Shown: positions 1 through 64,000 of the stretch, piece after piece | How the letters are laid out: each line of letters begins with the position of its first letter | How positions within the stretch are numbered: position 1 is the stretch's first letter | Assembly (NCBI RefSeq): GCF_001854805.1 | Contig: NZ_MBLO01000266.1 | Location: 292-64,291, forward strand | Source of the DNA: Pseudofrankia coriaricola | Lineage (GTDB): Bacteria; Actinomycetota; Actinomycetes; Frankiales; Frankiaceae | Direction: 5' to 3' | Length of the DNA stretch: 64,000 nucleotides | Notes under the pieces: generated by a model | What the model saw: only the letters and a program-made list of their open reading frames with translations | Told to the model about the DNA's origin: nothing | The model's database searches: none | Translations under genes and position numbers: made by a program

Positions 1-663
1 GACGATCTGGATGCCGCGTTTTTGCAGGCTGGGGACGAACTGCATCGCGAGGCTGCGGGATGCCGCGACGTTCGGGTCGACGACGACCAGCGCCTTGCTG
101 CCGCCCTGTGCCTTGACGAAGTCGCCGAAGACGGAGGTGCCGCCGGTGTTGAACAGGTTGCCGGCATGGAAAAGGTTGGGGTGGTTGCTCCAGGTGGCGC
201 TCGTCCCGGTTCCGGTGACGGGGATGTTCTCCTTCTCGAGCCAGCCGGCTGACTTGTCGAGGACGATCGATGTGGCGATCAGGCCGAAGGCCCGCTGGGT
301 GTCGACCAGGTCGTGCGCGACCGTGGAGAAGGTCTCGGCGTCGGACTGGTCGTCGCCCCACACCAGGTCGATCTCGCGGCCGTTGACGCCGCCACGGGCG
401 TTCTGCAGGTCGATGCGCGCCTCGACGCCGCTGCGGGACGCCTTGAACGCGGAGGCGATCTCGGGGGCCCCGGTGTCGGGGTAGATGAGGCCGATCTTGA
501 TGGAAGCGGCGGTCACGCCTGGCTCCTGCGTCGGGCAGGGATTGGCAGCGCTCGTATTCGAGTTCGACGATGTGTCGCATGCGGCGAGGGCGGTGGATAG
601 CCCGACGGCTATGGCGGCGATCGTCGCCGAAGCGGTACGCATGCGCAGGCAGCGAAGGATCAT
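1..663 (-). CDS. Branched-chain amino acid ABC-type substrate-binding lipoprotein (3-prime end outside window)
   Basis: The frame stays open for 221 codons from the ATG at 663 to the window edge, so the C-terminus is missing. The N-terminus has basic residues, a hydrophobic stretch and a lipobox ending LAAC with Cys at about residue 29, so it should be a lipid-anchored exported protein. The mature part reads SIKIGLIYPDTGAPEIASAF and continues with VWGDDQSDAETF, typical of the Peripla_BP_6/LivJ-like ligand-binding fold. Family knowledge: these capture small organic solutes for ABC import. The ligand is unknown and no permease is visible. A second in-frame ATG lies seven codons downstream. Confidence 0.85.
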   Translation of the reverse strand, partial: MILRCLRMRTASATIAAIAVGLSTALAACDTSSNSNTSAANPCPTQEPGVTAASIKIGLIYPDTGAPEIASAFKASRSGVEARIDLQNARGGVNGREIDLVWGDDQSDAETFSTVAHDLVDTQRAFGLIATSIVLDKSAGWLEKENIPVTGTGTSATWSNHPNLFHAGNLFNTGGTSVFGDFVKAQGGSKALVVVDPNVAASRSLAMQFVPSLQKRGIQIV

Positions 664-1151
664 GAAATGCCGTCTCCCATTGACGTTTCTATACGAAGCG
701 CGACAGCCTGGGCCTTGTCCACCGACGGCCGGTCCGCACACTCCAGGGCTGCGATTCTCCAACGCGCCGACCGTGGCAGATCTTGATGGGCCGGCAGGTG
801 TCGGCGATCTGGACGGGTCTGGCCAGCCGGCGGGACGGGCAGTGGCTATGGGCGCGGGTCGCGCTGGAAAGGTTGCCTACAACAACGAACTCTGGCTCCG
901 TCTCACATTCAGCGGTAACAGAGAGTAGATAGGCATTGTGATCTGTTATTCCCGTCGGATCGCCTAATGATGGTGGTCTTCGGTGTCGCCACCGGCGCGG
1001 GACGCGTGATCCATCAGCGCGCCGATCCGGACGCCGGGGACCAGTCCAGGTTCGGGTGGGTTCATCCTCCACCATCCGCCGTCAACAGATAGTCACCACT
1101 GAAATTGCGACTGAGTGGAAGATGGGCCGAAGCCGATCTTGAAACAGCCCC
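664..1151. other. Gene-free stretch
   Basis: No frame here gives a recognisable protein on either strand. It should hold the promoter of the minus-strand lipoprotein gene, but I see no clear operator or inverted repeat. It ends near a transposase relic, so it may partly be insertion-sequence debris. Confidence 0.4.
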
Positions 1152-2560
<1,409 letters not shown>

Positions 2561-2564
<4 letters not shown>

Positions 2565-2692
2565 GCCGCGTCCCAGGCGACGTGCAGCGTCTTCGGGCCG
2601 CGCAGGCCGGCACCGAACACCCGGGCCTCCTCGGTGAGCCGGAGCCTCGGGAGCCGGTCCAAGAGCAGCTCAAACCCTGCAGTCATCGGACC
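2561..2692 (-). pseudogene. Cytochrome P450, C-terminal fragment only
   Basis: The last 43 codons read LLLDRLPRLRLTEE followed by LRGPKTLHVAWDAA, the normal last strands of bacterial class I P450s (LLDRLP-LRL, then RGP/RSP-L-V-WD). The heme-Cys loop, I helix and all earlier parts are missing. A short unrelated frame from an ATG with a good GGAGG at about 2849 fills the gap to the promoter. This suggests a large deletion joined promoter and P450 tail. It overlaps the downstream VOC gene by four bases. Confidence 0.6.
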
Positions 2693-2868
2693 TGCACTTC
2701 CAACCTCGCCGTTGCCCCGGCACCAGTACACGTCATGTCTGCCGCCCGCTGGGGCAGCCCGTCTCCGCGCGTTCGGCCAGGACCTTGCCCGTAGCGGCCA
2801 ACCTCCGACTTGGGATCGCCGCATCGGAGCTGTGCCAGGCTGACGGCATGAAGTGGGTGTGACATCCC

Positions 2869-3105
2869 CTCTTTCCTCCCCGGCCAGGCGCGTCGCCCTC
2901 CCTGAGGTCGGACTCGCGATGTATGCACGAGCCCATTTTGTATACAAGATGACGCCGACGCGCAAGGGGCGGACAGGCTCTTGAGCGGGCTCGCCGGTGA
3001 TCGTACCATGGTCTTATAGCTTATAAGGCTTTACCATTTGGCCGTCGAGGGGCACTCCTGCATGACGTGGCCGTTCGCGGTGGATCAGGGTCGGGGTGGC
3101 GTCGA
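2869..3105. repeat. Duplicated promoter cassette, copy A
   Basis: About 237 bp are nearly identical to 7269-7508 in the same orientation. Shared blocks include the TTCCTCCCCGGCCAGGCG stretch (an SD on the minus strand), TGTATGCA, TTGTATACAA, GACGCGCAAGGGGCGGACAG and a CTTATAAG block. In both copies the minus-strand genes start just left of the cassette. This copy abuts the stop of the GGDEF gene. Confidence 0.85.
2920..2950. promoter_or_regulatory. Paired operator TGTATGCA ... TTGTATACAA
   Basis: A perfect TTGTATACAA palindrome at 2938-2947 is preceded, 19 bp away, by the degenerate copy TGTATGCA at 2920-2927. It is one of the dispersed TGTATACA sites and lies upstream of the minus-strand P450-tail/VOC unit. 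The cognate GntR regulator is inferred, not shown. Confidence 0.6.
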
Positions 3106-5478
3106 TCACAGGTCGGCGAGGGGGCGGGCTTGGCCGTAGAGCGGGCCGGTGCCCAGGTCGCAGCCGGCGAGGGCGAGTTCGCGTGCCTGTGTGTGGTCGT
3201 TGATGCCGGTGGCCGTCACGATCAGCTCGAGGCGCGCGGCGGCGGCGAGGATGGTGTCGCGAACCTGGCGGATCTGGGCGCGGTCGGTGGCGCCGGTGTC
3301 GGTGATGGAGTGGTGCATCCTGATCATTCGGATGGGTAGGACGCGGCAGGCGGCGAACATGTCCGCATTCTCGCCGACTCCGTCGAGCGCGAGGGCTGCG
3401 CCGCGGTCGGTGAGAGGTAGTAGCGCGGGGACCGTCGCGGCCAGGTCCGCGCCGCCGCGGGTGCCGGCGAGCGTGAGGATCAGGGAGCATGGGCTGGGGC
3501 CCGGCAGCAGCGCGGCGATGTCGGTCAGCGGCGTGCGGTCGAGGATCGCGTCGAGGGGGATGGTGACGAGGACGGGCACGGGTGCGGAGCATCGCTCGGT
3601 GGTCGCGAGGTCGCCGCAGACCCGTTGGAGCGTGAGCTGGAGGAGCCCGTCGGCCAGCCGGGCTTCGTCGGCGAGCTGGCGTAGCTGTCCGGACGGGATC
3701 TCGCCGTGGCCTGGATGGCGCCAGCGTGGCTCGGCGTCCGCCGCGACGGTCCGCCCGTCCCGGAGGTGGACGACGGGCCGGTAGGCGACGTCCAAGGTGC
3801 CGGCGTCGTCCTCGCCGTGCAGCAGGCGGGTGAGGTCGTCGGACATCCGTGGCGCGGTGTCGATCATCGTGAGGTCGGGGCGGTAGACGACCAGCTCGCC
3901 TTTCCGTTGGCGCTTTGCCGCGTACATGGCGAGGTCGGCTTCGCGCTGTAGGGTTTCGGCGGCATCCGGGCCGCCGTCGCGGCTCGCGAGGACCAGCCCG
4001 AGGCTGGCGCCGACGCGATGGCGGTGTCCCGCCAGGGTGCAGGGTGCACGGATGGTGGCGGCGAGACGGCGCGAGAGTGACTCGGCCCCCGGGCCGTCGC
4101 GGCTGTTCTCGAAAATGACCGCGAACTCGTCACCTCCCAGCCTGGCGACGGTGTCCCCCGATCGGACGCCGTCCCGGAGCCGGCGGGCGGTGATCCGTAG
4201 CAGCTCGTCTCCGGCGGGGTGACCGAAGGTGTCGTTGACCTGTTTGAAATTGTCCAGATCGCAGAACAGCAGCGCGAAGGGGCGGTCGTCGCGCTGGGCG
4301 AGAGTGTGCCGCAGGCGGTCGGTGAAGAGCGCCCGGTTCGCGAGTCCCGTCAGTGGGTCGTGGGAGGCCTGGTAGTGCAGATCGCGCCGGCTCGCCTGGA
4401 CGGAGGCGAGCAGCCGGGCGTTGTCCCGCAATGTCAGCACCTGCCGGATCAGCACCACCACCAGCAGTCCGAGCAGACCGTCCCGCTCGACGCTGCCGAT
4501 GGGCGTGCCGGCGATCGTCTGGCCGACGGCCAGCGCGCCGACGGCCCCCAGCGCCACGTACGGCAGAACCGCGTGCATCCGCAGCGTCTGAGGACGGGTG
4601 TCGTCCAGGTCCGAGGGTCGCGCCGCCCGGATCGGCACGAGACCGGACAGGAAGATGAGCAGCCAGCCCACGACGAACCCGACGTCCGTGACCGGCACGG
4701 TTCCGCGTCCTCCCGCGGCGATGTTGAACATGGCGGCCGTGAGGGTCAACGTCAGCCCGGCCATGCCGGCCCCGAGCAGGCCGAGCGCGAGCCCTGATCG
4801 TGGCCGGCGGACGGTGCCCAGCAGCAGGACACCGACCAGGAGCAGGAGACTGCCGAGCGTCGCCACGATCGGGAGGGTGAGTGTCCGGATGTCGATGTGC
4901 GCGCTCCGCGCGATCGGTGTCAGCAGCACCGACCACAGGAGTGTGGCCACGGAGCCGACGACCGCCAGGCTGTCGAGAGCAACGATCGCGTACCAGTAAG
5001 AGCCGCTGTCGTCGGTCCGGCGAGCGTTGAGCGGGTCGGTGGGGAATGCCAGCACGCCGGCCAGCGCCAGCACGGCCGTCAGGACGAATCCCGCTGCCGA
5101 CGCCGGGAGCTGCGGGGGAAACGGCTCGCCGTGCCTGAGGCCGAGCTGGGCATACCACGCCGAGGCGGCCGCCAGCACCGCGGCCGCTGGCGCGATGATC
5201 AGACGCCAGCGGCGGTCGGCGCCCCGGGTCCGCCAGCCGGTCCAGGCCATGCAGACCGCGGCGGCCAGACAGCTGGCCGCGTTCGTCGAGCGGACGATCA
5301 ACGTGGCCGCCGTCGTGGGGACAGTCACGGCGCAGATCACCACGGCGAGGGTCAGGACGGCACACGCCACCGCCACCGACCACCACCGCAAGCCAGGGCC
5401 GCCGGTCATCGAACGCTTCCGCGGGTACATCCGCGACCCCGATCGGTCCGCTGTCACGGGTCGGATATCTTCCGACAC
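3106..5478 (-). CDS. Membrane-anchored diguanylate cyclase with degenerate EAL domain
   Basis: 790 residues, GTG start. Residues 30-345 contain about eight to ten hydrophobic segments. The GGDEF domain spans about 370-530, with DPLTGLANR, GGDEF at 448-452 and an inhibitory RxxD site (RSGD, 439-442) exactly five residues before it, so c-di-GMP synthesis with product inhibition is expected. The C-terminal EAL-like domain is altered: the EAL position reads AEP near 582, and the DDFGTGYSS region reads DGVGENADM. It is therefore probably not a working phosphodiesterase. It is not obviously linked to the catabolic genes. The last codons touch repeat copy A. Confidence 0.88.
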   Translation of the reverse strand: MSEDIRPVTADRSGSRMYPRKRSMTGGPGLRWWSVAVACAVLTLAVVICAVTVPTTAATLIVRSTNAASCLAAAVCMAWTGWRTRGADRRWRLIIAPAAAVLAAASAWYAQLGLRHGEPFPPQLPASAAGFVLTAVLALAGVLAFPTDPLNARRTDDSGSYWYAIVALDSLAVVGSVATLLWSVLLTPIARSAHIDIRTLTLPIVATLGSLLLLVGVLLLGTVRRPRSGLALGLLGAGMAGLTLTLTAAMFNIAAGGRGTVPVTDVGFVVGWLLIFLSGLVPIRAARPSDLDDTRPQTLRMHAVLPYVALGAVGALAVGQTIAGTPIGSVERDGLLGLLVVVLIRQVLTLRDNARLLASVQASRRDLHYQASHDPLTGLANRALFTDRLRHTLAQRDDRPFALLFCDLDNFKQVNDTFGHPAGDELLRITARRLRDGVRSGDTVARLGGDEFAVIFENSRDGPGAESLSRRLAATIRAPCTLAGHRHRVGASLGLVLASRDGGPDAAETLQREADLAMYAAKRQRKGELVVYRPDLTMIDTAPRMSDDLTRLLHGEDDAGTLDVAYRPVVHLRDGRTVAADAEPRWRHPGHGEIPSGQLRQLADEARLADGLLQLTLQRVCGDLATTERCSAPVPVLVTIPLDAILDRTPLTDIAALLPGPSPCSLILTLAGTRGGADLAATVPALLPLTDRGAALALDGVGENADMFAACRVLPIRMIRMHHSITDTGATDRAQIRQVRDTILAAAARLELIVTATGINDHTQARELALAGCDLGTGPLYGQARPLADL

Positions 5479-5677
5479 TCACAGTAAGTAGCCGCGCCCG
5501 GCCTGTTATAACCCGATGGGTCATCGACACCGACGCGACATCGTCGGCGAGGCGATCTGGCCGTCGGCGGCGAGCGCGTCCCGCGCGGCACGGGTACCCG
5601 ACGAGCGCCTCCGGGCACGCCCTCGCGGCTCGTCTGAGCCCGTCGCGGTCAAAGCCGCACGCGTTGAACGAACCGAC

Positions 5678-5890
5678 CTAGGAGATGTTGACGATGGAGC
5701 CGCCGCCGTTCTCGATCATCACGGGAATGGCCTTCTGCATGCAGAGCAGGACGCCGAAGAAGTTGACCTCCGTGTGGACGGCGTACTCCTCGCTGCTGAG
5801 GTAGTCGACGTCCCATTTGCGGCCGGCGACGGTCGCCGCGTTGTTCACCAGGACGTCGATGCGCCCGAACGTCGCCACGGTGGCGCGGGC
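5678..5890 (-). pseudogene. Short-chain dehydrogenase, central fragment
   Basis: The minus strand reads FGRIDVLVNNAATVAG and ends PVMIENGGGSIVNIS followed by a stop. This is the middle of a classical SDR, from the NNAG strand to just before the catalytic Ser. The Rossmann N-terminus and the YxxxK half are missing. It lies left of an operator pair at 5949-5975, its likely former promoter. Confidence 0.7.
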
Positions 5891-5948
5891 GGGCCCTCGT
5901 CGACGGCCGCATTCCGTCTCTGCCTGACGCGGATCACGCGCGGGTGCG

Positions 5949-5975
5949 TGTATACAATATCGTGATTCGTATACA
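5949..5975. promoter_or_regulatory. Paired operator TGTATACA / CGTATACA
   Basis: TGTATACA at 5949-5956 and CGTATACA at 5968-5975 are 19 bp apart, centre to centre, in an AT-rich patch. They lie between the SDR fragment (minus) and the broken MarR gene (plus). Same motif family as the other dispersed sites. Confidence 0.6.
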
Positions 5976-6131
5976 AACGTGGTAATCAAGCTCTTGACGG
6001 TGAAGTTACGGTAAGCGAGCATACGCTCGCTGTGCTTCACAAGAACTTGTGATCCGAGGGCGGCCGGTGCGCGGGGTGACTGGGCCACCGGGTGCCGGCC
6101 CGACGGGCCGCGGCGACCAGATCGGGGGTGC

Positions 6132-6490
6132 GTAACGGGAGGGGAGTTCGAACCGCGAGAGCACATCTCGTGGCTCATCAAGCAGGCCTTCCACTACACC
6201 CGGCGCGCCGCCGACGAGGCGATGCGCGCCCACGGCGTCACCTCTGCCCAGGGTGGCGTCCTGATCCGGCTCGCCCAACGCCCAGGGCTCTCGGCCGCCG
6301 ACCTTGCCCGCCTGATGTTCATCACGCCGCAGGCGGCCCAGCAGACGCTCACCGCGCTGGAAGGCCTGGGTCTCGTCGAGCGAAACGGGCGCGCTTGAGC
6401 CCTGACGCCCGATCTCCGTGGCCGAGGACCTGGACGATGTCGTTGACAACCTGCAGTCTGCCGCAGGCAAGTGGTCCCAGCGAGTTTTGA
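6132..6490 (+). pseudogene. MarR-family regulator, frameshifted and internally deleted
   Basis: Frame one reads EHISWLIKQAFHYTRRAADE, then SAQGGVLIRLAQRPGLSAAD and TPQAAQQTLTALEGLGLVER, a clear MarR winged helix. It stops at 6398 where the wing should begin. A second frame continues from about 6421 with AEDLDDVVDNLQSAAGKW, the usual C-terminal dimerisation helix. No good start codon is visible, since the frame opens after a stop at 6051. The gene cannot make a normal MarR protein. Confidence 0.7.
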
Positions 6491-6520
6491 AAGGTAAAAT
6501 TCATGTCGCGAGCCGCCGCG

Positions 6521-7264
6521 TTACGGGATGGCTCCGCCGTTGACGCCGAACAGTTGTCCTGTGATGTAGCTGGCTTCCTCGGAGCAAAGGTACAGGCAGG
6601 CGGCGGCGATGTCGTCGCCCGTACCCAGCCGGCCGACGGGGATGCGGCTGGCACCCCCGTCGCCCGTCGGATCGCCGATTTCGACGCGGGCCTGGCGGTA
6701 CATCGGGGTGTCGATCATGTGGGGTGCAATGGTGTTCGCCGTGATCCCCTGCCGTGCGTACTCAAAGGCGATCGCTCTTGTCAGCGTGATCACGCCGCCC
6801 TTGGACGCGGCGTAGTGCGCGTGGTTGGGGGTCATGATCTGGGCGGCCGATGACGTGATCGTGACGATGCGGCCCCAGTCGGCGGTGACCATGTCGGGGA
6901 TTGCCGCCTGTAAGCAGTGGAACGTGCCGGTCAGGTTCACCGCGAGGACACGGTGCCATGACTCGAGTGTGATCTCGGTGAAGGGATGAAACGGCGCGAC
7001 CGCGGCGGAGGTGACCATGACTTCGACGGGTCCGAACTCGGCGCGCACCTTTGCCAGCGCCTCGTCGACCGCGGCTCGATGGGAGACGTCTACGGCGCAC
7101 GCCATAGCTTTCGCGCCGCTTTCCTGTAGGCCTTCGGCGGCCTGATGGGCGAGGTCCCCATTCACGTCGAGGATCGCCACGCGGTGTCCGCGGCGGGCAA
7201 GGTGCTCGCTGATGGATAGTCCCATGCCCGAGGCGCCGCCGGTGACGGCTGCAACTCGGCTCAT
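6521..7264 (-). CDS. Short-chain dehydrogenase/reductase
   Basis: 247 residues, the normal classical-SDR length. The nucleotide motif is TGGASGMG at residues 8-15, the catalytic Ser lies in ITSSA near 138, and YAASK gives Tyr151/Lys155. The usual NNAG motif is replaced by TSAAVA. The tail ITGQLFGVNGGAIP is standard. The predicted role is NAD(P)-dependent oxidation or reduction of an alcohol or ketone in the catabolic set. The ATG lies directly beside repeat copy B, with AGGAAGAGG upstream, so it is probably under the TGTATACA operator. A fragment of a close paralogue lies at 57187-57360. Confidence 0.9.
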   Translation of the reverse strand: MSRVAAVTGGASGMGLSISEHLARRGHRVAILDVNGDLAHQAAEGLQESGAKAMACAVDVSHRAAVDEALAKVRAEFGPVEVMVTSAAVAPFHPFTEITLESWHRVLAVNLTGTFHCLQAAIPDMVTADWGRIVTITSSAAQIMTPNHAHYAASKGGVITLTRAIAFEYARQGITANTIAPHMIDTPMYRQARVEIGDPTGDGGASRIPVGRLGTGDDIAAACLYLCSEEASYITGQLFGVNGGAIP

Positions 7265-7268
7265 GGTA

Positions 7269-7508
7269 CCTCTTCCTCCCCGGCCAGGCGCATCGGCTCT
7301 CCCTGAGGTCGGACTCGTGATGTATGCAGGAACCTATCTTGTATACAAGATGACGCTGACGCGCAAGGGGCGGACAGGCTCTTGACCGGGCTCAGCGGTG
7401 ACTGTACCGTAGTCACATAACTTATAAGGATTCGCTCGTTCGGCCGTCGAGAGGCACACCTTGCGTGACCTGGCCGTTCGCGGTGGATCAGGGTCGGAGT
7501 GGCGTCGA
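7269..7508. repeat. Duplicated promoter cassette, copy B
   Basis: Direct repeat of 2869-3105 with scattered substitutions and small indels. It carries the same SD, operator pair and conserved CTTATAAGGnTT block, here placed in front of an intact SDR gene. Conservation of the whole 240 bp points to segmental duplication. Confidence 0.85.
7321..7351. promoter_or_regulatory. Operator pair with perfect 16-bp palindrome
   Basis: ATCTTGTATACAAGAT at 7336-7351 is a perfect palindrome and the longest version of the dispersed motif. TGTATGCA at 7321-7328 is a degenerate partner, 19 bp away. The site is 72 bp upstream of the minus-strand SDR start. Confidence 0.65.
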
Positions 7509-7623
7509 ACCGCGGTCGCGACGCGAGCCGGAGCACGGGAGGGGGCGGGCTCAGGATTCGGGAGGATAAGGCCGACGGGACAGCGCGGCGGCCCAGACGA
7601 GCGTGACGCGTGAGGCGGACGCG

Positions 7624-7700
7624 CATGAAGCCGGCGGTACTCGACGTGTGGGAAATTATCGATGCCGTTCGTGAGCGCATCATCCCCGGCGAGTTTCTGC
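7624..7700 (+). pseudogene. Possible GntR-regulator N-terminal stub
   Basis: An ATG at 7624 opens a peptide with DVWEIIDAVRERIIPGEFLL, which resembles the first helix of FCD-type GntR proteins (I-D-x-RERI-x-GE). It then runs into unrelated sequence, and no winged helix follows. The assignment is tentative because the match is short. Confidence 0.35.
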
Positions 7701-7746
7701 TGGCCGCTTCGTTCTCCATTCAAGCAACGCGAGAGGATCGCAAGCT

Positions 7747-8322
7747 GTGGGGACTTTCACCGAGTACAACAATCATTTTCTGAACCATGTCGAGCTGCTG
7801 CACCGCTCTGGCGAAGGTCAGCTCGCGGCCCTGTTGTTCGAGACGCTGGGTTGCACCGTCCTAGATGTCACGAAGGAATTCGGGGCGAGGTCGACGTACC
7901 TGGCTGTCTTTGCGGAGGCGAGCGAGCTCGATAGGCTCAACAACGTTCTGTACGTCTCCGAGATCGGCGAGTCGCAACTGCAGCTCGAGGACGTCCTCAG
8001 GCGCAGGATGCAGGCCGACGACGAGCTTCGCGTCGCGCTCGAGCAAAACGATCTGGTACGGAAGAAGCCTGGTCATGTCGCGCATTTCGGGCTGCGGTAT
8101 CCGGACCTCGACGAGCTAAAGACGGTGCTCGACCGTCTCGAACACAAGCTTCCCGCCGAACTCGCCGGTCGCGTGACGGTGTACCCACCCTTTCCGGTCG
8201 GGCTCCGCTCGCTCGGTACCGAGGTCCACCAGGCGTTCCTCTACACGGATGTCATCGGTCCGGGTTTTTACCCGTTCGGGCAGCTCATTGAACTCCAGGC
8301 GCAGCAACCGCTGAAGGATTAG
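7747..8322 (+). CDS. Uncharacterised VOC-like protein
   Basis: 191 residues with a GTG start, rather lower in GC than its neighbours. It contains HVAHFGLRYPDLDELKTVLD and ends GFYPFGQLIELQAQQ, features compatible with a single VOC/glyoxalase-fold domain, but the N-terminal half is not recognised. There is no signal peptide or membrane segment. It has no operon partner; broken genes lie on both sides. Function unknown. Confidence 0.55.
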   Translation: MGTFTEYNNHFLNHVELLHRSGEGQLAALLFETLGCTVLDVTKEFGARSTYLAVFAEASELDRLNNVLYVSEIGESQLQLEDVLRRRMQADDELRVALEQNDLVRKKPGHVAHFGLRYPDLDELKTVLDRLEHKLPAELAGRVTVYPPFPVGLRSLGTEVHQAFLYTDVIGPGFYPFGQLIELQAQQPLKD

Positions 8323-8820
8323 CGCCGCCAAGACCATCGACCTTGTCGCGGTGGCCGGCGACGCTCAGGCCCAGCTCTTCCGGGACTCGTCGCTGTGAAG
8401 GATCTGCCCGGTTAGGGTCTCGGCAGTCTGTTGGGTGAAACGGCCTGGACCTGCGTACCGACCGCACGTCGGTGCCGAGATGATCAAGCGGGCGCTTGAG
8501 GGGCCCTGATCTTCTGGCGGCGGTTCGCCTGAGTGTGGTGGGCGGGAGAGCGTCGGTCGGGCGTCAAGGCTCGAGCGCGGCATAGGACGGGTCGTTCCGG
8601 TCCTGGGATCCGGACACCGGCCGAGCGCGGCCAGCACCCGCCCCTCGGCCAGCACCGGTGGCTCCGCTGTGCGAGGCTGCCGAGGAAAGCCCCATCGCCG
8701 CCATCGGCGGGCGGTGCGGGCCGGAGCTCCCCGGCGTCCACCCCGGGGCGTGGCCGACCCCGATGCCGAGCAGAAACCGGTCACCGAGCGGCGGACAGCG
8801 ACGCGTACGACGCGGCCCTC
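8323..8820. other. Stretch without a recognisable gene
   Basis: Open frames exist on both strands but none resembles a known protein, and their composition looks like antisense or random high-GC sequence. A short plus-strand tail ending GAEMIKRALEGP just before 8510 could be the end of a lost gene but was not identified. Confidence 0.4.
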
Positions 8821-8830
8821 GGCCGGCGGG

Positions 8831-9000
8831 CGCATTGTCCTGTACTAGCTGGAAGCGCTCGGCTTCTGTGGCCGCGGTGAGTCGAGGCCGTTCGTTGAGG
8901 GTGGCAGGCGGATCGCCCGTGACGGTGACCTGCCGCTCAACACCTCTGGCGGACCAGCCGCTCCGGGTCATCAACCTGAAGGTCAAGGCGCGCTGCGTCG
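8831..9000 (+). pseudogene. Thiolase / lipid-transfer-type acetyl-CoA acetyltransferase fragment with amber stop
   Basis: The frame reads IVLY, then TAG at 8846-8848, then LEALGFCGRGESRPFVEGG and DGDLPLNTSGG. In intact thiolase-like proteins this segment is IVLYQLEALGFCGRGE and LP-NTSGG, so Q has become a stop (CAG to TAG). Upstream and downstream parts are scrambled. A related tail fragment lies at about 54985-55110. Confidence 0.7.
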
Positions 9001-9218
9001 AGGCTGGTGCTGGTGCCGTCGAACGCGGCGCGCAGGTCGCGCCCCGCGCCACAACGGTGACCGGTCCGAGGAGTTTGTCTGGCCGCAGCGCGTCGCGGGT
9101 GGTCGCCCGGCGCAGCGACCCCGGTCGGCGGGCGCCCGGCGCGCCCCCGAAGCGTTCATGGACAGCTGCCCTGGGTGGCGATCGGCTCGTCGTGGGGTAA
9201 CCGGACATCGCTCGCCAA

Positions 9219-9247
9219 TGTATACACTGACCCTGGTACTGTATACA
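9219..9247. promoter_or_regulatory. Operator pair, two exact TGTATACA
   Basis: TGTATACA at 9219-9226 and 9240-9247 are exactly 21 bp apart, the same phase as at 36696-36724. The pair precedes a GntR-tail fragment and a deleted CoxL gene on the plus strand. Confidence 0.65.
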
Positions 9248-9265
9248 AGGCTCGGTGGAGTGTAA

Positions 9266-9424
9266 GAGGCGAGCCCGGGCGATCCCGCTCGGGCGGCGAC
9301 AGCGGTGGCGGCCAACATCGACGCGACCTACGTCTCGCTGGGCTGGCGGCGTGTGGTCGTTGTGCGGTTCGAAGCCGTCAGTACGTCCGCGCGGGCACAG
9401 CGCAGACAGGAGGTCAACCGGTGA
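9266..9424 (+). pseudogene. GntR (FCD) regulator, C-terminal fragment
   Basis: The frame reads DPARAATAVAANIDATYVSL then GWRRVV and ends at a TGA at 9424. This matches the C-terminus of the intact GntR protein at 55247-55966 (ATAAVLANIDGAYVAFGWRR) almost residue for residue, so it is a remnant of a paralogue. The DNA-binding half is gone. Its stop overlaps the GTG of the next broken gene (GTGA), suggesting an old operon. Confidence 0.7.
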
Positions 9425-9960
9425 CGTTCGTCGGCGAGTGGGCGGCGAGGGTCGAGGACCGGCGGCTGTTGACGGGGCGGGGAAGGTTCGTCGACGACCT
9501 GGTCGCGATGGTCGTGGCCGAGAGCCGGTACATAGCGGAGGATGGCTGCGACCTGGCCGAGGTCGACTACGACCCGCTGCCGGCGGTGACCGGGTACGAC
9601 GCTGCCCTCGACAGCGATGCACCGGCCACCTGCGACGAGCTCGGCGACAACATTCTGGACGCGAGTCCGCCCATCACCCTGAGAGACGTCGGCGCCGCTT
9701 TCACGCAGGCAATGCCGGCATGGCAATCCCCTTGGCGCCACGTTCATGGACTACCTGCTTCCGACCGCTACCGAGATCCCAGACGTCGAAATCGAACACC
9801 TGCCCTCCGATAGCCTCGGCGACTTTGACTTCGACTTCCACGGCGTCGGCGAAGGCGGGGCACTCGCGACGGTGACCAACGCCGTCGCGGATGCGCTGTT
9901 GCCCCTGGGCGCCCGGGTCGACCAGCAACTACCCCAGCGACGATCCTCGCGCTGGCCGAC
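9421..9960 (+). pseudogene. CoxL/xanthine-dehydrogenase-type molybdenum hydroxylase large subunit, massively deleted
   Basis: It starts GTG with WAARVEDRRLLTGRGRFVDD, the hallmark N-terminus of CO-dehydrogenase-like large subunits. It jumps to AEVDYDPLPAVTGYDAAL and then, in a shifted frame from about 9723, to GNPLGATFMDYLLPTATEIP and GVGEGG plus TNAVADALLPLGARVD, the C-terminus. A normal subunit is about 780 residues; here under 200 codons remain, with the molybdopterin core lost. No small or medium subunit is nearby. Confidence 0.75.
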
Positions 9961-10141
9961 CTCACCTCCTCCCGACGTTCGCCCACCAGATGGCTGAACG
10001 GACAAGGCAGGCCAGGCGGAACCGGGTCAACGGGGACCGGGATTACTGCTCCGGTGACGAAGGACACCGGCCCGAGGGGAGAAGGCGGGAACCACCGCCT
10101 TCTCCGTCGCCTAGCCGGGGCGCTTCAAGGGCGTTGTAATG

Positions 10142-10237
10142 GCGACGACAACGGTCGACGTCGTCCGCGATGTACCCGTCCTCGTGTGCGGCAGTCGAGG
10201 GTCCGCGACCGATCGCGTCGGCCGCGCCGGACTCTAG
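10142..10237 (+). pseudogene. Suc/Fer-like protein, C-terminal fragment
   Basis: The frame reads TTTVDVVRDVPVLVCG and stops at 10237. The intact protein at 57374-58390 has TARIDVVRDVPVLVCGEPP at the same place. It is a short relic of a paralogue and confirms that the 8.8-10.3 kb debris derives from genes represented intact near the right end of the window. Confidence 0.6.
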
Positions 10238-10334
10238 CCTCTTATAGACAGTTGTGTAAGACGAGATCGCCATCCGCCAGGCAGGGTGTGTAGCTCGGCT
10301 GCCCGGCCAGATTCGATGTAAAGGACTGATGTGC

Positions 10335-11183
10335 ATGGACAAGCTCGACGGACGCGGCGCGGTGGTTGTCGGGGGTGGCAGCGGGATCGGGCGCGGGATC
10401 GCCTTGGGTCTCGCCGGTGAGGGGATGCGGGTCCTCGTCGCCGACATCGACGCCGAGAATGCCGGGGCGGTACGCGACGAGATCGCCCGTAGCGGTGGCG
10501 ACGCGCGTGCCGCACGCGTGGACGCGACCGATAGCGATTCGGTGGCGAAGCTCGCGACCGCGGCTGCGGATGATCTGGACCGCGTGCACGTGTTCGTGAA
10601 CACGGTCGGCGTCCTCACCGACGCCGCGGTCACGACCTCCAGCGAGCAGGTGTGGGCGTGGTTCGTCGAGTTTCACCTCATGGCGGCCGTGCGCATGGTC
10701 GAGGCGTTCCTGCCGCTGCTGCGCGCGCACGACGACGGGGCACACATCGTCCTCACGTCGTCGATGGCCGGTATGGTGGCGCTGCCAGCGGAGCAGACCG
10801 GCGGCATGAACACCGGCGTGTACACCGTGTTGAAGCACGCCGTCGTGGGGTATGGCGACATGCTGCGGCACGATCTGACGCCCGAGGGTATCGGGGTATC
10901 GGTGCTCTGCCCCGGGGCGGTGGCGACCAGCCTGGTCTCGACCACCGCCCGGCACCGCCCGGAGCGCTTCGGCGGGCCGATGTCCGACCCGATGGCGGGC
11001 CGCACGCTGCCGCCCGGCATGATGCCGCCTGGCATGATGCCGATCGAGGCTCTGGGGCCGATTGTCGTGCGGGGCATCCGGGCGAACCGCCCATACATCT
11101 TCACCCATCCCGAGATGCAGGACGTGGTGCGCGCCCGCCAGCAGCAAGTACTGGACGACTTTGAGTTTTCTGCGGAGACGTGA
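10335..11183 (+). CDS. Short-chain dehydrogenase/reductase with proline/methionine-rich insert
   Basis: 282 residues from the ATG at 10335, which has AAAGGA nine bases upstream; an ATG six bases earlier is also possible. The motifs are GGGSGIG at 13-19, the catalytic Ser in LTSSMAG near 142, and YTVLK giving Tyr163/Lys167. The C-terminal third carries a tandem PPGMMPPGMM before a helical tail. The nearest style is SDRs acting on bulky hydroxy compounds, but the substrate is unknown. The stop is followed by debris, so it is monocistronic. Confidence 0.88.
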   Translation: MDKLDGRGAVVVGGGSGIGRGIALGLAGEGMRVLVADIDAENAGAVRDEIARSGGDARAARVDATDSDSVAKLATAAADDLDRVHVFVNTVGVLTDAAVTTSSEQVWAWFVEFHLMAAVRMVEAFLPLLRAHDDGAHIVLTSSMAGMVALPAEQTGGMNTGVYTVLKHAVVGYGDMLRHDLTPEGIGVSVLCPGAVATSLVSTTARHRPERFGGPMSDPMAGRTLPPGMMPPGMMPIEALGPIVVRGIRANRPYIFTHPEMQDVVRARQQQVLDDFEFSAET

Positions 11184-11450
11184 GTCGCGTGGCAATGGTT
11201 CCCGCATCATTGGTTCGGATCGGGCGCACGGGTGTTCTGCATGACGTCAAAGGCGGTGCCGGTCTGGTCGACACGGACGAAGGTGTAGCAGAGGCTGGGC
11301 TTGCCGAAGCGGCTGAGGTCTGTGGTGCTGGGATGGCGGACGGGTGCGTCGAGGTCATCCGTCGCCGACGAAGCCACGCCGAGGATGGCATGCAGTGCGC
11401 CGGGTCCGACATCGATATCGGACCCGGCGGGACATCGGGTTGCCATCCCG
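11184..11450. other. Debris with an unidentified minus-strand tail
   Basis: Minus-strand codons from about 11370 down to a stop at 11207 read LSRFGKPSLCYTFVRVDQTG then FDVMQNTRAPDPNQ. This looks protein-like and may be the end of a lost gene, but I do not recognise the family. Confidence 0.3.
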
Positions 11451-11459
11451 ATGGGCCGA

Positions 11460-11647
11460 TCATGCGAGGTGACCGACGTGGCGGGGTGCGTCGTGTTCCT
11501 CATGTTGCAACTGTCGGCGTGTGTGAGCGGAAGGCCGTTGACCCCGACGGCGGTACCTGTGCCTCGTCTGGCTGGTTCAACCGGCCAGGCGACGGCTGGG
11601 CCAACTACGTGCCGTACGCCCTGCTGGACCGCCTTGAGGAGCGGTGA
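11460..11647 (+). pseudogene. Short-chain dehydrogenase, C-terminal fragment, frameshifted
   Basis: One frame reads DVAGCVVFLMLQLSACVSG (SDR pattern DVA-VVFLASDLSA-VSG). The next frame completes it with DPDGGTCASSGWFNRPGDGW and ends YALLDRLEER at a TGA at 11647. The stop is one base from the ferredoxin start, so an SDR-ferredoxin operon probably existed here. Confidence 0.55.
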
Positions 11648-11648
11648 C

Positions 11649-11969
11649 TTGAGCCGCCGAGTCGTCCACGTCGAAGGCAGCGGCATCCATCTCGACGCGG
11701 AGCCGGGCGAGACGATCATCGAGGCAGCGTGGCGCCTCGGCTACTACTGGCCGACCGTCTGCTGGGGCCAAGCCGAGTGCACAGCGTGCTACGTCAAGGT
11801 CATCGAGGGTGCGCACCAGCTCGGCCCCATCCCGCCTGACGAGCAGGACGCTCTCGACCACTGTTTGCCGCGCGCTGCCAAATATGGCCCAGGCGAGGCG
11901 CGCTTGGCGTGTCGCGCGGAAGTGCTCGGTGAGGTGACCGTGCAGAAGACCGGCGTACGGCCGAAGTGA
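11649..11969 (+). CDS. [2Fe-2S] ferredoxin
   Basis: 106 residues from a TTG start. The cluster ligands are Cys38, Cys44, Cys47 (C-x5-C-x2-C in CWGQAECTAC) and Cys88 (RLACRAE), the adrenodoxin/putidaredoxin-like pattern. The region GETIIEAAWRLGYYWPTVC is typical of ferredoxins serving P450s or Rieske oxygenases. A paralogue at 61814-62155 lies next to a Rieske gene, so electron delivery to the oxygenases of this island is the likely role. No FAD-type ferredoxin reductase is present in the window. Confidence 0.85.
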   Translation: MSRRVVHVEGSGIHLDAEPGETIIEAAWRLGYYWPTVCWGQAECTACYVKVIEGAHQLGPIPPDEQDALDHCLPRAAKYGPGEARLACRAEVLGEVTVQKTGVRPK

Positions 11970-12059
11970 CCCACGGTTCCTTGACGAGCCCCGCGGCCAC
12001 CACTCGTCACGGCACGCGGCCAGATCGGCCCGTCGCGCGTCAGGGGTAGCCCGGCGGAG

Positions 12060-12535
12060 CCGCTCCGTACCGCGATGGCGCGCGCCTCTCCTGGGAGGTC
12101 TACAACGTCATGGCGGAGGGCGGGTGGCTCGGCATCGCGATGCCCGAGGGGTTCGGCTGGGGAAGGTGTGGGATCACCGAGGCCGCAGTTCCTTCCCCAG
12201 GGCGGCGGCCGATCTGAACGTCGCGTTCGGCCTCACCGAGCCCGACGCCGGCACGGACACGTCACGCATCAGCACCCGGGCGGAGCCGGACGGGAAGGGC
12301 GGGTATGTCCTGGGGGGCCGCAAGGTCTGGACGTCCAAGGCGCTCGAGGCGCAGGTCGTGCTGCTGCTCGTTCGCACTGGCGGAGAGAGGTTTCAAGGGC
12401 TTGTCCTAGTGCTGGCGGACCTCGATCCCGATTACGTCAAGATCCGCCGATCCTCAAGATAGGCCGCAACGCAGTCGCCCCGTGCGAAGTCGCCTATGAC
12501 GATCTCCCCGAGTTGCGGCCGGGTCGGCTCAGTGC
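12060..12535 (+). pseudogene. Acyl-CoA dehydrogenase, frameshifted remnant
   Basis: The fragments are LSWEVYNVMAEGGWLGIAMP, then after a frameshift FGLTEPDAGTDTSRISTRAE and YVLGGRKVWTSKALEAQVVL. After a second shift comes KIGRNAVAPCEVAYDDLP. These are in the correct order for the N-terminal and middle domains of an acyl-CoA dehydrogenase; the C-terminal helical bundle is missing. It converges on the kinase gene. Confidence 0.75.
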
Positions 12536-13773
12536 TCGGAAGGCGCCGCCACGCCGAGCTCGGACGGCGACTGGGACCTCGATGGCGGTGTCACCTCATG
12601 CTGGGGCAGCTTCGCCATCGGCTTGGCGATGGTGGGGTCCTTGGCTGCCTCGATGATCAGCTGCTTGGTGCCGTGGTCGACCATCGCCGCGCTGAAGCGT
12701 GCCGCGTGGACCGTGTTGAAGGATTCCGTCTGCCAGTGCGCCTCGTTGATGAGGAAGACGTAGTAGCCGTAGGTCAGGTAGGCGGCGAAGTGGTGCATGG
12801 TCTCGTCCAGATCTGGGGGCTCGACGCCGTTGCGGCCCAGCTCGGCGAGATAGTGGCCCACCAGTGCCCTGTCCCAGCGCCGTCGGTCTGCGACGTCGAG
12901 CGAGCACGTGATCCAGTACGCGAGCTCCAGGTACGGCGGCTCCTTGCGCGGGGGCGCGTCGAAGAAGCCGGGGGTGCCGTCGGGCTCCTCGAAGACGTTG
13001 CCGAGGTGCATATCGCCGTGGACGATGCAGTTCGGCAGCACGTCGCCGAGGGCCGCGATGTAGTCCAACGCCAGCTTCGCCCACTCGAGGTCGTGGAACT
13101 CTTTGGAGCTCGCTGCACCTCGGGGCATGCCGACGAAGCGCTGGAAGATGTCCGGGTGGAGGTACCCCACCAGGTACATGTAGGTGCGGAACATCGCGGC
13201 GCCGTTGTTCGCGACCCCGACCCACCGGCCGTCGGGCTCGAACTGGGAGCTCGTGTCCCAACGAACGCCCGGCTCCAGTTCGGGGCTGTTCCAGGTGGCC
13301 GCGTGTAACTTGGCCAACGCGGACAACGTTTGCGCCACCTGGTCGTAACGCAGAGGTTTGAGCCCGTTGCCGAAGGTCACCCCACGCGGGACGAGATCCT
13401 CCATGATGATGATGGCCTGCTTGCGCTCGGCGTCGATGTCGGCGAAATAGCTCTTGGGCACGTTCAGCGGGAGTACCGGCCACACGTCGCGGTATGCCAG
13501 CGCTTCCATCGCGTACGTGCGGGCCCGGTCGCGGCTCCACGCCTCGAAGCCGCCCTTCAGGATGACGGTCTCGGGAACGCCGGCCTTGCGCCCCGCCTCG
13601 TCGACGTCGAGCCGGATCCGTACGACTGTCGTGAAGCCGTGCCGGACCGTGAGGATCTCGAAGTCCTTGACCGTGATGCCGGGGAAGCTCTTCGAAAGGG
13701 CGGTGGTCAGCCACGCCGCATCGATGTCCTCGATGTTCAGCGGAAGCTGGAACGTGGATTCGTCGAGCGTCAC
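12529..13773 (-). CDS. Aminoglycoside-phosphotransferase-fold small-molecule kinase
   Basis: 414 residues from the GTG at 13773, chosen because GGGGAGGA lies six bases upstream; a longer frame to 13821 would run over the operator side. The ATP-site Lys region is VILKGG near 73 and the hinge IIMEDL near 124. The catalytic loop VHGDMHLGNVF is at 251-261, and the metal Asp lies in GFFDAPP near 272 (FDA instead of DFQ/DFD). Related kinases phosphorylate hydroxyl groups of small molecules or ecdysteroids. It is divergent from a flavin monooxygenase with a shared TetR operator motif, so it may act on the same substrate or product. Confidence 0.8.
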   Translation of the reverse strand: MTLDESTFQLPLNIEDIDAAWLTTALSKSFPGITVKDFEILTVRHGFTTVVRIRLDVDEAGRKAGVPETVILKGGFEAWSRDRARTYAMEALAYRDVWPVLPLNVPKSYFADIDAERKQAIIIMEDLVPRGVTFGNGLKPLRYDQVAQTLSALAKLHAATWNSPELEPGVRWDTSSQFEPDGRWVGVANNGAAMFRTYMYLVGYLHPDIFQRFVGMPRGAASSKEFHDLEWAKLALDYIAALGDVLPNCIVHGDMHLGNVFEEPDGTPGFFDAPPRKEPPYLELAYWITCSLDVADRRRWDRALVGHYLAELGRNGVEPPDLDETMHHFAAYLTYGYYVFLINEAHWQTESFNTVHAARFSAAMVDHGTKQLIIEAAKDPTIAKPMAKLPQHEVTPPSRSQSPSELGVAAPSEH

Positions 13774-13823
13774 GCTCTGTGTCCTCCCCGATGTCGTCGC
13801 AGCGGGCTCCCAGCTGCGCAAAT

Positions 13824-13844
13824 GAAACGAGACGGTAGCGTTTC
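13824..13844. promoter_or_regulatory. TetR-type operator, copy 1
   Basis: A 21-bp imperfect palindrome with half sites GAAACG and CGTTTC around AGACGGTAG. Nineteen of 21 positions match the reverse complement of 14569-14589. It is 51 bp upstream of the kinase GTG; the TetR gene between the two copies is the natural binder. Confidence 0.7.
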
Positions 13845-13912
13845 AAACCTAGGTCGCCGTGGTCGCAGCGTCAAGGCGGCCCGCCTCACCCGCGTCGAGC
13901 CCCTGGAGCCCG

Positions 13913-14527
13913 CTAGGTGGCCTCCGAGCGACGATGTGCCCGGGCCGTCGCACCGTTCCCGCTGCCGGATCGCGACGCCACGCCGGCAAGCACGGTGTCG
14001 ACGACGGGCGCGATGTCGGCCCGCCGCACCCGGGACTGGCCGACGACGCGTCGGTAGATGAACGGCGACATCAGGAGGTCGGTGACCAGCTCGATGTCGA
14101 GCTCCGCCGGCAACTCACCCCGGCCGATGCCACGGCCGATCACCAACGCGTACGCCGAACGCTTTGTTCGGATCATCTCGCTCTGGAGCACCGCGAGCTC
14201 CGGGTCCCGGGCAGCTGCGTCGACGAATGAGGAGAAGACTCGGCCGCTGCCGGGATTGCTCAGGTAGTCGACGAGTTGCTCGAGCAGACCGATCAAGTCG
14301 CCGCGAACGGATCCAGTGTCAGGCTCGACGGACGGCCGCTGCAGGCTCCAGAGCGCGGCGTAGATCAGCTGGGCGCGCGACCCCCAGTGGCGGTAGATCG
14401 TCGCCTTGCTGACGCCGGACACGGCAGCGACCGCTTCCACGTTCAGGCCATCGACCCCCCGCTCGGCGATGAGGTCGACCGTGGCGGCCAGGACCGGGTC
14501 CTGCGGCGTGCGTTCACGCGGCGACAT
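13913..14527 (-). CDS. TetR/AcrR-family transcriptional regulator
   Basis: 204 residues. The HTH at about 10-57 reads AATVDLIAERGVDGLNVEAV then SGVSKATIYRHWGSRAQLI, with the usual TetR helix-turn-helix and KATIYRHW recognition helix. The C-terminal ligand/dimer domain reads LEQLVDYLSNPGSGRVFSSF. It sits between two copies of one palindrome, at 13824 and 14569, the second just upstream of its own ATG. Autorepression plus control of the kinase and the monooxygenase operon is therefore likely. The inducer is unknown. Confidence 0.9.
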   Translation of the reverse strand: MSPRERTPQDPVLAATVDLIAERGVDGLNVEAVAAVSGVSKATIYRHWGSRAQLIYAALWSLQRPSVEPDTGSVRGDLIGLLEQLVDYLSNPGSGRVFSSFVDAAARDPELAVLQSEMIRTKRSAYALVIGRGIGRGELPAELDIELVTDLLMSPFIYRRVVGQSRVRRADIAPVVDTVLAGVASRSGSGNGATARAHRRSEAT

Positions 14528-14568
14528 GGGCTCAGGCCTCGGAGGTGTGGGTTGTCAGGACCATGTGT

Positions 14569-14589
14569 GAGACGATACCGTCTCGTTTC
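14569..14589. promoter_or_regulatory. TetR-type operator, copy 2
   Basis: Reverse-complement twin of 13824-13844, reading GAGACGATACCGTC then TCGTTTC. It lies between the TetR gene (minus, 42 bp away) and the monooxygenase GTG (plus, 46 bp away), so one site can govern both directions. Confidence 0.7.
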
Positions 14590-14634
14590 ACGAGGATGTC
14601 GGCAGCGGGGCATTGGGCCAGTCGGGGAGGAATC

Positions 14635-15825
14635 GTGCCGCACGGGCAGCAGCGAGCGAACGAGTACGCGGATGTCCTGCAGGGCGTGCGCCGGGTGGCT
14701 GCGGAGGCGGCTCGGCGTGCCGCTGAGATCGACGAGATGCGATCGTTCCCACAGGACCTGTTTGATGAGTTGGAGGCCACGGGAGTATTCAAGTCGCTCA
14801 CCCCGAAGGCGTACGGCGGGCTCGAGCTGTCGCTCGGCCAGGCGAACCACCTCATTGTCGAAGGGGCGCGGGCCAACGGCTCCCTGGGTTGGCTGCTGAT
14901 GATCGGGCTGTCGCAGGGGATCGGTCTTGGGATGTTCCCCGAGAAGACGGTAGCCAAGCTGCTCGAGGAGTTCTCCGACCTGCGCACGCGAGGTGTCTTC
15001 GCTCCGAAGGGCACAGCCGTCCCGACCGACGGGGGCTACGTCGTGACGGGTCAGTGGCCCTTCGCCAGTGGCGGGCCCAACCCGCACTTCGTGGGCGGCA
15101 ACTGCATCGTCATGCGCGATGGCAAGCCCAGCATCCTGCCCGACGGTGCGCCGGAGCTGGTCATCGCCATGATGCCGGCAAGCGCAGTCGAGCCGCTCGA
15201 CACGTGGCACGTGCTCGGGATGCGGGGCAGCGACAGCCATGACTACGCGGCCAGGGAGGTCTTCGTCCCCGAAGAGATGACCATCAACATCGTCACCGCG
15301 GCGAGCTTCTTCGACACGCCGCCCGCCCGCCTGCCGATCCGGGTGGCGCTGGCCACCCAGCACTGCGCGGTCGCGCTCGGGCTCGCCCAGGGAGCGCTCG
15401 ACGAGCTCACCGAGCTGGCCAAGACGAAGAAGGCAGCCATGAACCCGAGCGCGGTCCTCGCGGCCGACCCGGTGTTCCGTCACACGCTCGGCGAGCAGAC
15501 GCTCCGCTTCACAGGCGTCATGGCGATGTTGGACCAGGTGACCGCGGAACTCGAACGGGCCGGAGCCGAGGAGCGCGAGTTCACGCCGGAGGAGACCTTG
15601 ATCGGGCGGACGATGGCGGCCTACATCACCGCCGAGTGCGTGAAGATCGTCGACGTTGCCTACACCTACGCGGGCAGCACGTCGGTCTACAACACGTCGT
15701 CATTGCAGAGACGCCTCCGCGACATCCACGTCGCGACGCAGCACGTCGCCGCCACCCCGGAGGGCTACCGGGTGCTCGGCGCGGCCCTCGTCGGCGAGAA
15801 GCTCTCGCCGACGGAGCTGTTCTGA
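14635..15825 (+). CDS. HsaA-like flavin-dependent monooxygenase (acyl-CoA dehydrogenase fold)
   Basis: 396 residues from the GTG at 14635, chosen because GGGGAGGA is just upstream; a longer frame would cover the operator. It starts ADVLQGVRRVAAEAARRAAE, has FPQDLFDELEATGVFKSLTP and YGGLELSLGQ, and ends SVYNTSSLQRRLRDIHVATQ. This is the group D flavoprotein monooxygenase/HsaA pattern rather than a true dehydrogenase, with no catalytic Glu motif. Such enzymes hydroxylate rings using FADH2 from a partner reductase; a HsaB/HpaC-like reductase is at 21424-21921. It heads an operon with LLM and cupin genes. Confidence 0.8.
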   Translation: MPHGQQRANEYADVLQGVRRVAAEAARRAAEIDEMRSFPQDLFDELEATGVFKSLTPKAYGGLELSLGQANHLIVEGARANGSLGWLLMIGLSQGIGLGMFPEKTVAKLLEEFSDLRTRGVFAPKGTAVPTDGGYVVTGQWPFASGGPNPHFVGGNCIVMRDGKPSILPDGAPELVIAMMPASAVEPLDTWHVLGMRGSDSHDYAAREVFVPEEMTINIVTAASFFDTPPARLPIRVALATQHCAVALGLAQGALDELTELAKTKKAAMNPSAVLAADPVFRHTLGEQTLRFTGVMAMLDQVTAELERAGAEEREFTPEETLIGRTMAAYITAECVKIVDVAYTYAGSTSVYNTSSLQRRLRDIHVATQHVAATPEGYRVLGAALVGEKLSPTELF

Positions 15826-15841
15826 GCGCTGGCTGCCACCG

Positions 15842-16783
15842 ATGAAGCCACAGCTCACCATCCCGGTGTTCACGCTCGCTCCGGACGATCCGGGGACCTG
15901 GCAGCCGATGCTCGATCGGGTGCGCGCCGCCGATCGGGCCGGCGTCGATCGGGTGATCCTCACTGGCGAGCACGTCGTCTTCGGCGAGAACCTCGGGGCC
16001 TACACCCGCCCTGAGCTGGGCGGTAGAGCGGGCGGGAAGCAGATCACCGGGCCGGACGGCCACTACCTCGAGCCCATCGTCACCATGGCCATGTTCTGCG
16101 GCATGACCTCACGGATCCGGTTCGCCAGCAACATCCTGCTCGCGGCGCTCCGCCGCCCGATCGTGCTCGCCAAGTCCGCCGCCACGTTGGACGTGCTGTC
16201 CGGCGGGCGGCTCGACCTCGGCGTCGGCGTGGGATGGCAACGGGAGGAGTACGGGGCCGCCGGGCTCGACTTCGGCACGCGCGGGCGGCTGCTCGACCAC
16301 ACGCTCGAGGTGTGCCAGCTGCTGTGGAGCGAACAGCGCGCGAGCTACTCATCACCCGAGTTGTCGTTCGAGAACATCCACATGATGCCCAAGCCCGTGG
16401 ACCCGAACGGTGTCCCTATCTGGATCAGCGGCACGGTCACCCCTCCTGCGATGCGGCGGCTCGCGCGGTTCGGGACAGGGTGGATCCCGTGGGGCGACGC
16501 CGCTGGTGGGATCGACGCCCTCCTCGAGGCAATCCCGAAGATGCGCGACGCGGTGGCCGCCTTCGGGCGAGATCCCGCGGAGCTGCAGGTCGCCGGGACG
16601 CTTCCCACGGTGGCAGACAAGGACGGAACGCCGGCGATCGAACCGACGATGGAGGGCGTGGCTGCGCTGGTCGAGGCGGGTGTCACGGACCTCCGCGTCC
16701 AGCTTCCCGTTCCCGACGGCGCGAAGGCCGCCGAGGAGTACCTCGCGGAATGGGTGGCGGGGTTCCGCGCGGCCACGGCGTAG
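15842..16783 (+). CDS. LLM-class flavin/F420-dependent oxidoreductase
   Basis: 313 residues from the ATG at 15842, 16 bp after the monooxygenase. The luciferase-like barrel is shown by VRAADRAGVDRVILTGEHVV, GMTSRIRFASNILLAALRRP, LDVLSGGRLDLGVGVGWQRE and PKPVDPNGVPIWISG. Actinobacterial members commonly use F420 or FMN for hydride transfer or oxygenation. It probably follows the monooxygenase in one pathway. The usual length is near 300. Confidence 0.85.
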   Translation: MKPQLTIPVFTLAPDDPGTWQPMLDRVRAADRAGVDRVILTGEHVVFGENLGAYTRPELGGRAGGKQITGPDGHYLEPIVTMAMFCGMTSRIRFASNILLAALRRPIVLAKSAATLDVLSGGRLDLGVGVGWQREEYGAAGLDFGTRGRLLDHTLEVCQLLWSEQRASYSSPELSFENIHMMPKPVDPNGVPIWISGTVTPPAMRRLARFGTGWIPWGDAAGGIDALLEAIPKMRDAVAAFGRDPAELQVAGTLPTVADKDGTPAIEPTMEGVAALVEAGVTDLRVQLPVPDGAKAAEEYLAEWVAGFRAATA

Positions 16784-16816
16784 GCCGTTCCCAATCGTGC
16801 TGAGCAGGAGGTAATT

Positions 16817-17248
16817 GTGCGCAAGCTCGTTGCCGGTGTCGATGCATCCGGCCGTTCGTACCTCGTCGAGGAGGAGACGCTGAAGCTCCTCCCAGTTCCC
16901 GACAGCCCAGGGTTTTCCGCAGCAGTCGCGGGTGCCACGGCGTCGTCGCCCCCGCCACCACGTCCGCAGGGCCAGGGCCTCATGGTCGATCTCGGGGTCG
17001 GGCCCGGACTTGTGGTGTGGATGGTCGTAGAGTATGCACCCGATCTCGTCTTCCCGATCCACCACACCGACACCGTCGACTTCGACATGCTCGTCGAGGG
17101 CAGTCTCTCGCTCGTCCTCGACGACGGCGAGCATCCCCTCGAACCCGGAGACGTACTAGTCGTCAACGGCGTCGATCACGGGTGGAAAGCGGGGCCCGAG
17201 GGCGCCAAGCTCAGCGTGCTGTCGCTCGGCTCTCCGCCTCCCGGGTAG
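16817..17248 (+). CDS. Single-domain cupin
   Basis: 143 residues, GTG start, AGGAGG just upstream. The cupin motif is HHTDTVDFDMLVEGSLSLVL with the second strand LEPGDVLVVNGVDHGW; the metal ligand set would be His, His, Asp/Glu and His. Short cupins in degradation clusters are often dioxygenases, isomerases or ligand-binding proteins, so the role is open. It closes the 14.6-17.2 kb operon. The two-domain cupin at 42319-43167 is a distant relative. Confidence 0.75.
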   Translation: MRKLVAGVDASGRSYLVEEETLKLLPVPDSPGFSAAVAGATASSPPPPRPQGQGLMVDLGVGPGLVVWMVVEYAPDLVFPIHHTDTVDFDMLVEGSLSLVLDDGEHPLEPGDVLVVNGVDHGWKAGPEGAKLSVLSLGSPPPG

Positions 17249-17379
17249 CAGAGAGGATGCGCGCCGTCATGTGAAATGCGCGCCGTGGCAGGTCGCGAGC
17301 TGGCGAGCACCGGCTTCTCCATTGGCTCCGGGGCTACCGCTGGTCAACTTAGCTCCCGGGCCACCCGCGGGCCAAGCTC

Positions 17380-17447
17380 TATCTTTTCTTTTTGATCGTT
17401 TGCAATATTGACACGACGATCGTCGAGATCGCGGAGGGAGAGTTGTC
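17380..17447 (+). promoter_or_regulatory. AT-rich promoter region with CGACGATCGTCG palindrome
   Basis: The sequence turns AT-rich (TTTGCAATATTGACA) and then has a perfect 12-bp palindrome at 17414-17425. GGAGGGAG at about 17433-17440 is the SD for the E1 alpha start. A promoter with an operator here fits the start of a new operon. Confidence 0.45.
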
Positions 17448-18437
17448 ATGGGAGTGGCCACGCTGTCTACGGACGTGCAGCGTCGGATCTACAGGCTAAT
17501 GGCGCGCATGAAGGCCGTGGATGATCGCCTCACCAAAGGTATCCTCAGCGGGGAGTTCATCGCGATCTACTTCTCGCACCGCGGGCAGGAAGGTGTCGCG
17601 GCCGCGCTGGGGGCGGCGCTGCGCGAAACCGACCAACTCGTGACGACCTACCGCGGCGCCCACGACCACATCGGAAAGGGCATCCCGCTCGTCGACCTCT
17701 TCGCCGAAATCATGGGCAAGGAGATCGCGCCTGCCAAGGGCAAGTCCGGCACCATGCACATCGCGTCGCCGGAGACGGGCGTCATGCTCTCCACCGGCAT
17801 GGTCGGTTCGGGCATCCCGGTGGCCGTCGGCCTTGCTCTGGCCGCGCAGCTGGACGGGAGCGACCGAGTAGTGGCGGTGAGTTTTGGCGACGGTGCCACT
17901 AACACCGGCGCCTTCCACGAGGCCGCCAACATGGCGGCGCTCTGGAACCTGCCGCTGGTCATGGTCTGCCAGAACAACCTCTACGCCGAGAAGACGCCCA
18001 CCGACCACACTATGAAGATCAAGAAGATCTCGGCACGGGCCACGGCCTACGACATCGTCGGGGTCACGGTGAACGGCAATGACCCCGACGAGACCTACGC
18101 GGCCATGAGCGAAGCCGTCGAGCGGGCTCGCTCCGGTGGCGGGCCTACGCTGGTCGAGGCCCTTACGTTCCGCTTGCGCGGTCATGCTATCGGTGACGAC
18201 ATGGTGTACATCCCCAAGGAGCAGCTGGCGGAGGCCGAGAAGAACGACCCGTACCCGGCCTATCGCCAGAGGCTCATCTCGAGCGGTGCATTCAGCGAGG
18301 ACGAGCTCGCCGCCATCGAAGCCGAGGCCACGGCTGCCGTGAACGCCGCCGTCAAGACCGTCGCGGCTGCCGAATTCCCGGCGGTGGAGACGCTGATGGA
18401 GCACGTGTACGCCAATCCCGAGAAGGCACCGGCCTGA
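17448..18437 (+). CDS. Thiamine-diphosphate dehydrogenase E1 component, alpha subunit
   Basis: 329 residues, the usual length of acetoin/pyruvate/2-oxoacid dehydrogenase E1 alpha. The ThDP motif runs from GDG at 147-149 to NN at 176-177 (SFGDGATNTG to MVCQNNLYA). YRGAHDHIGKG and the phosphorylation-loop equivalent GKSGTMH are normal. It pairs with the following E1 beta to decarboxylate a 2-oxo or acyloin-type substrate and reductively acylate a lipoyl group. It is the first gene of the 17.4-19.7 kb unit. Confidence 0.9.
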   Translation: MGVATLSTDVQRRIYRLMARMKAVDDRLTKGILSGEFIAIYFSHRGQEGVAAALGAALRETDQLVTTYRGAHDHIGKGIPLVDLFAEIMGKEIAPAKGKSGTMHIASPETGVMLSTGMVGSGIPVAVGLALAAQLDGSDRVVAVSFGDGATNTGAFHEAANMAALWNLPLVMVCQNNLYAEKTPTDHTMKIKKISARATAYDIVGVTVNGNDPDETYAAMSEAVERARSGGGPTLVEALTFRLRGHAIGDDMVYIPKEQLAEAEKNDPYPAYRQRLISSGAFSEDELAAIEAEATAAVNAAVKTVAAAEFPAVETLMEHVYANPEKAPA

Positions 18438-18477
18438 GTCGGTGCTGGGCCGCAGTAGATCGAGAATGGAGGACCAG

Positions 18478-19488
18478 GTGCAAGAACAAGAGATGACGAT
18501 GCTCGGGGCCATCAATCTCGGCCTCGACCAGGCTCTCGCCAAGGACGGCAAGGTTTTGCTGTTGGGGGAGGACATCGCCGATCCCGCGGGCGGCATCATC
18601 GGCGTCACCAAGGGCTTATCGACGAAGTACGGCGCCGACCGGGTGCGTGATACGCCGATCTCGGAGGCCGCGATCCTCGGCGCCGCGGTCGGCGCCGCTC
18701 TTGCCGGCTACCGCCCGGTCGCCGAGATCATGTTCGTGGACCTGATGCCGATCGCCATCGACCAGCTGCTGAACCACGCCGCGAAGATGCGGTTCATGAC
18801 GGCGGGCCGGCTGACGCAGCCGCTCACGGTCCGCACGGCGACGCTCGGCGGGATGGGGATGGGTAACGGCGCGACGCACAACCAGACGCTCGAAGCATGG
18901 TTCATGCACATCCCGGGCCTGAAGGTCGTGATGCCGTCCAACGCGGCTGACGCCAAGGGGCTCCTCACCACCGCCATCTTCGACGACGACCCGGTGCTGT
19001 TCATCGAGACGGGAGCGTTGTACGGGGCGCGCTCGAGCGTGCCGCTCGGCGAGGTCGCCATCCCGTTCGGCCAGGCGAACGTCGTCCGGCCCGGCGAGGA
19101 CGTCACGATCATCAGCTACGGGCTGGGCCTCACGCAGGCGGTGGCCGCGGCCGAGGCACTGGTGGCCGAGGGCATCAGTGCCGAGGTGATCGACCTCCGG
19201 ACGCTGCTGCCGGTCGACTTTCCGACGGTGCTCGAGTCCGTGGCCAAGACCCGCCGGGCGGTGGTCGTGCATTACGCCACGCGGTTTGCCGGCCCCGGCG
19301 CTGAGATCGCGGCCGCCATCCAGGAGGAGCTCTTCGGCCAGCTCGCGGCACCGGTGGTGCGGATCGGCGCCCGGTTCACGCCGGTACCGCAGGCCCCGAC
19401 CATCGAGGCCGCGGCCTACCCGAACGTCTCCGACGTCACCGATGCCGTCCGGCGCGTGATGAAGGGTGTTCGAGAGGTCGTCAGCTGA
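18478..19488 (+). CDS. Thiamine-diphosphate dehydrogenase E1 component, beta subunit
   Basis: 336 residues from the GTG at 18478, preferred for GGAGGA ending five bases upstream; a longer frame begins at 18442. Motifs include LLGEDIADPAGGI, DTPISEAAILGAAVGAALAG, EIMFVDLM and GALYGARSSVPLGE, all standard for the transketolase-like beta subunit. The C-terminal transketolase domain carries ISYGLGLTQAVAAAEALVAE. It forms an alpha2beta2 E1 with the preceding gene, and its stop overlaps the next ATG (TGATG), indicating translational coupling. Confidence 0.9.
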   Translation: MQEQEMTMLGAINLGLDQALAKDGKVLLLGEDIADPAGGIIGVTKGLSTKYGADRVRDTPISEAAILGAAVGAALAGYRPVAEIMFVDLMPIAIDQLLNHAAKMRFMTAGRLTQPLTVRTATLGGMGMGNGATHNQTLEAWFMHIPGLKVVMPSNAADAKGLLTTAIFDDDPVLFIETGALYGARSSVPLGEVAIPFGQANVVRPGEDVTIISYGLGLTQAVAAAEALVAEGISAEVIDLRTLLPVDFPTVLESVAKTRRAVVVHYATRFAGPGAEIAAAIQEELFGQLAAPVVRIGARFTPVPQAPTIEAAAYPNVSDVTDAVRRVMKGVREVVS

Positions 19489-19730
19489 TGGCAGAGTTCC
19501 CGATCCGCATCCCGAAGGTCGCCATGACCATCACCGAGGCGACGCTGCTCGAACACGTCGTCGGGGAGGGAGCGACTGTCAACGAGGGCGAACCGCTGTT
19601 CCTGATCGCGACGGACAAGGTCGAGACCGAGGTCGCCTCGCCGACCTCGGGAGTCGTCCACTGGAAGTCGGAACCCGACAAGACCTACGACGTGGGCGCG
19701 CAGATCGGCTTCATCCAGACCGCGGACTAG
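19488..19730 (+). CDS. Stand-alone lipoyl carrier domain
   Basis: 80 residues, a complete biotinyl/lipoyl beta-barrel and nothing else. The modified Lys is Lys44 in IATDKVETEVASPTSG. In usual complexes this is the N-terminal domain of a roughly 400-residue E2 acyltransferase, but here the catalytic and E1-binding domains are absent and no E2 or E3 is in the window. It could act as a mobile carrier between E1 and an acyltransferase elsewhere. It is translationally coupled to E1 beta. Confidence 0.85.
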   Translation: MAEFPIRIPKVAMTITEATLLEHVVGEGATVNEGEPLFLIATDKVETEVASPTSGVVHWKSEPDKTYDVGAQIGFIQTAD

Positions 19731-19789
19731 CGGACGCACGGCGAACCGTCCTTGACCGAATTGTTGACGAGGCAAACGGGGAGGTTGCA

Positions 19790-21151
19790 ATGGTGCAGGT
19801 ACTCGCTCAGGAGACCGGGGTCGATACATCGGAGGTGCCGTTCGCCGTCACCGACCGGGCGAAGGTCCCGCGGGAGCGTTACTACGACAAGGCGTTCTTC
19901 GACCTGGAGAACGAGAAACTCTGGCCGCGCGTCTGGCAGATGGCCTGCCGGCTCGAGGAGATCCCGAACGTCGGCGACTACACGGAGTACTGGGTCGCCA
20001 GGTACTCGGTGATTGTGGTGCGGACGAGCCCGACCGAGATCAAGGCGTATCAGAACGCGTGCCGCCACCGGGCCACGCAGCTGGCCGTCGGGCGCGGCTC
20101 GTTCCGCGGTGGCCAGATCGTCTGCCCGTTCCACGGCTGGCGTTGGAACCTGGACGGCACGCCGTCGCTCCCGCTCTACGGCGCGCAGGGGTTCGAGCCC
20201 CGCTGTCTCGATGAGGACGACCTCAGGCTCATCGAGTGCCAGGTCGACACCTGGGCCGGCTGCGTGTGGATCAACATGGACCGCGACGCGCCGCCGCTTC
20301 AGCACGCCATGCGCCCGCTGCCGGAGTTCCTCGATCCGCTCCGGATCGGCGACATGCGGGTCCACTGGTGGAAGAGCATCCGCCTGAATTGCAACTGGAA
20401 GATCGCCATCGAGGCGTTTATGGAGGGGTGGCACGTCATGAGCACCCATCCGCAGCTCACGATGGGCGCCGGAGAGGCGTTCCCGGCCGACTTCCTCGAC
20501 ATCCAGCACTCCTATGAGAACGGTCATGCCAGCCTCGAGGAGGGCCACGACAAGGAGGTCGCCGAAGGCCTCGGGCTCACGGCGCAGGCCGAGGTGGAGA
20601 AGACCCTCGGCTTCCTGCGCCTGACGTGCGATCAGCTGCAGGCCATGGTCCTGCCCAAGGACGTGCAGGTGGTCGAGTCGCTGCGCAACATCGACTGCGC
20701 GCCGGAGGAGTTCTCCGGGAGGATGATTCAGGCGATGTACGCGTGGAACACGGGGGCGGGCATCAAGCTCCCCGACCCAGAGCCCGAGATCCTCGCCCGC
20801 TGGGGCAGCCAATGGTTCATCTTCCCGAACTTCATGTTCCACCCGTTGTTCGGGAACAGCATCTCGTACCGGGCCCGTCCCGACGGCGACGACCCGGAGC
20901 ACTGCTTGTTCGAAGTGTGGTCACTCACGCTGTTCCCCGAAGGCCAGGAGCCCGGAAAGCCGACGTTCGATGGCGAGTTCGCCAAGGACGACGAGGCGTG
21001 GCCACGGATCCCACGGCAGGACTTCAGCAACATGGAGCGCCAGCAGATCGGCCTGCACCAACCCGGCTTCACGACCATGCGCCTCGCCAAGAAGTTCGAG
21101 GACGGCATCGCCAACTTCCACGCGTACCTCGACACGTACCTGGCTCGCTGA
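19790..21151 (+). CDS. Rieske non-heme iron oxygenase, alpha subunit (copy 1)
   Basis: 453 residues from the ATG at 19790. The Rieske cluster ligands are Cys91, His93, Cys112 and His115 (CRHRATQL to CPFHGWRW). The mononuclear iron site is EAFMEGWHVMSTH with His215 and His220; the bridging position that is Asp in most family members is Glu212. This is an oxygenase component needing ferredoxin and reductase. Paralogues are at 29251-30612 and 62427-63809. It follows the E1/lipoyl genes by 59 bp and probably shares their transcript. Confidence 0.92.
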   Translation: MVQVLAQETGVDTSEVPFAVTDRAKVPRERYYDKAFFDLENEKLWPRVWQMACRLEEIPNVGDYTEYWVARYSVIVVRTSPTEIKAYQNACRHRATQLAVGRGSFRGGQIVCPFHGWRWNLDGTPSLPLYGAQGFEPRCLDEDDLRLIECQVDTWAGCVWINMDRDAPPLQHAMRPLPEFLDPLRIGDMRVHWWKSIRLNCNWKIAIEAFMEGWHVMSTHPQLTMGAGEAFPADFLDIQHSYENGHASLEEGHDKEVAEGLGLTAQAEVEKTLGFLRLTCDQLQAMVLPKDVQVVESLRNIDCAPEEFSGRMIQAMYAWNTGAGIKLPDPEPEILARWGSQWFIFPNFMFHPLFGNSISYRARPDGDDPEHCLFEVWSLTLFPEGQEPGKPTFDGEFAKDDEAWPRIPRQDFSNMERQQIGLHQPGFTTMRLAKKFEDGIANFHAYLDTYLAR

Positions 21152-21159
21152 ACGGCTGC

Positions 21160-21267
21160 GCTCGACCCGAGCACAACGTCGAGGTGCTCACGGGGCTTGG
21201 GCTGACCACAGATGAGATCGACTCCCTCGTCGAGGAGGGGGGGCCGATCGGCGATCGGCCTTCCTGA
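21160..21267 (+). pseudogene. CaiB/BaiF CoA-transferase, C-terminal fragment
   Basis: The frame reads ARPEHNVEVLTGLGLTTDEI then DSLVEEGGPIG, the standard end of class III CoA-transferases (EHTEEVL-LGLS-DEI-L-E-G). Only 35 codons remain, directly after the Rieske stop. Compare the intact member at 51609-52814. Confidence 0.65.
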
Positions 21268-21423
21268 GGATGACCGGTCCGTGTGGCCCGACCGGGCGGG
21301 ACGAGCCGGCCGACCTGCGCCTCGCCCCGCCCACCGCCGTAGCCGCACACCTGCCACCGCATCGACGACGAGAAAGAACGGCGTCATGGAATCCAGACTC
21401 GGGTCGGCGCGGCGGGAGGCGAC

Positions 21424-21921
21424 ATGATCGACCTAGATCAGCTGACGCCGGACGGCGAGCAGCTTCGGCATGCGTTCGGGTGCTTCCCGTCCGGTGTGGC
21501 GGCGGTGTGCGCGATGGCCGACGGGGTGCCGCTCGGCATGGCAGTGAGCTCCTTCACCTCCGTGTCCCTGGTCCCGCCGTTGGTGTCGGTCTGCATGCAG
21601 GACACCTCCACCACATGGCCGAGACTCCGGCGGTGCGCGCGGCTTGGCCTGAGTGTGTTGGCCGAGGATCATGACGCCGTCTGCCGGGCTCTCGCTCGGA
21701 AGGACGCAGACCGGTTCGTGGAGATCGACTGGACGGCCGGGCTGAGCGGAAGCGTCTTCGTGCACGGCGCGAGCGCCTGGTTCGACTGCTCGCTCCATCA
21801 GGAAGTGCCCGCTGGCGACCACGCGATCGCCCTGCTTCGGATCCACGGACTGCGCTCGGAGCCGGACATCTCTCCGCTGGTCTTTCACGGTAGCCGCTTC
21901 CGCCGGCTAGCCGCGATGTGA
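21424..21921 (+). CDS. Flavin reductase (HpaC/HsaB-like)
   Basis: 165 residues. The flavin-reductase-like split barrel is shown by LRHAFGCFPSGVAAVCAMAD, GMAVSSFTSVSLVPPLVSVC and the late GDHAIALLRIHGL. It should supply reduced flavin to a group D monooxygenase such as 14635-15825, although it lies behind the Rieske gene. SSFTSVS-PP is the usual flavin-binding motif. A Rieske-associated role as NAD(P)H donor is less likely because it lacks an iron-sulfur domain. Confidence 0.85.
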   Translation: MIDLDQLTPDGEQLRHAFGCFPSGVAAVCAMADGVPLGMAVSSFTSVSLVPPLVSVCMQDTSTTWPRLRRCARLGLSVLAEDHDAVCRALARKDADRFVEIDWTAGLSGSVFVHGASAWFDCSLHQEVPAGDHAIALLRIHGLRSEPDISPLVFHGSRFRRLAAM

Positions 21922-22071
21922 CTCCACCGCCCGGAGCCGAGCAGATCGCAGGACAGGAGACAGGTGGATCCGATCGGTTTGCCGCAACCAGTCGGCCCGA
22001 CGCTTCCGTCAAGGCCGAACGCATCACAGGACCCGGTGCGCCGGTAAGTGCCGCCAACGAGTCGGTGAGCC

Positions 22072-22170
22072 GCAACGCGGCGGCTCATCCTCGACACCGC
22101 CGAGCGCATGGTCGTCGAGCAAGGTGTCCCGGTCCTCGTCGTCAGGACCGACGGGTCTGGTTCCAGGGCA
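22072..22170 (+). pseudogene. TetR-family regulator, N-terminal fragment
   Basis: The frame reads ATRRLILDTAERMVVEQGVP, the opening helix of a TetR HTH domain, then loses similarity. There is no recognisable recognition helix or ligand domain. Confidence 0.45.
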
Positions 22171-22251
22171 CGTCCCTGTCGACGCGCGGCTCGCCCGGAA
22201 GCCCGAGGAGCCGCTCGCCGATGATGTACCGCATTATTGCGTAATCGCTGG

Positions 22252-23445
22252 TCAGGCTGACTGGCGCGGGGCGAGGAGTGCCCGGGCGTTGTCATGCATG
22301 ATCTTGCGGACGCCGTCCTCGTCGAAGGTATCGAGGTAATCCGCGAATGACGCCGGCTCCGCCAACCCGTCGGTGTGCGGATAGTCCGAGCCGAACAAGA
22401 TGCGGTCCACACCGATGGTGTCGGCCAGGCCGGGGATGTCCTCGTCCTCGAACGGCGTCACCCAGAAGTGCTTCTTGAACGTCTCGATCGGGTGCTCGTC
22501 AAGGTCGCCCTGGCCGAATTGCTCGAGATCGCGCAGCAGGTCGGGAAGCCAGGCGCAGCCCAGCTCGATGGTGGCGAGGCGCAACGTGGGGAACCGCTCG
22601 AAGAGCTTGCCGTAGATGAGCGCGGTGATGGTGGCGTGGGTCGATCGGTCGGGTCCGGCGATGATGCGGTGCAGCGGCGGGATGTTGCGGGCCGGGATGT
22701 TGACGTTCCCCCAGCCCCAGACCTTGGCCATCTCCCACCGGTAGCTGTCGTCGGCGGCGTGCCAGACGACCACCACGTCCGCCTCGGCAACGGCCGCCCA
22801 GAACCGGTTGTAGATCTGGTCCGCGGGCGAGCGACCGGCGACGGGACCCGTCCGCACCATCACCGCCGGTGCCCCCCGGGACACGACGAACTCGAGCTCC
22901 TCGATGGCGCGGAACGGGTCGAGCAGGGACACGAGCGGGACGCCGTAGATGCGGTCCTGGTAGTTGAACCCCCAGTCATCGTCCAGCCAGCGGTTGAAGG
23001 CGTGCAGGTTCGCGTAGGTTGCCTCGACGTCGTCGGCCAGGAGCGCCTCGACGCTGACGGCGAACGTTGGGAAGAAGAAGCTCGCCTCGAGACCCTGCTC
23101 GTCCATGCGGGCCAAGCGGGCGTCGCGGTTGCGATACTCGGCGCGGGCAGGCTCGAGGTCCGACCGCTTCTGGGCGGCCACGCCGGCCTCACCCTGCTTG
23201 AGGCCGCCCGGCTTGCCGACCAGGTTGAAGGTGTGGTCGGCCCCCACGAAGCGGTTCATGCGGTCGCCGAATACGAGCCGGCGCGCGCCGTCCTCCATCC
23301 GCACCCATCGCGGCGCCTTGTGGGTGATCCGCTTGTCGGGGTACCGCAGGAAGGCGTCCTCGGGCTCGTAGTAGTGGTTGTCGGCGTCGAACAAGCGGTA
23401 GCCGAGCGTCGTCGGTTCCTGCTTCGGATCGGTCATCGTGTCCAC
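22252..23445 (-). CDS. Amidohydrolase family 2 (ACMSD-like) metal-dependent hydrolase/decarboxylase
   Basis: 397 residues; the ATG at 23445 or the one nine bases later may be used. The first strand is LFDADNHYYEPEDAF (D-x-D/H metal motif), followed by RIYGVPLVSLLDPFRAIEEL, VVVWHAADDSYRW and the terminal metal site ILFGSDYPHTDG. The family includes decarboxylases and C-C hydrolases of ring-cleavage products. It is related to the protein at 36757-38046. It stands next to an FCD GntR gene, also on the minus strand. Confidence 0.85.
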   Translation of the reverse strand: MDTMTDPKQEPTTLGYRLFDADNHYYEPEDAFLRYPDKRITHKAPRWVRMEDGARRLVFGDRMNRFVGADHTFNLVGKPGGLKQGEAGVAAQKRSDLEPARAEYRNRDARLARMDEQGLEASFFFPTFAVSVEALLADDVEATYANLHAFNRWLDDDWGFNYQDRIYGVPLVSLLDPFRAIEELEFVVSRGAPAVMVRTGPVAGRSPADQIYNRFWAAVAEADVVVVWHAADDSYRWEMAKVWGWGNVNIPARNIPPLHRIIAGPDRSTHATITALIYGKLFERFPTLRLATIELGCAWLPDLLRDLEQFGQGDLDEHPIETFKKHFWVTPFEDEDIPGLADTIGVDRILFGSDYPHTDGLAEPASFADYLDTFDEDGVRKIMHDNARALLAPRQSA

Positions 23446-23458
23446 CCGAATCTTCCAT

Positions 23459-23480
23459 TAGTTTTAAAGTATTACCATAG
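23459..23480. promoter_or_regulatory. AT-rich promoter/operator of the amidohydrolase
   Basis: TTAGTTTTAAAGTATTACCA is an island of AT in high-GC DNA directly upstream of the amidohydrolase start. Its reverse complement contains GGTAATACTT, partly shared with 24471-24495 and 43694. Confidence 0.4.
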
Positions 23481-23568
23481 GACAGCAGCGTGTACCAGTC
23501 AGGACGCTGCGAACGTGACTGGGAGTCTCGATCGGGTGACGCGGCGACACGCGGGTGAGAGCGGGGGC

Positions 23569-24384
23569 CTACCTACCGAAGCGAACGGCGCGGGGATCGA
23601 CGCGCTCGTCTGGGTCGACGCCTTCCCGGTAGATGCGCTGGATCTCGGCGTGAGTCGTCATGGCCGCGGCCACGCCGGCCTCGTCTCCTGCGGCGACTAG
23701 CTCGGTGATGCCCTCGTGCACTTCGACGGCCGCCAACCGCCCGTGCACCTTCGGGTACTTGCCGTGCCACACCGTCGAGGTCACCCATGTGCGCATGTCG
23801 GCGTGCCAGATCGACGCGAGTGCCCGAGTGAGGAGCCGCAGCGTGTCGTTGTCGCATCGCTGTACCAACGTCGTGTGGAACTCCAGCATGGCGTCGTTGA
23901 ACGTGAGCTCGTCGCCATCGGCGAGGTTCCGCGCTTTGGCGTTGATGGCCCGTAGCTCGCGGACGACGGTCGACTCGCGATCCGAGCGTCGGGCGCACGC
24001 CATGCCGCACAAGCGCTCGAGCATGGCGAGCGCCTCGGCCACGTCGCCCTTGCTGGTGCCCCCGCTGCGCAGCACCAGGGCGATGGTGTATGCGGCCATC
24101 CGGGCGTTGGGGCGGTGCACTACGGCACCGCCGATGCTGCCACGTTGGACCTCGATGAGGCCTTCGGCTTCGAGGACGCGGAGCGCCTCTCGCATCGAGG
24201 GGCCACTCACGCGGAACTGGTCTAGGAGCGCGTCGAGCGGAGGTAGCCGCTCGCCGTCCTTGAGCTCGCCTTCGAGCACGAGTTCCCGGATGCGATCGGC
24301 CACGACGTCTGCGAGCCGCGGGAGGTGGACCTGGCCGTCGCCGACTCGACGCTGCTTCGACGTCTCCTCGGGCTCCATGGACAT
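23569..24384 (-). CDS. GntR-family regulator, FCD (FadR) subfamily
   Basis: 271 residues. The winged helix at about 22-90 has ADVVADRIRELVLEGELKDG, LPPLDALLDQFRVSGPSMRE and ALRVLEAEGLIEVQRGS. The C-terminal all-helical FCD domain carries FNDAMLEFHTTLVQRCDNDT and HAEIQRIY near the end, with His residues suited to a metal or acid ligand. It lies between the amidohydrolase (same strand) and the divergent acyl-CoA operon and probably controls them through the AT-rich sites at 23459 and 24471. It differs enough from 55247-55966 to have another operator. Confidence 0.9.
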   Translation of the reverse strand: MSMEPEETSKQRRVGDGQVHLPRLADVVADRIRELVLEGELKDGERLPPLDALLDQFRVSGPSMREALRVLEAEGLIEVQRGSIGGAVVHRPNARMAAYTIALVLRSGGTSKGDVAEALAMLERLCGMACARRSDRESTVVRELRAINAKARNLADGDELTFNDAMLEFHTTLVQRCDNDTLRLLTRALASIWHADMRTWVTSTVWHGKYPKVHGRLAAVEVHEGITELVAAGDEAGVAAAMTTHAEIQRIYREGVDPDERVDPRAVRFGR

Positions 24385-24470
24385 GAAGATTACAAGGGTT
24401 TGATGTCATGGCGAACGACCCTTGGCCGACCGGCGATCGCGTGCGACGGGCGCGCGCTGTCGGGGTGTTG

Positions 24471-24495
24471 CAATACTTGTAATATATACTAGTAT
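24471..24495. promoter_or_regulatory. AT-rich operator/promoter with ATACTAGTAT palindrome
   Basis: AATACTTGTAATATAT runs into a perfect 10-bp palindrome at 24486-24495. It is 40 bp upstream of the dehydratase ATG and 87 bp from the divergent GntR start. TTGTAATATAT recurs at about 30676, upstream of the acyl-CoA dehydrogenase gene. Confidence 0.5.
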
Positions 24496-24536
24496 TTCGG
24501 TTGGTTCGTCGCAGCAGCACACGAGAGGACTGGGAG

Positions 24537-25694
24537 ATGACCACCGCCGAGGAGGCGCTCGACACCAGCGACGTCGACAAGCACATCGGCGAGGAGGTCG
24601 GGGGTGGCCAGCTGAAGGAGCCGATCGCGCTCATCGACGTGCGCCGCTGGGTGCAGGCGATGAACTACCCGAACGCGCGGCACTTCGACGAAGAGGCGGC
24701 GGCACGGTCGCCGTTCGGCGAGATCGTCGCGCCGCAATCCTTCACGGTGTGCTGCGATGTCGGCCACGGTGCGGTGCCGGCGGTCGTCGGCAGGATCCCG
24801 AACTCGCACGTCATCTTCGGTGGCGACGAGTTCTGGTTCTACGGCCCGCACATTCGCCCCGGCGACCTCGTCCGCGTGAGGCGCCGGTTCGACGGCTACT
24901 CGATCGCCGAGACCAAGTTCGCCGGGCCGACGATGTTCTCGCGGGGCGACACGACCTACCTCAACCAGCGCAAGGAGGCGATCGCGAAGCAGCGGTCGAC
25001 CATGGTGCGTTACCTGCCGGAACTGGCGCGCAAGCGCGGCTACTACGACCGGGACGCGGCGGACGCGCCCACGTGGACCGACGCCCAGCTGCAGGAGCTC
25101 GAGCGGCAGCAAGTCGAGTGGGCGCGGTCGGGCATGGGGGGCGAGGGGCCGAGCCAGGTGGAGGTCGGCGACATGCTGCCCGTCCGCCCGATCGGCCCGC
25201 ACACCTCGGCGCAGTTCGTCACGGAGTACCGCACGTTCATGTTCACAGTGTGGGGCAGCCACTACATAGAGGGCCACTACTACGGCAACGACGCCGGGTT
25301 CCTCCCGGACCTGCTCGGTGCCGAGGGTGACGGTTCGGACCCTTCGATGACGATCGGCCTCGATCGTGGTCCGGCGAGTGGTCACACCAACGTGGGGAAG
25401 GCGAAACTGGTCGGGCTCCCACGCGCCTACGGCTACGGCAGCTCGATCGGGGCGTGGGTCCTCGACTACGTCGCCTACTGGGCAGGTGACAGCGGGTTCA
25501 TCCGCCACGCGAAGGTGGACTACCGGTACCCGACCTTCGAGGGTGACCTGGCGATCGTCCACGGTGTGGTGCAGGAGCACCGGTGGGAGCCGGCGCTCGG
25601 CGTGCACCTCGCCAAGGTGGGGATCACGATGACGAACCAGGACGACGTGCTGCTGGCCAAGGCGTTCGTCGACGTGCAACTGCCGCCGGCATGA
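24537..25694 (+). CDS. MaoC/FAS1-type double hot-dog dehydratase-like protein
   Basis: 385 residues from the ATG at 24537. The N-terminal half has IALIDVRRWVQAMNYPNARH and FGEIVAPQSFTVCCDV, the FAS1-like dehydratase domain. The C-terminal half has VEVGDMLPVRPIGPHTSAQF and a late YRYPTFEGDLAIVHGVV, the second hot-dog. Such proteins hydrate or dehydrate enoyl-CoA/3-hydroxyacyl-CoA in the cytosol. It is the first gene of an operon with ligase, Ccr-like and VOC genes, its stop overlapping the ligase ATG (ATGA). Confidence 0.8.
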   Translation: MTTAEEALDTSDVDKHIGEEVGGGQLKEPIALIDVRRWVQAMNYPNARHFDEEAAARSPFGEIVAPQSFTVCCDVGHGAVPAVVGRIPNSHVIFGGDEFWFYGPHIRPGDLVRVRRRFDGYSIAETKFAGPTMFSRGDTTYLNQRKEAIAKQRSTMVRYLPELARKRGYYDRDAADAPTWTDAQLQELERQQVEWARSGMGGEGPSQVEVGDMLPVRPIGPHTSAQFVTEYRTFMFTVWGSHYIEGHYYGNDAGFLPDLLGAEGDGSDPSMTIGLDRGPASGHTNVGKAKLVGLPRAYGYGSSIGAWVLDYVAYWAGDSGFIRHAKVDYRYPTFEGDLAIVHGVVQEHRWEPALGVHLAKVGITMTNQDDVLLAKAFVDVQLPPA

Positions 25695-27373
25695 CCTCGA
25701 GCGGCGTCATCACCTTCACCGGTCCCGATCCGGCCACCGAGCCCGGGATCGGGGCGCTCACCTTCGGGGGGTTCCTCGACGAGCTCGTCGCGAGGTTCGG
25801 CGAACGACCCGCGCTCGTGTCCTCACCGTCGGGTGGTCGTCGCGTCGAGTGGACCTATGGAGAGCTGCGCGAGCGGGCACGGGAGGTGGCAAAGGCGCTC
25901 GTGGCCGTCGGTGTCGACCGCGCGACTCGCGTCGGCGTGCTGATGGCGAATCGGCCGGAGTGGATCGCCGCGGTGTGGGGCGCGGCGATGGCCGGAGGCG
26001 TGGCGGTCCCGTTCAACACCTTCGTCGAGCAGCGCGAGCTCGATCATCTGCTCCGCCACTCCGACGTGTCGGTCGTCATCGCACAGACAGAGTTCCTCCG
26101 GCACCGGTTCGTCGACGACATCCTCGAGCTGTGCCCGGAGGCCCGCACCGCGGCGCCCGGGGGTATTCGCTCGGCGGACTACCCGTTCCTCCGCCGCGTT
26201 GTGCGTCTCGACGGGGAGCCGACCGGGGCGTTGCAGGGGTGGGACACGTTCGTGGCGGCGGGTGCCGACGTACCCGACTCGGTGCTCGACGGGATCATCG
26301 CCGAGACGAGGCCGATCGAGGACGGCGTCATCATCTACTCCTCGGGGACGACGTCGTTCCCGAAGGGCGTGCTGCACCGGCACCGAGGGCCGATGCTCCA
26401 GTGCTGGCGGCACGCGCACCGGGAGCAGTACACGACCGACGACCGCGTGTACTGCGGGCTGCCCTTGTTCTGGACCGCCGGGTTCGCGGCCGTGCTCGGG
26501 GGAACGCTCGGATCCGGCGCGTGCCTCGTGCTCCCGCCGTATTTCGATGCCGACGACGCCCTTCGGCTGATCGAGGAGGAGCGTGTCACGGTCGCGCAGA
26601 TCGTGGGGGCGCACGATGTGCAATTGCAGGCGGCCTACCAGCGGTTACCGCGGGACATCTCGTCGATACGGCGAGACGTGCACCGGATCACCGGCGAGCC
26701 GGCGCCCGGTGGCGCGCCGCGCCCGGCCAACCAGGCCAGCTACGGCAGCAGCGAGACATTCACGAGCATCACCGCTATCCCCTACGACGCGCCGATCGTG
26801 CAGCGACACACCTACGGACGGCTGACCGCGGGGTCGAGCATCCGGGTCATCGACCCCGAGACGGGCGAGACGCATGGCGTCGGCGAGGAGGGCGAGATCA
26901 TCCTCAAGGGCCCCAGCCTTATGCGGGGCTACGTCAAGGTCCCGCCGGAGGACCTCTTCGACGCCGAGGGATTCTTCCACACGAGCGACCTCGGCTGGTT
27001 CGACGAGGACGGTCTCCTCCACTACACGGGGAGGCTGAGCAACATGATCAAGACGAGCGGGGCCAACGTGGCGCCGCTCGAGGTCGAGGGAGTCCTGCTC
27101 GGCCACCCCGACATCGCTCGAGCCGTCGTGGCCGGCGTGCCCGATGCGATCGCCGGTGAGATCGTCGTGGCCTGCGTTGTGACGCATGCTGGCGCAACGC
27201 TCACCGAGGATGACGTCCGCCAATGCCTGCGCGGGTCGCTCTCCAGCTTCAAGATCCCGCGCCGGATCCTGTTCTTCTCATCCGTCGACGACCTGCCGCG
27301 GACGAGCAGCGAGAAGTTCAACCTTCCCGCTGTGCGTGCCCTGGCCATCGAGCTGTTGGCCGCCGAGGGCTGA
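25691..27373 (+). CDS. Acyl-CoA synthetase (ANL superfamily)
   Basis: 560 residues from the ATG at 25691. The phosphate loop is YSSGTTSFPKGVLHRHR near 216-232 and the A5 motif YGSSET. The A7 Asp lies in HTSDLGWFDEDGLLHYTGR and the hinge in MIKTSGANVAPLEVE; the A10 Lys is near 542 in SSEKFNLP. It activates a carboxylic acid as an acyl-adenylate and then transfers it to CoA. Placed between a dehydratase and a crotonyl-CoA reductase-like enzyme, it probably provides the acyl-CoA they process. Confidence 0.9.
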   Translation: MTSSGVITFTGPDPATEPGIGALTFGGFLDELVARFGERPALVSSPSGGRRVEWTYGELRERAREVAKALVAVGVDRATRVGVLMANRPEWIAAVWGAAMAGGVAVPFNTFVEQRELDHLLRHSDVSVVIAQTEFLRHRFVDDILELCPEARTAAPGGIRSADYPFLRRVVRLDGEPTGALQGWDTFVAAGADVPDSVLDGIIAETRPIEDGVIIYSSGTTSFPKGVLHRHRGPMLQCWRHAHREQYTTDDRVYCGLPLFWTAGFAAVLGGTLGSGACLVLPPYFDADDALRLIEEERVTVAQIVGAHDVQLQAAYQRLPRDISSIRRDVHRITGEPAPGGAPRPANQASYGSSETFTSITAIPYDAPIVQRHTYGRLTAGSSIRVIDPETGETHGVGEEGEIILKGPSLMRGYVKVPPEDLFDAEGFFHTSDLGWFDEDGLLHYTGRLSNMIKTSGANVAPLEVEGVLLGHPDIARAVVAGVPDAIAGEIVVACVVTHAGATLTEDDVRQCLRGSLSSFKIPRRILFFSSVDDLPRTSSEKFNLPAVRALAIELLAAEG

Positions 27374-27406
27374 CTGCCCCGATCCGTCCCTCGAGGAGGA
27401 GGAACC

Positions 27407-28654
27407 ATGTCCGACGTCGTTCCCATCGGTTCGTTGCCGCCGGTCGGCGAGGTGCCCGAGCGGATGCTCGCTCAGCTGATTCGAACGGAGCGCCTCGGCG
27501 ATCCCCGTTCCGCGTTCCAGATCGAAGAGGTGCCGGTGCCGCGCCCTGGGCCGGGCGAAGTGCTCATCGGTGTCATGGCTGCGGGCGTGAACTTCAACAA
27601 CGTGTGGGCGGCGAGGGGCGTGCCCATCAACGTGATCGCACTGCGCCAGAAGGCGGGCGAGCCGTATGACTTCCACATCGGTGGAAGTGACGCATCGGGC
27701 ATCGTGTACGCGGTCGGCGAGGGTGTCGAGGACATCGCGGTCGGCGACCATGTGGTGACGCATCCCGGGTCGTGGGATCTGAACGACCCGTGGGTGAAGG
27801 CGGGTAAGGATCCGATGCTGGCACCGTCGGCCAAGATCTGGGGATACGACACCAACTTCGGCTCGTTCGCCCAGTTCGCGCTTGTCCAGGCCCATCAGGT
27901 CATGCCCAAGGCGCAGCACCTGAGCTGGGAGGAGGCGGCGGCGCCGAGCCTCGTCGGCACCACTGCATACCGGATGCTCTACGGGTTCGCCGGCAACACG
28001 CTGACCGAAGACGACGTGGTTCTCGTCTGGGGCGGCTCCGGTGGACTCGGTGGGCAGGCGATCCAGCTCGTCAAGCACGCCGGCGCCCGGGCGGTTGCCG
28101 TGGTGTCCGACGCTGAGCGGGGCGAGTACTGCCGCAAGCTCGGCGCGGTCGGCTACCTCAACCGCACGGAGTTCGACCACTGGGGCGTCGAGCCGCACTG
28201 GGAGGACGCCGAGGGCCAGAAGAGGTGGACGGCCGGCGTTCGCAAGTTCGGGAAGACGTTCTGGGACGTGCTCGGTGAACGTCGCAACCCGACCATCGTG
28301 TACGAACACCCGGGCGAGTCCACGATGGCCACGAGCATCTTCGTGTGCGAGCCCGGTGGCATGGTCGTGATCTGCGCCGGCACCACGGGCTACTCCCCGG
28401 TCGTCGACCTCCGCTTCCTGTGGACGCGGCAGAAGCGGCTCCAGGGCTCGCACGGCACCAACGACCAGCAGGCCTACGCGTACAACGACTTGGTACGGGC
28501 CGGTGCCGTCGACCCCTGCCTTGGCGACACCATCCGGTTCGAGCAACTCGGCGAGGCGCACCACAAGATGGGCGAGGGCGAGAACGTCTTCGGCAGCAAG
28601 GTTGCCCTCGTCGGAGCGGCCGAGCCAGGCCAGGGCCGCACCGCGGCTCGCTGA
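27407..28654 (+). CDS. Crotonyl-CoA carboxylase/reductase-like MDR enzyme
   Basis: 415 residues, the Ccr family length. MDR features are VPRPGPGEVLIGVMAAGVNF, FNNVWAARG, HIGGSDASGIVYAVGEGV and the NADP site VWGGSGGLGGQAIQL. KFGKTFWDVLGERRNPTIVY, EHPGESTMATS and QGSHGTND are hallmarks of Ccr enzymes; the last contains the His known to bind CO2 in carboxylating members. It reduces, and perhaps reductively carboxylates, an enoyl-CoA. The sequence alone does not settle whether it carboxylates. SD GGAGGAGG lies just upstream. Confidence 0.88.
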   Translation: MSDVVPIGSLPPVGEVPERMLAQLIRTERLGDPRSAFQIEEVPVPRPGPGEVLIGVMAAGVNFNNVWAARGVPINVIALRQKAGEPYDFHIGGSDASGIVYAVGEGVEDIAVGDHVVTHPGSWDLNDPWVKAGKDPMLAPSAKIWGYDTNFGSFAQFALVQAHQVMPKAQHLSWEEAAAPSLVGTTAYRMLYGFAGNTLTEDDVVLVWGGSGGLGGQAIQLVKHAGARAVAVVSDAERGEYCRKLGAVGYLNRTEFDHWGVEPHWEDAEGQKRWTAGVRKFGKTFWDVLGERRNPTIVYEHPGESTMATSIFVCEPGGMVVICAGTTGYSPVVDLRFLWTRQKRLQGSHGTNDQQAYAYNDLVRAGAVDPCLGDTIRFEQLGEAHHKMGEGENVFGSKVALVGAAEPGQGRTAAR

Positions 28655-28677
28655 CCGGCTGAGAGAGGCGAGTAGCG

Positions 28678-29199
28678 ATGATCGTACCTGGCGATCTCTT
28701 CGAAATCGGCTTGATCGTTCCCGACATCGAGACGTCAATCGAGCAGTTCCACAAGGCGTTCGGCTACACGTTCGCCGTCGTCGTCGACGGCGTGCTCCCG
28801 ACGCGCGACGCCGACGGCGACACGGTGCCGCCGATGCGGATCGCCGTTTCGCGCGAGGTGTCGCCGCAGATCGAGCTGTTGGAGGCGGTGCCGGGAACTC
28901 ACCTCGTCGCGCCGGCCGGCACGGGCCTGCACCACCTGGGCTACTACGTCGACGACCTGCAGGCGGCCTCGGACGCGCTGGCGGCTCTCGGTATCCCGTT
29001 CGCGCGCGGTGGCTTCCACGAGGACGTCTTCCCGGCGAGCTGGGTATACCACGAGATGGCGGACGGCACCGTGATCGAGCTCGTCGACCGGCAGTCGGCG
29101 CCGGCGCGCGCGATGCTTACCGTGGGACAGATCCCAGACTCGCCGATGATCGAGGGTGCCACACCGCTGGACGACGGGTGGAGGCCCGCCAGTCACTGA
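28678..29199 (+). CDS. VOC protein, epimerase-like
   Basis: 173 residues with one full VOC domain: FEIGLIVPDIETSIEQFHKA, HHLGYYVDDLQAASDALAAL and VIELVDRQ. The metal ligands would be His/Glu on the paired beta-alpha-beta-beta-beta modules. Small VOC proteins beside Ccr enzymes often resemble methylmalonyl- or ethylmalonyl-CoA epimerase, which would suit a carboxylated product. This is context only. It is the last gene of the 24.5-29.2 kb operon. Confidence 0.78.
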   Translation: MIVPGDLFEIGLIVPDIETSIEQFHKAFGYTFAVVVDGVLPTRDADGDTVPPMRIAVSREVSPQIELLEAVPGTHLVAPAGTGLHHLGYYVDDLQAASDALAALGIPFARGGFHEDVFPASWVYHEMADGTVIELVDRQSAPARAMLTVGQIPDSPMIEGATPLDDGWRPASH

Positions 29200-29250
29200 G
29201 CCCTCCGATGGCGCGGGCCGGCGGCGAGAATGACGCCGCCGGTCCGACGG

Positions 29251-30612
29251 TCAGCGGGCGAGGTGGGTGTCGAGGTGGGCGTGCATGTTGGCGATGCCGT
29301 CCTCGTACTCGCTCGCGAGCCGGAGCGCGTTGAAGCCGGGTGTGCGCAGGCCCCGCTGCTGCCGCTCGATGTTGCTGAAGTCCTGGCGGGGGATGAGGGG
29401 CCAGGCCTCGGAGTCGGCGGCGTGCACGCCGCCGAAGGCCGGCTTCCCAGGCTCCTCGCCCTTCGGGTAGCCGGTGACCGAGAAGAGCTCGAAGAAGCAG
29501 TGCTCGGGGTCGGTGCTGTCGGGCCGGCTGCGGTAGACGAGCGCGTTCCCGAACTGGGGCAGCATGAAGTAGTTGGGGAACATGAAGTGCACGCCGCCCC
29601 AGCGCGTCCACGCCTCGGAGGGCGGTGGGAACGGCGTGCCGGCCGCGACGTTCCACTTGTAGAGCGCCTCGATCATCTTTATCGAGAACTGGCCGGGTTC
29701 GTAGTCAATGGTGCGAAGGCTCTCCAGGACGTGCATGTCCTTGTCGAGGCACATGGCGTTGAGCCCCTCGCAGAGCAGGCGCAGCGACTCGATCACCGCC
29801 TCCCGCTCCCCGAGGCCGGTCGAGATGCCCCCCTGCGCGGCCACGTCCGAACCGCCGGACCTGCCCTGCAGGTGCATGTGGCCGTTTGGGTGTGAGTAGT
29901 AGGCGACCTTGTCGGACGAGTAGCCGTCGTTGGCGCCCAGGGTCAGCTGCGGGTGGGTTCGCATGACGTGCCAGGCCTCCAGGAACGCCTCCTGGGCCAT
30001 CTTCCAGTTGGCATTCAGGCGTACGGCCTTCCACCAGTGCACCCGCATGTCGGCGACGCCGAGCGGGTCGAGCAGGCTCGGCATCGGGTCAAGGGCTTCC
30101 AGCAGCGGCGGGGCGTTGCGGTCCATGTTGATCCACACGCAGCCACCCCAGGTGTCGGCCTGGCACTCGATCAGCGCGAGGTCGTCGGGATCGAGAACGC
30201 GCTCCTCGAAGCCCTGTCGGCCGTAGAGCGGCAACGACGGTGTGCCGTCGAGGTTCCAGCGCCACCCGTGAAAGGGGCAGACGATCTGGCCGCCACGGAA
30301 GCTGCCGCAGCCCACCGCGAGCTGCGTGGCCCGATGCCTGCACGCGTTCTGGTATGCCTTGATCTCGGTCGGGCTGGTGCGCACGACGACCACCGAGTAG
30401 GGGCCCACCGAGTACTCGGCATAGTCGCCGACGCCGGGGATCTCCTCGAGCCGACAGGCCATCTGCCAGGCGTGCGGCCAGAGCTTCTCGTTCTCCAGGT
30501 CGAAGAACGCCTTGTCGTAGTAGCGCTCACGTGGGATGAACGCGCGATCGGTGATCGCGAATGGAACCTTCGAGGTGTCGATGTCCTGGTCAGTCGCCAG
30601 CACTTGCGTCAT
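29251..30612 (-). CDS. Rieske non-heme iron oxygenase, alpha subunit (copy 2)
   Basis: 453 residues from the ATG at 30612 (GGAGGTCTC upstream); an open extension to 31941 is antisense to the acyl-CoA dehydrogenase and is not used. Ligands occupy the same positions as in copy 1: Cys91, His93, Cys112, His115, then His215 and His220 in EAFLEAWHVMRTH, with Glu212 at the bridging position. It is convergent with the VOC gene and divergent from the acyl-CoA dehydrogenase. Copies 1 and 2 are alike over the first 200 residues. Confidence 0.92.
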   Translation of the reverse strand: MTQVLATDQDIDTSKVPFAITDRAFIPRERYYDKAFFDLENEKLWPHAWQMACRLEEIPGVGDYAEYSVGPYSVVVVRTSPTEIKAYQNACRHRATQLAVGCGSFRGGQIVCPFHGWRWNLDGTPSLPLYGRQGFEERVLDPDDLALIECQADTWGGCVWINMDRNAPPLLEALDPMPSLLDPLGVADMRVHWWKAVRLNANWKMAQEAFLEAWHVMRTHPQLTLGANDGYSSDKVAYYSHPNGHMHLQGRSGGSDVAAQGGISTGLGEREAVIESLRLLCEGLNAMCLDKDMHVLESLRTIDYEPGQFSIKMIEALYKWNVAAGTPFPPPSEAWTRWGGVHFMFPNYFMLPQFGNALVYRSRPDSTDPEHCFFELFSVTGYPKGEEPGKPAFGGVHAADSEAWPLIPRQDFSNIERQQRGLRTPGFNALRLASEYEDGIANMHAHLDTHLAR

Positions 30613-30654
30613 GAGACCTCCACCGTCGCGCCCCGATCGGTCGACCACCGCGCC

Positions 30655-30692
30655 AGATGCTGATAATAATAGATCATTGTAATATATGGTAC
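30655..30692. promoter_or_regulatory. AT-rich divergent promoter region
   Basis: ATGCTGATAATAATAGATCA and TTGTAATATATGG form an AT island between the divergent Rieske and acyl-CoA dehydrogenase starts. TTGTAATATAT is identical to a segment at 24478-24488. Confidence 0.45.
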
Positions 30693-30717
30693 CGATCCAC
30701 GGTGCGAGGGGAGTGCG

Positions 30718-31854
30718 GTGGACGTCGAGGTGACGCAGGAAGAGCGCATGCTCAGGGACGCGACGAGGGCGTTTCTCGAGTCCCGCTCGCCATTGCCGCG
30801 GGTGCGGGAGGTGGCGTCCACCGCGTCGGGTTTCGACCCGAAGCTGTGGGAGGAAGCGGCGTCGCTCGGGTGGCTCGGCATGCTCGTGCCGGAGGTGCAC
30901 GGGGGCGCCGGCATGAGCGGTGACGGCGTGGTCGCGGCGGCGATCGTGGCCGAGGAGCTGGGCCGGATGTTGCACCCTGGGCCATTCCTCGCCGTCAATG
31001 TGGTGGCCGATGCCGTCACCCGTGTCGGGTCGGAGGCGCAGCGGGAGGCGCTGCTGCCGTCGCTCGTCGACGGAACCGCCGTGGCGACGTGGGCCGTCGC
31101 GGACGGGCCGGGATGCTGGGACGAGCGCGACGTGCGCACCGTCGCGACCTCGCGCGGGGACGGCTACGTCATCTCCGGCACGAAGCGGTGGGTGCAGGAT
31201 GGCCAGAACGCCACCCACCTGCTGGTGACGTGCCGGCGCGACGACGGCGGCACGATCCAGCTCCTCGTGCCGACCGACGCCCCGGGCGTCATCGTCACAC
31301 CGCTGGAGACGATGGACCTCGGGCGCCGCCTCGCCGACATCCGGTTCGCCGACGTCGAGGTGAGCGCCGGCGCCGTGCTGGGCCAGCGACGCGACGCGGC
31401 CGTGGATGTCGCCCGCCAGTCGCGCCTGGCGATCGCGCTGCAGTGCGCGGAGTCGGTCGGGGCGACGGCACGCATGCTCGACAAGACCGCGGCGTACGCC
31501 AAGGAGCGGATCGCCTTCGGGCGGCCGATCGGTTCGTTCCAGGCCGTGAAGCATCGCCTCGCCGAGGCGGTGACGTTCCTGGAGGCAGCGCAGGCTGCCA
31601 CGTGGGCAGCGGTGCGGGCAGTGGCGACCGACGCCGCCGATGTGGTGCGCGTGGTACACGTGGCGAAGGTGTTCGTCGGGACTCGGTGCCCGCACGTCGT
31701 CGAGGCGTGCATGCAGGTACACGGCGGCATCGCGATGACATGGGAGGACGACTCGCACCTCTTCCTCAGGCGGGTGCAGTCGAACCGGATGCTGTACGGC
31801 CCGCCGGCGTGGCACGCCGACCGGTTGTGCGATGTGGTGGGGGTCGCGAGCTGA
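30718..31854 (+). CDS. Acyl-CoA dehydrogenase, short subunit type
   Basis: 378 residues, GTG start. N-terminal helices read RDATRAFLESRSP and LGWLGMLVPEVHGGAGMSGD; the middle domain is weak (YVISGTKRWVQDGQNATHLL). The C-terminal domain has ERIAFGRPIGSFQAVKHRLA and QVHGGIAMTWEDDSHLFLRR, resembling subunits of heteromeric actinobacterial dehydrogenases (ChsE/IpdE-like). Those act on ring-bearing or branched acyl-CoAs. The expected partner subunit directly downstream is broken (31854-32180). A deletion relic of a paralogue is at 59801-60091. Confidence 0.85.
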   Translation: MDVEVTQEERMLRDATRAFLESRSPLPRVREVASTASGFDPKLWEEAASLGWLGMLVPEVHGGAGMSGDGVVAAAIVAEELGRMLHPGPFLAVNVVADAVTRVGSEAQREALLPSLVDGTAVATWAVADGPGCWDERDVRTVATSRGDGYVISGTKRWVQDGQNATHLLVTCRRDDGGTIQLLVPTDAPGVIVTPLETMDLGRRLADIRFADVEVSAGAVLGQRRDAAVDVARQSRLAIALQCAESVGATARMLDKTAAYAKERIAFGRPIGSFQAVKHRLAEAVTFLEAAQAATWAAVRAVATDAADVVRVVHVAKVFVGTRCPHVVEACMQVHGGIAMTWEDDSHLFLRRVQSNRMLYGPPAWHADRLCDVVGVAS

Positions 31855-32190
31855 TGCCGGTGGATCCAACGGACGTCGATCTCGATCATTTCCGGCACCG
31901 GGCCGGGTTTGGCTCGCCGAACACGCGCCGCGAGCGCTCACTCATACGCAGCAGGAGCCCGAGTACTGGGTCGAGGCGCGTGCGTTCCAACGACTGCGGC
32001 GCGAGGCGGGGTTCGCCGGTATCACCTGGGACGAGCGCCACGGGCGCCAAGGGTTCACGCTCGAGCACCAGATGGCGTTCAACGACGAAGCCGAACGTGC
32101 CGCCGTCGGACGGACTCCAGATCACCCTCGCGATCCTCGGGATGACGTTCGTCAACGCCGCCTGGCTAGGTCGCGACGGCCCCACCAGCT
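31854..32190 (+). pseudogene. Acyl-CoA dehydrogenase partner subunit, frameshifted
   Basis: It begins MPVDPTDVDLDHFRHR at 31854, overlapping the previous stop (TGATG). In other frames it continues WLAEHAPRALTHTQQEPEYW, AGFAGITWDERHGRQGFTLE, and LQITLAILGMTF. The intact protein at 58575-59801 has the same segments in one frame (MPVDPNDTDLDHF, GFAGITWPERYGGQGLTPAH). Only the first 110 or so residues remain. Confidence 0.8.
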
Positions 32191-32207
32191 CCTTCTCGGC
32201 TGTTGGT

Positions 32208-32233
32208 TGTGTACACCGCCAAAGTTGTATACA
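32208..32233. promoter_or_regulatory. Operator pair TGTGTACA / TGTATACA
   Basis: TGTGTACA at 32208-32215 and TGTATACA at 32226-32233, 18 bp apart. The next intact plus-strand gene is the aldehyde dehydrogenase, about 185 bp away, farther than at other sites. Confidence 0.55.
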
Positions 32234-32417
32234 CTGCTGCCCGGGTTGGTATCACAAACAAGGTGGTATCTGATGACCCGCCATCGGTTCGGACATCGGT
32301 CCGCCGAAGCGCCGCGGGCGGTGCCGGGCGCCTTGTTGGGATCAGAGCCAGTCTCCCTGTTTCGGAGTGTGGGAGGCTGGAGACAACGCCGCAGATCTGT
32401 TGGGAAAGGACGAGAAT

Positions 32418-33920
32418 ATGGCGACGGTTGCCGAGCCGAAGCTCACCACTGGCGAAACGAGTCTCTATATCGATGGTGAACTGCGAGGCGCCGCCGGGGG
32501 CCGTACCTATGACAATATTAGCCCTTGGACCGGAGAGATCGTAGGCAAGGCCGCCGATGCATCTGCCGAGGATGTCAGCGATGCCATCTCGGCTGCCCGC
32601 CGGGCCTTTGACACCACCGATTGGTCAACCGATCATGCCAAGCGCCTGGAACTGGTGACGAAACTCTACGATCTGTTCTGCGCAAATACGGGCCGCTTGA
32701 TTCAGCTTGCCCGCGACGAAGCTGGATCGACCATCTTCATGGCCAAATATATCCAGACCCTCCAGGCACTTGCGGGCTACAAGGACCTCATCGACGCGTT
32801 CGCCAAGGTGAACTGGATGGAAGATCGCGGCAAGCGTGGCCCGGAAGGACGCATCAGCCACCGCATCAAGGTGCGCGAGGCGGCAGGTGTGGTTGGTGCA
32901 ATCACGCCGTTCAACGTCCCCTTCTACGTCAACATCGAAAAGACCGTTTCGGCCTTGCTGGCGGGCTGCACGGTCGTGCTGAAGCCCGCCCCCGACACGC
33001 CTGCTCTCGGGGCGATCTGGGGCGAGATGGCCATCGAGGCGGGCTTTCCGGCTGGCGTGTTGAACGTCGTGACTGGCAGCGATCCTGCCTTGGGCGAACT
33101 GCTGGTCATTGATCCCCGCGTCGATCTCATCACCTTCACCGGCTCTTCGGCGGTCGGAAAGCGGATCATGGAAAAGGGGGCATCGACGCTGAAGCGTGTG
33201 CTTCTCGAACTCGGCGGGAAGTCCGCTAAGATCATCCTTGACGACGCGGAGGATTTCACACACGAGGTGGCTTCGTCCGTCCTTGTGGGCCATTCGGGCC
33301 AGGGCTGTACGACACGCACGCGTTTGCTTGTGCCCAGGAACCGCTATGCCGAAGCGATCGAAGTCCTGAAATCGACCTATGCGGCCTATGACGGCAAATG
33401 GGGCCATTACGAAGACCCCCAGGATCTCATGGGCCCGGTCATCTCGCGGCGGCAGATGGAACGCATCAAGGCGCATATCGATATCGGCATACAGGAGGGC
33501 GCGACGCTGATCGCCGGCGGACGGATCAGTGCGGCGAAGCGGGGTTTCTTCATCGAGCCCACATGCTTTGCCGATGTGACCAACGACATGACTATCGCGC
33601 GAGAGGAGATCTTCGGACCTGTCCTTGTCGTCATACCTTACGAGGATGAGGATGACGCTGTGCGCATCGCCAATGACAGCGAATACGGGCTTTCGGGTGA
33701 GGTATCGTCCGGAAATATCGAGCGCGCGATCAAGCTCGCCGCTCGGTTCCGCAGCGGTACAGTCGGCATCAATGGCGGCCGCTACGTCGATGGGGACATT
33801 CCCTTCGGCGGTTACAAGTCGAGCGGCCTCGGCCGCGCTTGGGGTGTCGAAGGCATCGAGGAATATACCGAGACGAAGATCGTCGCTTATATGGTGCCCG
33901 GCGCACCTATCGGCGCCTGA
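32418..33920 (+). CDS. NAD(P)-dependent aldehyde dehydrogenase, likely recently acquired
   Basis: 500 residues from the ATG at 32418, with AAAGGA upstream. Catalytic residues are Cys297 (GHSGQGCTTR), Glu264 (LLELGGKSAK), Asn166 (TPFNVPF) and Lys189 (VLKPAP). The C-terminal oligomerisation part PFGGYKSSGLGRAWGVEG is normal. It oxidises an aldehyde from the pathway to the acid, which the CoA ligases could then activate. Codon use differs from its neighbours: many codons end in A or T (aaatatatc, gatatc, cgctat), giving lower GC, as in alphaproteobacterial genes. Transfer is an inference. Confidence 0.92.
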   Translation: MATVAEPKLTTGETSLYIDGELRGAAGGRTYDNISPWTGEIVGKAADASAEDVSDAISAARRAFDTTDWSTDHAKRLELVTKLYDLFCANTGRLIQLARDEAGSTIFMAKYIQTLQALAGYKDLIDAFAKVNWMEDRGKRGPEGRISHRIKVREAAGVVGAITPFNVPFYVNIEKTVSALLAGCTVVLKPAPDTPALGAIWGEMAIEAGFPAGVLNVVTGSDPALGELLVIDPRVDLITFTGSSAVGKRIMEKGASTLKRVLLELGGKSAKIILDDAEDFTHEVASSVLVGHSGQGCTTRTRLLVPRNRYAEAIEVLKSTYAAYDGKWGHYEDPQDLMGPVISRRQMERIKAHIDIGIQEGATLIAGGRISAAKRGFFIEPTCFADVTNDMTIAREEIFGPVLVVIPYEDEDDAVRIANDSEYGLSGEVSSGNIERAIKLAARFRSGTVGINGGRYVDGDIPFGGYKSSGLGRAWGVEGIEEYTETKIVAYMVPGAPIGA

Positions 33921-33980
33921 GTCAGTAACTCCATTTTCCGGTCAAGAAGGTTCCCCGGCGCTCCTGGGCGCGTTCGTTCA

Positions 33981-34065
33981 TTGGAAATGTCCGAGGATAC
34001 GGAGCGCCGCGTCCTGGCCGAAGGTGCGATCCGCTTCTACAACCTCGGCGGCCCCAGAAACTCCT
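33981..34065 (+). pseudogene. Possible amidohydrolase C-terminal fragment
   Basis: The frame reads SEDTERRVLAEGAIRFYNLG, like the final helix of family 2 amidohydrolases (compare LTDAQINKVTHENTMRLFAF at 36757-38046). Short and tentative. Confidence 0.35.
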
Positions 34066-34091
34066 GGCGCTCGCTGGCCGCTGAGTTTCGC

Positions 34092-35030
34092 TCAGTGTGC
34101 CGACCTCATCATCGATTCGTAGAGGGTTCGATACGAGTCGGCCGCCGAGCGCGTGCAGGGTCCGGTGATCGCCTGCCGGCGGGCCGCATCCGAGACGTTC
34201 CCGGTCACGCCCCCCTGGGTCTCCTCCACGGTGACCCGCGGGTCCGTGCCCGCCCACTCCGCCGCAAGCGCGATCCACTCCCTGGCCGTGATCACGTCGT
34301 CCCCGCACCAGTTGACGGTCAGCGCCGGTGTCGACGCGGCGTCGAGGAGCGGCTCGAGCTGGGCCTTCATGTCCTCGACGTCGATCGGCGAGTGGGGGAA
34401 CGGATCACCGGGCAGGACGACGGGCCGATCACCGAGGACGCTCGCGACGTAGAGGCCGGGCAGCGACCGCGGGATGCCGGTGAACGTGTTGAGCCGGGCA
34501 ATGACAACGGGCAGTTCGAACGCGAGCGCGCAGAACCGGGCCACCGACTCCTGGCCGAGCTTCGACGCAGGACTGGTCGACGCGGTGTGGCCCGCTGCCC
34601 CATTACCCACCGGATCGTCCTCGGTAAAGGCGTGCCACGGATCGGAATTGGTGGAATACACCGCCGTGCTCGACATCACCAAGGCGGCCTTTGCCTTGCG
34701 GCAGTGCTGCAACAGAAGACCGGTGCCTTCCACGTTGACGCGTAACACGTCGTGCAGCCGGGAGAAGTCGCCGCGCGCCCAGGCAAGATGGAGCACATAG
34801 GTGAAGTCGTCCGGCACGCCCTCGAAGCCACCCGAAGAGACGTCGCCGGCGCAGGTCATGATGCCCGCCTGTTCGAGGTGCTCGCGCCGCTCGCTGTCGC
34901 GGAAGCGAGCGAGTCCCCATACTTCGTTCTCATTGGCGAGGAAGCGTGCTAGGGGCCCAGCCACGCTCCCCGTGACCCCGGTGACGAGGATCTTCTCACC
35001 TGACAGCAACGGTCCCTCCAAGTGCTTCAT
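34092..35030 (-). CDS. NAD-dependent epimerase/dehydratase (extended SDR) lacking the catalytic Tyr
   Basis: 312 residues from the ATG at 35030; an earlier ATG is part of the operator. The Rossmann motif is LVTGVTGSVAGPLARFLANE. It is related to 46928-47839 (shared VPDDFT, VNWCGDD/VNWAGDE). Where the relative has YPVIK, this one has SPASK, so the proton-donating Tyr is Ser and activity may be lost or changed. The TGTATACC motif directly abuts the start, so repressor binding would block transcription or a leaderless start. Confidence 0.8.
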   Translation of the reverse strand: MKHLEGPLLSGEKILVTGVTGSVAGPLARFLANENEVWGLARFRDSERREHLEQAGIMTCAGDVSSGGFEGVPDDFTYVLHLAWARGDFSRLHDVLRVNVEGTGLLLQHCRKAKAALVMSSTAVYSTNSDPWHAFTEDDPVGNGAAGHTASTSPASKLGQESVARFCALAFELPVVIARLNTFTGIPRSLPGLYVASVLGDRPVVLPGDPFPHSPIDVEDMKAQLEPLLDAASTPALTVNWCGDDVITAREWIALAAEWAGTDPRVTVEETQGGVTGNVSDAARRQAITGPCTRSAADSYRTLYESMMRSAH

Positions 35031-35032
35031 TA

Positions 35033-35044
35033 GGGTATACAAGG
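35033..35044. promoter_or_regulatory. Single GGTATACAAG operator
   Basis: A one-base variant of TGTATACA at 35034-35041, three bases from the minus-strand epimerase ATG and about 35 bp from the plus-strand truncated oxidoreductase. Confidence 0.5.
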
Positions 35045-35074
35045 CTCAAACCAAGGCGTGAGGCGAGGTGGAGC

Positions 35075-35460
35075 GTGAGGTATCGAGTCGTGCACTGCGG
35101 CACCGGGAACGTCGGGGCGCTTGCGCTGCGAGCGATCCTGGATACTCCCGACCTCGAACTCGTCGGGCACTTCGTGAGCACGCCGAGCAAGGTAGGACAG
35201 GACTCCGGCGAGCTCGTCGGGGCCGCTCCCGCGGGGGTCAGGGCGACCGGAAGCTGGGACGAGCTGCTCGAGCTCGGGGCCGACTGCCTCACGTATTTCG
35301 GCGACGCCATCGGCCGAGAAGACGAAGCGGTCGCCGACCTCGTCCCTTTCCTCGAGCCCGCGTCAACGCGATCCCTGCCGTCTGCGCTGCGCCGGCTGGC
35401 CTTCTGACCTTCCTCGACGTCCCGCGCTACTGGACGCGCAACACCTCGGCCCGCCACCGT
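35075..35460 (+). pseudogene. Dihydrodipicolinate-reductase-like NAD(P) oxidoreductase, truncated
   Basis: The GTG start opens RYRVVHCGTGNVGALALRAI, then DTPDLELVGHFVSTPSKVGQ and LGADCLTYFGD, the N-terminal Rossmann domain of the DapB-like family. The frame stops at 35407, and another frame carries PAVCAAPAGLLTFLDVP to 35460. Intact homologues have about 350 residues; the C-terminal domain is missing. Confidence 0.7.
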
Positions 35461-35475
35461 GGGTAACTCGACCCG

Positions 35476-36651
35476 TCAGCGGTCGAGCGGAACGTCGAAG
35501 CGGTCGGCGTAGAAGGCGAAGCGCTCCCGTAGCCCGCCGACGCTGAGCCCGAAGTCCTCAGCCGTGTAGGTGTGGTTGCCGTAGCGGTCGCGAGGGTTCT
35601 CGGTCCACCATCGCGCCATGCGCTCCTCGACGGCGGGCGCGAGGGGCTCGCCGAGCGAGGTGTACAGTTCGCGCACCGCACCCACGGGGTCCCGCTGGAG
35701 CTCCCGGAATCCGAGGTCGTGGAACCGGTTCTCGCGGCCGTTGTCCCGGAAGGCGATCGTCCGCTCGAGCGCCGTTGCCCACACCTCCGTGGAGATGACG
35801 CCAAAGTACCTCGGGTCCGGGTGGTCTGTGTGGCCGGCGGCGAGCGTGGTGTGTAGGTCCGCGAGGGACGGGACCACGCTCGATACGTCCCGGTGGGTCA
35901 TCACGAACTGGGCGTCGGGATACACCTTGTCTAGCGCCTCGATCCCCACCATGTGGCCAGGAGTGCGCAGCCGCCACCGGTTCGGCGGCGTCCTCCACTG
36001 GAGGAGCTTGAGGACGCGCTTGTGGTAGCGGTACGCGGGCTCCAGGTCGGCCTGAAGCAGCCAGCGGCTGTAGCTCGGCACCTTGTGGCCACCGTCGAAG
36101 AGCTGCGACGTGAAACCTAGGCCGAGGAGGGGCAGGCACTCGGCCGGGCCCTCGGCCGACAGCGGGAGCATCGCCCGCATCTTCGGCAGCATCTCGTCCT
36201 GCCGAGCGAAGAACGCCTCGGCCTGGGCGATGCGCGGGTCGCCGGTCCGCGCCGGGTCGGGCGGCGGCGCCGGAGCACTCGACTCCCACCAGCGCAGGAA
36301 GCGGATCGCCGGGTCCTGGGCGAGAAGGTGCGCGAGGGCAGTCGTCCCCGTGCGCGGCAGGCCGAGTTGGAACACCGGCGCCGGCACCTCTTGGTCGTCG
36401 ATCTCCGGATGCTCGCGGTAGCACTCCTCGATGCGCAGGCGCATGGTCAGCGAGCCGACGATCATGCGTTCAGCCGTCTGGCGCCCCCGCTCGTTGAGGT
36501 CGGCCTCGACGTCGAGGGCGTCGACCAGAATCTCGAGGCCCTCGCGGAACGAGTCCTCGCCGAAGTAATCGAGGCTGGTGGCCGCGCGAGCGGCGTCCAG
36601 CAGCTCGGCGACTCGCACGGCGCCGCCACCGTCGGCTTGTCGCGGCGTCAC
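35476..36651 (-). CDS. Sulfotransferase family protein
   Basis: 391 residues. The 5-prime-phosphosulfate loop is QLGLPRTGTTALAHLLAQDP at about 95-114, with PRTGTT at 99-104. The 3-prime-phosphate motif lies in FVMTHRDVSSVVPSLADL. Actinobacterial members are large PAPS-dependent or uncharacterised sulfotransferases acting on hydroxylated lipids or steroids, so a hydroxylated intermediate may be the acceptor. It starts 45 bp from the operator pair at 36696-36724, divergent from an amidohydrolase. Confidence 0.85.
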   Translation of the reverse strand: MTPRQADGGGAVRVAELLDAARAATSLDYFGEDSFREGLEILVDALDVEADLNERGRQTAERMIVGSLTMRLRIEECYREHPEIDDQEVPAPVFQLGLPRTGTTALAHLLAQDPAIRFLRWWESSAPAPPPDPARTGDPRIAQAEAFFARQDEMLPKMRAMLPLSAEGPAECLPLLGLGFTSQLFDGGHKVPSYSRWLLQADLEPAYRYHKRVLKLLQWRTPPNRWRLRTPGHMVGIEALDKVYPDAQFVMTHRDVSSVVPSLADLHTTLAAGHTDHPDPRYFGVISTEVWATALERTIAFRDNGRENRFHDLGFRELQRDPVGAVRELYTSLGEPLAPAVEERMARWWTENPRDRYGNHTYTAEDFGLSVGGLRERFAFYADRFDVPLDR

Positions 36652-36695
36652 GGCATCGCCTCCTTCGCCATCGAGATCCCCACCCTACCAACGGG

Positions 36696-36724
36696 TGTAT
36701 ACATCACCACCAGTCGTGTATACA
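36696..36724. promoter_or_regulatory. Operator pair, two exact TGTATACA
   Basis: TGTATACA at 36696-36703 and 36717-36724, exactly 21 bp apart. It is centred between the divergent sulfotransferase (minus) and amidohydrolase (plus) starts, 45 and 32 bp away, so it can control both. Confidence 0.7.
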
Positions 36725-36756
36725 CTCATCAACTGGCTCCTGAGAGGGGACGACCA

Positions 36757-38046
36757 ATGCGGATGAACGACATGATCCTGATGAGCGTCGACGACCACAC
36801 CGTCGAGCCGCCGAACCTGTTCGACGACTTCATCCCGAAGAAGTTCGCCGACCGGGCACCTCGCGTGGTGTCGGACGAGACCAGCGAAAAGTGGATCTTC
36901 GGCAAGGGCGAAGCCCGCAACGCCGGCCTGAACGCGGTCGCCGGACGACCGCCGGAGGAGTACGGGCTCGAGCCGGCGACCTTCGCCGAGATCCGCCGTG
37001 GCTGTTACGACGTGCACGAGCGGGTCAAGGACATGAGCGCCAACGGCGTGCTCGCCTCGCTGTGCTTTCCGACCATGCCCCGCTTCTGCGGGCAGTTCTT
37101 CGGGAGCCGTGCTGACCAGGACCCGGAACTGGCGCTCGCGGTGGTCCGGGCATACAACGACTGGCACCTCGACTACTGGGTCGGCTCCTACCCCGACCGG
37201 TTCATTCCCCTCACCATCCCCCCGGTGTGGGACCCCCACCTCATGGCCGAAGAGATCCACCGTACGGCGGCCAAGGGGTCGCACGCCGTCTCGTTCTCGA
37301 TGAACCCCTACGGCCTGGGCCTCCCCTCCCTGCACACCGATCACTGGGACCCGTTCTGGGCCGCCTGCCAGGACACCGAGACCGTCGTCACGATGCACAT
37401 CGGCTCGGGGAAGATCGACGTCGTCACCTCCCCGGACGCGCCGATCAACGTCGAGATCACCTGCTCGGCGATCAAGCTCTACCCCACCGCCGCGGACCTC
37501 GTGTGGTCACCGATCTTCCAGAAGTTCAAGAACTTGAAGATCGCTCTGGCGGAGGGTGGCATCGGCTGGATCCCTTACTTCCTCGAGCGCGCCGACTACG
37601 TCTACAAACGTCACCATGCGTGGACGCGCCCGAACCTCGGGGGCAGGCTCCCGAGCGAGATCTTCCTCGAGCACGTGATCACATGCTTCGTGGTCGACGA
37701 CTTTGGTGCCAACAACATCGACCGCCTCAACGAGGACATGGTGACCTGGGAGTGCGACTACCCGCACTCGGACAGCACGTGGCCCGAGTCTCCCGAGCTC
37801 GTGGCTGACGCCATGCGCAACCTCACCGACGCCCAGATCAACAAGGTCACCCACGAGAACACCATGCGGCTGTTCGCGTTCGACCCGTACTCGATCCGGC
37901 CCCGCGAACGGTGCACTGTGGGCGCGCTCCGCAAGGAGGCCGAGGGCCACGACATCTCGACCGTGTCGCACGGCGTGAAGGAGGGTCGTGGCCGCTCGCT
38001 CGCCCACTTCACCCACGAGCTAGCCGAGACCAAGTCGACGGGATGA
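36757..38046 (+). CDS. Amidohydrolase family 2 metal-dependent hydrolase
   Basis: 429 residues from the ATG at 36757, with GAGAGGGGA upstream; a longer frame crosses the operator. Motifs are MSVDDHTVEPPNLFDDFIPK (metal motif DDH), VLASLCFPTMPRFCGQFF, TVVTMHIGSG and WECDYPHSDSTWPESPE. The last matches the conserved C-terminal DYPH metal site of ACMSD-like enzymes. Likely a decarboxylase or C-C hydrolase on a pathway acid, in the cytosol. Followed by hydrolase and SnoaL genes. Confidence 0.88.
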   Translation: MRMNDMILMSVDDHTVEPPNLFDDFIPKKFADRAPRVVSDETSEKWIFGKGEARNAGLNAVAGRPPEEYGLEPATFAEIRRGCYDVHERVKDMSANGVLASLCFPTMPRFCGQFFGSRADQDPELALAVVRAYNDWHLDYWVGSYPDRFIPLTIPPVWDPHLMAEEIHRTAAKGSHAVSFSMNPYGLGLPSLHTDHWDPFWAACQDTETVVTMHIGSGKIDVVTSPDAPINVEITCSAIKLYPTAADLVWSPIFQKFKNLKIALAEGGIGWIPYFLERADYVYKRHHAWTRPNLGGRLPSEIFLEHVITCFVVDDFGANNIDRLNEDMVTWECDYPHSDSTWPESPELVADAMRNLTDAQINKVTHENTMRLFAFDPYSIRPRERCTVGALRKEAEGHDISTVSHGVKEGRGRSLAHFTHELAETKSTG

Positions 38047-38200
38047 CGGCCCCTGCCCCGCGGCCGCGGCGACCTTAGTACGACCGACTCGCCGTGCGCT
38101 CGGCCGTGGAGCACCTACCCGGAACCGGCGCTCCACGGACCTGGCGCGTCGAGACAGCCGCGGGGGACAGCCATTGGCCAGGTCCGACTTAAGGGGAACG

Positions 38201-38980
38201 ATGGCAACGTTCTTGTTCGTGCACGGGGGCTTCCACGGCGGCTGGTGCTGGAAGCGAATGGCCGACCGCCTGCGCAAACTCGGCCATGAGGTGTACACGC
38301 CCACCCTCACCGGGCTGGGCGAGCGAGCGCACCTCCTCCGGCCCGACATCGATCTCGAGACCCACATCGCCGACGTGATCGGCGTGCTCGAGTGGGAGGA
38401 TCTCCACGACGTCAACCTCGTCGGCCACAGCTACGCCGGCGCCGTGATCACCGGCGTGGCCGACCGCGCCCGGGACCGGGTCGGCCGCCTCGTGTACTTC
38501 GACGCGCTGTGGCCGGAGGACGGCGAGACAGTTGGCTTCCTGATCGGTGGCGAGGAGGCGACGGCCGGCGTGCTCGCCAACGTCGCCGACGAGAAGTCGG
38601 CACCGCTGCTCGCGGCCGGGACGCTGACGGCACAGATGATGGGCATCACTGATCCGGACGACCTTGCGTGGGTCGCGGCGAGGCTGACACCGCAGCCGCC
38701 GGCCACGCTCACGCAGCCGGTCCGGCTGAGTGGACCTCTCGACGTGCCGGTGCTCGCCGTGATCTGCACCGCCTCACCGCACACGGATCCTGGCATGAAG
38801 CTCTCGCACGAGCGCGCCCGAGCGGCTGCTGCCGTGAACCCGTCGGTGCAGGTCGTGACCGTCGCCGGTCCGCACGACGCCATGATCACGCACCCGATCG
38901 AGTCGGCCGACCTGCTGCACCGGGCCTCGGTCGGACCAGCTCGGAGGCATCCTGATCGCGCGTCGGGCGAGCGTTCATGA
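38201..38980 (+). CDS. Alpha/beta hydrolase
   Basis: 259 residues from the ATG at 38201, with AAGGGGA upstream. The oxyanion part is LFVHGGFHGGWCWKRMADRL and the nucleophile Ser77 lies in VGHSYAGAVITG. The His is in VAGPHDAMITHP near the end, resembling the pyrethroid hydrolase/esterase (EstC, methylketone synthase-like) group. It would cleave an ester or thioester of the pathway. Its stop overlaps the next ATG (ATGA). Confidence 0.87.
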   Translation: MATFLFVHGGFHGGWCWKRMADRLRKLGHEVYTPTLTGLGERAHLLRPDIDLETHIADVIGVLEWEDLHDVNLVGHSYAGAVITGVADRARDRVGRLVYFDALWPEDGETVGFLIGGEEATAGVLANVADEKSAPLLAAGTLTAQMMGITDPDDLAWVAARLTPQPPATLTQPVRLSGPLDVPVLAVICTASPHTDPGMKLSHERARAAAAVNPSVQVVTVAGPHDAMITHPIESADLLHRASVGPARRHPDRASGERS

Positions 38981-39498
38981 GTGGCGACGCGCTTCAGCAG
39001 CTGCTCGATCGGCAGGCCATCGCTCATTGCGTGCACCGCTACGCCAGGGGAATCGACCGCGGCGACGCTGAGCTGGTCGCCTCCTGCTACCACGCCGACG
39101 CCATCGACGATCACGGAGGGTTCGTTGGCCTGGGACGCGATCTCGCCGGCTGGGTGTTCGGCAACCTGGCCAGGGTCGTCACCACCCAGAACCACATCAC
39201 GACGCACAACGTCGAGCTGGACGGCGACACTGCCCATGGCGAGACGTACTACCTGGTCATACGCCGGGATCTCTCTGGTGCCGTGATCTCCGTCAGCGGG
39301 CGGTACGTCGATCGGTTCGAGCGCCGCGGCGGCGAGTGGCGCATCGCGGCGCGCCTCACCATCGTGGATTCGATCACCGAACCGCCTGCCGTCGACATGA
39401 GTGGGCGTGCCGACGCGCCCAGCCGCCGCGACACCACCGATCCGTCGTACCAGCGGCCATTGGTCCTCAGGACAACAGTGCAGCAGCCCCACCCGTGA
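38977..39498 (+). CDS. SnoaL-like (NTF2 fold) protein
   Basis: 173 residues: LLDRQAIAHCVHRYARGIDR, ELVASCYHADAIDDHGGFVG, and FERRGGEWRIAARLTIVDSI. This is the normal SnoaL_4 layout with conserved Tyr, Asp and His residues lining the pocket. Members act as isomerases, dehydratases or ring hydroxylase-like small proteins; the reaction here is open. It is translationally coupled to the hydrolase. Confidence 0.83.
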   Translation: MSGDALQQLLDRQAIAHCVHRYARGIDRGDAELVASCYHADAIDDHGGFVGLGRDLAGWVFGNLARVVTTQNHITTHNVELDGDTAHGETYYLVIRRDLSGAVISVSGRYVDRFERRGGEWRIAARLTIVDSITEPPAVDMSGRADAPSRRDTTDPSYQRPLVLRTTVQQPHP

Positions 39499-39544
39499 CC
39501 CCTTGAACCACGCGCGACTCGGTTGTCGGCTGACCCTCGACTAA

Positions 39545-39554
39545 TTGTATACAA
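39545..39554. promoter_or_regulatory. TTGTATACAA operator
   Basis: A perfect palindrome, 40 bp upstream of the GTG of the deleted SDR gene and the SDR behind it. It overlaps the left foot of a strong hairpin by two bases. Confidence 0.65.
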
Positions 39555-39582
39555 CGCAGCCGGCTTCGCTGCCGGCTGCGTT
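39553..39582 (+). promoter_or_regulatory. 12-bp perfect hairpin between operator and SD
   Basis: AACGCAGCCGGC and GCCGGCTGCGTT pair perfectly around a TTCGCT loop, followed at once by GAAGGAGGG (the SD) and GTG at 39595. There is no T run after it, so simple termination is unlikely. A leader structure affecting translation, or an operator half for another regulator, fits better. Confidence 0.6.
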
Positions 39583-39594
39583 GAAGGAGGGAAC

Positions 39595-39831
39595 GTGCTC
39601 GAGCTCACAGGGACCACGGCGCTCGTGGCGGGAGGAGCGTCAGGGATGGGCGCCGCCGTCACCGAGGCGCTCCAGCGCCAGGGCGTGGAGGACATCGCCG
39701 AGGCCGTGCTTGCCCTGTTCGCGCTGGGCTGGGTGACCGGCCAGACGCTCGTCGTCGACGGCGGGCTGACGCTCGTCTCGAGTACGGACCTGCCCGGTAT
39801 CACGCCGCAGGTCCTCTACCAGCGGCACTGA
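39595..39831 (+). pseudogene. Short-chain dehydrogenase with in-frame internal deletion
   Basis: The 78-codon frame joins a perfect SDR start (LELTGTTALVAGGASGMGAA) at residue 27 or so to a perfect SDR end (VEDIAEAVLALFALGWVTGQ then TLVVDGGLTL). The whole catalytic core, including Ser and YxxxK, is missing. It keeps operator, SD, GTG and stop, so a small protein may still be made, but it cannot be an active SDR. The next SDR starts 24 bp downstream. Confidence 0.8.
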
Positions 39832-39855
39832 CCGCGGCCTCGCGAGGAGCGACGC

Positions 39856-40629
39856 ATGGAGCTGTTGGGCCCGAAGACCCCGGTGATCGTAGCCGGCGGC
39901 GCCACCGGTATCGGGCGGGGAACCTGTCTGGCGTTGGCGGAGCACGGTCGGCCCGTCGCGGTGTGGGACATCCAGGGCGACGCTGCGCACGAAACGGCAA
40001 GCGAGTGCCGCGATCGGTTCGGTGTCTCGACCGACGTCCAGGTTGTCGACCTGGTGGATGACAAGGCCGTCGAAGTGGCCGCCACCGCGAGTGTCGCGGC
40101 GCTGGGCGGGGTTGGCGCGTTGGCCTACTGCGCCGGCATCAACGCGTGGGCAGAGGGCCCCCATGAGGTCGCGTCAGGAGCTTGGGACCGCGTCATGGGC
40201 GTCAATCTCCGCGGCGCAGCGGTGCTCATCCGGCTGCTCATCCCGGCCCTGAAGCGCGCGAATCCAGGATCCGCCATCGTCGTGACGTCGTCGGCGAGCA
40301 CCTTCGACGGGTCGACGTGGCGTGATCCCGCGTATCTCACGTCGAAGACGGGCCTGGTCGGCCTCGCTCGCGCCATGGCGCGTGGGCTCGCGGAAGACGG
40401 AATCCGGGTCAACGTCGCCACGCCTGGCACCATCGACACGCCGCTGCTCCGCGAAGGTCTCGCCTCGAGCGGCGGGACGGTGGGGGACACCGCGAAGCTC
40501 GTGCCGCTCGGGCGCGTCGGTGATCCGTGGGACGTCGGGCGCGCCATTCGGTTCCTTCTGAGCGACGAGGCGTCGTTCATCACCGGAACGAACCTCGTCG
40601 TCGACGGCGGACGCACGAGCGCCGGTTGA
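39856..40629 (+). CDS. Short-chain dehydrogenase/reductase
   Basis: 257 residues. The motifs are VAGGATGIGRG at 12-22, catalytic Ser145 in VVTSSAST, and YLTSK with Tyr160/Lys164. The tail DEASFITGTNLVVDGGRTS is standard. It follows the deleted SDR by 24 bp with a GAGGAG SD and probably shares the 39545 operator. Expected to oxidise a hydroxy intermediate with NAD(P). Confidence 0.9.
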   Translation: MELLGPKTPVIVAGGATGIGRGTCLALAEHGRPVAVWDIQGDAAHETASECRDRFGVSTDVQVVDLVDDKAVEVAATASVAALGGVGALAYCAGINAWAEGPHEVASGAWDRVMGVNLRGAAVLIRLLIPALKRANPGSAIVVTSSASTFDGSTWRDPAYLTSKTGLVGLARAMARGLAEDGIRVNVATPGTIDTPLLREGLASSGGTVGDTAKLVPLGRVGDPWDVGRAIRFLLSDEASFITGTNLVVDGGRTSAG

Positions 40630-40654
40630 CGCGGCGCGCACGCAGCCCGCAGAG

Positions 40655-40664
40655 TTGTATACAC
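40655..40664. promoter_or_regulatory. TTGTATACAC operator
   Basis: Contains an exact TGTATACA at 40656-40663, 30 bp before the TauD ATG. Confidence 0.62.
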
Positions 40665-40693
40665 CCATCGGGATCGATGCAGAGGGGACTCCT

Positions 40694-41497
40694 ATGACCG
40701 TGACTGGCCTGGCAGGATCCGTCGCCTTCGAACGCGTGAGCGGCAATATCGGCGCGCGCGTCCACGGTGTGGAGCTGGGGGTGAAACCGCAGACCCCGAT
40801 CGCCGACGCGCTGAACTCCGCGCTGCACGAACACGGCGTGCTGTTTTTCGACTTAGGCCGAGCGATTGAGGCTGACGAGTTGCAGTCCTTCGGCGAGGTG
40901 TTCGGCAGGCCCGAAGCGGCGTACGCCTTCCAGAAGGACAACAGCACCGGCGTGCTGGACAACGCGACCACACCCATGGGGGAGTACCGGACCAATGTGT
41001 GGCACACCGATGGCAGTGCGCTGGAGCGCCCGCCCCAGGCGGCGCTCCTGACGGCGGTCGAGGTGCCCGAGGCTGGTGGCGACACGATGTGGTCGAGCAT
41101 GTACGCCGCTTGGGAGGCGCTCTCCTCGCGCTACCAGCGGCTGCTCGACGGCGCCGAGGTGCTGCACAGCACGTTCCGGCTCCCGTTCATCAAGAAACCG
41201 GCCGGCGCCGTCCATCCGGCCGTCCTGCGCGACCCGGTGACCGGTCGCCGGATGCTTTACGTCAACGCCAACTACACCGAGCGAATCGTCGGCATGGGTG
41301 ACAGCGAGAGCGAGCTGGTGCTCCGCCATCTCTACGAGCACGTGAATACGCCCGAGTTCCACGTGCGCCTGAAGTGGCGCCCGGGCGTGATCGCCGTGTG
41401 GGAGGAGCGCGTCACGCAGCACCGGGGCGTCGCCGACTTCGTCGGCACCCGTCGCATGCGCAGGCGGACCGTCGAAGGCGACGTGCCCGTTGCCTGA
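40694..41497 (+). CDS. TauD/TfdA-family Fe(II)/2-oxoglutarate dioxygenase (copy 1)
   Basis: 267 residues from the ATG at 40694, with GAGGGGA upstream; an earlier ATG belongs to the operator. The iron ligands are His104, Asp106 (VWHTDGS) and His243 (TQHRGVAD), and the 2-oxoglutarate-binding Arg is in RRMRRRTVEG. The family hydroxylates sulfonates, aryloxy acids or related substrates and releases succinate and CO2. The first 50 residues (GARVHGVELG, HGVLFFD) are classical. A paralogue at 56323-57153 has the same operator arrangement. Confidence 0.9.
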   Translation: MTVTGLAGSVAFERVSGNIGARVHGVELGVKPQTPIADALNSALHEHGVLFFDLGRAIEADELQSFGEVFGRPEAAYAFQKDNSTGVLDNATTPMGEYRTNVWHTDGSALERPPQAALLTAVEVPEAGGDTMWSSMYAAWEALSSRYQRLLDGAEVLHSTFRLPFIKKPAGAVHPAVLRDPVTGRRMLYVNANYTERIVGMGDSESELVLRHLYEHVNTPEFHVRLKWRPGVIAVWEERVTQHRGVADFVGTRRMRRRTVEGDVPVA

Positions 41498-41553
41498 CGG
41501 CGCCGTTGCGCCCGCGTCGAGAGTTGTCGATGACGTTTGGGAAGAGGGAACTG

Positions 41554-42303
41554 ATGGGTCTGCTCGACGGCAAGACCACGATCATCACGGGGGTGGGCCG
41601 AGGCATTGGCAAGGCCACCGCCGAGGTGTTCGTCCGCGAAGGCGCTCAGGTGCTGGGGGTTGACATCAGCGGGGCCGAGAAGGACACCGCGGCCGCGCTC
41701 GGCGGGTCGGTCGTGCCCTGCCACGCCGACCTGACCAAGGAAGAGGACATCGTTGCCATGGTCGCGGCCGCCGAGGAGGCGTTCGGCCGCGTCGACGCGC
41801 TCGTGAACGTGGCCGGCACCATCGGCGGCCGCGGGGGTCAGTCGTCCTACCTCAGCGCCGAGGAGTACGACCTCATGATGCCGGTGAACCTCCGCGCGGT
41901 GCTTCTTGCATGCCAGCACGGCATCGAGGCCATGCTGCGCGGCGGCGGTGGTTCGATCGTCAACTTCTCGTCGGTCGGTGGCATCAACGTCGAGAGCATG
42001 GCCCCGGCGGCCTATATGGCGGCGAAGGCCGGCGTGCACGCCCTCACCAAGGCCATCGCTGTCGAGTACGGACGCCAGGGTATCCGCGCCAACGTTGTCG
42101 CCCCTGGCTTCACCCTCACGGAGCTGGTTCGCGACGTGAAGTCCGACGCGATCGAAGCGCTGAAGCGCAAGTCGGCGCTGGGCCGGCCCGGCGAGTGTCG
42201 GGAGCAGGGCGAGGTGGCCGCCTTCCTCGCCTCCGACCGCGCCTCGTTCGTGACCGGCGCGGTCATCCCCGTTGACGGCGGCTGGTCGGCACAGCTGCCC
42301 TAG
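41554..42303 (+). CDS. Short-chain dehydrogenase/reductase
   Basis: 249 residues from the ATG at 41554, with AAGAGGGA upstream and the same MGLLDGK register as its paralogue at 49737-50480 (VGMLDGK). The motifs are TGVGRGIG at 12-19, catalytic Ser in VNFSSVGG near 139, and YMAAK with Tyr154/Lys158. It has NVAG instead of NNAG and ends FVTGAVIPVDGGWSAQLP. Probably cotranscribed with TauD and the double cupin. Confidence 0.9.
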   Translation: MGLLDGKTTIITGVGRGIGKATAEVFVREGAQVLGVDISGAEKDTAAALGGSVVPCHADLTKEEDIVAMVAAAEEAFGRVDALVNVAGTIGGRGGQSSYLSAEEYDLMMPVNLRAVLLACQHGIEAMLRGGGGSIVNFSSVGGINVESMAPAAYMAAKAGVHALTKAIAVEYGRQGIRANVVAPGFTLTELVRDVKSDAIEALKRKSALGRPGECREQGEVAAFLASDRASFVTGAVIPVDGGWSAQLP

Positions 42304-42318
42304 GAAGAGGAGTCGCCG

Positions 42319-43167
42319 ATGCCCCCCATCGTGTTCACCAACAACCTCGCCGAGCCGGTGGCGCCCGGGGTGGTCCGCTCCCGGCTCGAGCCGGGCGGCA
42401 AGGACGGCCCCGGCGGCGCCGTGCGCGACTCGGACCAGCCGGGTGGCGCCCTCTGGAGCCAGGCCTTCTTCCTCGGCCGCCCGGCCGACGAGTGGCGCAT
42501 GCTCATCCCCGACATCCGCATGGCGCCCAATCAGGTCTGGCCGCTGCACTGGCACGACTGCTGGACCGCGGTGGTCGTGCTCGACGGCAGCCTTCTCATG
42601 GGCGACTGGTGGATGGGGCCGGGCGACGTGCTCATCGCCGAACCCGGGGTCGAGTATGGGCTGCTGCTCAACGGGCCGAAGGGCTGCGAGCTGCTCGAGA
42701 TCTTCGCCCGTGACATCCTCTCGCCTGGCGGCTACGGCGCGGAGTACCGCGACCATCCCACGCTGCGTTACCTCAAGGGCCTCGACTCGATCGAGTTCGT
42801 CTCACGCCCACCGCGCCTGGTCGAGAATGGCAAACGGCAGATCGTGCCGATCGACGGGACTCCGGGCCTCACGAAGGGCCGCCTCAACGGCGATGCCCAC
42901 TTCGACCTGGGCGAGCCCGACGATCCCGAGCGGGGGATCGTCTTCGACCGCCGGCTGGTGGCCGGCGCCGAACTCCCCGCGGTGGCCGTCCCCGACTGGC
43001 GGGCGACGCTGGTGCTCGACGGCTCGATGACCGTCGGCGACGTCGAGTTCGCCACCAACGACATGCTCCTAGTCGAGCCCGAGGCGAAGGTGCCGAGCAT
43101 CACCGTCGGCGCCGGCGGTGTCCACCTGCTCGACCTCGCCCGCACCGCGGCCGCGCTCGCCCGCTGA
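42319..43167 (+). CDS. Two-domain cupin-like protein
   Basis: 282 residues. The N-terminal domain has PLHWHDCWTAVVVLDGSLLM and GPGDVLIAEPGVEYG; the C-terminal domain has RATLVLDGSMTVGDVEFATN and LLVEPEAKVPSITVG, with most metal ligands lost. It resembles ChrR-like or gentisate/homogentisate-type bicupins only in fold. A dioxygenase or a sensor-like role is possible. It starts 15 bp after the SDR stop with GGAAGAGGAG upstream, so same operon. Confidence 0.65.
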   Translation: MPPIVFTNNLAEPVAPGVVRSRLEPGGKDGPGGAVRDSDQPGGALWSQAFFLGRPADEWRMLIPDIRMAPNQVWPLHWHDCWTAVVVLDGSLLMGDWWMGPGDVLIAEPGVEYGLLLNGPKGCELLEIFARDILSPGGYGAEYRDHPTLRYLKGLDSIEFVSRPPRLVENGKRQIVPIDGTPGLTKGRLNGDAHFDLGEPDDPERGIVFDRRLVAGAELPAVAVPDWRATLVLDGSMTVGDVEFATNDMLLVEPEAKVPSITVGAGGVHLLDLARTAAALAR

Positions 43168-43191
43168 CGCCGAACAACCAGAAGGGGCCGG

Positions 43192-43231
43192 ATGGGCCGC
43201 GTCGCCGTCGTGACGGGAGGGGCGTCAGGGA
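43192..43231 (+). pseudogene. SDR N-terminal stub
   Basis: ATG at 43192 opens MGRVAVVTGGASG, the exact start of a classical SDR, and then meets unrelated sequence (TQPTPLSG). GAAGGGGCC just upstream would be the SD. A breakpoint lies near 43231. Confidence 0.65.
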
Positions 43232-43774
43232 CACAGCCCACCCCCCTTTCCGGCGCAGAAACGGCCTGTTCGGCGGTAGCCGCGGATGGACCGGCACGCG
43301 GTCGGTGAGCTTGTCACCGCCGCTGTCCACCCGCACAGACTCGTGCCGCCCGCACCCACCCCGCAGCGGCGTCGGCGTCGTCCTCGGGCACGCGCTGCGG
43401 TCGGCGCCAGCCTGCCACGCCTACCCATGCCCCGGTGACGGCATGGGTAGGCAAGCTACCCGTCCGAGCGTGGATCCTCTGGGGAAGCGCTCTACGCAGG
43501 ACGAGGACTCCTCGATGCGGTTCGCCGCATGCGGACGCCGTGAGCGGCCACGGTCGCGACCCGGTGGAGCTGCGGATCGCGACCGCGCTCCCGGTGGTGC
43601 CCGCGGAGGCGCCGGCGATCGGGCCGACGACGGAGCAGGCAGCGGAGTTCCGTGACGCCGCGGCGGCGGAACGTCACCTAAACTTTAAATCATAATAATA
43701 CTTGACACATATTGAGACAGGACCAATCCTTGTGCTCCACGCCCGTATGACGTGGACCACAAGGGGGAAGTGAC
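43232..43774. other. Intergenic region with hairpin and AT-rich promoter
   Basis: No gene is recognised. A perfect inverted repeat lies at 43419-43452, and at 43676-43710 the DNA becomes AT-rich with AATAATACTTGACACATATT, a plausible promoter (TTGACA) for the lipoprotein gene. AATACTTG is shared with 24472-24479. Confidence 0.5.
43419..43452. terminator. 13-bp perfect hairpin, possible terminator
   Basis: GCCTACCCATGCC and GGCATGGGTAGGC pair perfectly around an 8-base loop. No T run follows on either side. Its position after the 40.7-43.2 kb operon and before the next promoter fits a transcription end or transposon-derived repeat. Confidence 0.45.
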
Positions 43775-45070
43775 GTGATGGCTCCGGGACGGACAGCGAT
43801 CACCCGCACGAGCCGGCGATGTGCCGCTGTCGCGCTGCTCCTGGCGGCCGCATTGCTCGTGGCGGGGTGCGGCAGCGACGCCGCCAGCGGGAACGACGTC
43901 ACCGGCACCACGGCGGAGGCCGGCGATCGCTTGCTCGGTACCCCCAGGCCCGCGACCAAGGCGCCGATCTCCATTGGGTTCATCACCGACGGTGCGGGAA
44001 GTGCGGCGGTCGACCACAGCAACGAGCTGCTCATGTCCAAGGCGACGGTCAAGTGGCTCAACGAGTACCGGGGCGGACTTGCCGGGCACAAGATCGAGCT
44101 GACCATCTGCGACGCCGGCGGTGACGTCGCCAAGTCCGGCGAATGTGCCACGCAGATGATCCAGAAGGACGTCACCGTGGTCGTCGGCGGACAGCTTGCG
44201 AACGACGGTGCGGTGTGGCAGCCGCTCCACGATGCGGGCGTGCCGCTGCTGTTGTACGGCGCGACGGACGCGGGCGCGCTCACGGACACGGCGTCGACGT
44301 TCTCGCTGGTGTCGAGCATAGCGATCCAGGTCGAGGTGCCGTCCGCGGTCGCCAAGGCGGACCATGTGACGAAGGTGCGGACGATCGTCGTCGACGTCCC
44401 GGCCGCCGTGACCTTCTACAAGACCATCGCGAAGAACCTCTTCGCCGAGCGGGGGATCACCGATTTCGGCTTCGTCGCGGTGCCGCCAGGTACCGCCGAC
44501 TTCGTACCCGTGATCTCCCAGCTCGGGCAGGAACCGGGTGTGATCTCGATCATCGGCAACTCGGCGTTCGTCATCGGGGTGTTGCGAGCGCTCGGCGCGC
44601 TGGGCATCGACACGCCCGTGACGTCTCTCAGCGAGGGCATCACCGACGCCGTCCGCAAGGCGATCCCGGCCACGCAGCTCGAGGGCCTCGTCATGTCGGC
44701 GACGACGCCGGTCGGCGACGACGATGACAAGGGCATTCAGCTGTTCAAGGCGGTCGCGGAAAAGTTCGCATCCGGCCACGTCGACCTGTCGCAGACCGAC
44801 GGGCTCGCCACCTTCAACACAATCACGGCATTGGCCCTCGTGCTCGAGGATTTCTCCGGGGAGGTGACGAGTGAGTCCATTGTGAGGGCGCTGAAGTCCG
44901 CGCCACAGATGCCCCTCCTCGCCGGCGGTGGCCTCGAGTTCCGCTGTAACGGCAAGGCCGTCGCGCTCACGCCGGCGGCGTGCTCACGAGGAACGCTGAT
45001 GATCACCCTCGGGCCGGACAGCCGGCCCACGGCCTACAAAGTCGTGGGCAACACGCCGATCCCCGACTGA
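43775..45070 (+). CDS. Branched-chain-type ABC substrate-binding lipoprotein
   Basis: 431 residues from the GTG at 43775; the next codon is ATG and may be used. The signal peptide ends in the lipobox LLVAGC with Cys32. The Peripla_BP_6 fold shows PISIGFITDGAGSAAVDHSN, ATVKWLNEYRGGLAGHKIEL, TICDAGGDVAKSGECATQMI, and late GGGLEFRCNGKAVALTPAAC. It is closely related to the protein at 45358-46626 and probably binds a small organic acid or pathway compound outside the membrane. No permease or ATPase gene follows; only a LivH stub does. Confidence 0.88.
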   Translation: MMAPGRTAITRTSRRCAAVALLLAAALLVAGCGSDAASGNDVTGTTAEAGDRLLGTPRPATKAPISIGFITDGAGSAAVDHSNELLMSKATVKWLNEYRGGLAGHKIELTICDAGGDVAKSGECATQMIQKDVTVVVGGQLANDGAVWQPLHDAGVPLLLYGATDAGALTDTASTFSLVSSIAIQVEVPSAVAKADHVTKVRTIVVDVPAAVTFYKTIAKNLFAERGITDFGFVAVPPGTADFVPVISQLGQEPGVISIIGNSAFVIGVLRALGALGIDTPVTSLSEGITDAVRKAIPATQLEGLVMSATTPVGDDDDKGIQLFKAVAEKFASGHVDLSQTDGLATFNTITALALVLEDFSGEVTSESIVRALKSAPQMPLLAGGGLEFRCNGKAVALTPAACSRGTLMITLGPDSRPTAYKVVGNTPIPD

Positions 45071-45091
45071 GCCGGGCGCGATCGGAGGCAA

Positions 45092-45165
45092 CGTGGAACA
45101 CGTCGCAGCATTCATTCTTGGTCTCGGCGGCGTGAATTCGGCGCCTGATGCTCGGGTGGGCGGGT
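45092..45165 (+). pseudogene. LivH-type ABC permease, N-terminal stub
   Basis: GGAGGCAAC precedes a GTG that opens VEHVAAFILGLGG, the usual beginning of LivH-like permeases (VAFILGLGGGAVYAL). The frame ends after about 24 codons. It shows that a permease once followed the binding protein. Confidence 0.45.
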
Positions 45166-45189
45166 GAGTACGTCCGGCACGAATAACGA

Positions 45190-45346
45190 TAACGTGCCGG
45201 GTCGGGTTCTTCGGCTACGGCCGCGACCACGCCGAGTACCGGCGCACCTCCGACAGTTGGCGGATCTCGAGCGTCATGACACGCGCGTCCGCGTCGATCC
45301 GTTCGAAGGAGATCTGCCCGACGTTCCTTTGTCTGACCAAGTGTAG
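45190..45346 (+). pseudogene. SnoaL-like C-terminal fragment, frameshifted
   Basis: GYGRDHAEYRRTSDSWRISS resembles the last strands of SnoaL-like proteins (Y-D-YRRT-DGWRIS). A second frame adds DTRVRVDPFEGDLPDVPLSD up to the stop at 45346. The N-terminal half is missing. Confidence 0.45.
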
Positions 45347-45357
45347 GAGGTCGGTCC

Positions 45358-46626
45358 GTGAAAGCAACCAAGGTCCGCCGGATGTGGTTAGCAGCAGCGC
45401 TGGTTGCACTGCTCTTAGCCGCCGGCTGTGGGAGCGGCGGCGGCGGTGGCACGGAGGCGCCACCGGGCGCCACCAGCGACGAGGCCATTCTCGGCCCGAT
45501 GAACCCCGCCACCGGCACGCCCATCAAGGTCGGCGTGTTCGGCGAGGGCCGCAGTCCCGGGATCGACAACAGCTTCGTGCCGTCGATCGCCAAGGCCACG
45601 GCGAAATGGCTGAACGAGCGCAAGGGCGGCTTCGGTGGGCACCCCATCGAGCTGGTCACCTGCGAGAGCGACTTCGACCCCGGCAAGGCGCTCGAATGCG
45701 CCAACACGTACCTCAGTGAGAATGTTGCGCTCGTGGTGCTCGGCGGCTCCGCCAACGTGACGCAGTTCTGGCCGATTCTGCACAAAGCCAAGATCCCGGT
45801 GGTGCTGTACGGATCCGCCACCCCGACGCTCATGGAGGATCCCGACTCGACGTTCATGGTCAGCAACCCCTTGGCATTCATCGACTTCCCGGCGGCCGCG
45901 GCGAAGGAGCGGAAGACCAAGCGCGTCGACGCGATCGTGCTCGACGTCCCTGCCGCCACGGAAATCTACGGGAGCCCCAGCACGCTTGAGCGGTACAAGG
46001 ATGCGGGTGTCGTGCTCAACGTGGTCCGGGTCCCGTTGGGCACGCCCGACATGGCCCCGCAGGCAGTTCAGATCGTCCGTGACAACCCGGACGGGGTGGT
46101 GCAGGTGGCGGGGTACGACAGTTTCTGCATCGCCGCCTTCAACGGCCTCCTGGCTGCCGGGTTCAAGGGCACGGTCGCACCGGTCGGCCCGTGCATTTCC
46201 GACGCCACCCGGAAATCGGTGCCCGGCAGCTTCCTCAAGGGCATGAAGGTGGTCAGCACCGGACCTTTCGAGATCAAGGACGACTCAGACATGAAGCTCT
46301 ATCGGGCGGTGGCCGACCACTACAACGCCGGCACGTTCAACCGCGCCGAGCCGGTGGCAATCAGCGTCTTCGCGACCATGGCCGCCGCCAACGCCGGACT
46401 CGTGGGCATGAAGGGTGAGGCCACCCCCGCCAACATCATCACCACCCTCAAGTCCATGAAGGAGACGAGGCTGCCGGTTGGCGGCGGCCTGAGGTTCCGA
46501 TGCAACGGCAAGGCGGTGCCGGGGAACCCGGCGCTGTGCGTCCGCGGTGCGCTCATCGGCACGCTCGGCGCAGATGGCTTCCCCGAGAGCTACACCCCCT
46601 TCAGCAACACGACGATCGGGAACTGA
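45358..46626 (+). CDS. Branched-chain-type ABC substrate-binding lipoprotein
   Basis: 422 residues, GTG start with GGAGG seven bases upstream. The lipobox LLLAAGC places the lipid Cys at 24, followed by a Gly-rich linker. Fold markers are PIKVGVFGEGRSPGIDNSFV, KWLNERKGGFGGHPIELVTC and GGGLRFRCNGKAVPGNPALC. The two paralogues keep the same Cys pairs (the CNGKAV and late C positions), suggesting a disulfide. Probably duplicated from the gene before it and diverged for a related ligand. Confidence 0.88.
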   Translation: MKATKVRRMWLAAALVALLLAAGCGSGGGGGTEAPPGATSDEAILGPMNPATGTPIKVGVFGEGRSPGIDNSFVPSIAKATAKWLNERKGGFGGHPIELVTCESDFDPGKALECANTYLSENVALVVLGGSANVTQFWPILHKAKIPVVLYGSATPTLMEDPDSTFMVSNPLAFIDFPAAAAKERKTKRVDAIVLDVPAATEIYGSPSTLERYKDAGVVLNVVRVPLGTPDMAPQAVQIVRDNPDGVVQVAGYDSFCIAAFNGLLAAGFKGTVAPVGPCISDATRKSVPGSFLKGMKVVSTGPFEIKDDSDMKLYRAVADHYNAGTFNRAEPVAISVFATMAAANAGLVGMKGEATPANIITTLKSMKETRLPVGGGLRFRCNGKAVPGNPALCVRGALIGTLGADGFPESYTPFSNTTIGN

Positions 46627-46927
46627 CCCGAGATCCCGGGCGGCGGTCACACAAGAGAACTTGACGGATGCCGCTCCCTAAAGGTTTCGCTCCGGAGGTC
46701 CGAGCGAGCATCTCGTCGGGCGAACTGGCGGGCGCTGTCGCTGCCGTTGCTACGAACCGAATTGACGAGCAGCGGCAGCGCTCGCCGGCGCCCGACGGGT
46801 TCTCGCAGACCCGGGGCTGGGGCATGGGAGGCTCGGTCTGTGCGCGATCGATACCGGTCCAAGCGCCGGGAGCTACCGCTGGTGGGGTGATACCGGACCG
46901 GGCGCAATCGAGACCGAGGTGTGGATC

Positions 46928-47839
46928 ATGCCGGAGGGTAAGAAAATCTTGGTGACCGGAGCGACGGGACAGATCGCCGGCCCGATCGCCGAGAACTTCG
47001 CCCAGAACAACGAGGTCTGGTGCGCGGCGCGGTTCAGCAACCCGGCCCGTAGGGCGGAGCTCGAGGCCATGGGTATCAAGACGTGCATGTGGGACATGGG
47101 GTCCGGCGACTTCTCGACGATGCCCGACGACTTCACGCACGTGGTTCATTCCGCGCTCAACGTCGACCCCGGCTACGACACGTCGATCACGAACAACGCC
47201 GAGGCCGTGGCCTTGCTGATGCAGCACTGCGGCAAGGCCGAGGCATTCCTCCACGTGTCGAGTTTCGCCGTGTACAGCAAGCACCAGGATCATCCGCACC
47301 ATGCGTACGCCGAGACGGACGCGCTCGGCGGATACGCGCCTTACCTGCCCGCCTACCCCGTGATCAAGCTCGCGTCCGAGGCAACCGCGCGCGCCACGGC
47401 TCGAATGCTCGATCTGCCGACGACCATCGCCCGCATGAACACTGGCTTCAGCTGGACGGGCCACGGCGGCATGCCCGTTCGCTTCTATCGCATGCTCGCG
47501 GAGGGCAAGCCCGTCCCGGCACCGATCGACTTCGACAACATATGCTCGCCAATCAGCGGTACGGACATCGGCGATCAGGCCCATCTGCTGCTCGAGGTGG
47601 CGTCGGTCCCGGCGACGATCGTGAACTGGGCCGGCGACGAACCGGTCTCTGATCCTGAGATGTGCGCGCACATCGCCGAACTCACCGGTGTCGAAGCGAA
47701 GTTCGCCCGGGGCGAGTTCCACTTCGACGGCACCATCTCCGACAACACTCGCCGAGAGCAGCTCATTGGCAAATGCTCCCTGCGCTGGAAGGACGGAGTG
47801 CGCGACACCTTCGCGAGGCTCGGCATCATCAGCGCCTGA
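46928..47839 (+). CDS. NAD-dependent epimerase/dehydratase family protein
   Basis: 303 residues from the ATG at 46928 (GAGG eight bases upstream); a GTG at 46919 is an alternative. The nucleotide site is LVTGATGQIAGPIAENFAQN. The catalytic YPVIK is intact, after HVSSFAVYSK. VNWAGDEPVSDPEMCAHIAE near the C-terminus is shared with 34092-35030. These extended SDRs act on nucleotide sugars or on ketone/alcohol groups of lipids; 3-beta-HSD-like chemistry would suit the KstD-like neighbour. This is context only. Confidence 0.85.
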   Translation: MPEGKKILVTGATGQIAGPIAENFAQNNEVWCAARFSNPARRAELEAMGIKTCMWDMGSGDFSTMPDDFTHVVHSALNVDPGYDTSITNNAEAVALLMQHCGKAEAFLHVSSFAVYSKHQDHPHHAYAETDALGGYAPYLPAYPVIKLASEATARATARMLDLPTTIARMNTGFSWTGHGGMPVRFYRMLAEGKPVPAPIDFDNICSPISGTDIGDQAHLLLEVASVPATIVNWAGDEPVSDPEMCAHIAELTGVEAKFARGEFHFDGTISDNTRREQLIGKCSLRWKDGVRDTFARLGIISA

Positions 47840-48039
47840 CAGCGGTCGGTTACGCACTGTCAGTCCCGGTCGCCCTGGACGTGCGTGGAACCATCAGGAT
47901 GACGGCGCTCCCGCGTTTCCTATCGATGATGAAATGCCCTCCGTAATCGTCACCCCCGCGTCGCGTGCGAGGTTGCGGGTATCAGCTTCATCGGGAACAC
48001 AATTGTTCCTGATGCCGTCGCCTACCGGAAGGAGATCCT

Positions 48040-49719
48040 GTGCCTGATTGGGAGTATGCCACGGATGTCGTAGTCGTCGGATCCGGTGGGGGGTTGTGCG
48101 GCGCCGTTACCGCGGCGGTGCACGGGCTCGAGACCCTTGTCATCGAGAAGGAGCCGCTCATCGGTGGGTCGACGGCGATGTCGGGCGGTGTGCTGTGGCT
48201 GCCGAACAACCCTCTGATGCGGGCCGAAGGCGTGCCTGATTCGTTCGATGAAGCCATGGCGTACTTCGACAGTGTCGTCGGCGAGGTGAGGCCGGCGTCG
48301 TCGAAGGAGCGCCGCGCCGCCTACATCAATGAAGGCGTCAACATGATCCGCTTCCTGCAGGACCTTGGCATGTCCTTCCGCAGGTGCGAGGGGTACAGCG
48401 ATTACTACGCCGAGATGCGTGGCGTCGTGGGCTATAGCTCGCGCGGCCGGTCCATCGAACCGACGGTCACCGACGGCAACGAGCTGGGCCCCTGGCTTGC
48501 GAAGCTGCGTCCCGGCATTGCGGCCTCGCTCGGGGTCGTCGTGTTCACCGGTGAGTCCGCCGCGCTTCAGACCATCAAGCGTTCGCCGAGGGCGGTGACG
48601 ACCGCCGCCAAGGTGGCGGCGCGGACGGCCGCGGGGAAGTTGAAGGGCGAGTCCCGGCTCGCGAACGGCGCTGCGCTCGTGGCTCAGGCACTGAAGATCG
48701 CCATCGAGCACGAGGTGTCGATCTGGACGGAGACCCCGCTGGTCGACCTCGTCGTCGAGAACGGCCGCGTCACTGGCGTAGTGGCCAAGCGGTGCGGCCG
48801 CGACATCCGCATCCGCGCCAACCGCGCTGTGTTGCTGAGCTCCGGTGGGTTTGCCCAAAGCGCCGAGATGCGCCAGCGGTACTCCATGCAGCCCAACTCC
48901 GGCGCGTGGACCGTGGCCAGCCCTGGCGACACGGGTGAGGTCATCGAGGCGGCGATCCAGTACGGGGCGGCGTCCGATCTGATGGACGACGCCTGGTGGA
49001 TTCCGGCCTCGGTCATGCCGGACGGGCGGCCGGCGCCGCACGTCGGCGAGCGGAGCAAGCCTGGCTCAATCATCGTCGACCAGACCGGTGACCGCTATTT
49101 CAACGAAGCGTTGTCGTACATGGAGGCGGGCCGCCAGCTGTACGCGCGGAATGAGTCGACTGGCGGGAAGGCCGTCCCGAGCTGGCTCATCATGGACGGC
49201 CGGAACCGCTCGCGTTACCTATTCTCGTTCCAGCCGAACACGCCCGACGAGTGGATCTCGAGTGGGTACATGAAGCGAGCGGATACGATCGAGGAGCTCG
49301 CACGGCAGTGCGGCATCGATCCGGTCCGGCTGTCCGCCACCGTCGATCGGTTCAACGGCTCCGCCCGCCAGGGCGTCGACCCCGACTTCCACCGGGGCGA
49401 GGGTGCATACGAGCGATACATGGGCGACGCTCTGCACAAGCCGAACCCAGCACTCGGTCCGGTCGAGAAGCCGCCGTTCCATGCCGTCGCGCTGTACCCC
49501 GGTGACGTGGGCACCAGTGGTGGCCTGCTGAGCGACGAGTTCGCACGCGTGCTGGACACCGAGCAGCGGCCCATAGCGGGTCTCTATGCCACGGGCAACT
49601 GCACGGCGACGGTCATGGGCCACGCCTATCCGGGTGCCGGCGCCAGCATCGCCGCCAGCTTCGTCTTCGCCTACATCGGGATGAAGCACGCCGCCCAGGT
49701 CGCGTCACGATCCCGGTGA
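48040..49719 (+). CDS. KstD-like FAD-dependent dehydrogenase
   Basis: 559 residues, GTG start. The FAD site is DVVVVGSGGGLCGAVTAAVH, followed by EKEPLIGGSTAMSGGVLWLP. The C-terminus has PIAGLYATGNCTATVMGHAY followed by PGAGASIAASFVFAYIG. The Tyr and Gly of YPGAG correspond to catalytic residues of 3-ketosteroid delta-1-dehydrogenase, and NEALSYMEAG covers another conserved Tyr. The fumarate reductase/KstD family fits; a 1,2-desaturation of a cyclic ketone is the best guess, but not necessarily of a steroid. Confidence 0.85.
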   Translation: MPDWEYATDVVVVGSGGGLCGAVTAAVHGLETLVIEKEPLIGGSTAMSGGVLWLPNNPLMRAEGVPDSFDEAMAYFDSVVGEVRPASSKERRAAYINEGVNMIRFLQDLGMSFRRCEGYSDYYAEMRGVVGYSSRGRSIEPTVTDGNELGPWLAKLRPGIAASLGVVVFTGESAALQTIKRSPRAVTTAAKVAARTAAGKLKGESRLANGAALVAQALKIAIEHEVSIWTETPLVDLVVENGRVTGVVAKRCGRDIRIRANRAVLLSSGGFAQSAEMRQRYSMQPNSGAWTVASPGDTGEVIEAAIQYGAASDLMDDAWWIPASVMPDGRPAPHVGERSKPGSIIVDQTGDRYFNEALSYMEAGRQLYARNESTGGKAVPSWLIMDGRNRSRYLFSFQPNTPDEWISSGYMKRADTIEELARQCGIDPVRLSATVDRFNGSARQGVDPDFHRGEGAYERYMGDALHKPNPALGPVEKPPFHAVALYPGDVGTSGGLLSDEFARVLDTEQRPIAGLYATGNCTATVMGHAYPGAGASIAASFVFAYIGMKHAAQVASRSR

Positions 49720-49736
49720 TGACGTACCGGCCAGGC

Positions 49737-50480
49737 TCAGGCGAGCCGAGCCGTCCACCCACCGTCGACCGGGATCACCACACCGGTCACGAAGGACGCT
49801 CGTTCGGAGAGGAGGAAAGCGGCAACCTCGGCCTGCTCTCGACTTTCACCTCCCCGGCCGAGCGCTGCTTTGCTGGCCATGTAGTCCACGATCTCCGGTT
49901 TTGCGGACCCGTAGAAGTCGGTTTGCGTGAAGCCCGGGGCGATGACGTTCGCGCGGATGCCCTGCTTGCCGTACTCGACAGCGACCGCCTTGGTCAGGGT
50001 GTTCATGGCGGACTTCGTCGCCTGGTACATGGCCGCCACCCGTTCCTGTACACCGAGCGAGGCGGCCGAAGAGACATTGACGATGGCGCCGCCACCGCTC
50101 TCGAGCATGGCTTCGATGCCGTACTTCATGCTGAGCACCAGGCCTCGAAGGTTCAGCGGCGTCACGGCGTCGTACTCTTCCAGGCTCAGGAACTCACCTC
50201 GTCGGCCGCCATGCACGGCGGCTACGTTCATGAGGCCGTCGATCCCGCCGAACGCGTCGCGCGCGGCGCCGAACATCGCGGCGATGTCGCCCTCGACGGA
50301 GACGTCCGCGTGGAACGGGACCACCGCGTCCCCGAGCTTGGCTGCGACGTCGTCCTCGGCTCCGCTGATGTCGACCGCAAGCACCTTCGCGCCCTCCCTC
50401 ACGCACACCTCGGCGGAAGCCTTGCCGATGCCCTGCCCAGCGCCCGTGATCACTGCGACCTTGCCGTCGAGCATGCCCAC
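49737..50480 (-). CDS. Short-chain dehydrogenase/reductase
   Basis: 247 residues from the GTG at 50480, chosen because GGGGAGG lies six bases upstream and the register (VGMLDGK) matches the paralogue at 41554; an ATG six bases in is an alternative. The motifs are TGAGQGIG at 12-19, Ser in VNVSSAAS, and YQATK with Tyr152/Lys156. It ends FVTGVVIPVDGGWTARLA. It is convergent with the KstD-like gene and divergent from a CMD protein; the repeats at 50497-50558 lie between. Confidence 0.9.
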   Translation of the reverse strand: MGMLDGKVAVITGAGQGIGKASAEVCVREGAKVLAVDISGAEDDVAAKLGDAVVPFHADVSVEGDIAAMFGAARDAFGGIDGLMNVAAVHGGRRGEFLSLEEYDAVTPLNLRGLVLSMKYGIEAMLESGGGAIVNVSSAASLGVQERVAAMYQATKSAMNTLTKAVAVEYGKQGIRANVIAPGFTQTDFYGSAKPEIVDYMASKAALGRGGESREQAEVAAFLLSERASFVTGVVIPVDGGWTARLA

Positions 50481-50496
50481 GTCGTGCCTCCCCTGA

Positions 50497-50558
50497 CTCA
50501 AGACTGTTGCATGGCTATCGGCAGGACTCTTGCCACAACTATTGGCAAGACTGTTGCC
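50497..50558. promoter_or_regulatory. Three tandem 15-bp operator-like repeats
   Basis: GGCAGGACTCTTGCC at 50520-50534 and GGCAAGACTGTTGCC at 50544-50558 are near-identical inverted repeats. A third, CTCAAGACTGTTGCA at 50497-50511, matches in 12 consecutive bases. They are spaced 23-24 bp apart, about two helical turns, in front of the divergent SDR and CMD genes. A regulator binding cooperatively to one face of the DNA is expected; no adjacent regulator gene is present. Confidence 0.65.
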
Positions 50559-50671
50559 ATGACGACCATTCTCTATGTCCCACCGTCACGCTGTCGAGTG
50601 CGTGCCGACCGGGGCTTGACCGAGATCGTCGGCTGGTCCCGACGTTGGACGCTTTCTTCGGAGGTTTCGAC

Positions 50672-51574
50672 ATGATGACCCAGGCCGAGCGCGAGGCCGC
50701 CTACGAGCGAATCGTTCGGGAGCTCGCGGTGGATCGCATGGGCACCGAGCCGGATGCGCCCCCGCTTCCGCCGTGGGCGGGGACGCCATCACCCCGGGCC
50801 GGATCGACGCTGCCGATCGAGGCCGAGATCGCTGGTGTACAGATGATCGAGTATGGCGAGTTTTGGGCCCGTCCCGGCCTCGATCTGCGTACGCGGAGCT
50901 TCATCACCCTCGCCGCTCTACAGGCCACCCGCGGCATGTACAAGCAGCTATACCGTCACGTGAACATCGCACTGAACCTCGGCATCACCCCGAACGAGAT
51001 CCATGAGACGTTTCTCCAGGCCGGTTGCTACTGCGGGCTGCCCGCGGTGGAGAACGCGGCCGACGTCGCCACCGCCGTGTTCGTGCATCGCGGCATTCTG
51101 GCCCCCGGCGACGGCGCCACCGTCGAACCGAAGGCCCAGATGGACCACCAGGACCGCCGGGCGGCGATGGCGCGCGTGGCCGCCGCGCTCGGCGTGAACC
51201 GGGTCGGTCTCGGCCCCGACGCCCCGCCGCTCGTCCCGTTGCCCGGCCCACTGGCCCAGATCAGCTCCACGCGTGGCGAGGTCGAGGGGGACCTGGCCAT
51301 GATCGGTGCCCAGTACGGCTATGGCGAGCTCTGGGGCCGCGCCGGCCTCGACCTACGCACGCGCAGCTTCATCACCATGGCAGTGCTCCAGGTCGTGGTC
51401 GAGAACGACCAGCTCCACATCCATGTCAACAACGCGCTGAACCTGGGTATCCCCGCCGACGAGATCCACGAGGCGATCGCCCACGTCGGCATGTACGGCG
51501 GTGTCTCCGGCTCCCACAACGCGGGGAACGTCGCCAAGGACGTATTGCGCCAGTGGGGCCTGGCGGCCAAGTGA
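50672..51574 (+). CDS. Double carboxymuconolactone decarboxylase (CMD) domain protein
   Basis: 300 residues from the ATG at 50672, with GGAGG seven bases upstream. Two similar CMD/AhpD-like halves carry FWARPGLDLRTRSFITLAAL plus HVNIALNLGITPNEIHETFL, and LWGRAGLDLRTRSFITMAVL plus HVNNALNLGIPADEIHEAIA. The peroxidase CxxC motif of AhpD is lacking (CYCGLP in half one only). This fits carboxymuconolactone-decarboxylase-type acid/lactone chemistry as a fused tandem, or an internal dimer of a single-domain ancestor. Confidence 0.87.
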   Translation: MMTQAEREAAYERIVRELAVDRMGTEPDAPPLPPWAGTPSPRAGSTLPIEAEIAGVQMIEYGEFWARPGLDLRTRSFITLAALQATRGMYKQLYRHVNIALNLGITPNEIHETFLQAGCYCGLPAVENAADVATAVFVHRGILAPGDGATVEPKAQMDHQDRRAAMARVAAALGVNRVGLGPDAPPLVPLPGPLAQISSTRGEVEGDLAMIGAQYGYGELWGRAGLDLRTRSFITMAVLQVVVENDQLHIHVNNALNLGIPADEIHEAIAHVGMYGGVSGSHNAGNVAKDVLRQWGLAAK

Positions 51575-51608
51575 TTACTGGACGCCGGGCTCTTCCGGGA
51601 GGGAACTG

Positions 51609-52814
51609 ATGTACGACCTACTCGACGGAGTGAAGGTGGTCGAGGTGGCCTCCTGGCTGTTCGGGCCATCGTGTGGAGTCGCGCTCGCCGACTGGGGGGC
51701 CGACGTCGTGAAGGTCGAGCCGACCACGAACGGCGGTGACCCCTACCGGGGCTTCTTCCACGCCGGCCCGGTGAACCCGACCATCGAGCTCGCCAACCGA
51801 GGCAAGCGCAGCGTTGCCATCGACCTGTCAACGCCCCTCGGCCACGAGGCGTTGCTGCGCTTGGTGGCCGACGCCGACGTGTTCGTGACCAGCCTCCTGC
51901 CGGGACCTCGAGGCCGCCTTCGCGTCGACCTCGAGAACATCCGCGCCGCGAACCCGTCGATCGTGTACGTGCGGGCGAGCGGGTACGGCCCCCGCGGGTC
52001 GGACGCGGAGACGCCCGGCTACGACGCCGCCGCCGCATGGGCCCGTGGCGGATTTGCCGCGTTCCTCACCCCGCCGGACGCGACCGCCCCCATCCCGCCA
52101 CCCGGCGGCATCGGCGACTGCGTCGGTGGCCTGAGCATGGCGGGTGCCGTGGCGGCGGCGCTGTTCAAGCGCGAGCGCACCGGCAAGCCCTCGCTGGTCG
52201 ACATGTCGCTCCTCGCCAGCGCCGTATGGATGAACGCGACCGTGCTCATGACACACGCCAACCCCGGTCCCGACGGCGTGGCGATCCACCGGCGCGATCG
52301 CTTCGACACGCGCAATCCGCTGGTGAACAGCTACCGCACGAGCGACGGACGGTGGATCGCCCTCGTCGTGCTCCAGCCCGACCCGCATTGGCCGAGTTTC
52401 TGCAACCACATCGGGCGCCCGGACCTCGTTGAGGATCCACGGTTCGTCGACTTCCACGGTCGCATGACGAACGCCCGCGAGCTCGTCGAGCTGCTCGACG
52501 CCGAGTTCGGGTCACGGACCCTCGACGAGTGGCGCGAGCGGCTCGCTGGTTTCACCGGCGTGTGGGATGCCCACCAGTCGCCGGAGGAGGTCCTCGACGA
52601 CCCCCAGGTACTCGCCAACGGCTACATCACGCCCGGCGACGCGTCTGGCCCGCCGCTGCGCGCTGTGGCCTCGCCCGCCCAGTTCGACGGAGGGACCCTT
52701 GGCCCCGTTCGGCGGGCCCCCGAACACGGGCAGCACACCGAGGAGATCCTCCTTGCCTGCGGGTACTCATGGGACGACATCCTCGCCATGAAGGAGGCTG
52801 GCGCCGTGCTCTGA
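51609..52814 (+). CDS. Class III (CaiB/BaiF) CoA-transferase
   Basis: 401 residues from the ATG at 51609. Features are GVKVVEVASWLFGPSCGVAL, ADWGADVVKVEP, RGKRSVAIDL and the catalytic Asp139 region ETPGYDAAAAWARGG. The end, GQHTEEILLACGYSWDDILA, is standard. It moves CoA between acids, activating a pathway acid without ATP. Located 34 bp after the CMD gene, in the same operon. Confidence 0.9.
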   Translation: MYDLLDGVKVVEVASWLFGPSCGVALADWGADVVKVEPTTNGGDPYRGFFHAGPVNPTIELANRGKRSVAIDLSTPLGHEALLRLVADADVFVTSLLPGPRGRLRVDLENIRAANPSIVYVRASGYGPRGSDAETPGYDAAAAWARGGFAAFLTPPDATAPIPPPGGIGDCVGGLSMAGAVAAALFKRERTGKPSLVDMSLLASAVWMNATVLMTHANPGPDGVAIHRRDRFDTRNPLVNSYRTSDGRWIALVVLQPDPHWPSFCNHIGRPDLVEDPRFVDFHGRMTNARELVELLDAEFGSRTLDEWRERLAGFTGVWDAHQSPEEVLDDPQVLANGYITPGDASGPPLRAVASPAQFDGGTLGPVRRAPEHGQHTEEILLACGYSWDDILAMKEAGAVL

Positions 52815-52933
52815 CGTGGTTACGACCGCTTCGGGACGTGGTGCGCACGTGGCGTTAGTCGGTGTAGGCGCCGGCCGCTTCGGCTCGAAGGGCCCTGACG
52901 GTGCACTTCTCCCGCGGCCGGCGCGACTCCCTC

Positions 52934-53902
52934 CTACGTCCGCACGGCCCGGGCGAAGGCGGCAACGCGGTCCCAGAGCACCTCGCGGGTGCGGGCGAAG
53001 TTGTGCATGTGGCACATCCGCGGCACGACGCACACCGAGACGTCACGGGAGCCTCGGTACGCGGTGGGCTCCGCCCACGGGTCGGGCACCACGTCGATGT
53101 CGCCGCAAGCGATCAGGACCGGCACGTCGATGGCGGCCGCATCGTCGGCGACCACGCCGGGCGCCATCATCGAGGCCGCGGCTGCCGGCCTGGCCGCGGA
53201 GCGCCAGCGTGGCAGGGCATCAGCCGGCGAGCCGAGGTCGGCCTCGACGAGCTCCGCTTCTTCGTCGGCGGCGTGGAAGCAGTAGCGGATGAGCGCGAGG
53301 TTCTGGGCCACGGCGCCGAGGGCCCGTTCGGCGAACTCTCGGAGGTCAGCGCCGCGGGGCGGGGCGGGGACCGTCAACCGGCTGCCGTCGGGCGCCGGGA
53401 AGTTCGAGCCGATGCCGCTCCAACCGAGGAACCCGACGGCGTCGAAGGTGCGGTGACGGGCCTGCTGCACGGTGAGGAGACATCCCCCCATCGATTGCCC
53501 CAAACCGATCACCCGTTCGACCGCGACGGGCGGTACGCCGTCGGCCAGCGTGCCGTTCCGCAGACGGTCGACGACGCTCGATGCCGTGGCGTCGTCTGCC
53601 GCGGCGAGGCGCTCGAAGGTCAGGTCGAAGGGGTCGCAAGCCGTGCTGTCACCCGCGCCGAGATGGTCACAGGCGACGAACGCGAAGCCTTGCGCTGCGT
53701 GGTACTCGGCCTCGCTGTAGCCGGGCAGGAGATCGATGTCGTAGTATCCGCGGCTGTAACCCCCACCGGGGTAGGCGACGAGGACGGTCAGCGGCCCGTC
53801 GACACGCTCGGGCAGCCACACCGTGGCTGCGGTCCGCAGCGCCCCATCGAGGTCGACGCGGGCGCTGACGTCGACGATCACCTCGTACGACCGGGCGGCC
53901 AT
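52934..53902 (-). CDS. Alpha/beta hydrolase
   Basis: 322 residues. The nucleophile is Ser137 in VIGLGQSMGGCLLTVQQ, the oxyanion loop YPGGGYSRGYYD and the acid Asp in VLIACGDIDVVPDPW. The His is in PRMCHMHNFARTR. The size and cap resemble larger esterase/haloperoxidase-like hydrolases. It is translationally coupled to the preceding BKACE gene (TGATG). A role in releasing an acid from a cleavage product is plausible. Confidence 0.83.
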   Translation of the reverse strand: MAARSYEVIVDVSARVDLDGALRTAATVWLPERVDGPLTVLVAYPGGGYSRGYYDIDLLPGYSEAEYHAAQGFAFVACDHLGAGDSTACDPFDLTFERLAAADDATASSVVDRLRNGTLADGVPPVAVERVIGLGQSMGGCLLTVQQARHRTFDAVGFLGWSGIGSNFPAPDGSRLTVPAPPRGADLREFAERALGAVAQNLALIRYCFHAADEEAELVEADLGSPADALPRWRSAARPAAAASMMAPGVVADDAAAIDVPVLIACGDIDVVPDPWAEPTAYRGSRDVSVCVVPRMCHMHNFARTREVLWDRVAAFARAVRT

Positions 53903-54786
53903 CAGTGCATGTCCAGCAGCTCGCGGACCTCAGCGGCGGTGGCGACCTCGCGTCCCATGTTTTTGGCCATCTCGACCACACGGGTAACTAGCTCGGCGTT
54001 GGTCGGGAAGCCTAACTCCGGGTACGGGTAGTCGGCCACGCCGATGACGACGTGACCGCCCGCCTCGATTGCCCCCGCCAGCACCGGAAACGCGTTGCAG
54101 CCGATCACGCTGACGAGCCAGTGCCAGTCCGCCCCGGGCGGGAAGAAGTCGAGCAGCGAGTACAGGCCCTTGATCGTCGCCGGGTGTCCCAGCCCTCGGA
54201 ACCTGTCGGCGTACACCGGCAGTTCGGCCAGCAACGGCTGCTCGTACACACCCATCTCGAGGAACGCCTCGGTCAGGCGCAGGGCGGCGACGTTCCACAG
54301 CATTGGCACGGGCTTCACGCCGACCGCTCGCACCTGCTGGCAGATGTCGATGAGCGCTCCCGTCGTGTTCGAGTACACCCGGTCCAGGCTGCCGAACTCC
54401 TTCCGCTCCACGTCGTAGAGATCGACGTTGCATGTGAGCATGTCGATCGGGACGCAGTCCGGCCTGGTCGCCGGGTCCTTCGCCAGCTGGACGATGTGGC
54501 CGACCCGCCCCGTGCTCTGGATGATGTCCGCACCGAGCGTCGGGAACGTGATGAGGTCGCTCTCCTCCCTGATTCGCCGTACCACCTCGCCGTAGCGCTC
54601 CACCGCGATTGACGGCGCTCCGGTCGCTGGCTCCGTGGCGTGAAAGTGCACGATCGACGCCCCCGCCCGCCAGCACTCGAGCGCCGTCTCGGCGATCTCC
54701 TCGGGCCCGTACGGCACGTGCGGGCTCTTGTCCCGGGTCTGGTACTCGTTGGCCCGCACTTCGATGATCAGCTTCTGCTTCGCCAC
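53902..54786 (-). CDS. BKACE (beta-keto acid cleavage enzyme, DUF849)
   Basis: 294 residues from the GTG at 54786 (AGGGG six bases upstream); a TTG two codons earlier is possible. The Zn-binding HxH is His47/His49 in SIVHFHATEPATGA, and other family segments are NTTGALIDICQQVRAVGVKP and LPVYADRFRGLGHP. The family converts a beta-keto acid plus acetyl-CoA into acetoacetate plus a new CoA ester. It lies 63 bp from a TGTATACA operator and heads a minus-strand pair with the hydrolase. Confidence 0.88.
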   Translation of the reverse strand: MAKQKLIIEVRANEYQTRDKSPHVPYGPEEIAETALECWRAGASIVHFHATEPATGAPSIAVERYGEVVRRIREESDLITFPTLGADIIQSTGRVGHIVQLAKDPATRPDCVPIDMLTCNVDLYDVERKEFGSLDRVYSNTTGALIDICQQVRAVGVKPVPMLWNVAALRLTEAFLEMGVYEQPLLAELPVYADRFRGLGHPATIKGLYSLLDFFPPGADWHWLVSVIGCNAFPVLAGAIEAGGHVVIGVADYPYPELGFPTNAELVTRVVEMAKNMGREVATAAEVRELLDMH

Positions 54787-54849
54787 ACCCAACCCCTATG
54801 CTCGGACTCGGCACGGCCGGCCGTCGCGTCGCCCCGACCGGTCGCTTAG

Positions 54850-54859
54850 TTGTATACAC
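54850..54859. promoter_or_regulatory. TTGTATACAC operator
   Basis: Exact TGTATACA at 54851-54858. It lies between the BKACE start (minus, about 65 bp) and the ATG of the DUF35-thiolase relic (plus, 6 bp). Confidence 0.62.
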
Positions 54860-54864
54860 CGGAG

Positions 54865-55170
54865 ATGACCGGCCCCGTCGTCCGTCCGGCGCCCACCGTC
54901 GACGAGCTCAGCCGGGCCTTCTGGACCGGTGGGGGCCACCGGCCAGCTCCTCATCACGTCCCGCGCCGGCCGCGGACGGCTGTCATTGAGGGTGAACTGC
55001 CGCTCAACGCGTCGGGCGGGCAACTCTCCGAGGGTCGCTACGTAGGCTTCGGCCACCTTCACGAGGTGTGCCAGCAGCTTCGCTTCTGGGCCGGCGACCG
55101 CCAGATGCCCAGCGCGAGGTCGGCTAGGTCAGCGGCGGGGGTGGCCCGCTCGCCCAGGCATTCCTGCTGA
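54865..55170 (+). pseudogene. DUF35 OB-fold protein and thiolase fragments fused by deletion
   Basis: The ATG at 54865 opens VRPAPTVDELSRAFWTGG, the start of a DUF35 (Zn-ribbon/OB-fold) protein; a shifted frame continues ATGQLLITSRAGRG. From about 54985 the reading frame gives GELPLNASGGQLSEGRYVGF and GHLHEVCQQLRFWAGDRQ, the end of a thiolase-like acetyltransferase. DUF35 and thiolase genes are normal operon neighbours, so a deletion joined the two. The result cannot be functional as either. Confidence 0.75.
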
Positions 55171-55246
55171 CCAACGCACCTCACTAATGCCGCCGGCGAA
55201 CCTTATGTCGGGGGACGTGCGCCTCAGCGGCGCCGCCTCTCGGTCT

Positions 55247-55966
55247 TCAATTCCGCCGGGTGGGTGTCGATGGCTCCCGATAGCGGGTGTCGACGACGCG
55301 CCGCCATCCGAAGGCGACGTAGGCGCCATCGATGTTCGCCAAAACGGCAGCAGTAGCCCGACTCGGATCGCGGGCAGCGATCGCGTCGACGATCTCGTGC
55401 AGGGTCTTGCGGCGCTCCTGTCGTTTGTCCTCGGCGCTCTTGGCGATGGCATCGATGGACGTTGCCCACTCGATCTTCCACCGGACGGTTCGCATGAGGG
55501 CGATCAACGTCTCGTTCCCCGACGCCACGGCGAGCTGCTCCGCGAAGCGACCCTTGAACCTGCGAGCGTCGTCGTATCGCCCCTCCTGGCTAGCCCCCTC
55601 GGCTTCGTCGAGGATCTGCTTCAAGAGGGCGAGATTTTCGGGGGAGCACCGAATGGCGGCCTGGGCCGCTGCCAACGGCTCGAGGGCTGCCCGCGCGTCG
55701 AGCAGGTCATGGGCCGCCTGGGAATCGAGCTTGGCGACGAACGTGCCGCCGTAGCGCTCGGACCGGACGAATCCCTCGGCGGCCAGTTCTCTGATGGCCT
55801 CTCGTACCGGAATGCGCGAGACCCCGAACTCCGCGCCCAGCCATTCTTCGGCGAGCCGTCGGCCAGGCTCGAGCTCGCCGCTGATGATCCGGTTCCGCAC
55901 GGCTCGGACGAGGTCCTGCACGTTGCTGCGTGTCCCAGCGCCGTTGCCGCGAGGCGGCGGTGTCAT
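55247..55966 (-). CDS. GntR-family regulator, FCD subfamily; candidate master regulator
   Basis: 239 residues from the ATG at 55966; the longer frame upstream is not coding. The winged helix at about 15-80 has DLVRAVRNRIISGELEPGRR and FGVSRIPVREAIRELAAEGF. The FCD domain has LLDARAALEPLAAAQAAIRC and HEIVDAIAARDPSRATAAVL. It is flanked by TGTATACA sites at 54850 and 56273, and a paralogue's C-terminus lies beside the 9219 pair. Control of the dispersed TGTATACA regulon, with release by a pathway acid, is the best inference. Confidence 0.9.
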   Translation of the reverse strand: MTPPPRGNGAGTRSNVQDLVRAVRNRIISGELEPGRRLAEEWLGAEFGVSRIPVREAIRELAAEGFVRSERYGGTFVAKLDSQAAHDLLDARAALEPLAAAQAAIRCSPENLALLKQILDEAEGASQEGRYDDARRFKGRFAEQLAVASGNETLIALMRTVRWKIEWATSIDAIAKSAEDKRQERRKTLHEIVDAIAARDPSRATAAVLANIDGAYVAFGWRRVVDTRYREPSTPTRRN

Positions 55967-56081
55967 GTCGTGGTCCTGCTCTCTGGAGGTCGTTGTTCGA
56001 GGAGCTCGAAACGCAGGCCGTTCAGGACGTGGCAGCTGAACGTCTTCGGCATCTCCCCGGTCGGCACCGACCCCGACGATC

Positions 56082-56174
56082 TCAGTCGGGCATCGCCCCG
56101 CCAGCCGCCAGCAGTTTGTGGGCGTGCTCCAGATTCGGCACGACGATGCCGACATGGTCGAGGTCCGGATCGAT
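56082..56174 (-). pseudogene. VOC protein fragment
   Basis: Thirty codons read DPDLDHVGIVVPNLEHAHKL and end LAAGGAMPD at a stop. They match the first beta-alpha unit of a VOC domain and nothing else of it remains. Confidence 0.5.
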
Positions 56175-56272
56175 CACCAGGGATTCGTCCGCCGGACCTG
56201 AGCCGAGATGACCATGTCCACCACGAAACCGTTCCCCCTTCCGAACCGGACGGCCTATGCTCCTGCGGGTGA

Positions 56273-56282
56273 GTGTATACAC
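56273..56282. promoter_or_regulatory. GTGTATACAC operator
   Basis: A perfect 10-bp palindrome inside GGGTGAGTGTATACACCC, 40 bp upstream of the TauD ATG. It has the same position relative to its gene as the site at 40655. Confidence 0.65.
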
Positions 56283-56322
56283 CCGTGGGGCCTGGCTGCA
56301 GCCGGGTCGCGGAGGAGGCGAG

Positions 56323-57153
56323 ATGGCGACAACGACGATCGATGTGGAGCCGGTCACACCCGCGGTGGGCGCCCTGATCGGCGGTGTCGATCTGCGCGAG
56401 CCGCTCGCACCCGACGCGGTCCAGGCGATTCGCCAAGCGTTGCTCGACCACGGCGTCGTGTTCTTCCGCGGGCAGGACCTGACCCGCGAACAGATGCGCG
56501 CGTTCGTCGTGAACTTCGGCACGCCCATCCCCGAGCCGCTCGGTGGCGACAGGACGATGGACCCGATCGGCGAAGGGAACATGCAGGCCACCAAGCGCGG
56601 CACGGCGGTGTGGCACAGCGACACCACCTACGTCGAGCATCCGCCCGGGCTCACGGCGCTTCGGGCAATCAGCGTGCCGCCCACGGGCGGGGACACCTGC
56701 TGGGGAAGCATGCACGCCGCCTACGACGCTCTGTCGGCACCGCTGCGCGAGTTGCTCGACGGCCTCACTGCCGTGCACTCCGTCGAGCCGGTCATTGCGC
56801 GCATGGGTCTCGCCGCGATGGTGCGGGCCGAACGGTCGCCCGACAACGCCTTCGAGTTCACCCATCCCGTCGTCAGGGTGCATCCTGACACCGGGCGCAC
56901 GGCCCTCTTCGTGAACGAGGGGTGGACTACCCGGATCGTCGAGCTCAGCCTGGCCGAGAGCGCAGCGATCCTGGCGCTGCTGTTCGAGCACGTGAAGTCG
57001 CCGGACTTCACGATGCGCTGGCACTGGACGGACAACGCCTTGGCGCTCTGGGATAACCGTTCCGTGCAGCACTACGCCGTGCCCGACTACGACGCGGCAA
57101 GGGTCATGCAGCGCGTGGTGCTCGCCGGCGAACGCCCCGTCGGTCCTCGCTGA
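56323..57153 (+). CDS. TauD/TfdA-family Fe(II)/2-oxoglutarate dioxygenase (copy 2)
   Basis: 276 residues from the ATG at 56323 (GGAGGAGG upstream). The iron ligands are His98, Asp100 (VWHSDTTY) and His250 (VQHYAVPDY); the 2-oxoglutarate Arg follows in ARVMQRVVL. It is more typical than copy 1 (GVVFFRGQDLT, HPPGLTALRAISVPPTGGDT). It hydroxylates an unknown acid or sulfonate. Downstream is only an SDR relic on the other strand, so it is monocistronic. Confidence 0.92.
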   Translation: MATTTIDVEPVTPAVGALIGGVDLREPLAPDAVQAIRQALLDHGVVFFRGQDLTREQMRAFVVNFGTPIPEPLGGDRTMDPIGEGNMQATKRGTAVWHSDTTYVEHPPGLTALRAISVPPTGGDTCWGSMHAAYDALSAPLRELLDGLTAVHSVEPVIARMGLAAMVRAERSPDNAFEFTHPVVRVHPDTGRTALFVNEGWTTRIVELSLAESAAILALLFEHVKSPDFTMRWHWTDNALALWDNRSVQHYAVPDYDAARVMQRVVLAGERPVGPR

Positions 57154-57186
57154 CAGCGCTCCCGCACCGAGCCCGCGGGCATCACG

Positions 57187-57360
57187 GTATGGCGCCGCCG
57201 TTGACGCCGTAGGTCTGGCCGATGATGAACGAGGCCTCTTCGGAGACGAGCTACCTGTAGGGCAGCGGCGATGTCGTCACCGGTGCCCTGCAGGCCGACG
57301 GGGACGCGGCTGGCGCCGGCGTCGCCGGTCGGTTCACCCCAGCGCGCGATGCCCTGGCAA
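57187..57360 (-). pseudogene. SDR C-terminal fragment, paralogue of 6521-7264
   Basis: The minus strand reads GEPTGDAGASRVPVGLQGTG then DDIAAALQ and, after a frameshift, EEASFIIGQTYGVNGGAIP. The intact SDR at 6521-7264 has GDPTGDGGASRIPVGRLGTG and ITGQLFGVNGGAIP at the same place. The catalytic part is absent. Confidence 0.75.
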
Positions 57361-57373
57361 CAGATCGCCGGGC

Positions 57374-58390
57374 TTAGCTGGGTGCAGCTGTACCTCCGAC
57401 GCTGAACGCCCCCAGTGCCAGTTCTGTTGCCGTCTTCGTGGCCAGCTCGGGAGGCTCGCCGCAGACCAGGACGGGGACGTCGCGTACGACGTCGATCCTT
57501 GCGGTCGCCGTCCCGGTACCGGTCGGCCCGTGCCAGGCCAGCTCCACGGTCGCCGATCGCCCGCCGGCCGCGATCTCGGTGCGTGCTGAAGTCAGGGCGT
57601 GGTCCAGCCAGGCCCAGCCGAACCGTTCGAACAGCTCCCGTTCGGCAACCTGCCCCCAGGAGTCCAGTGCGGTGTTGCCGCGATAGTGGCCACCCAGCGG
57701 TGGCCTCCCGTACCGGCGCACGATCGCATCGAGGGCTTCGGCGTCGAGGAAGCCCCAGGCCCGGCCGTCCGGCAGCGTGAACCCGGTCGGGGCGAAGCGG
57801 TGGCCGCCGGTGTGGCTGCACCGGCGAACGCGCACGCCAGTCCAGACCGCGGCCACGTCCAGCGCCAGCCGGGTCCCCAGGCGGGCGCAGCAGCGGTCCC
57901 GCGCACCGTGCCCGCACAGCAGCACCTCGGCGGGGGCGACCCGCCGCCCGGTATCCGCCCACGGCGCCTCGATCAGGCGGGCGACCGAGTCGGCGAGGTT
58001 CCCGGAGGCCACGACGTGGTCGGTGCCCACCAAGCGGCTGGAGTCCACCCGGCGCCAGATCGTCACGCGTACGCCGTGTCCGGCGCCTGGTCCCGGCTGA
58101 TCACTGGCAATCGCGGCGTCCGCGGGGAAAGTGGGGACGGCCACCTCGCCGACCGGGCCGCCGGGGTCCAGGTCCGGTCTGACCGCGAGCAGCCTGGTGC
58201 GGCGAAGGCCACGTCGCTGGAGGTCGGCGAAGGCCGGTATCTCAATGACGTCCTTGGGCCAGGGCGGTGGTACCTCGATGAGGACGAGCGTGTCACAGGT
58301 AAGTGCGGACCCGACCGGGTCGACGTTCTGCGCGCGTGTCCACGGTGCGCAGCGGTAGGACAGCGCCGGGAACGTGGAACTGACATTCAT
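57374..58390 (-). CDS. Sucrase/ferredoxin-like (Suc/Fer, Apd1-like) protein
   Basis: 338 residues from the ATG at 58390, preferred for GGAAGG upstream and because the family begins with a Cys-bearing segment (ALSYRCAPWTRA); a longer frame starts at 58486. The thioredoxin-like ferredoxin core has LLCGHGARDRCCARLG and RRCSHTGGHRFAPTGFTLPD. The HxGGH and C-rich motifs are those that bind a [2Fe-2S] cluster in Apd1-type proteins. It could pass electrons to the oxygenases. A relic of a paralogue is at 10142-10237. Confidence 0.8.
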   Translation of the reverse strand: MNVSSTFPALSYRCAPWTRAQNVDPVGSALTCDTLVLIEVPPPWPKDVIEIPAFADLQRRGLRRTRLLAVRPDLDPGGPVGEVAVPTFPADAAIASDQPGPGAGHGVRVTIWRRVDSSRLVGTDHVVASGNLADSVARLIEAPWADTGRRVAPAEVLLCGHGARDRCCARLGTRLALDVAAVWTGVRVRRCSHTGGHRFAPTGFTLPDGRAWGFLDAEALDAIVRRYGRPPLGGHYRGNTALDSWGQVAERELFERFGWAWLDHALTSARTEIAAGGRSATVELAWHGPTGTGTATARIDVVRDVPVLVCGEPPELATKTATELALGAFSVGGTAAPS

Positions 58391-58574
58391 AGCGGCACCT
58401 TCCGTTGTCCTCGATCTCTTCTCGAGGCGCTCCAGACCAGGCGATCCAGCGACGCCAGGTGTCGCATCGACGAGCACGTCGCTCATGGCCTGGCCGACGC
58501 CCGTGTCGGATCGCTCGGTAGCCGATCCCTGCTTCGTCGCGCAGGTGGAGGTAGCGGGTGCCTCGCGACGTGGG

Positions 58575-59801
58575 TCAGCGGGGGCGGATAGCCTGCCGGA
58601 ACGGCCGGTTCTTGTCAGTCGAAGGTTCTCGGGGGAGACCGAGGATGCGCTCGCCGATGCCGTTCTTCATCACCTCGGTCGTGCCGCCCGCCACCGAGGC
58701 GGTGCGTCCCCTGAGGTAGTCGAAGACAGCGCGGCTGGCCGTCTCGTCACCGGTGCGCCAGGCCATGACCCCCTCGCCGCGTAAGATCAGTTCGATCTCC
58801 CGGCGGCGTTGCACGGTCTCGGCGCCGAACATCTTGGCCATCGTGCCGGCGGCGGGGTGGGCGTTCGGATCCTCGGCCACCCGCGTGGCGAGCAGACCGG
58901 ACACAACATTCCCGACGACGGCTTCCGCGACGAGCTGGCGGACGGCAGGATCGCCGCCTCGGCCGGTGGCGTTGACGAGGTTGATGAGGTCGCGCGCCGG
59001 ATCAGCCTCACCGCCTCGTTCTGCCTGAAAGACGGGCCCAGTACGCCCGGCGCCGGAGGTCATCGCGCGCGAGTGGTCGAACATCGACGTGGCGACTTTC
59101 CAGCCACCCCTGTCCTCACCGAGCAGCGCGTCGGCCGGAACGGTCACGTTGTCGAGGAAGACCTGGCAGAACTCGTCGTCGCCGGTGAGCTGCTTCAGTG
59201 GCAGCACCGTGATGCCCGGTGCGTTCAGTGGCACGATGAACGTGGCCAGGCCGGAGTGCTTCGCGACGTCCCAGTCGCTGCGCGCGAGGACTACGGCGTA
59301 GTCGGACCATTGGGCGTACGAGCTCCAGACCTTTTCGCCGTTGAGTATCCAGGTGCCGCCGTCGCGTTCGGCGCGGGTGCGAAGTGCGGCGAGGTCGGAC
59401 CCGGCGCCTGGTTCGGAGAGGAGCTGTACCCAGAGTGCCTGGCCGCGCAACATCTCTGAGAGATAGTGCTGCTTCTGCTGTTCCGTGCCGTAGTCGAGCA
59501 GCGTCATCCCGAGGATGGCGAGAGTGATCTGGAAGCCGACCGAGGGCAGCTCGTAGGGGCCGGCTTCTTCGTTGAACACGGTCTGGTGGGCCGGCGTGAG
59601 GCCCTGGCCGCCGTACCGTTCGGGCCAGGTGATGCCCGCGAATCCGGCGGCATGCTGAAGTATCTGGAAACGTCGCGTCTCGGCCCAGTACTCGGGCTGG
59701 TCCTCGGTGCGGGTGAAGTGGTGTGGTGCGTGTTCGGCGAGCCAGGCGCGGGCACGGGCGCGGAAGTGGTCGAGGTCGGTGTCGTTCGGGTCGACGGGCA
59801 T
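58575..59801 (-). CDS. Acyl-CoA dehydrogenase, large subunit type
   Basis: 408 residues from the ATG at 59801. It begins MPVDPNDTDLDHFRARARAW and has GFAGITWPERYGGQGLTPAH, LSEPGAGSDLAALRTRAERD, WILNGEKVWSSYAQWSDYAV and the late ASVAGGTTEVMKNGIGERIL. This is a full FAD acyl-CoA dehydrogenase of the heteromeric type. Its partner subunit directly upstream (59801-60091) has a large deletion, so it would need another partner, such as 30718-31854. It is part of a minus-strand operon with the CoA synthetase. Confidence 0.92.
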   Translation of the reverse strand: MPVDPNDTDLDHFRARARAWLAEHAPHHFTRTEDQPEYWAETRRFQILQHAAGFAGITWPERYGGQGLTPAHQTVFNEEAGPYELPSVGFQITLAILGMTLLDYGTEQQKQHYLSEMLRGQALWVQLLSEPGAGSDLAALRTRAERDGGTWILNGEKVWSSYAQWSDYAVVLARSDWDVAKHSGLATFIVPLNAPGITVLPLKQLTGDDEFCQVFLDNVTVPADALLGEDRGGWKVATSMFDHSRAMTSGAGRTGPVFQAERGGEADPARDLINLVNATGRGGDPAVRQLVAEAVVGNVVSGLLATRVAEDPNAHPAAGTMAKMFGAETVQRRREIELILRGEGVMAWRTGDETASRAVFDYLRGRTASVAGGTTEVMKNGIGERILGLPREPSTDKNRPFRQAIRPR

Positions 59802-60091
59802 CAGGCTGCCACCCCCACGACGTCGCCGAGCCGGTCGCTGTGCCACTCGGGCGTGCCGTAAGGCATCCGGTTGGACTGGACGCGGCGTAGAAACAGGTGT
59901 GAGTCGTCTTCCCATACCCACCGTTTGACCGCGGAGACCAGGTAGCCGTCCTTGTGCGGTGTCGCGGTTGTGCGGACAGCGCTCTCGTCCCAGCAGCCGG
60001 GTCCATCGGCGATCGCCAAGGTAGCGACGGTGGACCCGCTGGTCAGCTGGGGGAGCAGGGCCTGTCGCTCGGGGGTGATGGCGTTGTCCAT
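59801..60091 (-). pseudogene. Acyl-CoA dehydrogenase small subunit with in-frame internal deletion
   Basis: The 96-codon frame reads ADGPGCWDESAVRTTATPHK and YLVSAVKRWV, then jumps directly to WEDDSHLFLRRVQSNRMPYG. The intact relative at 30718-31854 has about 170 more residues between KRWV and WEDDSHLF. The N-terminal domain is also missing. Start, stop and couplings (ATGA to 58575-59801) are intact, so a small protein could still be made. Confidence 0.82.
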
Positions 60092-60093
60092 GG

Positions 60094-61710
60094 TCAGGCG
60101 TGACCTCTCCGTTCGCCACGGCGCTGGTCGAGCATCTGTGTGATCGCGCGCCGGTTGGGTTTACCGCTAGACAGGTAGGGGATCTCGTTCTGACCGAGCA
60201 GCTCGATCATGGTGGGTACCTTGTACGAGGACAGCGCCCGACGGCATGCGGTGAGCAACTCGACGAAATCGATGGTGTGCCCGTTCTCCGGGACGACGCC
60301 GGCGACGACCTCCTCGCCGTACTTCTCGTGGGGTACGCCGGCCACGAACGAGATACGGACGCCCGGCTGGCCGTTGAGGACGACCTCGACCTCGGCCGGT
60401 GCCACGTTGGCCCCCCTGGTTTTGATCATATCTTTAATTCGGGCGGAGAAGAAGTACCGATCGTGTTCCATGTAACCGAGGTCCCCGGTGGCATAGAACC
60501 CGTCGGGGGTGAACACCTCCTCACGTTCGCGTTTGTACAGGCCCTGCATGAGACCGTAGCCCCGGACGTGGAACTCGCCAATTTGACCGTCCGCCACCTG
60601 GGCACCGGTCTCGGGATTGACGATCCGGCACTCCATGCCGGTGACATTGCTCCACGGGCCGAACGTCTCGGTCATGCCGATTCCGGTCGCCATATGGCCC
60701 CGGCTGCTAGGGCCGCCCTGCCACGGGCGCATGGGCAACTCACGGATGGTCGGGATCACGCTGGCGACGTCGGCGTCCCCGAACAGTGACCGCATCGCCT
60801 GCGGGCTGCCCAGGATGCTCGATGCCCGTTCACGCTCGCCGAGTTCGAGTGCGGCCGCGGCGTTCAGCCGCTCGAGCGTCAGGATCGCCGCGCCGCTGTG
60901 CAGGGCGGAAAGCACCTCCTGCACGCCACCGATCCAGAAGAACGGCATCAGGCTGAGGACCCGCCCAGGGAATATCGCGTTCAACGCGGCGTTGGCCCGC
61001 GGAGAGGTTTTACGGACCACCGCGCCCTGGGAATGCACGACCGCCTTCGGATCGGCCGCGGTACCCGACGTGAAAACCACCACGGCGGGATCCGCCGGCG
61101 CCACCTCGTCCTCGACCGTGCCGAGCAGCGCGTCATCGATCCCGTCTACCACCTCGCCGGCGCCATCGGCCGACACGTCGAATCGTCCCGCCCACACCCG
61201 GGAACTACCACCCAGCAACCAGACAGCCCGCAGATACGGCGCCACTGGAATCCGCAGGCGACCAGCATCCGCTGAATCAAGCCCAGGCAGCGTTTCCTCC
61301 AGGAAATCCTCATGGTCCTTTCCGAGGATCGTCGGCGCGGAGAGCAGGAGCGAAACATCACCAATACGCATCGCCGTACGCAGCTCCACCGGCCGGTAGA
61401 TCGTGCTGAACGGCATGGCCATTGCCCCGACCCGGGTGACAGCGGCGAACGCCACCACCCACTCTGGGCCCGACGGGAGATGAATCCCTACCCGACTACC
61501 CTTACCCACACCCGCGGCCAGAAGATGCTTCGCCAGTCGGCGTGACGCCCCTTCGAGCTGACGGAAAGACAATCGCCGGTCAGGTAACACCACATAGTCA
61601 CCGTCACCGAACAACGACGCCGCGCGCCGGACGATCAGCGGGATCGTCGGCCGACAGGGCTGCTCGGGTGAGGTCATTACCGCCGGCCCTTCAGGTCCGC
61701 TCTCTGCCAT
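60094..61710 (-). CDS. Acyl-CoA synthetase (ANL superfamily)
   Basis: 538 residues; the ATG at 61710 is used here, with 61677 as an alternative. The phosphate loop VVVFTSGTAADPKAVVHSQG has Ala-Ala-Asp where Thr-Gly-x is usual. The A5 region is TGIGMTETFGPWSN, A7 ATGDLGYMEHDRYFFSARIK, the hinge DMIKTRGANVAPAEVE and the A10 Lys lies in LSSGKPNRR. It activates an acid for the dehydrogenase genes directly downstream. It starts two bases before the truncated dehydrogenase, so one operon. Confidence 0.9.
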   Translation of the reverse strand: MAESGPEGPAVMTSPEQPCRPTIPLIVRRAASLFGDGDYVVLPDRRLSFRQLEGASRRLAKHLLAAGVGKGSRVGIHLPSGPEWVVAFAAVTRVGAMAMPFSTIYRPVELRTAMRIGDVSLLLSAPTILGKDHEDFLEETLPGLDSADAGRLRIPVAPYLRAVWLLGGSSRVWAGRFDVSADGAGEVVDGIDDALLGTVEDEVAPADPAVVVFTSGTAADPKAVVHSQGAVVRKTSPRANAALNAIFPGRVLSLMPFFWIGGVQEVLSALHSGAAILTLERLNAAAALELGERERASSILGSPQAMRSLFGDADVASVIPTIRELPMRPWQGGPSSRGHMATGIGMTETFGPWSNVTGMECRIVNPETGAQVADGQIGEFHVRGYGLMQGLYKREREEVFTPDGFYATGDLGYMEHDRYFFSARIKDMIKTRGANVAPAEVEVVLNGQPGVRISFVAGVPHEKYGEEVVAGVVPENGHTIDFVELLTACRRALSSYKVPTMIELLGQNEIPYLSSGKPNRRAITQMLDQRRGERRGHA

Positions 61711-61813
61711 TCATCCAAGTCCTTTGTGATCTGGGCGCGCCGCCGCTGGTGCCGTCGAGCGCGTGAAGCCGGGCCCATCGATGACGTCAGGCTCACGGAG
61801 AGGCGGGGCCAGC

Positions 61814-62155
61814 CTAGCTCCGCCGCACGCCCCGCTTCTCGACCACAGCGCCGCCGGTGACCTCGAGCCGACACGCCAACCGGATCTCCCCGAGGCGACC
61901 CGCTCGTGCTCCCAGAAGAGTGCGGATCGCGTCCCCTTCTTCGCTCTCCGGTGGAGCAAGATTCTCTACGCCATCCAGTACTCTGACATGGCACACGGCG
62001 CACTGTGCCTGCCCGTAGCACACCGTGGGCCAGTCGAAACCCTCGCGCCAGGCCGCTTCGATGAGGGTCTCGCCCGGGCTGACCTCGATGGTCACTCCGA
62101 GCGGCTCAACTCGCACGACTGGAACCGCACCGCCGACGCCACGCTGAGGATCCAT
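61814..62155 (-). CDS. [2Fe-2S] ferredoxin
   Basis: 113 residues from the ATG at 62155; a TTG six codons earlier is possible. The cluster Cys are 46, 52, 55 and 95 (CYGQAQCAVC and RLACRLE). It is closely related to the ferredoxin at 11649-11969. It lies 271 bp downstream of the Rieske gene on the same strand and is the obvious candidate donor for it. Confidence 0.87.
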   Translation of the reverse strand: MDPQRGVGGAVPVVRVEPLGVTIEVSPGETLIEAAWREGFDWPTVCYGQAQCAVCHVRVLDGVENLAPPESEEGDAIRTLLGARAGRLGEIRLACRLEVTGGAVVEKRGVRRS

Positions 62156-62426
62156 CTCGGAGCCCCAGGTCAATCTTTGCCGGTGGTCCGCACCGTGCCG
62201 CGTGCCGTCAGAGGCGGCAGAACGCGCCTATTCGCCAACCTGGACCTCCACGAACTGGTCATCCGCTCCGACTGGCGGCGGATCGGACGAGCGGACACGG
62301 GTGATGACGAGCCTCGACCGCCATGTGTGACGTTTCTACAAAGGATCTACACGCGTCAGGCCATCGCGGTGGAACGGTCAACGTATTAAGGAGCCTGTCC
62401 CCTGGGTGCCGCGCTGGGGCTACTGC

Positions 62427-63809
62427 TCAGCGCGCAAGGTACCTGTCGAGCTGTATGTGGCTGTTGGCGATGCCGTCCTCCCACTTCCGCGCCAGACGGG
62501 TGGACTTGAGTCCAGGCATGTGCAGTCCGCGCTGCTGACGCTCGATATTGCCAAAGTCCTGCCGCGCGATTAGCGGCCATGCCTCGTCGTCGAACTCGAA
62601 CACGCCGTCGAACTTCGGTTTGCCCGGATCGTGGCCCTCCGGCTGCAGCGTCAGGGACCACATCTCGAAGTAGCAGTACTCGGGATCGTCCCGGTCTGGC
62701 CGTGACCGATAGGTGATCGCGTTGCCAAAGAGAGGATGGATCTTGAAGCTCGGGAAGATAAACCACTGGCTACTCCAAAGGCCGAGCACAGCCGGGTCCG
62801 GATCGGGAAGCTTGATTCCAGCTCCGGCATTCCAGGCGTACATCGACTTCACGAAATTCTTCGAGAACTGCTCCGGCGGGCAGGTACGAAGAGACTCTGC
62901 GACGTGGAGATCCTTCGCCAGAACGCTGGTCTGCAGCTGCTCGTGGACCATGCGAAGGTAGGAGATAGTCTGCTCGGGGTCGGCCGTGCCGCCGAGGCCG
63001 AGACTGCTCTTTACCGTTCCCTGCGCCGCGCTGTTCGGATCCTTCTCCAGGCTGGCGTGCCCGTTCTCATAGGAGTGCTGAAGATCGTGCGGGTTGCGGA
63101 AGTCGTCGCCAGCACCCAGTGTCAGCTGCGTGTGAGTGCCCCTGACGTGCCAGCCCTCCATGAACGCTTCCAGCGCCAGTTTCCAGTTGGCTTTCAGGCG
63201 CACTGCCTTCCACCAGTCGACGCGCATGTCGGCGATCAGGAGCGGGTCCAAGAAGTCCGGCACCGGATGAAGAGCCTCCAGCAGTGGTGGCGCGTTGAGG
63301 TCCATGTTGATGAACACGCACCCCGCCCAGGTCCCGACCCGGCACTCGACCAGTCGCAGGTCGTCGGGCCTCATAACCCGATCCTCAAAACCCTCCGAGC
63401 CGTACATCGGCAGCGACGGGGAGCCATCCAGGTTCCAGCGCCAGGCATGGAACGGGCAAACGATCTGAGCGCCCCGGAAGCTCCCGCAGCCCTGGGCCAA
63501 CTGGGTACCCCGATGCCGGCAGGCGTTCTGGTAGGCCTTGATCTCTGTCGGGCTCGATCGGACTACAATCACGGAGTAGCTCGCGACCCAGTACTCGACG
63601 TAGTCGCCGACGTTGGGAATCTCCTCCAGTCGGCAGGCCATCTGCCAGACGTGAGGCCACAGCTTCTCGTTCTCCAGCTCGAAGAACGTTCGGTTGAAAT
63701 ACCGCTGAGGTGGGATGTACGACCGGTCGGTGATCGCGAAGGGGGCCGCCGAGGTATTGGCCTCCGCCGAGCTGTCGCCGTACGTCACCGGGGGGATCAC
63801 TTCTGTCAC
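62427..63809 (-). CDS. Rieske non-heme iron oxygenase, alpha subunit (copy 3)
   Basis: 460 residues. The Rieske ligands are Cys97, His99, Cys118 and His121; the second motif is CPFHAWRW, with Ala for the common Gly. The iron site is EAFMEGWHVRGTH with His221, His226 and Glu218 at the bridging position. It is the most diverged copy (longer N-terminus, lower GC than copies 1 and 2). Upstream lie paired TCGT...ACGA repeats at 63893-63953 that may control it. Confidence 0.92.
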   Translation of the reverse strand: MTEVIPPVTYGDSSAEANTSAAPFAITDRSYIPPQRYFNRTFFELENEKLWPHVWQMACRLEEIPNVGDYVEYWVASYSVIVVRSSPTEIKAYQNACRHRGTQLAQGCGSFRGAQIVCPFHAWRWNLDGSPSLPMYGSEGFEDRVMRPDDLRLVECRVGTWAGCVFINMDLNAPPLLEALHPVPDFLDPLLIADMRVDWWKAVRLKANWKLALEAFMEGWHVRGTHTQLTLGAGDDFRNPHDLQHSYENGHASLEKDPNSAAQGTVKSSLGLGGTADPEQTISYLRMVHEQLQTSVLAKDLHVAESLRTCPPEQFSKNFVKSMYAWNAGAGIKLPDPDPAVLGLWSSQWFIFPSFKIHPLFGNAITYRSRPDRDDPEYCYFEMWSLTLQPEGHDPGKPKFDGVFEFDDEAWPLIARQDFGNIERQQRGLHMPGLKSTRLARKWEDGIANSHIQLDRYLAR

Positions 63810-63892
63810 TGTGACCTCCGTGGTTCGATCTGGTCGACCTCGACCAGATCTTCTCGGGCCGACCCGGCAAAGTCCCTCTTTACAGGATCAAA

Positions 63893-63953
63893 TCGTGTAT
63901 CTACGATGCCGGCATGTCAAGATGCGATATCGAACAACTTCGTATCACTACGA
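63893..63953. promoter_or_regulatory. Two inverted repeats TCGTGTATCTACGA / TCGTATCACTACGA
   Basis: 14-bp inverted repeats at 63893-63906 and 63940-63953, sharing TCGT and ACGA arms, 47 bp apart, upstream of the third Rieske gene. They look like operator halves for a regulator not seen in the window. Confidence 0.5.
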
Positions 63954-64000
63954 GCGTTGAAGCCGACACCGCGCAGTTACTCCCAGATTCGCGCGTTATC
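63914..64000 (+). CDS. Possible start of an unidentified gene (runs out of window)
   Basis: An ATG at 63914 opens SRCDIEQLRITTSVEADTAQ and stays open to the edge (29 codons), divergent from the Rieske gene and starting between the paired repeats. A divergent regulator would fit the layout, but the stretch is too short to recognise. Confidence 0.3.
   Translation, partial: MSRCDIEQLRITTSVEADTAQLLPDSRVI

Follow-up and report, generated by a model that had tools for sequence, protein, structure and literature searches.

The segment at 8.5 to 12.5 kb of a 64,000-nucleotide stretch (here called the window) of the large genome of the soil actinobacterium Pseudofrankia coriaricola (Frankiaceae) is very probably the deletion-scarred remnant of a catabolic cluster, with a core at 9281-10192 that was formerly a GntR-CoxL-sucrase/ferredoxin-like (Suc/Fer) operon and decayed through deletions under relaxed selection. 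Judged by alignment, the core has the order and strand of an open operon, of which a GntR tail, three CoxL pieces and a Suc/Fer tail remain. The features of the graveyard and of the related site at 54 to 59 kb are listed in Table 1.

Table 1. Relics, open genes and operator sites in the window
Position	Strand	Feature	Evidence or match
2868-3105		Promoter-module copy with degenerate operator pair (2919, 2938)	87% identical to 7269-7508
5660-5885	-	SDR internal fragment	96% identical to C53:18098-18323
5950-6387		Divergent MarR (+)/DUF35 (-) promoter-region remnant, operator pair 5948/5967	6009-6387 92% identical to C53:14836-15208
6521-7264	-	SDR, open, 247 aa	dN/dS 0.185 versus C53 copy
7269-7508		Promoter module with operator pair 7320/7339, upstream of SDR 6521	Alignment, motif search
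7747-8322	+	191-aa open protein	Homologue adjoins SDR in G027:C226, also on C53
8563-8611	-	SnoaL-like protein, C-terminal tail	Alignment
8619-8831	-	Luciferase-like monooxygenase (LLM), internal fragment	70-76% DNA identity to copies in the genus
8834-8968	+	Thiolase fragment, residues 297-341 of 390, one internal stop	Homologue E 1.5e-16; Pfam Thiolase_C_1 3.3e-9
9219-9247		Perfect operator pair TGTATACA-N13-TGTATACA (sites ~9218/9239)	Motif search
9281-9416	+	GntR, C-terminal 36 codons (9281-9388) and 3' flank	G025:C158:11590-11725
9417-10021	+	CoxL-type molybdo-hydroxylase large subunit, three pieces (9417-9998), two internal deletions	Alignment, Pfam
9989-10122	-	Tentative SDR C-terminal tail	9989-10104 69% identical to window 49718-49838
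10141-10192	+	Suc/Fer C-terminal tail	Alignment
10329-11183	+	SDR, open, 284 aa	adh_short 1.7e-34; homologue-supported start 10335
11202-11334	-	Peripla_BP_6 substrate-binding protein, C-terminal tail	Alignment
11649-11969	+	2Fe-2S ferredoxin, probably whole	Fer2 1.9e-9; TTG start read by eye
12068-12470	+	Acyl-CoA dehydrogenase without C-terminus, N and middle domains out of frame with each other	Nearest DNA C269:82953-83470
54882-55176	+	DUF35 fragment joined to thiolase tail (second thiolase relic)	Alignment
55247-55966	-	GntR, open, diverged paralogue	67-70% DNA identity to other cluster GntRs
57175-57358	-	SDR C-terminal tail relic (6521 type)	Alignment
57374-58486	-	Suc/Fer-like protein, open	82% DNA identity to G027:C226

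Probable remains of a GntR-CoxL-Suc/Fer operon

The open version of the operon was found in two genomes of another Frankiaceae genus, G025 (contig C158) and G027 (Parafrankia soli, contig C226), with open reading frames for GntR (236 aa), CoxL (777 aa) and Suc/Fer (336 aa). Five collinear same-strand segments of the core matched G025:C158 at 11590-15148 with 72-86% identity, and G027 likewise, and the operon occupies 3.56 kb in G025:C158 versus 0.91 kb in the window. The remnants align to open homologues, yet are truncated or interrupted, and the relatives keep the ancestral arrangement in identical order and strand. The 228-bp in-frame deletion in CoxL is flanked by copies of GTTCGTCGNCGA as short direct repeats; no clear repeat was seen at the junction of the second CoxL deletion. 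Full-length CoxL of the core type was present in 2 of the 35 family genomes (G025, the source of the query, and G027 at 96%). No intact copy was found in the window's own draft genome, where the best full-length homologue was 44% identical and the only close CoxL pieces were relics, one of them on contig C53 and the other two in the graveyard.

The GntR relic was 86% identical to G025, 85% to G027, 79% to G004, 78% to C53 and 70% to the window GntR at 55247. The thiolase relic differed from G004 at 3, 3 and 13 sites by codon position, and its inactivation therefore looks recent relative to divergence, a pattern that the GntR relic does not show, its differences from G025 being 0, 8 and 7. Over its 52 bp, the Suc/Fer relic was 82.7% identical to window positions 57458-57509 versus 84.6% to G025, and by this measure its earlier pairing with the gene at 57374 would be about as good as any other.

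Extent of the graveyard

The preliminary description of a gene graveyard proved real, and the region was denser than described, with pieces of eight or nine genes at 8563-12470. All six families that had been named (thiolase, GntR, CoxL, Suc/Fer, SDR and acyl-CoA dehydrogenase) were recovered near the positions given for them, and the three matches reported within the window hold, namely, the GntR relic to the gene at 55247 (70.4% over 81 bp), the Suc/Fer relic to the gene at 57374 (82.7%, 10141-10192) and the SDR tail to 6521-7264 (76.1% over 155 bp, 57184-57338). The statement that almost no intact gene remains was exaggerated, for SDR 10329-11183 and the ferredoxin look intact; the former, open over its full 284 aa, had been misread as a relic. 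Relics beyond the earlier list are the SnoaL-like tail, the LLM piece, the substrate-binding-protein tail, the tentative SDR tail, the pieces at 5660-6387 and the DUF35/thiolase relic at 54882-55176.

The divergence of the fragments was uneven, with 92-96% identity to C53 at 5.66-6.39 kb and elsewhere about 72-86% to the nearest relatives. In the acyl-CoA dehydrogenase relic the middle domain was recognized with E 1.8e-14, the N-domain match at 12068-12187 was weak (E 0.07), and the piece at 12087-12184 was 75.5% identical to C269. The LLM orthologue on contig C271 of the same genome lacks its middle, which had suggested that the graveyard held that middle; this was rejected by DNA identity, C271 being 94-96% identical to the G001 copy and the graveyard piece 72-74%.

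Genes still open in and near the graveyard

The open genes had dN/dS values of 0.19-0.40, including 0.285 for SDR 10329 against its G004 copy; the value for the ferredoxin against the stretch L028 was left out, the frame at L028 being doubtful. A query of the sequence collection with SDR 10329 returned one locus, in Parafrankia soli. The 191-aa protein had no Pfam match, and its identification as VOC is unsupported, as Pfam gives it no family. Identity to G025 and G027 was alike for relic and open pieces, with 84% for thiolase, 85-86% for GntR, 83-84% for SDR 6521, 80% for the 191-aa protein (G027) and 82% for SDR 10329.

Related clusters and alternative origins

The evidence supports decay among related catabolic clusters; the earlier proposal that each of two clusters was lost where its counterpart survived is too simple. 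At least four related clusters exist in the own genome, with homologous ones also on contigs C53 and C5. That cluster A (5-12 kb) and cluster B (53-62 kb) are duplicates, each without what the other kept, is improbable. Opposite states do occur for three families: A has an open SDR of the 6521 type and B only its tail, whereas for GntR and Suc/Fer the tails lie in A and the open genes in B; at 82% identity to G027, the Suc/Fer of B could be the moved partner. Against this, the GntR of B is only distantly paralogous (67-70%), both sites carry a mere relic of thiolase, which is open on C53, CoxL of the core type is open at neither site nor found intact elsewhere in the draft genome, and C53 and C5 add two more clusters. 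Relics and open paralogues were not mutually closest either, the GntR and acyl-CoA dehydrogenase relics being nearer to other loci (the latter to C269), and their pairwise identities point to the A and B genes not being sisters. The SDR tail at 57 kb was about equally near to SDR 6521 of cluster A and to C53.

Whether the pieces ever formed one local operon was considered as well. Their separate arrival by mobile elements or recombination would agree with the high identity of the 5660-6387 pieces to C53, with the 240-bp promoter module present twice and with the plasticity via insertion sequences ascribed to Frankia genomes in passages of PMC2770080. The comparison with relatives points in both directions: GntR, CoxL and Suc/Fer stand open in the same order and strand in G025 and G027, whereas nothing in those stretches corresponds to the pieces of LLM, binding protein, ferredoxin and acyl-CoA dehydrogenase, which suggests that several sources are mixed. 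No transposase family was among the Pfam matches in six frames of 5480-12600, and the core is collinear with an open operon, so that shuffling as the origin of the whole is rather unlikely. A megablast search of the plasmid collection with 7500-15000 gave no match. Breakage of whole genes by misassembly or sequencing indels is hardly credible: the assembly is a draft of 280 contigs with 3.87% estimated contamination, but truncations are many, several genes are down to 17-45 codons, the order of the remnants follows an open operon, and a further GntR/CoxL relic sits on a different contig of the same genome.

Decay of the cluster by deletion, the preferred reading, may have begun with redundancy among the several related clusters, which would have relaxed selection. 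Gene bodies would then have been lost through one deletion after another, with short direct repeats flanking at least one of these, and the SnoaL-like, LLM, thiolase, binding-protein and acyl-CoA dehydrogenase pieces would be further truncations around the core. Promoter modules and some useful genes would have been retained, with the two SDRs, the ferredoxin and the 191-aa protein still open, and the leftover operator pair (9219-9247) may by now act on SDR 10329, which lies 1.1 kb further downstream. Deletional bias has a role in the shrinkage of pseudogenes. The process is ordinary gene decay with steps unusually clear to read: the shrinkage of inactivated bacterial genes to short pieces, as outlined in parts of PMC2916853, is also seen in the graveyard. 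Unlike in general pseudogene decay, the operon remnants keep their order beside open genes, and the open version in relatives maps each deletion. The erasure of an operon thus becomes legible step by step against the open copies, the open neighbour genes serving as an internal control.

Paired operator and candidate regulator

The exact operator pair occurred in 12 places, three in each of 4 of the 35 family genomes, which are not independent by descent; a close SDR homologue was found in exactly these four genomes. All four pair places inspected in G025 and G027 adjoin homologues of cluster genes. The stretch L028, which covers the cluster on C5, had no operator site, and a number of sites close to other window genes stand singly; several clusters thus bear the operator, but not every copy does. 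The paired operator is a short tag that among the 35 family genomes picks only those with the cluster family, points to a regulator and could help to find the cluster's substrate.

An FCD-type (VanR-like) GntR may bind the paired TGTATACA sites, the basis for this link being a shared core and co-location. The GntR of C53 combines a winged helix (PF00392, 3.6e-17) with an FCD domain (PF07729, 6.6e-18), and the window GntR at 55247-55966 matched solved GntR-family chains. As expected of an Atu1419-like regulon, the operator is palindromic, has a GTATAC core and lies near target promoters. Atu1419 is described in PMC7797058 as a GntR repressor of the FCD type (VanR group) that forms tetramers, has folate as effector and controls a hydroxycinnamate pathway, and its operator ATGTATACAT includes the TGTATACA core in full; further likenesses are the presence of several sites in a regulon and an FCD-type GntR within a catabolic cluster. 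The spacing differs, the Atu1419 palindromes being separated by 190 bp, or by 109 bp where one partner is degenerate, and the present pairs by 18-27 bp start to start. Literature searches on TTGTATACAA with GntR found nothing, and among the titles listed by those on the operator, which led to Atu1419, and on Pseudofrankia pseudogenes, none dealt with this operator in Frankiaceae.

A speculative and doubtful extension is that the graveyard owes its retention in part to the control sites in it. The operator modules (2919/2938, 5948/5967, 7320/7339 and 9218/9239) would outlive the genes they served and be copied separately from them, and would rewire survivors such as SDR 10329 or titrate the GntR repressor, with the dispersed clusters then responding together.

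Fragment counts and controls

The fragment detector reported 16 raw fragments in the window, among them 1-558 (a gene cut by the window edge), 6122-6388 (based on an open reading frame unlikely to be a gene) and some that could be weakly matching portions of whole genes; 7 of the 16 lie within 5401-12600. The reversed window and five shuffles of 5401-12600 gave none. Raw counts elsewhere were 7 in 39.6 kb of C53 (at least two from non-gene or over-long queries, one spanning the whole C53 ferredoxin), 3 in L028 (one at the stretch end), a single fragment in 40 kb of G004 and none in L030. The Parafrankia-type cluster stretches L073 and L074 held 7 and 4 fragments, one of each at a contig end, and decay is therefore not special to the own genome. 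Other broken genes were seen on the contigs of G025 and G027 that carry the open operon.

Collapsed operon and other remnants in the graveyard

The gene graveyard (window positions 8563 to 12470) is a genuine and unusually legible case of operon decay, ordinary in kind. Genes for a GntR regulator, a molybdo-hydroxylase large subunit (CoxL), and a sucrase/ferredoxin-like protein (Suc/Fer) are successive, open, and on one strand in two genomes of another genus (G025:C158 and G027:C226). Five segments of the graveyard core match G025:C158 in order and strand, so that an operon of 3,559 bp has been reduced to 912 bp. One of the CoxL deletions removed 228 bp between two copies of GTTCGTCGNCGA; inspection of the second CoxL junction revealed no clear repeats. 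None of the three proteins, GntR, CoxL, or Suc/Fer, can be made in full from the core.

Upstream of the operon and on the same strand, G027 carries an SDR gene (84% DNA identity to window 6519-7263), a 191-amino-acid (aa) protein gene (80% to 7718-8324), a CoA-transferase gene, and one further gene, the last two of which were not found in window 8322-9281. Unlike the order in G027, the SDR in the window is inverted relative to its neighbor. Genes on contig C245 of G027 match the Parafrankia soli NRRL B-16219 locus at 99.7 to 100%, which makes G027 this strain or a very close one. Nothing in the G025 and G027 stretches matches the pieces of luciferase-like monooxygenase (LLM), binding protein, ferredoxin, and acyl-CoA dehydrogenase, and the graveyard is thus of mixed sources.

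All six families named in the preliminary description (thiolase, GntR, CoxL, Suc/Fer, SDR, and acyl-CoA dehydrogenase) were found. The SDR at 10329-11183, listed there as a relic, instead has an open, conserved reading frame, with amino acid identity of 81% to G004, another family genome, and 75 to 76% to G027 and G025, and dN/dS of 0.285 against the G004 copy. The ferredoxin open reading frame (ORF) at 11649-11969, its start codon assigned by eye, looks whole. Between the two lies a 32-bp near-perfect palindrome (11398-11429; two 16-nt arms, no spacer, 94%).

Features located in the window and their counterparts
Window position	Feature	Match in G025:C158
8563-8611	SnoaL-like tail	
8619-8831	LLM piece	
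9281-9416	Operon segment	11590-11725
9417-9501	Operon segment	11829-11913
9484-9710	Operon segment	12124-12350
9703-10021	Operon segment	13886-14211
9989-10122	SDR tail, tentative	
10141-10192	Operon segment	15097-15148
11202-11334	Substrate-binding-protein tail	
2919-2947	Palindrome pair of the TGTATACA type (18-21 bp apart)	
5948-5977	As above	
7320-7348	As above	
9218-9248	As above	
32207-32234	As above	
36695-36725	As above	

Fragment density

Fragments were counted as tblastn matches covering less than half of a homologue outside any intact-like match; the queries were drawn solely from the fetched loci, so families missing from those loci go uncounted. All of the counts are rough. The window gave a raw count of 16, one being a gene cut at the window edge, with 7 in 5401-12600; the reversed window and five shuffles gave 0. 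Elsewhere in the genome, counts were 7 in 39.6 kb of contig C53 (at least two owed to over-long ORFs or queries that are not real genes), 3 in the C5 cluster stretch L028 (one at the stretch end), 1 in L066, and 2 in L067. G004 had 1 in 40 kb and L030 had 0. The G025 and G027 stretches had 7 in L073 and 4 in L074 (one at a contig end in each), and 0 in L072, L075, L076, and L077, the last two counted without queries from L030, the same locus.

Parafrankia-type clusters contain broken SDR, isochorismatase, and TauD pieces in G027:C226 (L073 1450-8188) and broken TauD and 191-aa-protein pieces in G025:C158 (L074 8000-8333). On contig C271 of P. coriaricola, an LLM gene lacks its middle (L062 5598-6161); the copy in G001 has 94 to 96% DNA identity.

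Reciprocity and age of the relics

Two clusters had been proposed, each decayed where the other survived. This holds for the SDR resembling 6521-7264, GntR, and Suc/Fer, which are in opposite states at two window sites. Strict reciprocity between the sites is absent, because thiolase is a relic at both (it is open on C53) and because of the CoxL results. Among 35 family genomes, full-length CoxL of the operon's type occurs in two, G025 (the query source) and G027 (96%). The six P. coriaricola matches comprise three (nearly) full-length proteins at 44%, 34%, and 31%, two graveyard pieces, and a 44-residue piece on C53. The latter lies next to another GntR tail (72% across 238 bp), and the GntR/CoxL adjacency is therefore present as a relic twice. 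Homologues of the G004 cluster genes are dispersed over C53, C5, and several window places; the draft genome comprises 11.2 Mb in 280 contigs, the window being C266:292-64291, and G+C across the window is 61 to 71% in 2-kb steps.

Compared with the G004 gene, the thiolase relic shows 3, 3, and 13 differences at the three codon positions, small numbers that place most of its divergence in the time when the gene still worked. The equally small counts for the GntR relic (0, 8, 7 against G025; 2, 9, 10 against G004) form no clear pattern. Not all fragments are equally old. Window 5660-5885 is 96% identical to C53:18098-18323 and 6009-6387 is 92% identical to C53:14836-15208, with the C53 order kept and the spacing reduced from 2.9 to 0.12 kb. 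A 240-bp promoter module is present at 2868-3105 and 7269-7508 (87% identity).

Operator pairs and surviving genes

The decay case brings a useful regulatory tag. Allowing at most one mismatch, the window contains 17 copies of TGTATACA, where 2.55 would be expected; 0 of 100 shuffles reached 17. Its pairs lie mostly at cluster-family promoters. Exact pairs (8 to 22 bases between) occupy 12 places in 4 of the 35 genomes, three each in P. coriaricola, G004, G025, and G027; the reversed pattern, used as a control, turned up a single time, in G001. Among the 35, SDR matches reaching 1e-70 are likewise confined to these four genomes, a coincidence with a chance of 1.9e-5 assuming independence, which these genomes lack. 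All 10 of the 12 places inspected adjoin cluster-family genes; six are in the P. coriaricola and G004 stretches that supplied the test genes, leaving four independent places in G025 and G027. The operator does not mark all copies of the cluster, since a scan of L028 gave no site and several window sites (35033, 39545, 40655, 54850, and 56273) are single.

The FCD-type GntR repressor Atu1419 binds ATGTATACAT (PMC7797058). The GntR of the C53 cluster is likewise of the FCD type, and that of the window gives matches to GntR chains of solved structure; we infer that these proteins bind the TGTATACA sites. The perfect pair at 9219-9247 lies 1.1 kb upstream of the SDR at 10329-11183 and may drive it. 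The open SDRs, the ferredoxin, and the 191-aa protein probably continue to act in a dispersed pathway, for which G004 or the window has genes of the Rieske, FAD-dependent, CoA-transferase, BKACE, TauD, and aldehyde dehydrogenase kinds. A 54-bp piece at 32277-32330, upstream of the aldehyde dehydrogenase gene at 32367, shares 93% identity with an internal part of the SDR gene (10946-10999, on the opposite strand). It may be an old conserved SDR fragment, and a similar piece lies upstream of the homologous G004 gene (L025 7120-7206).
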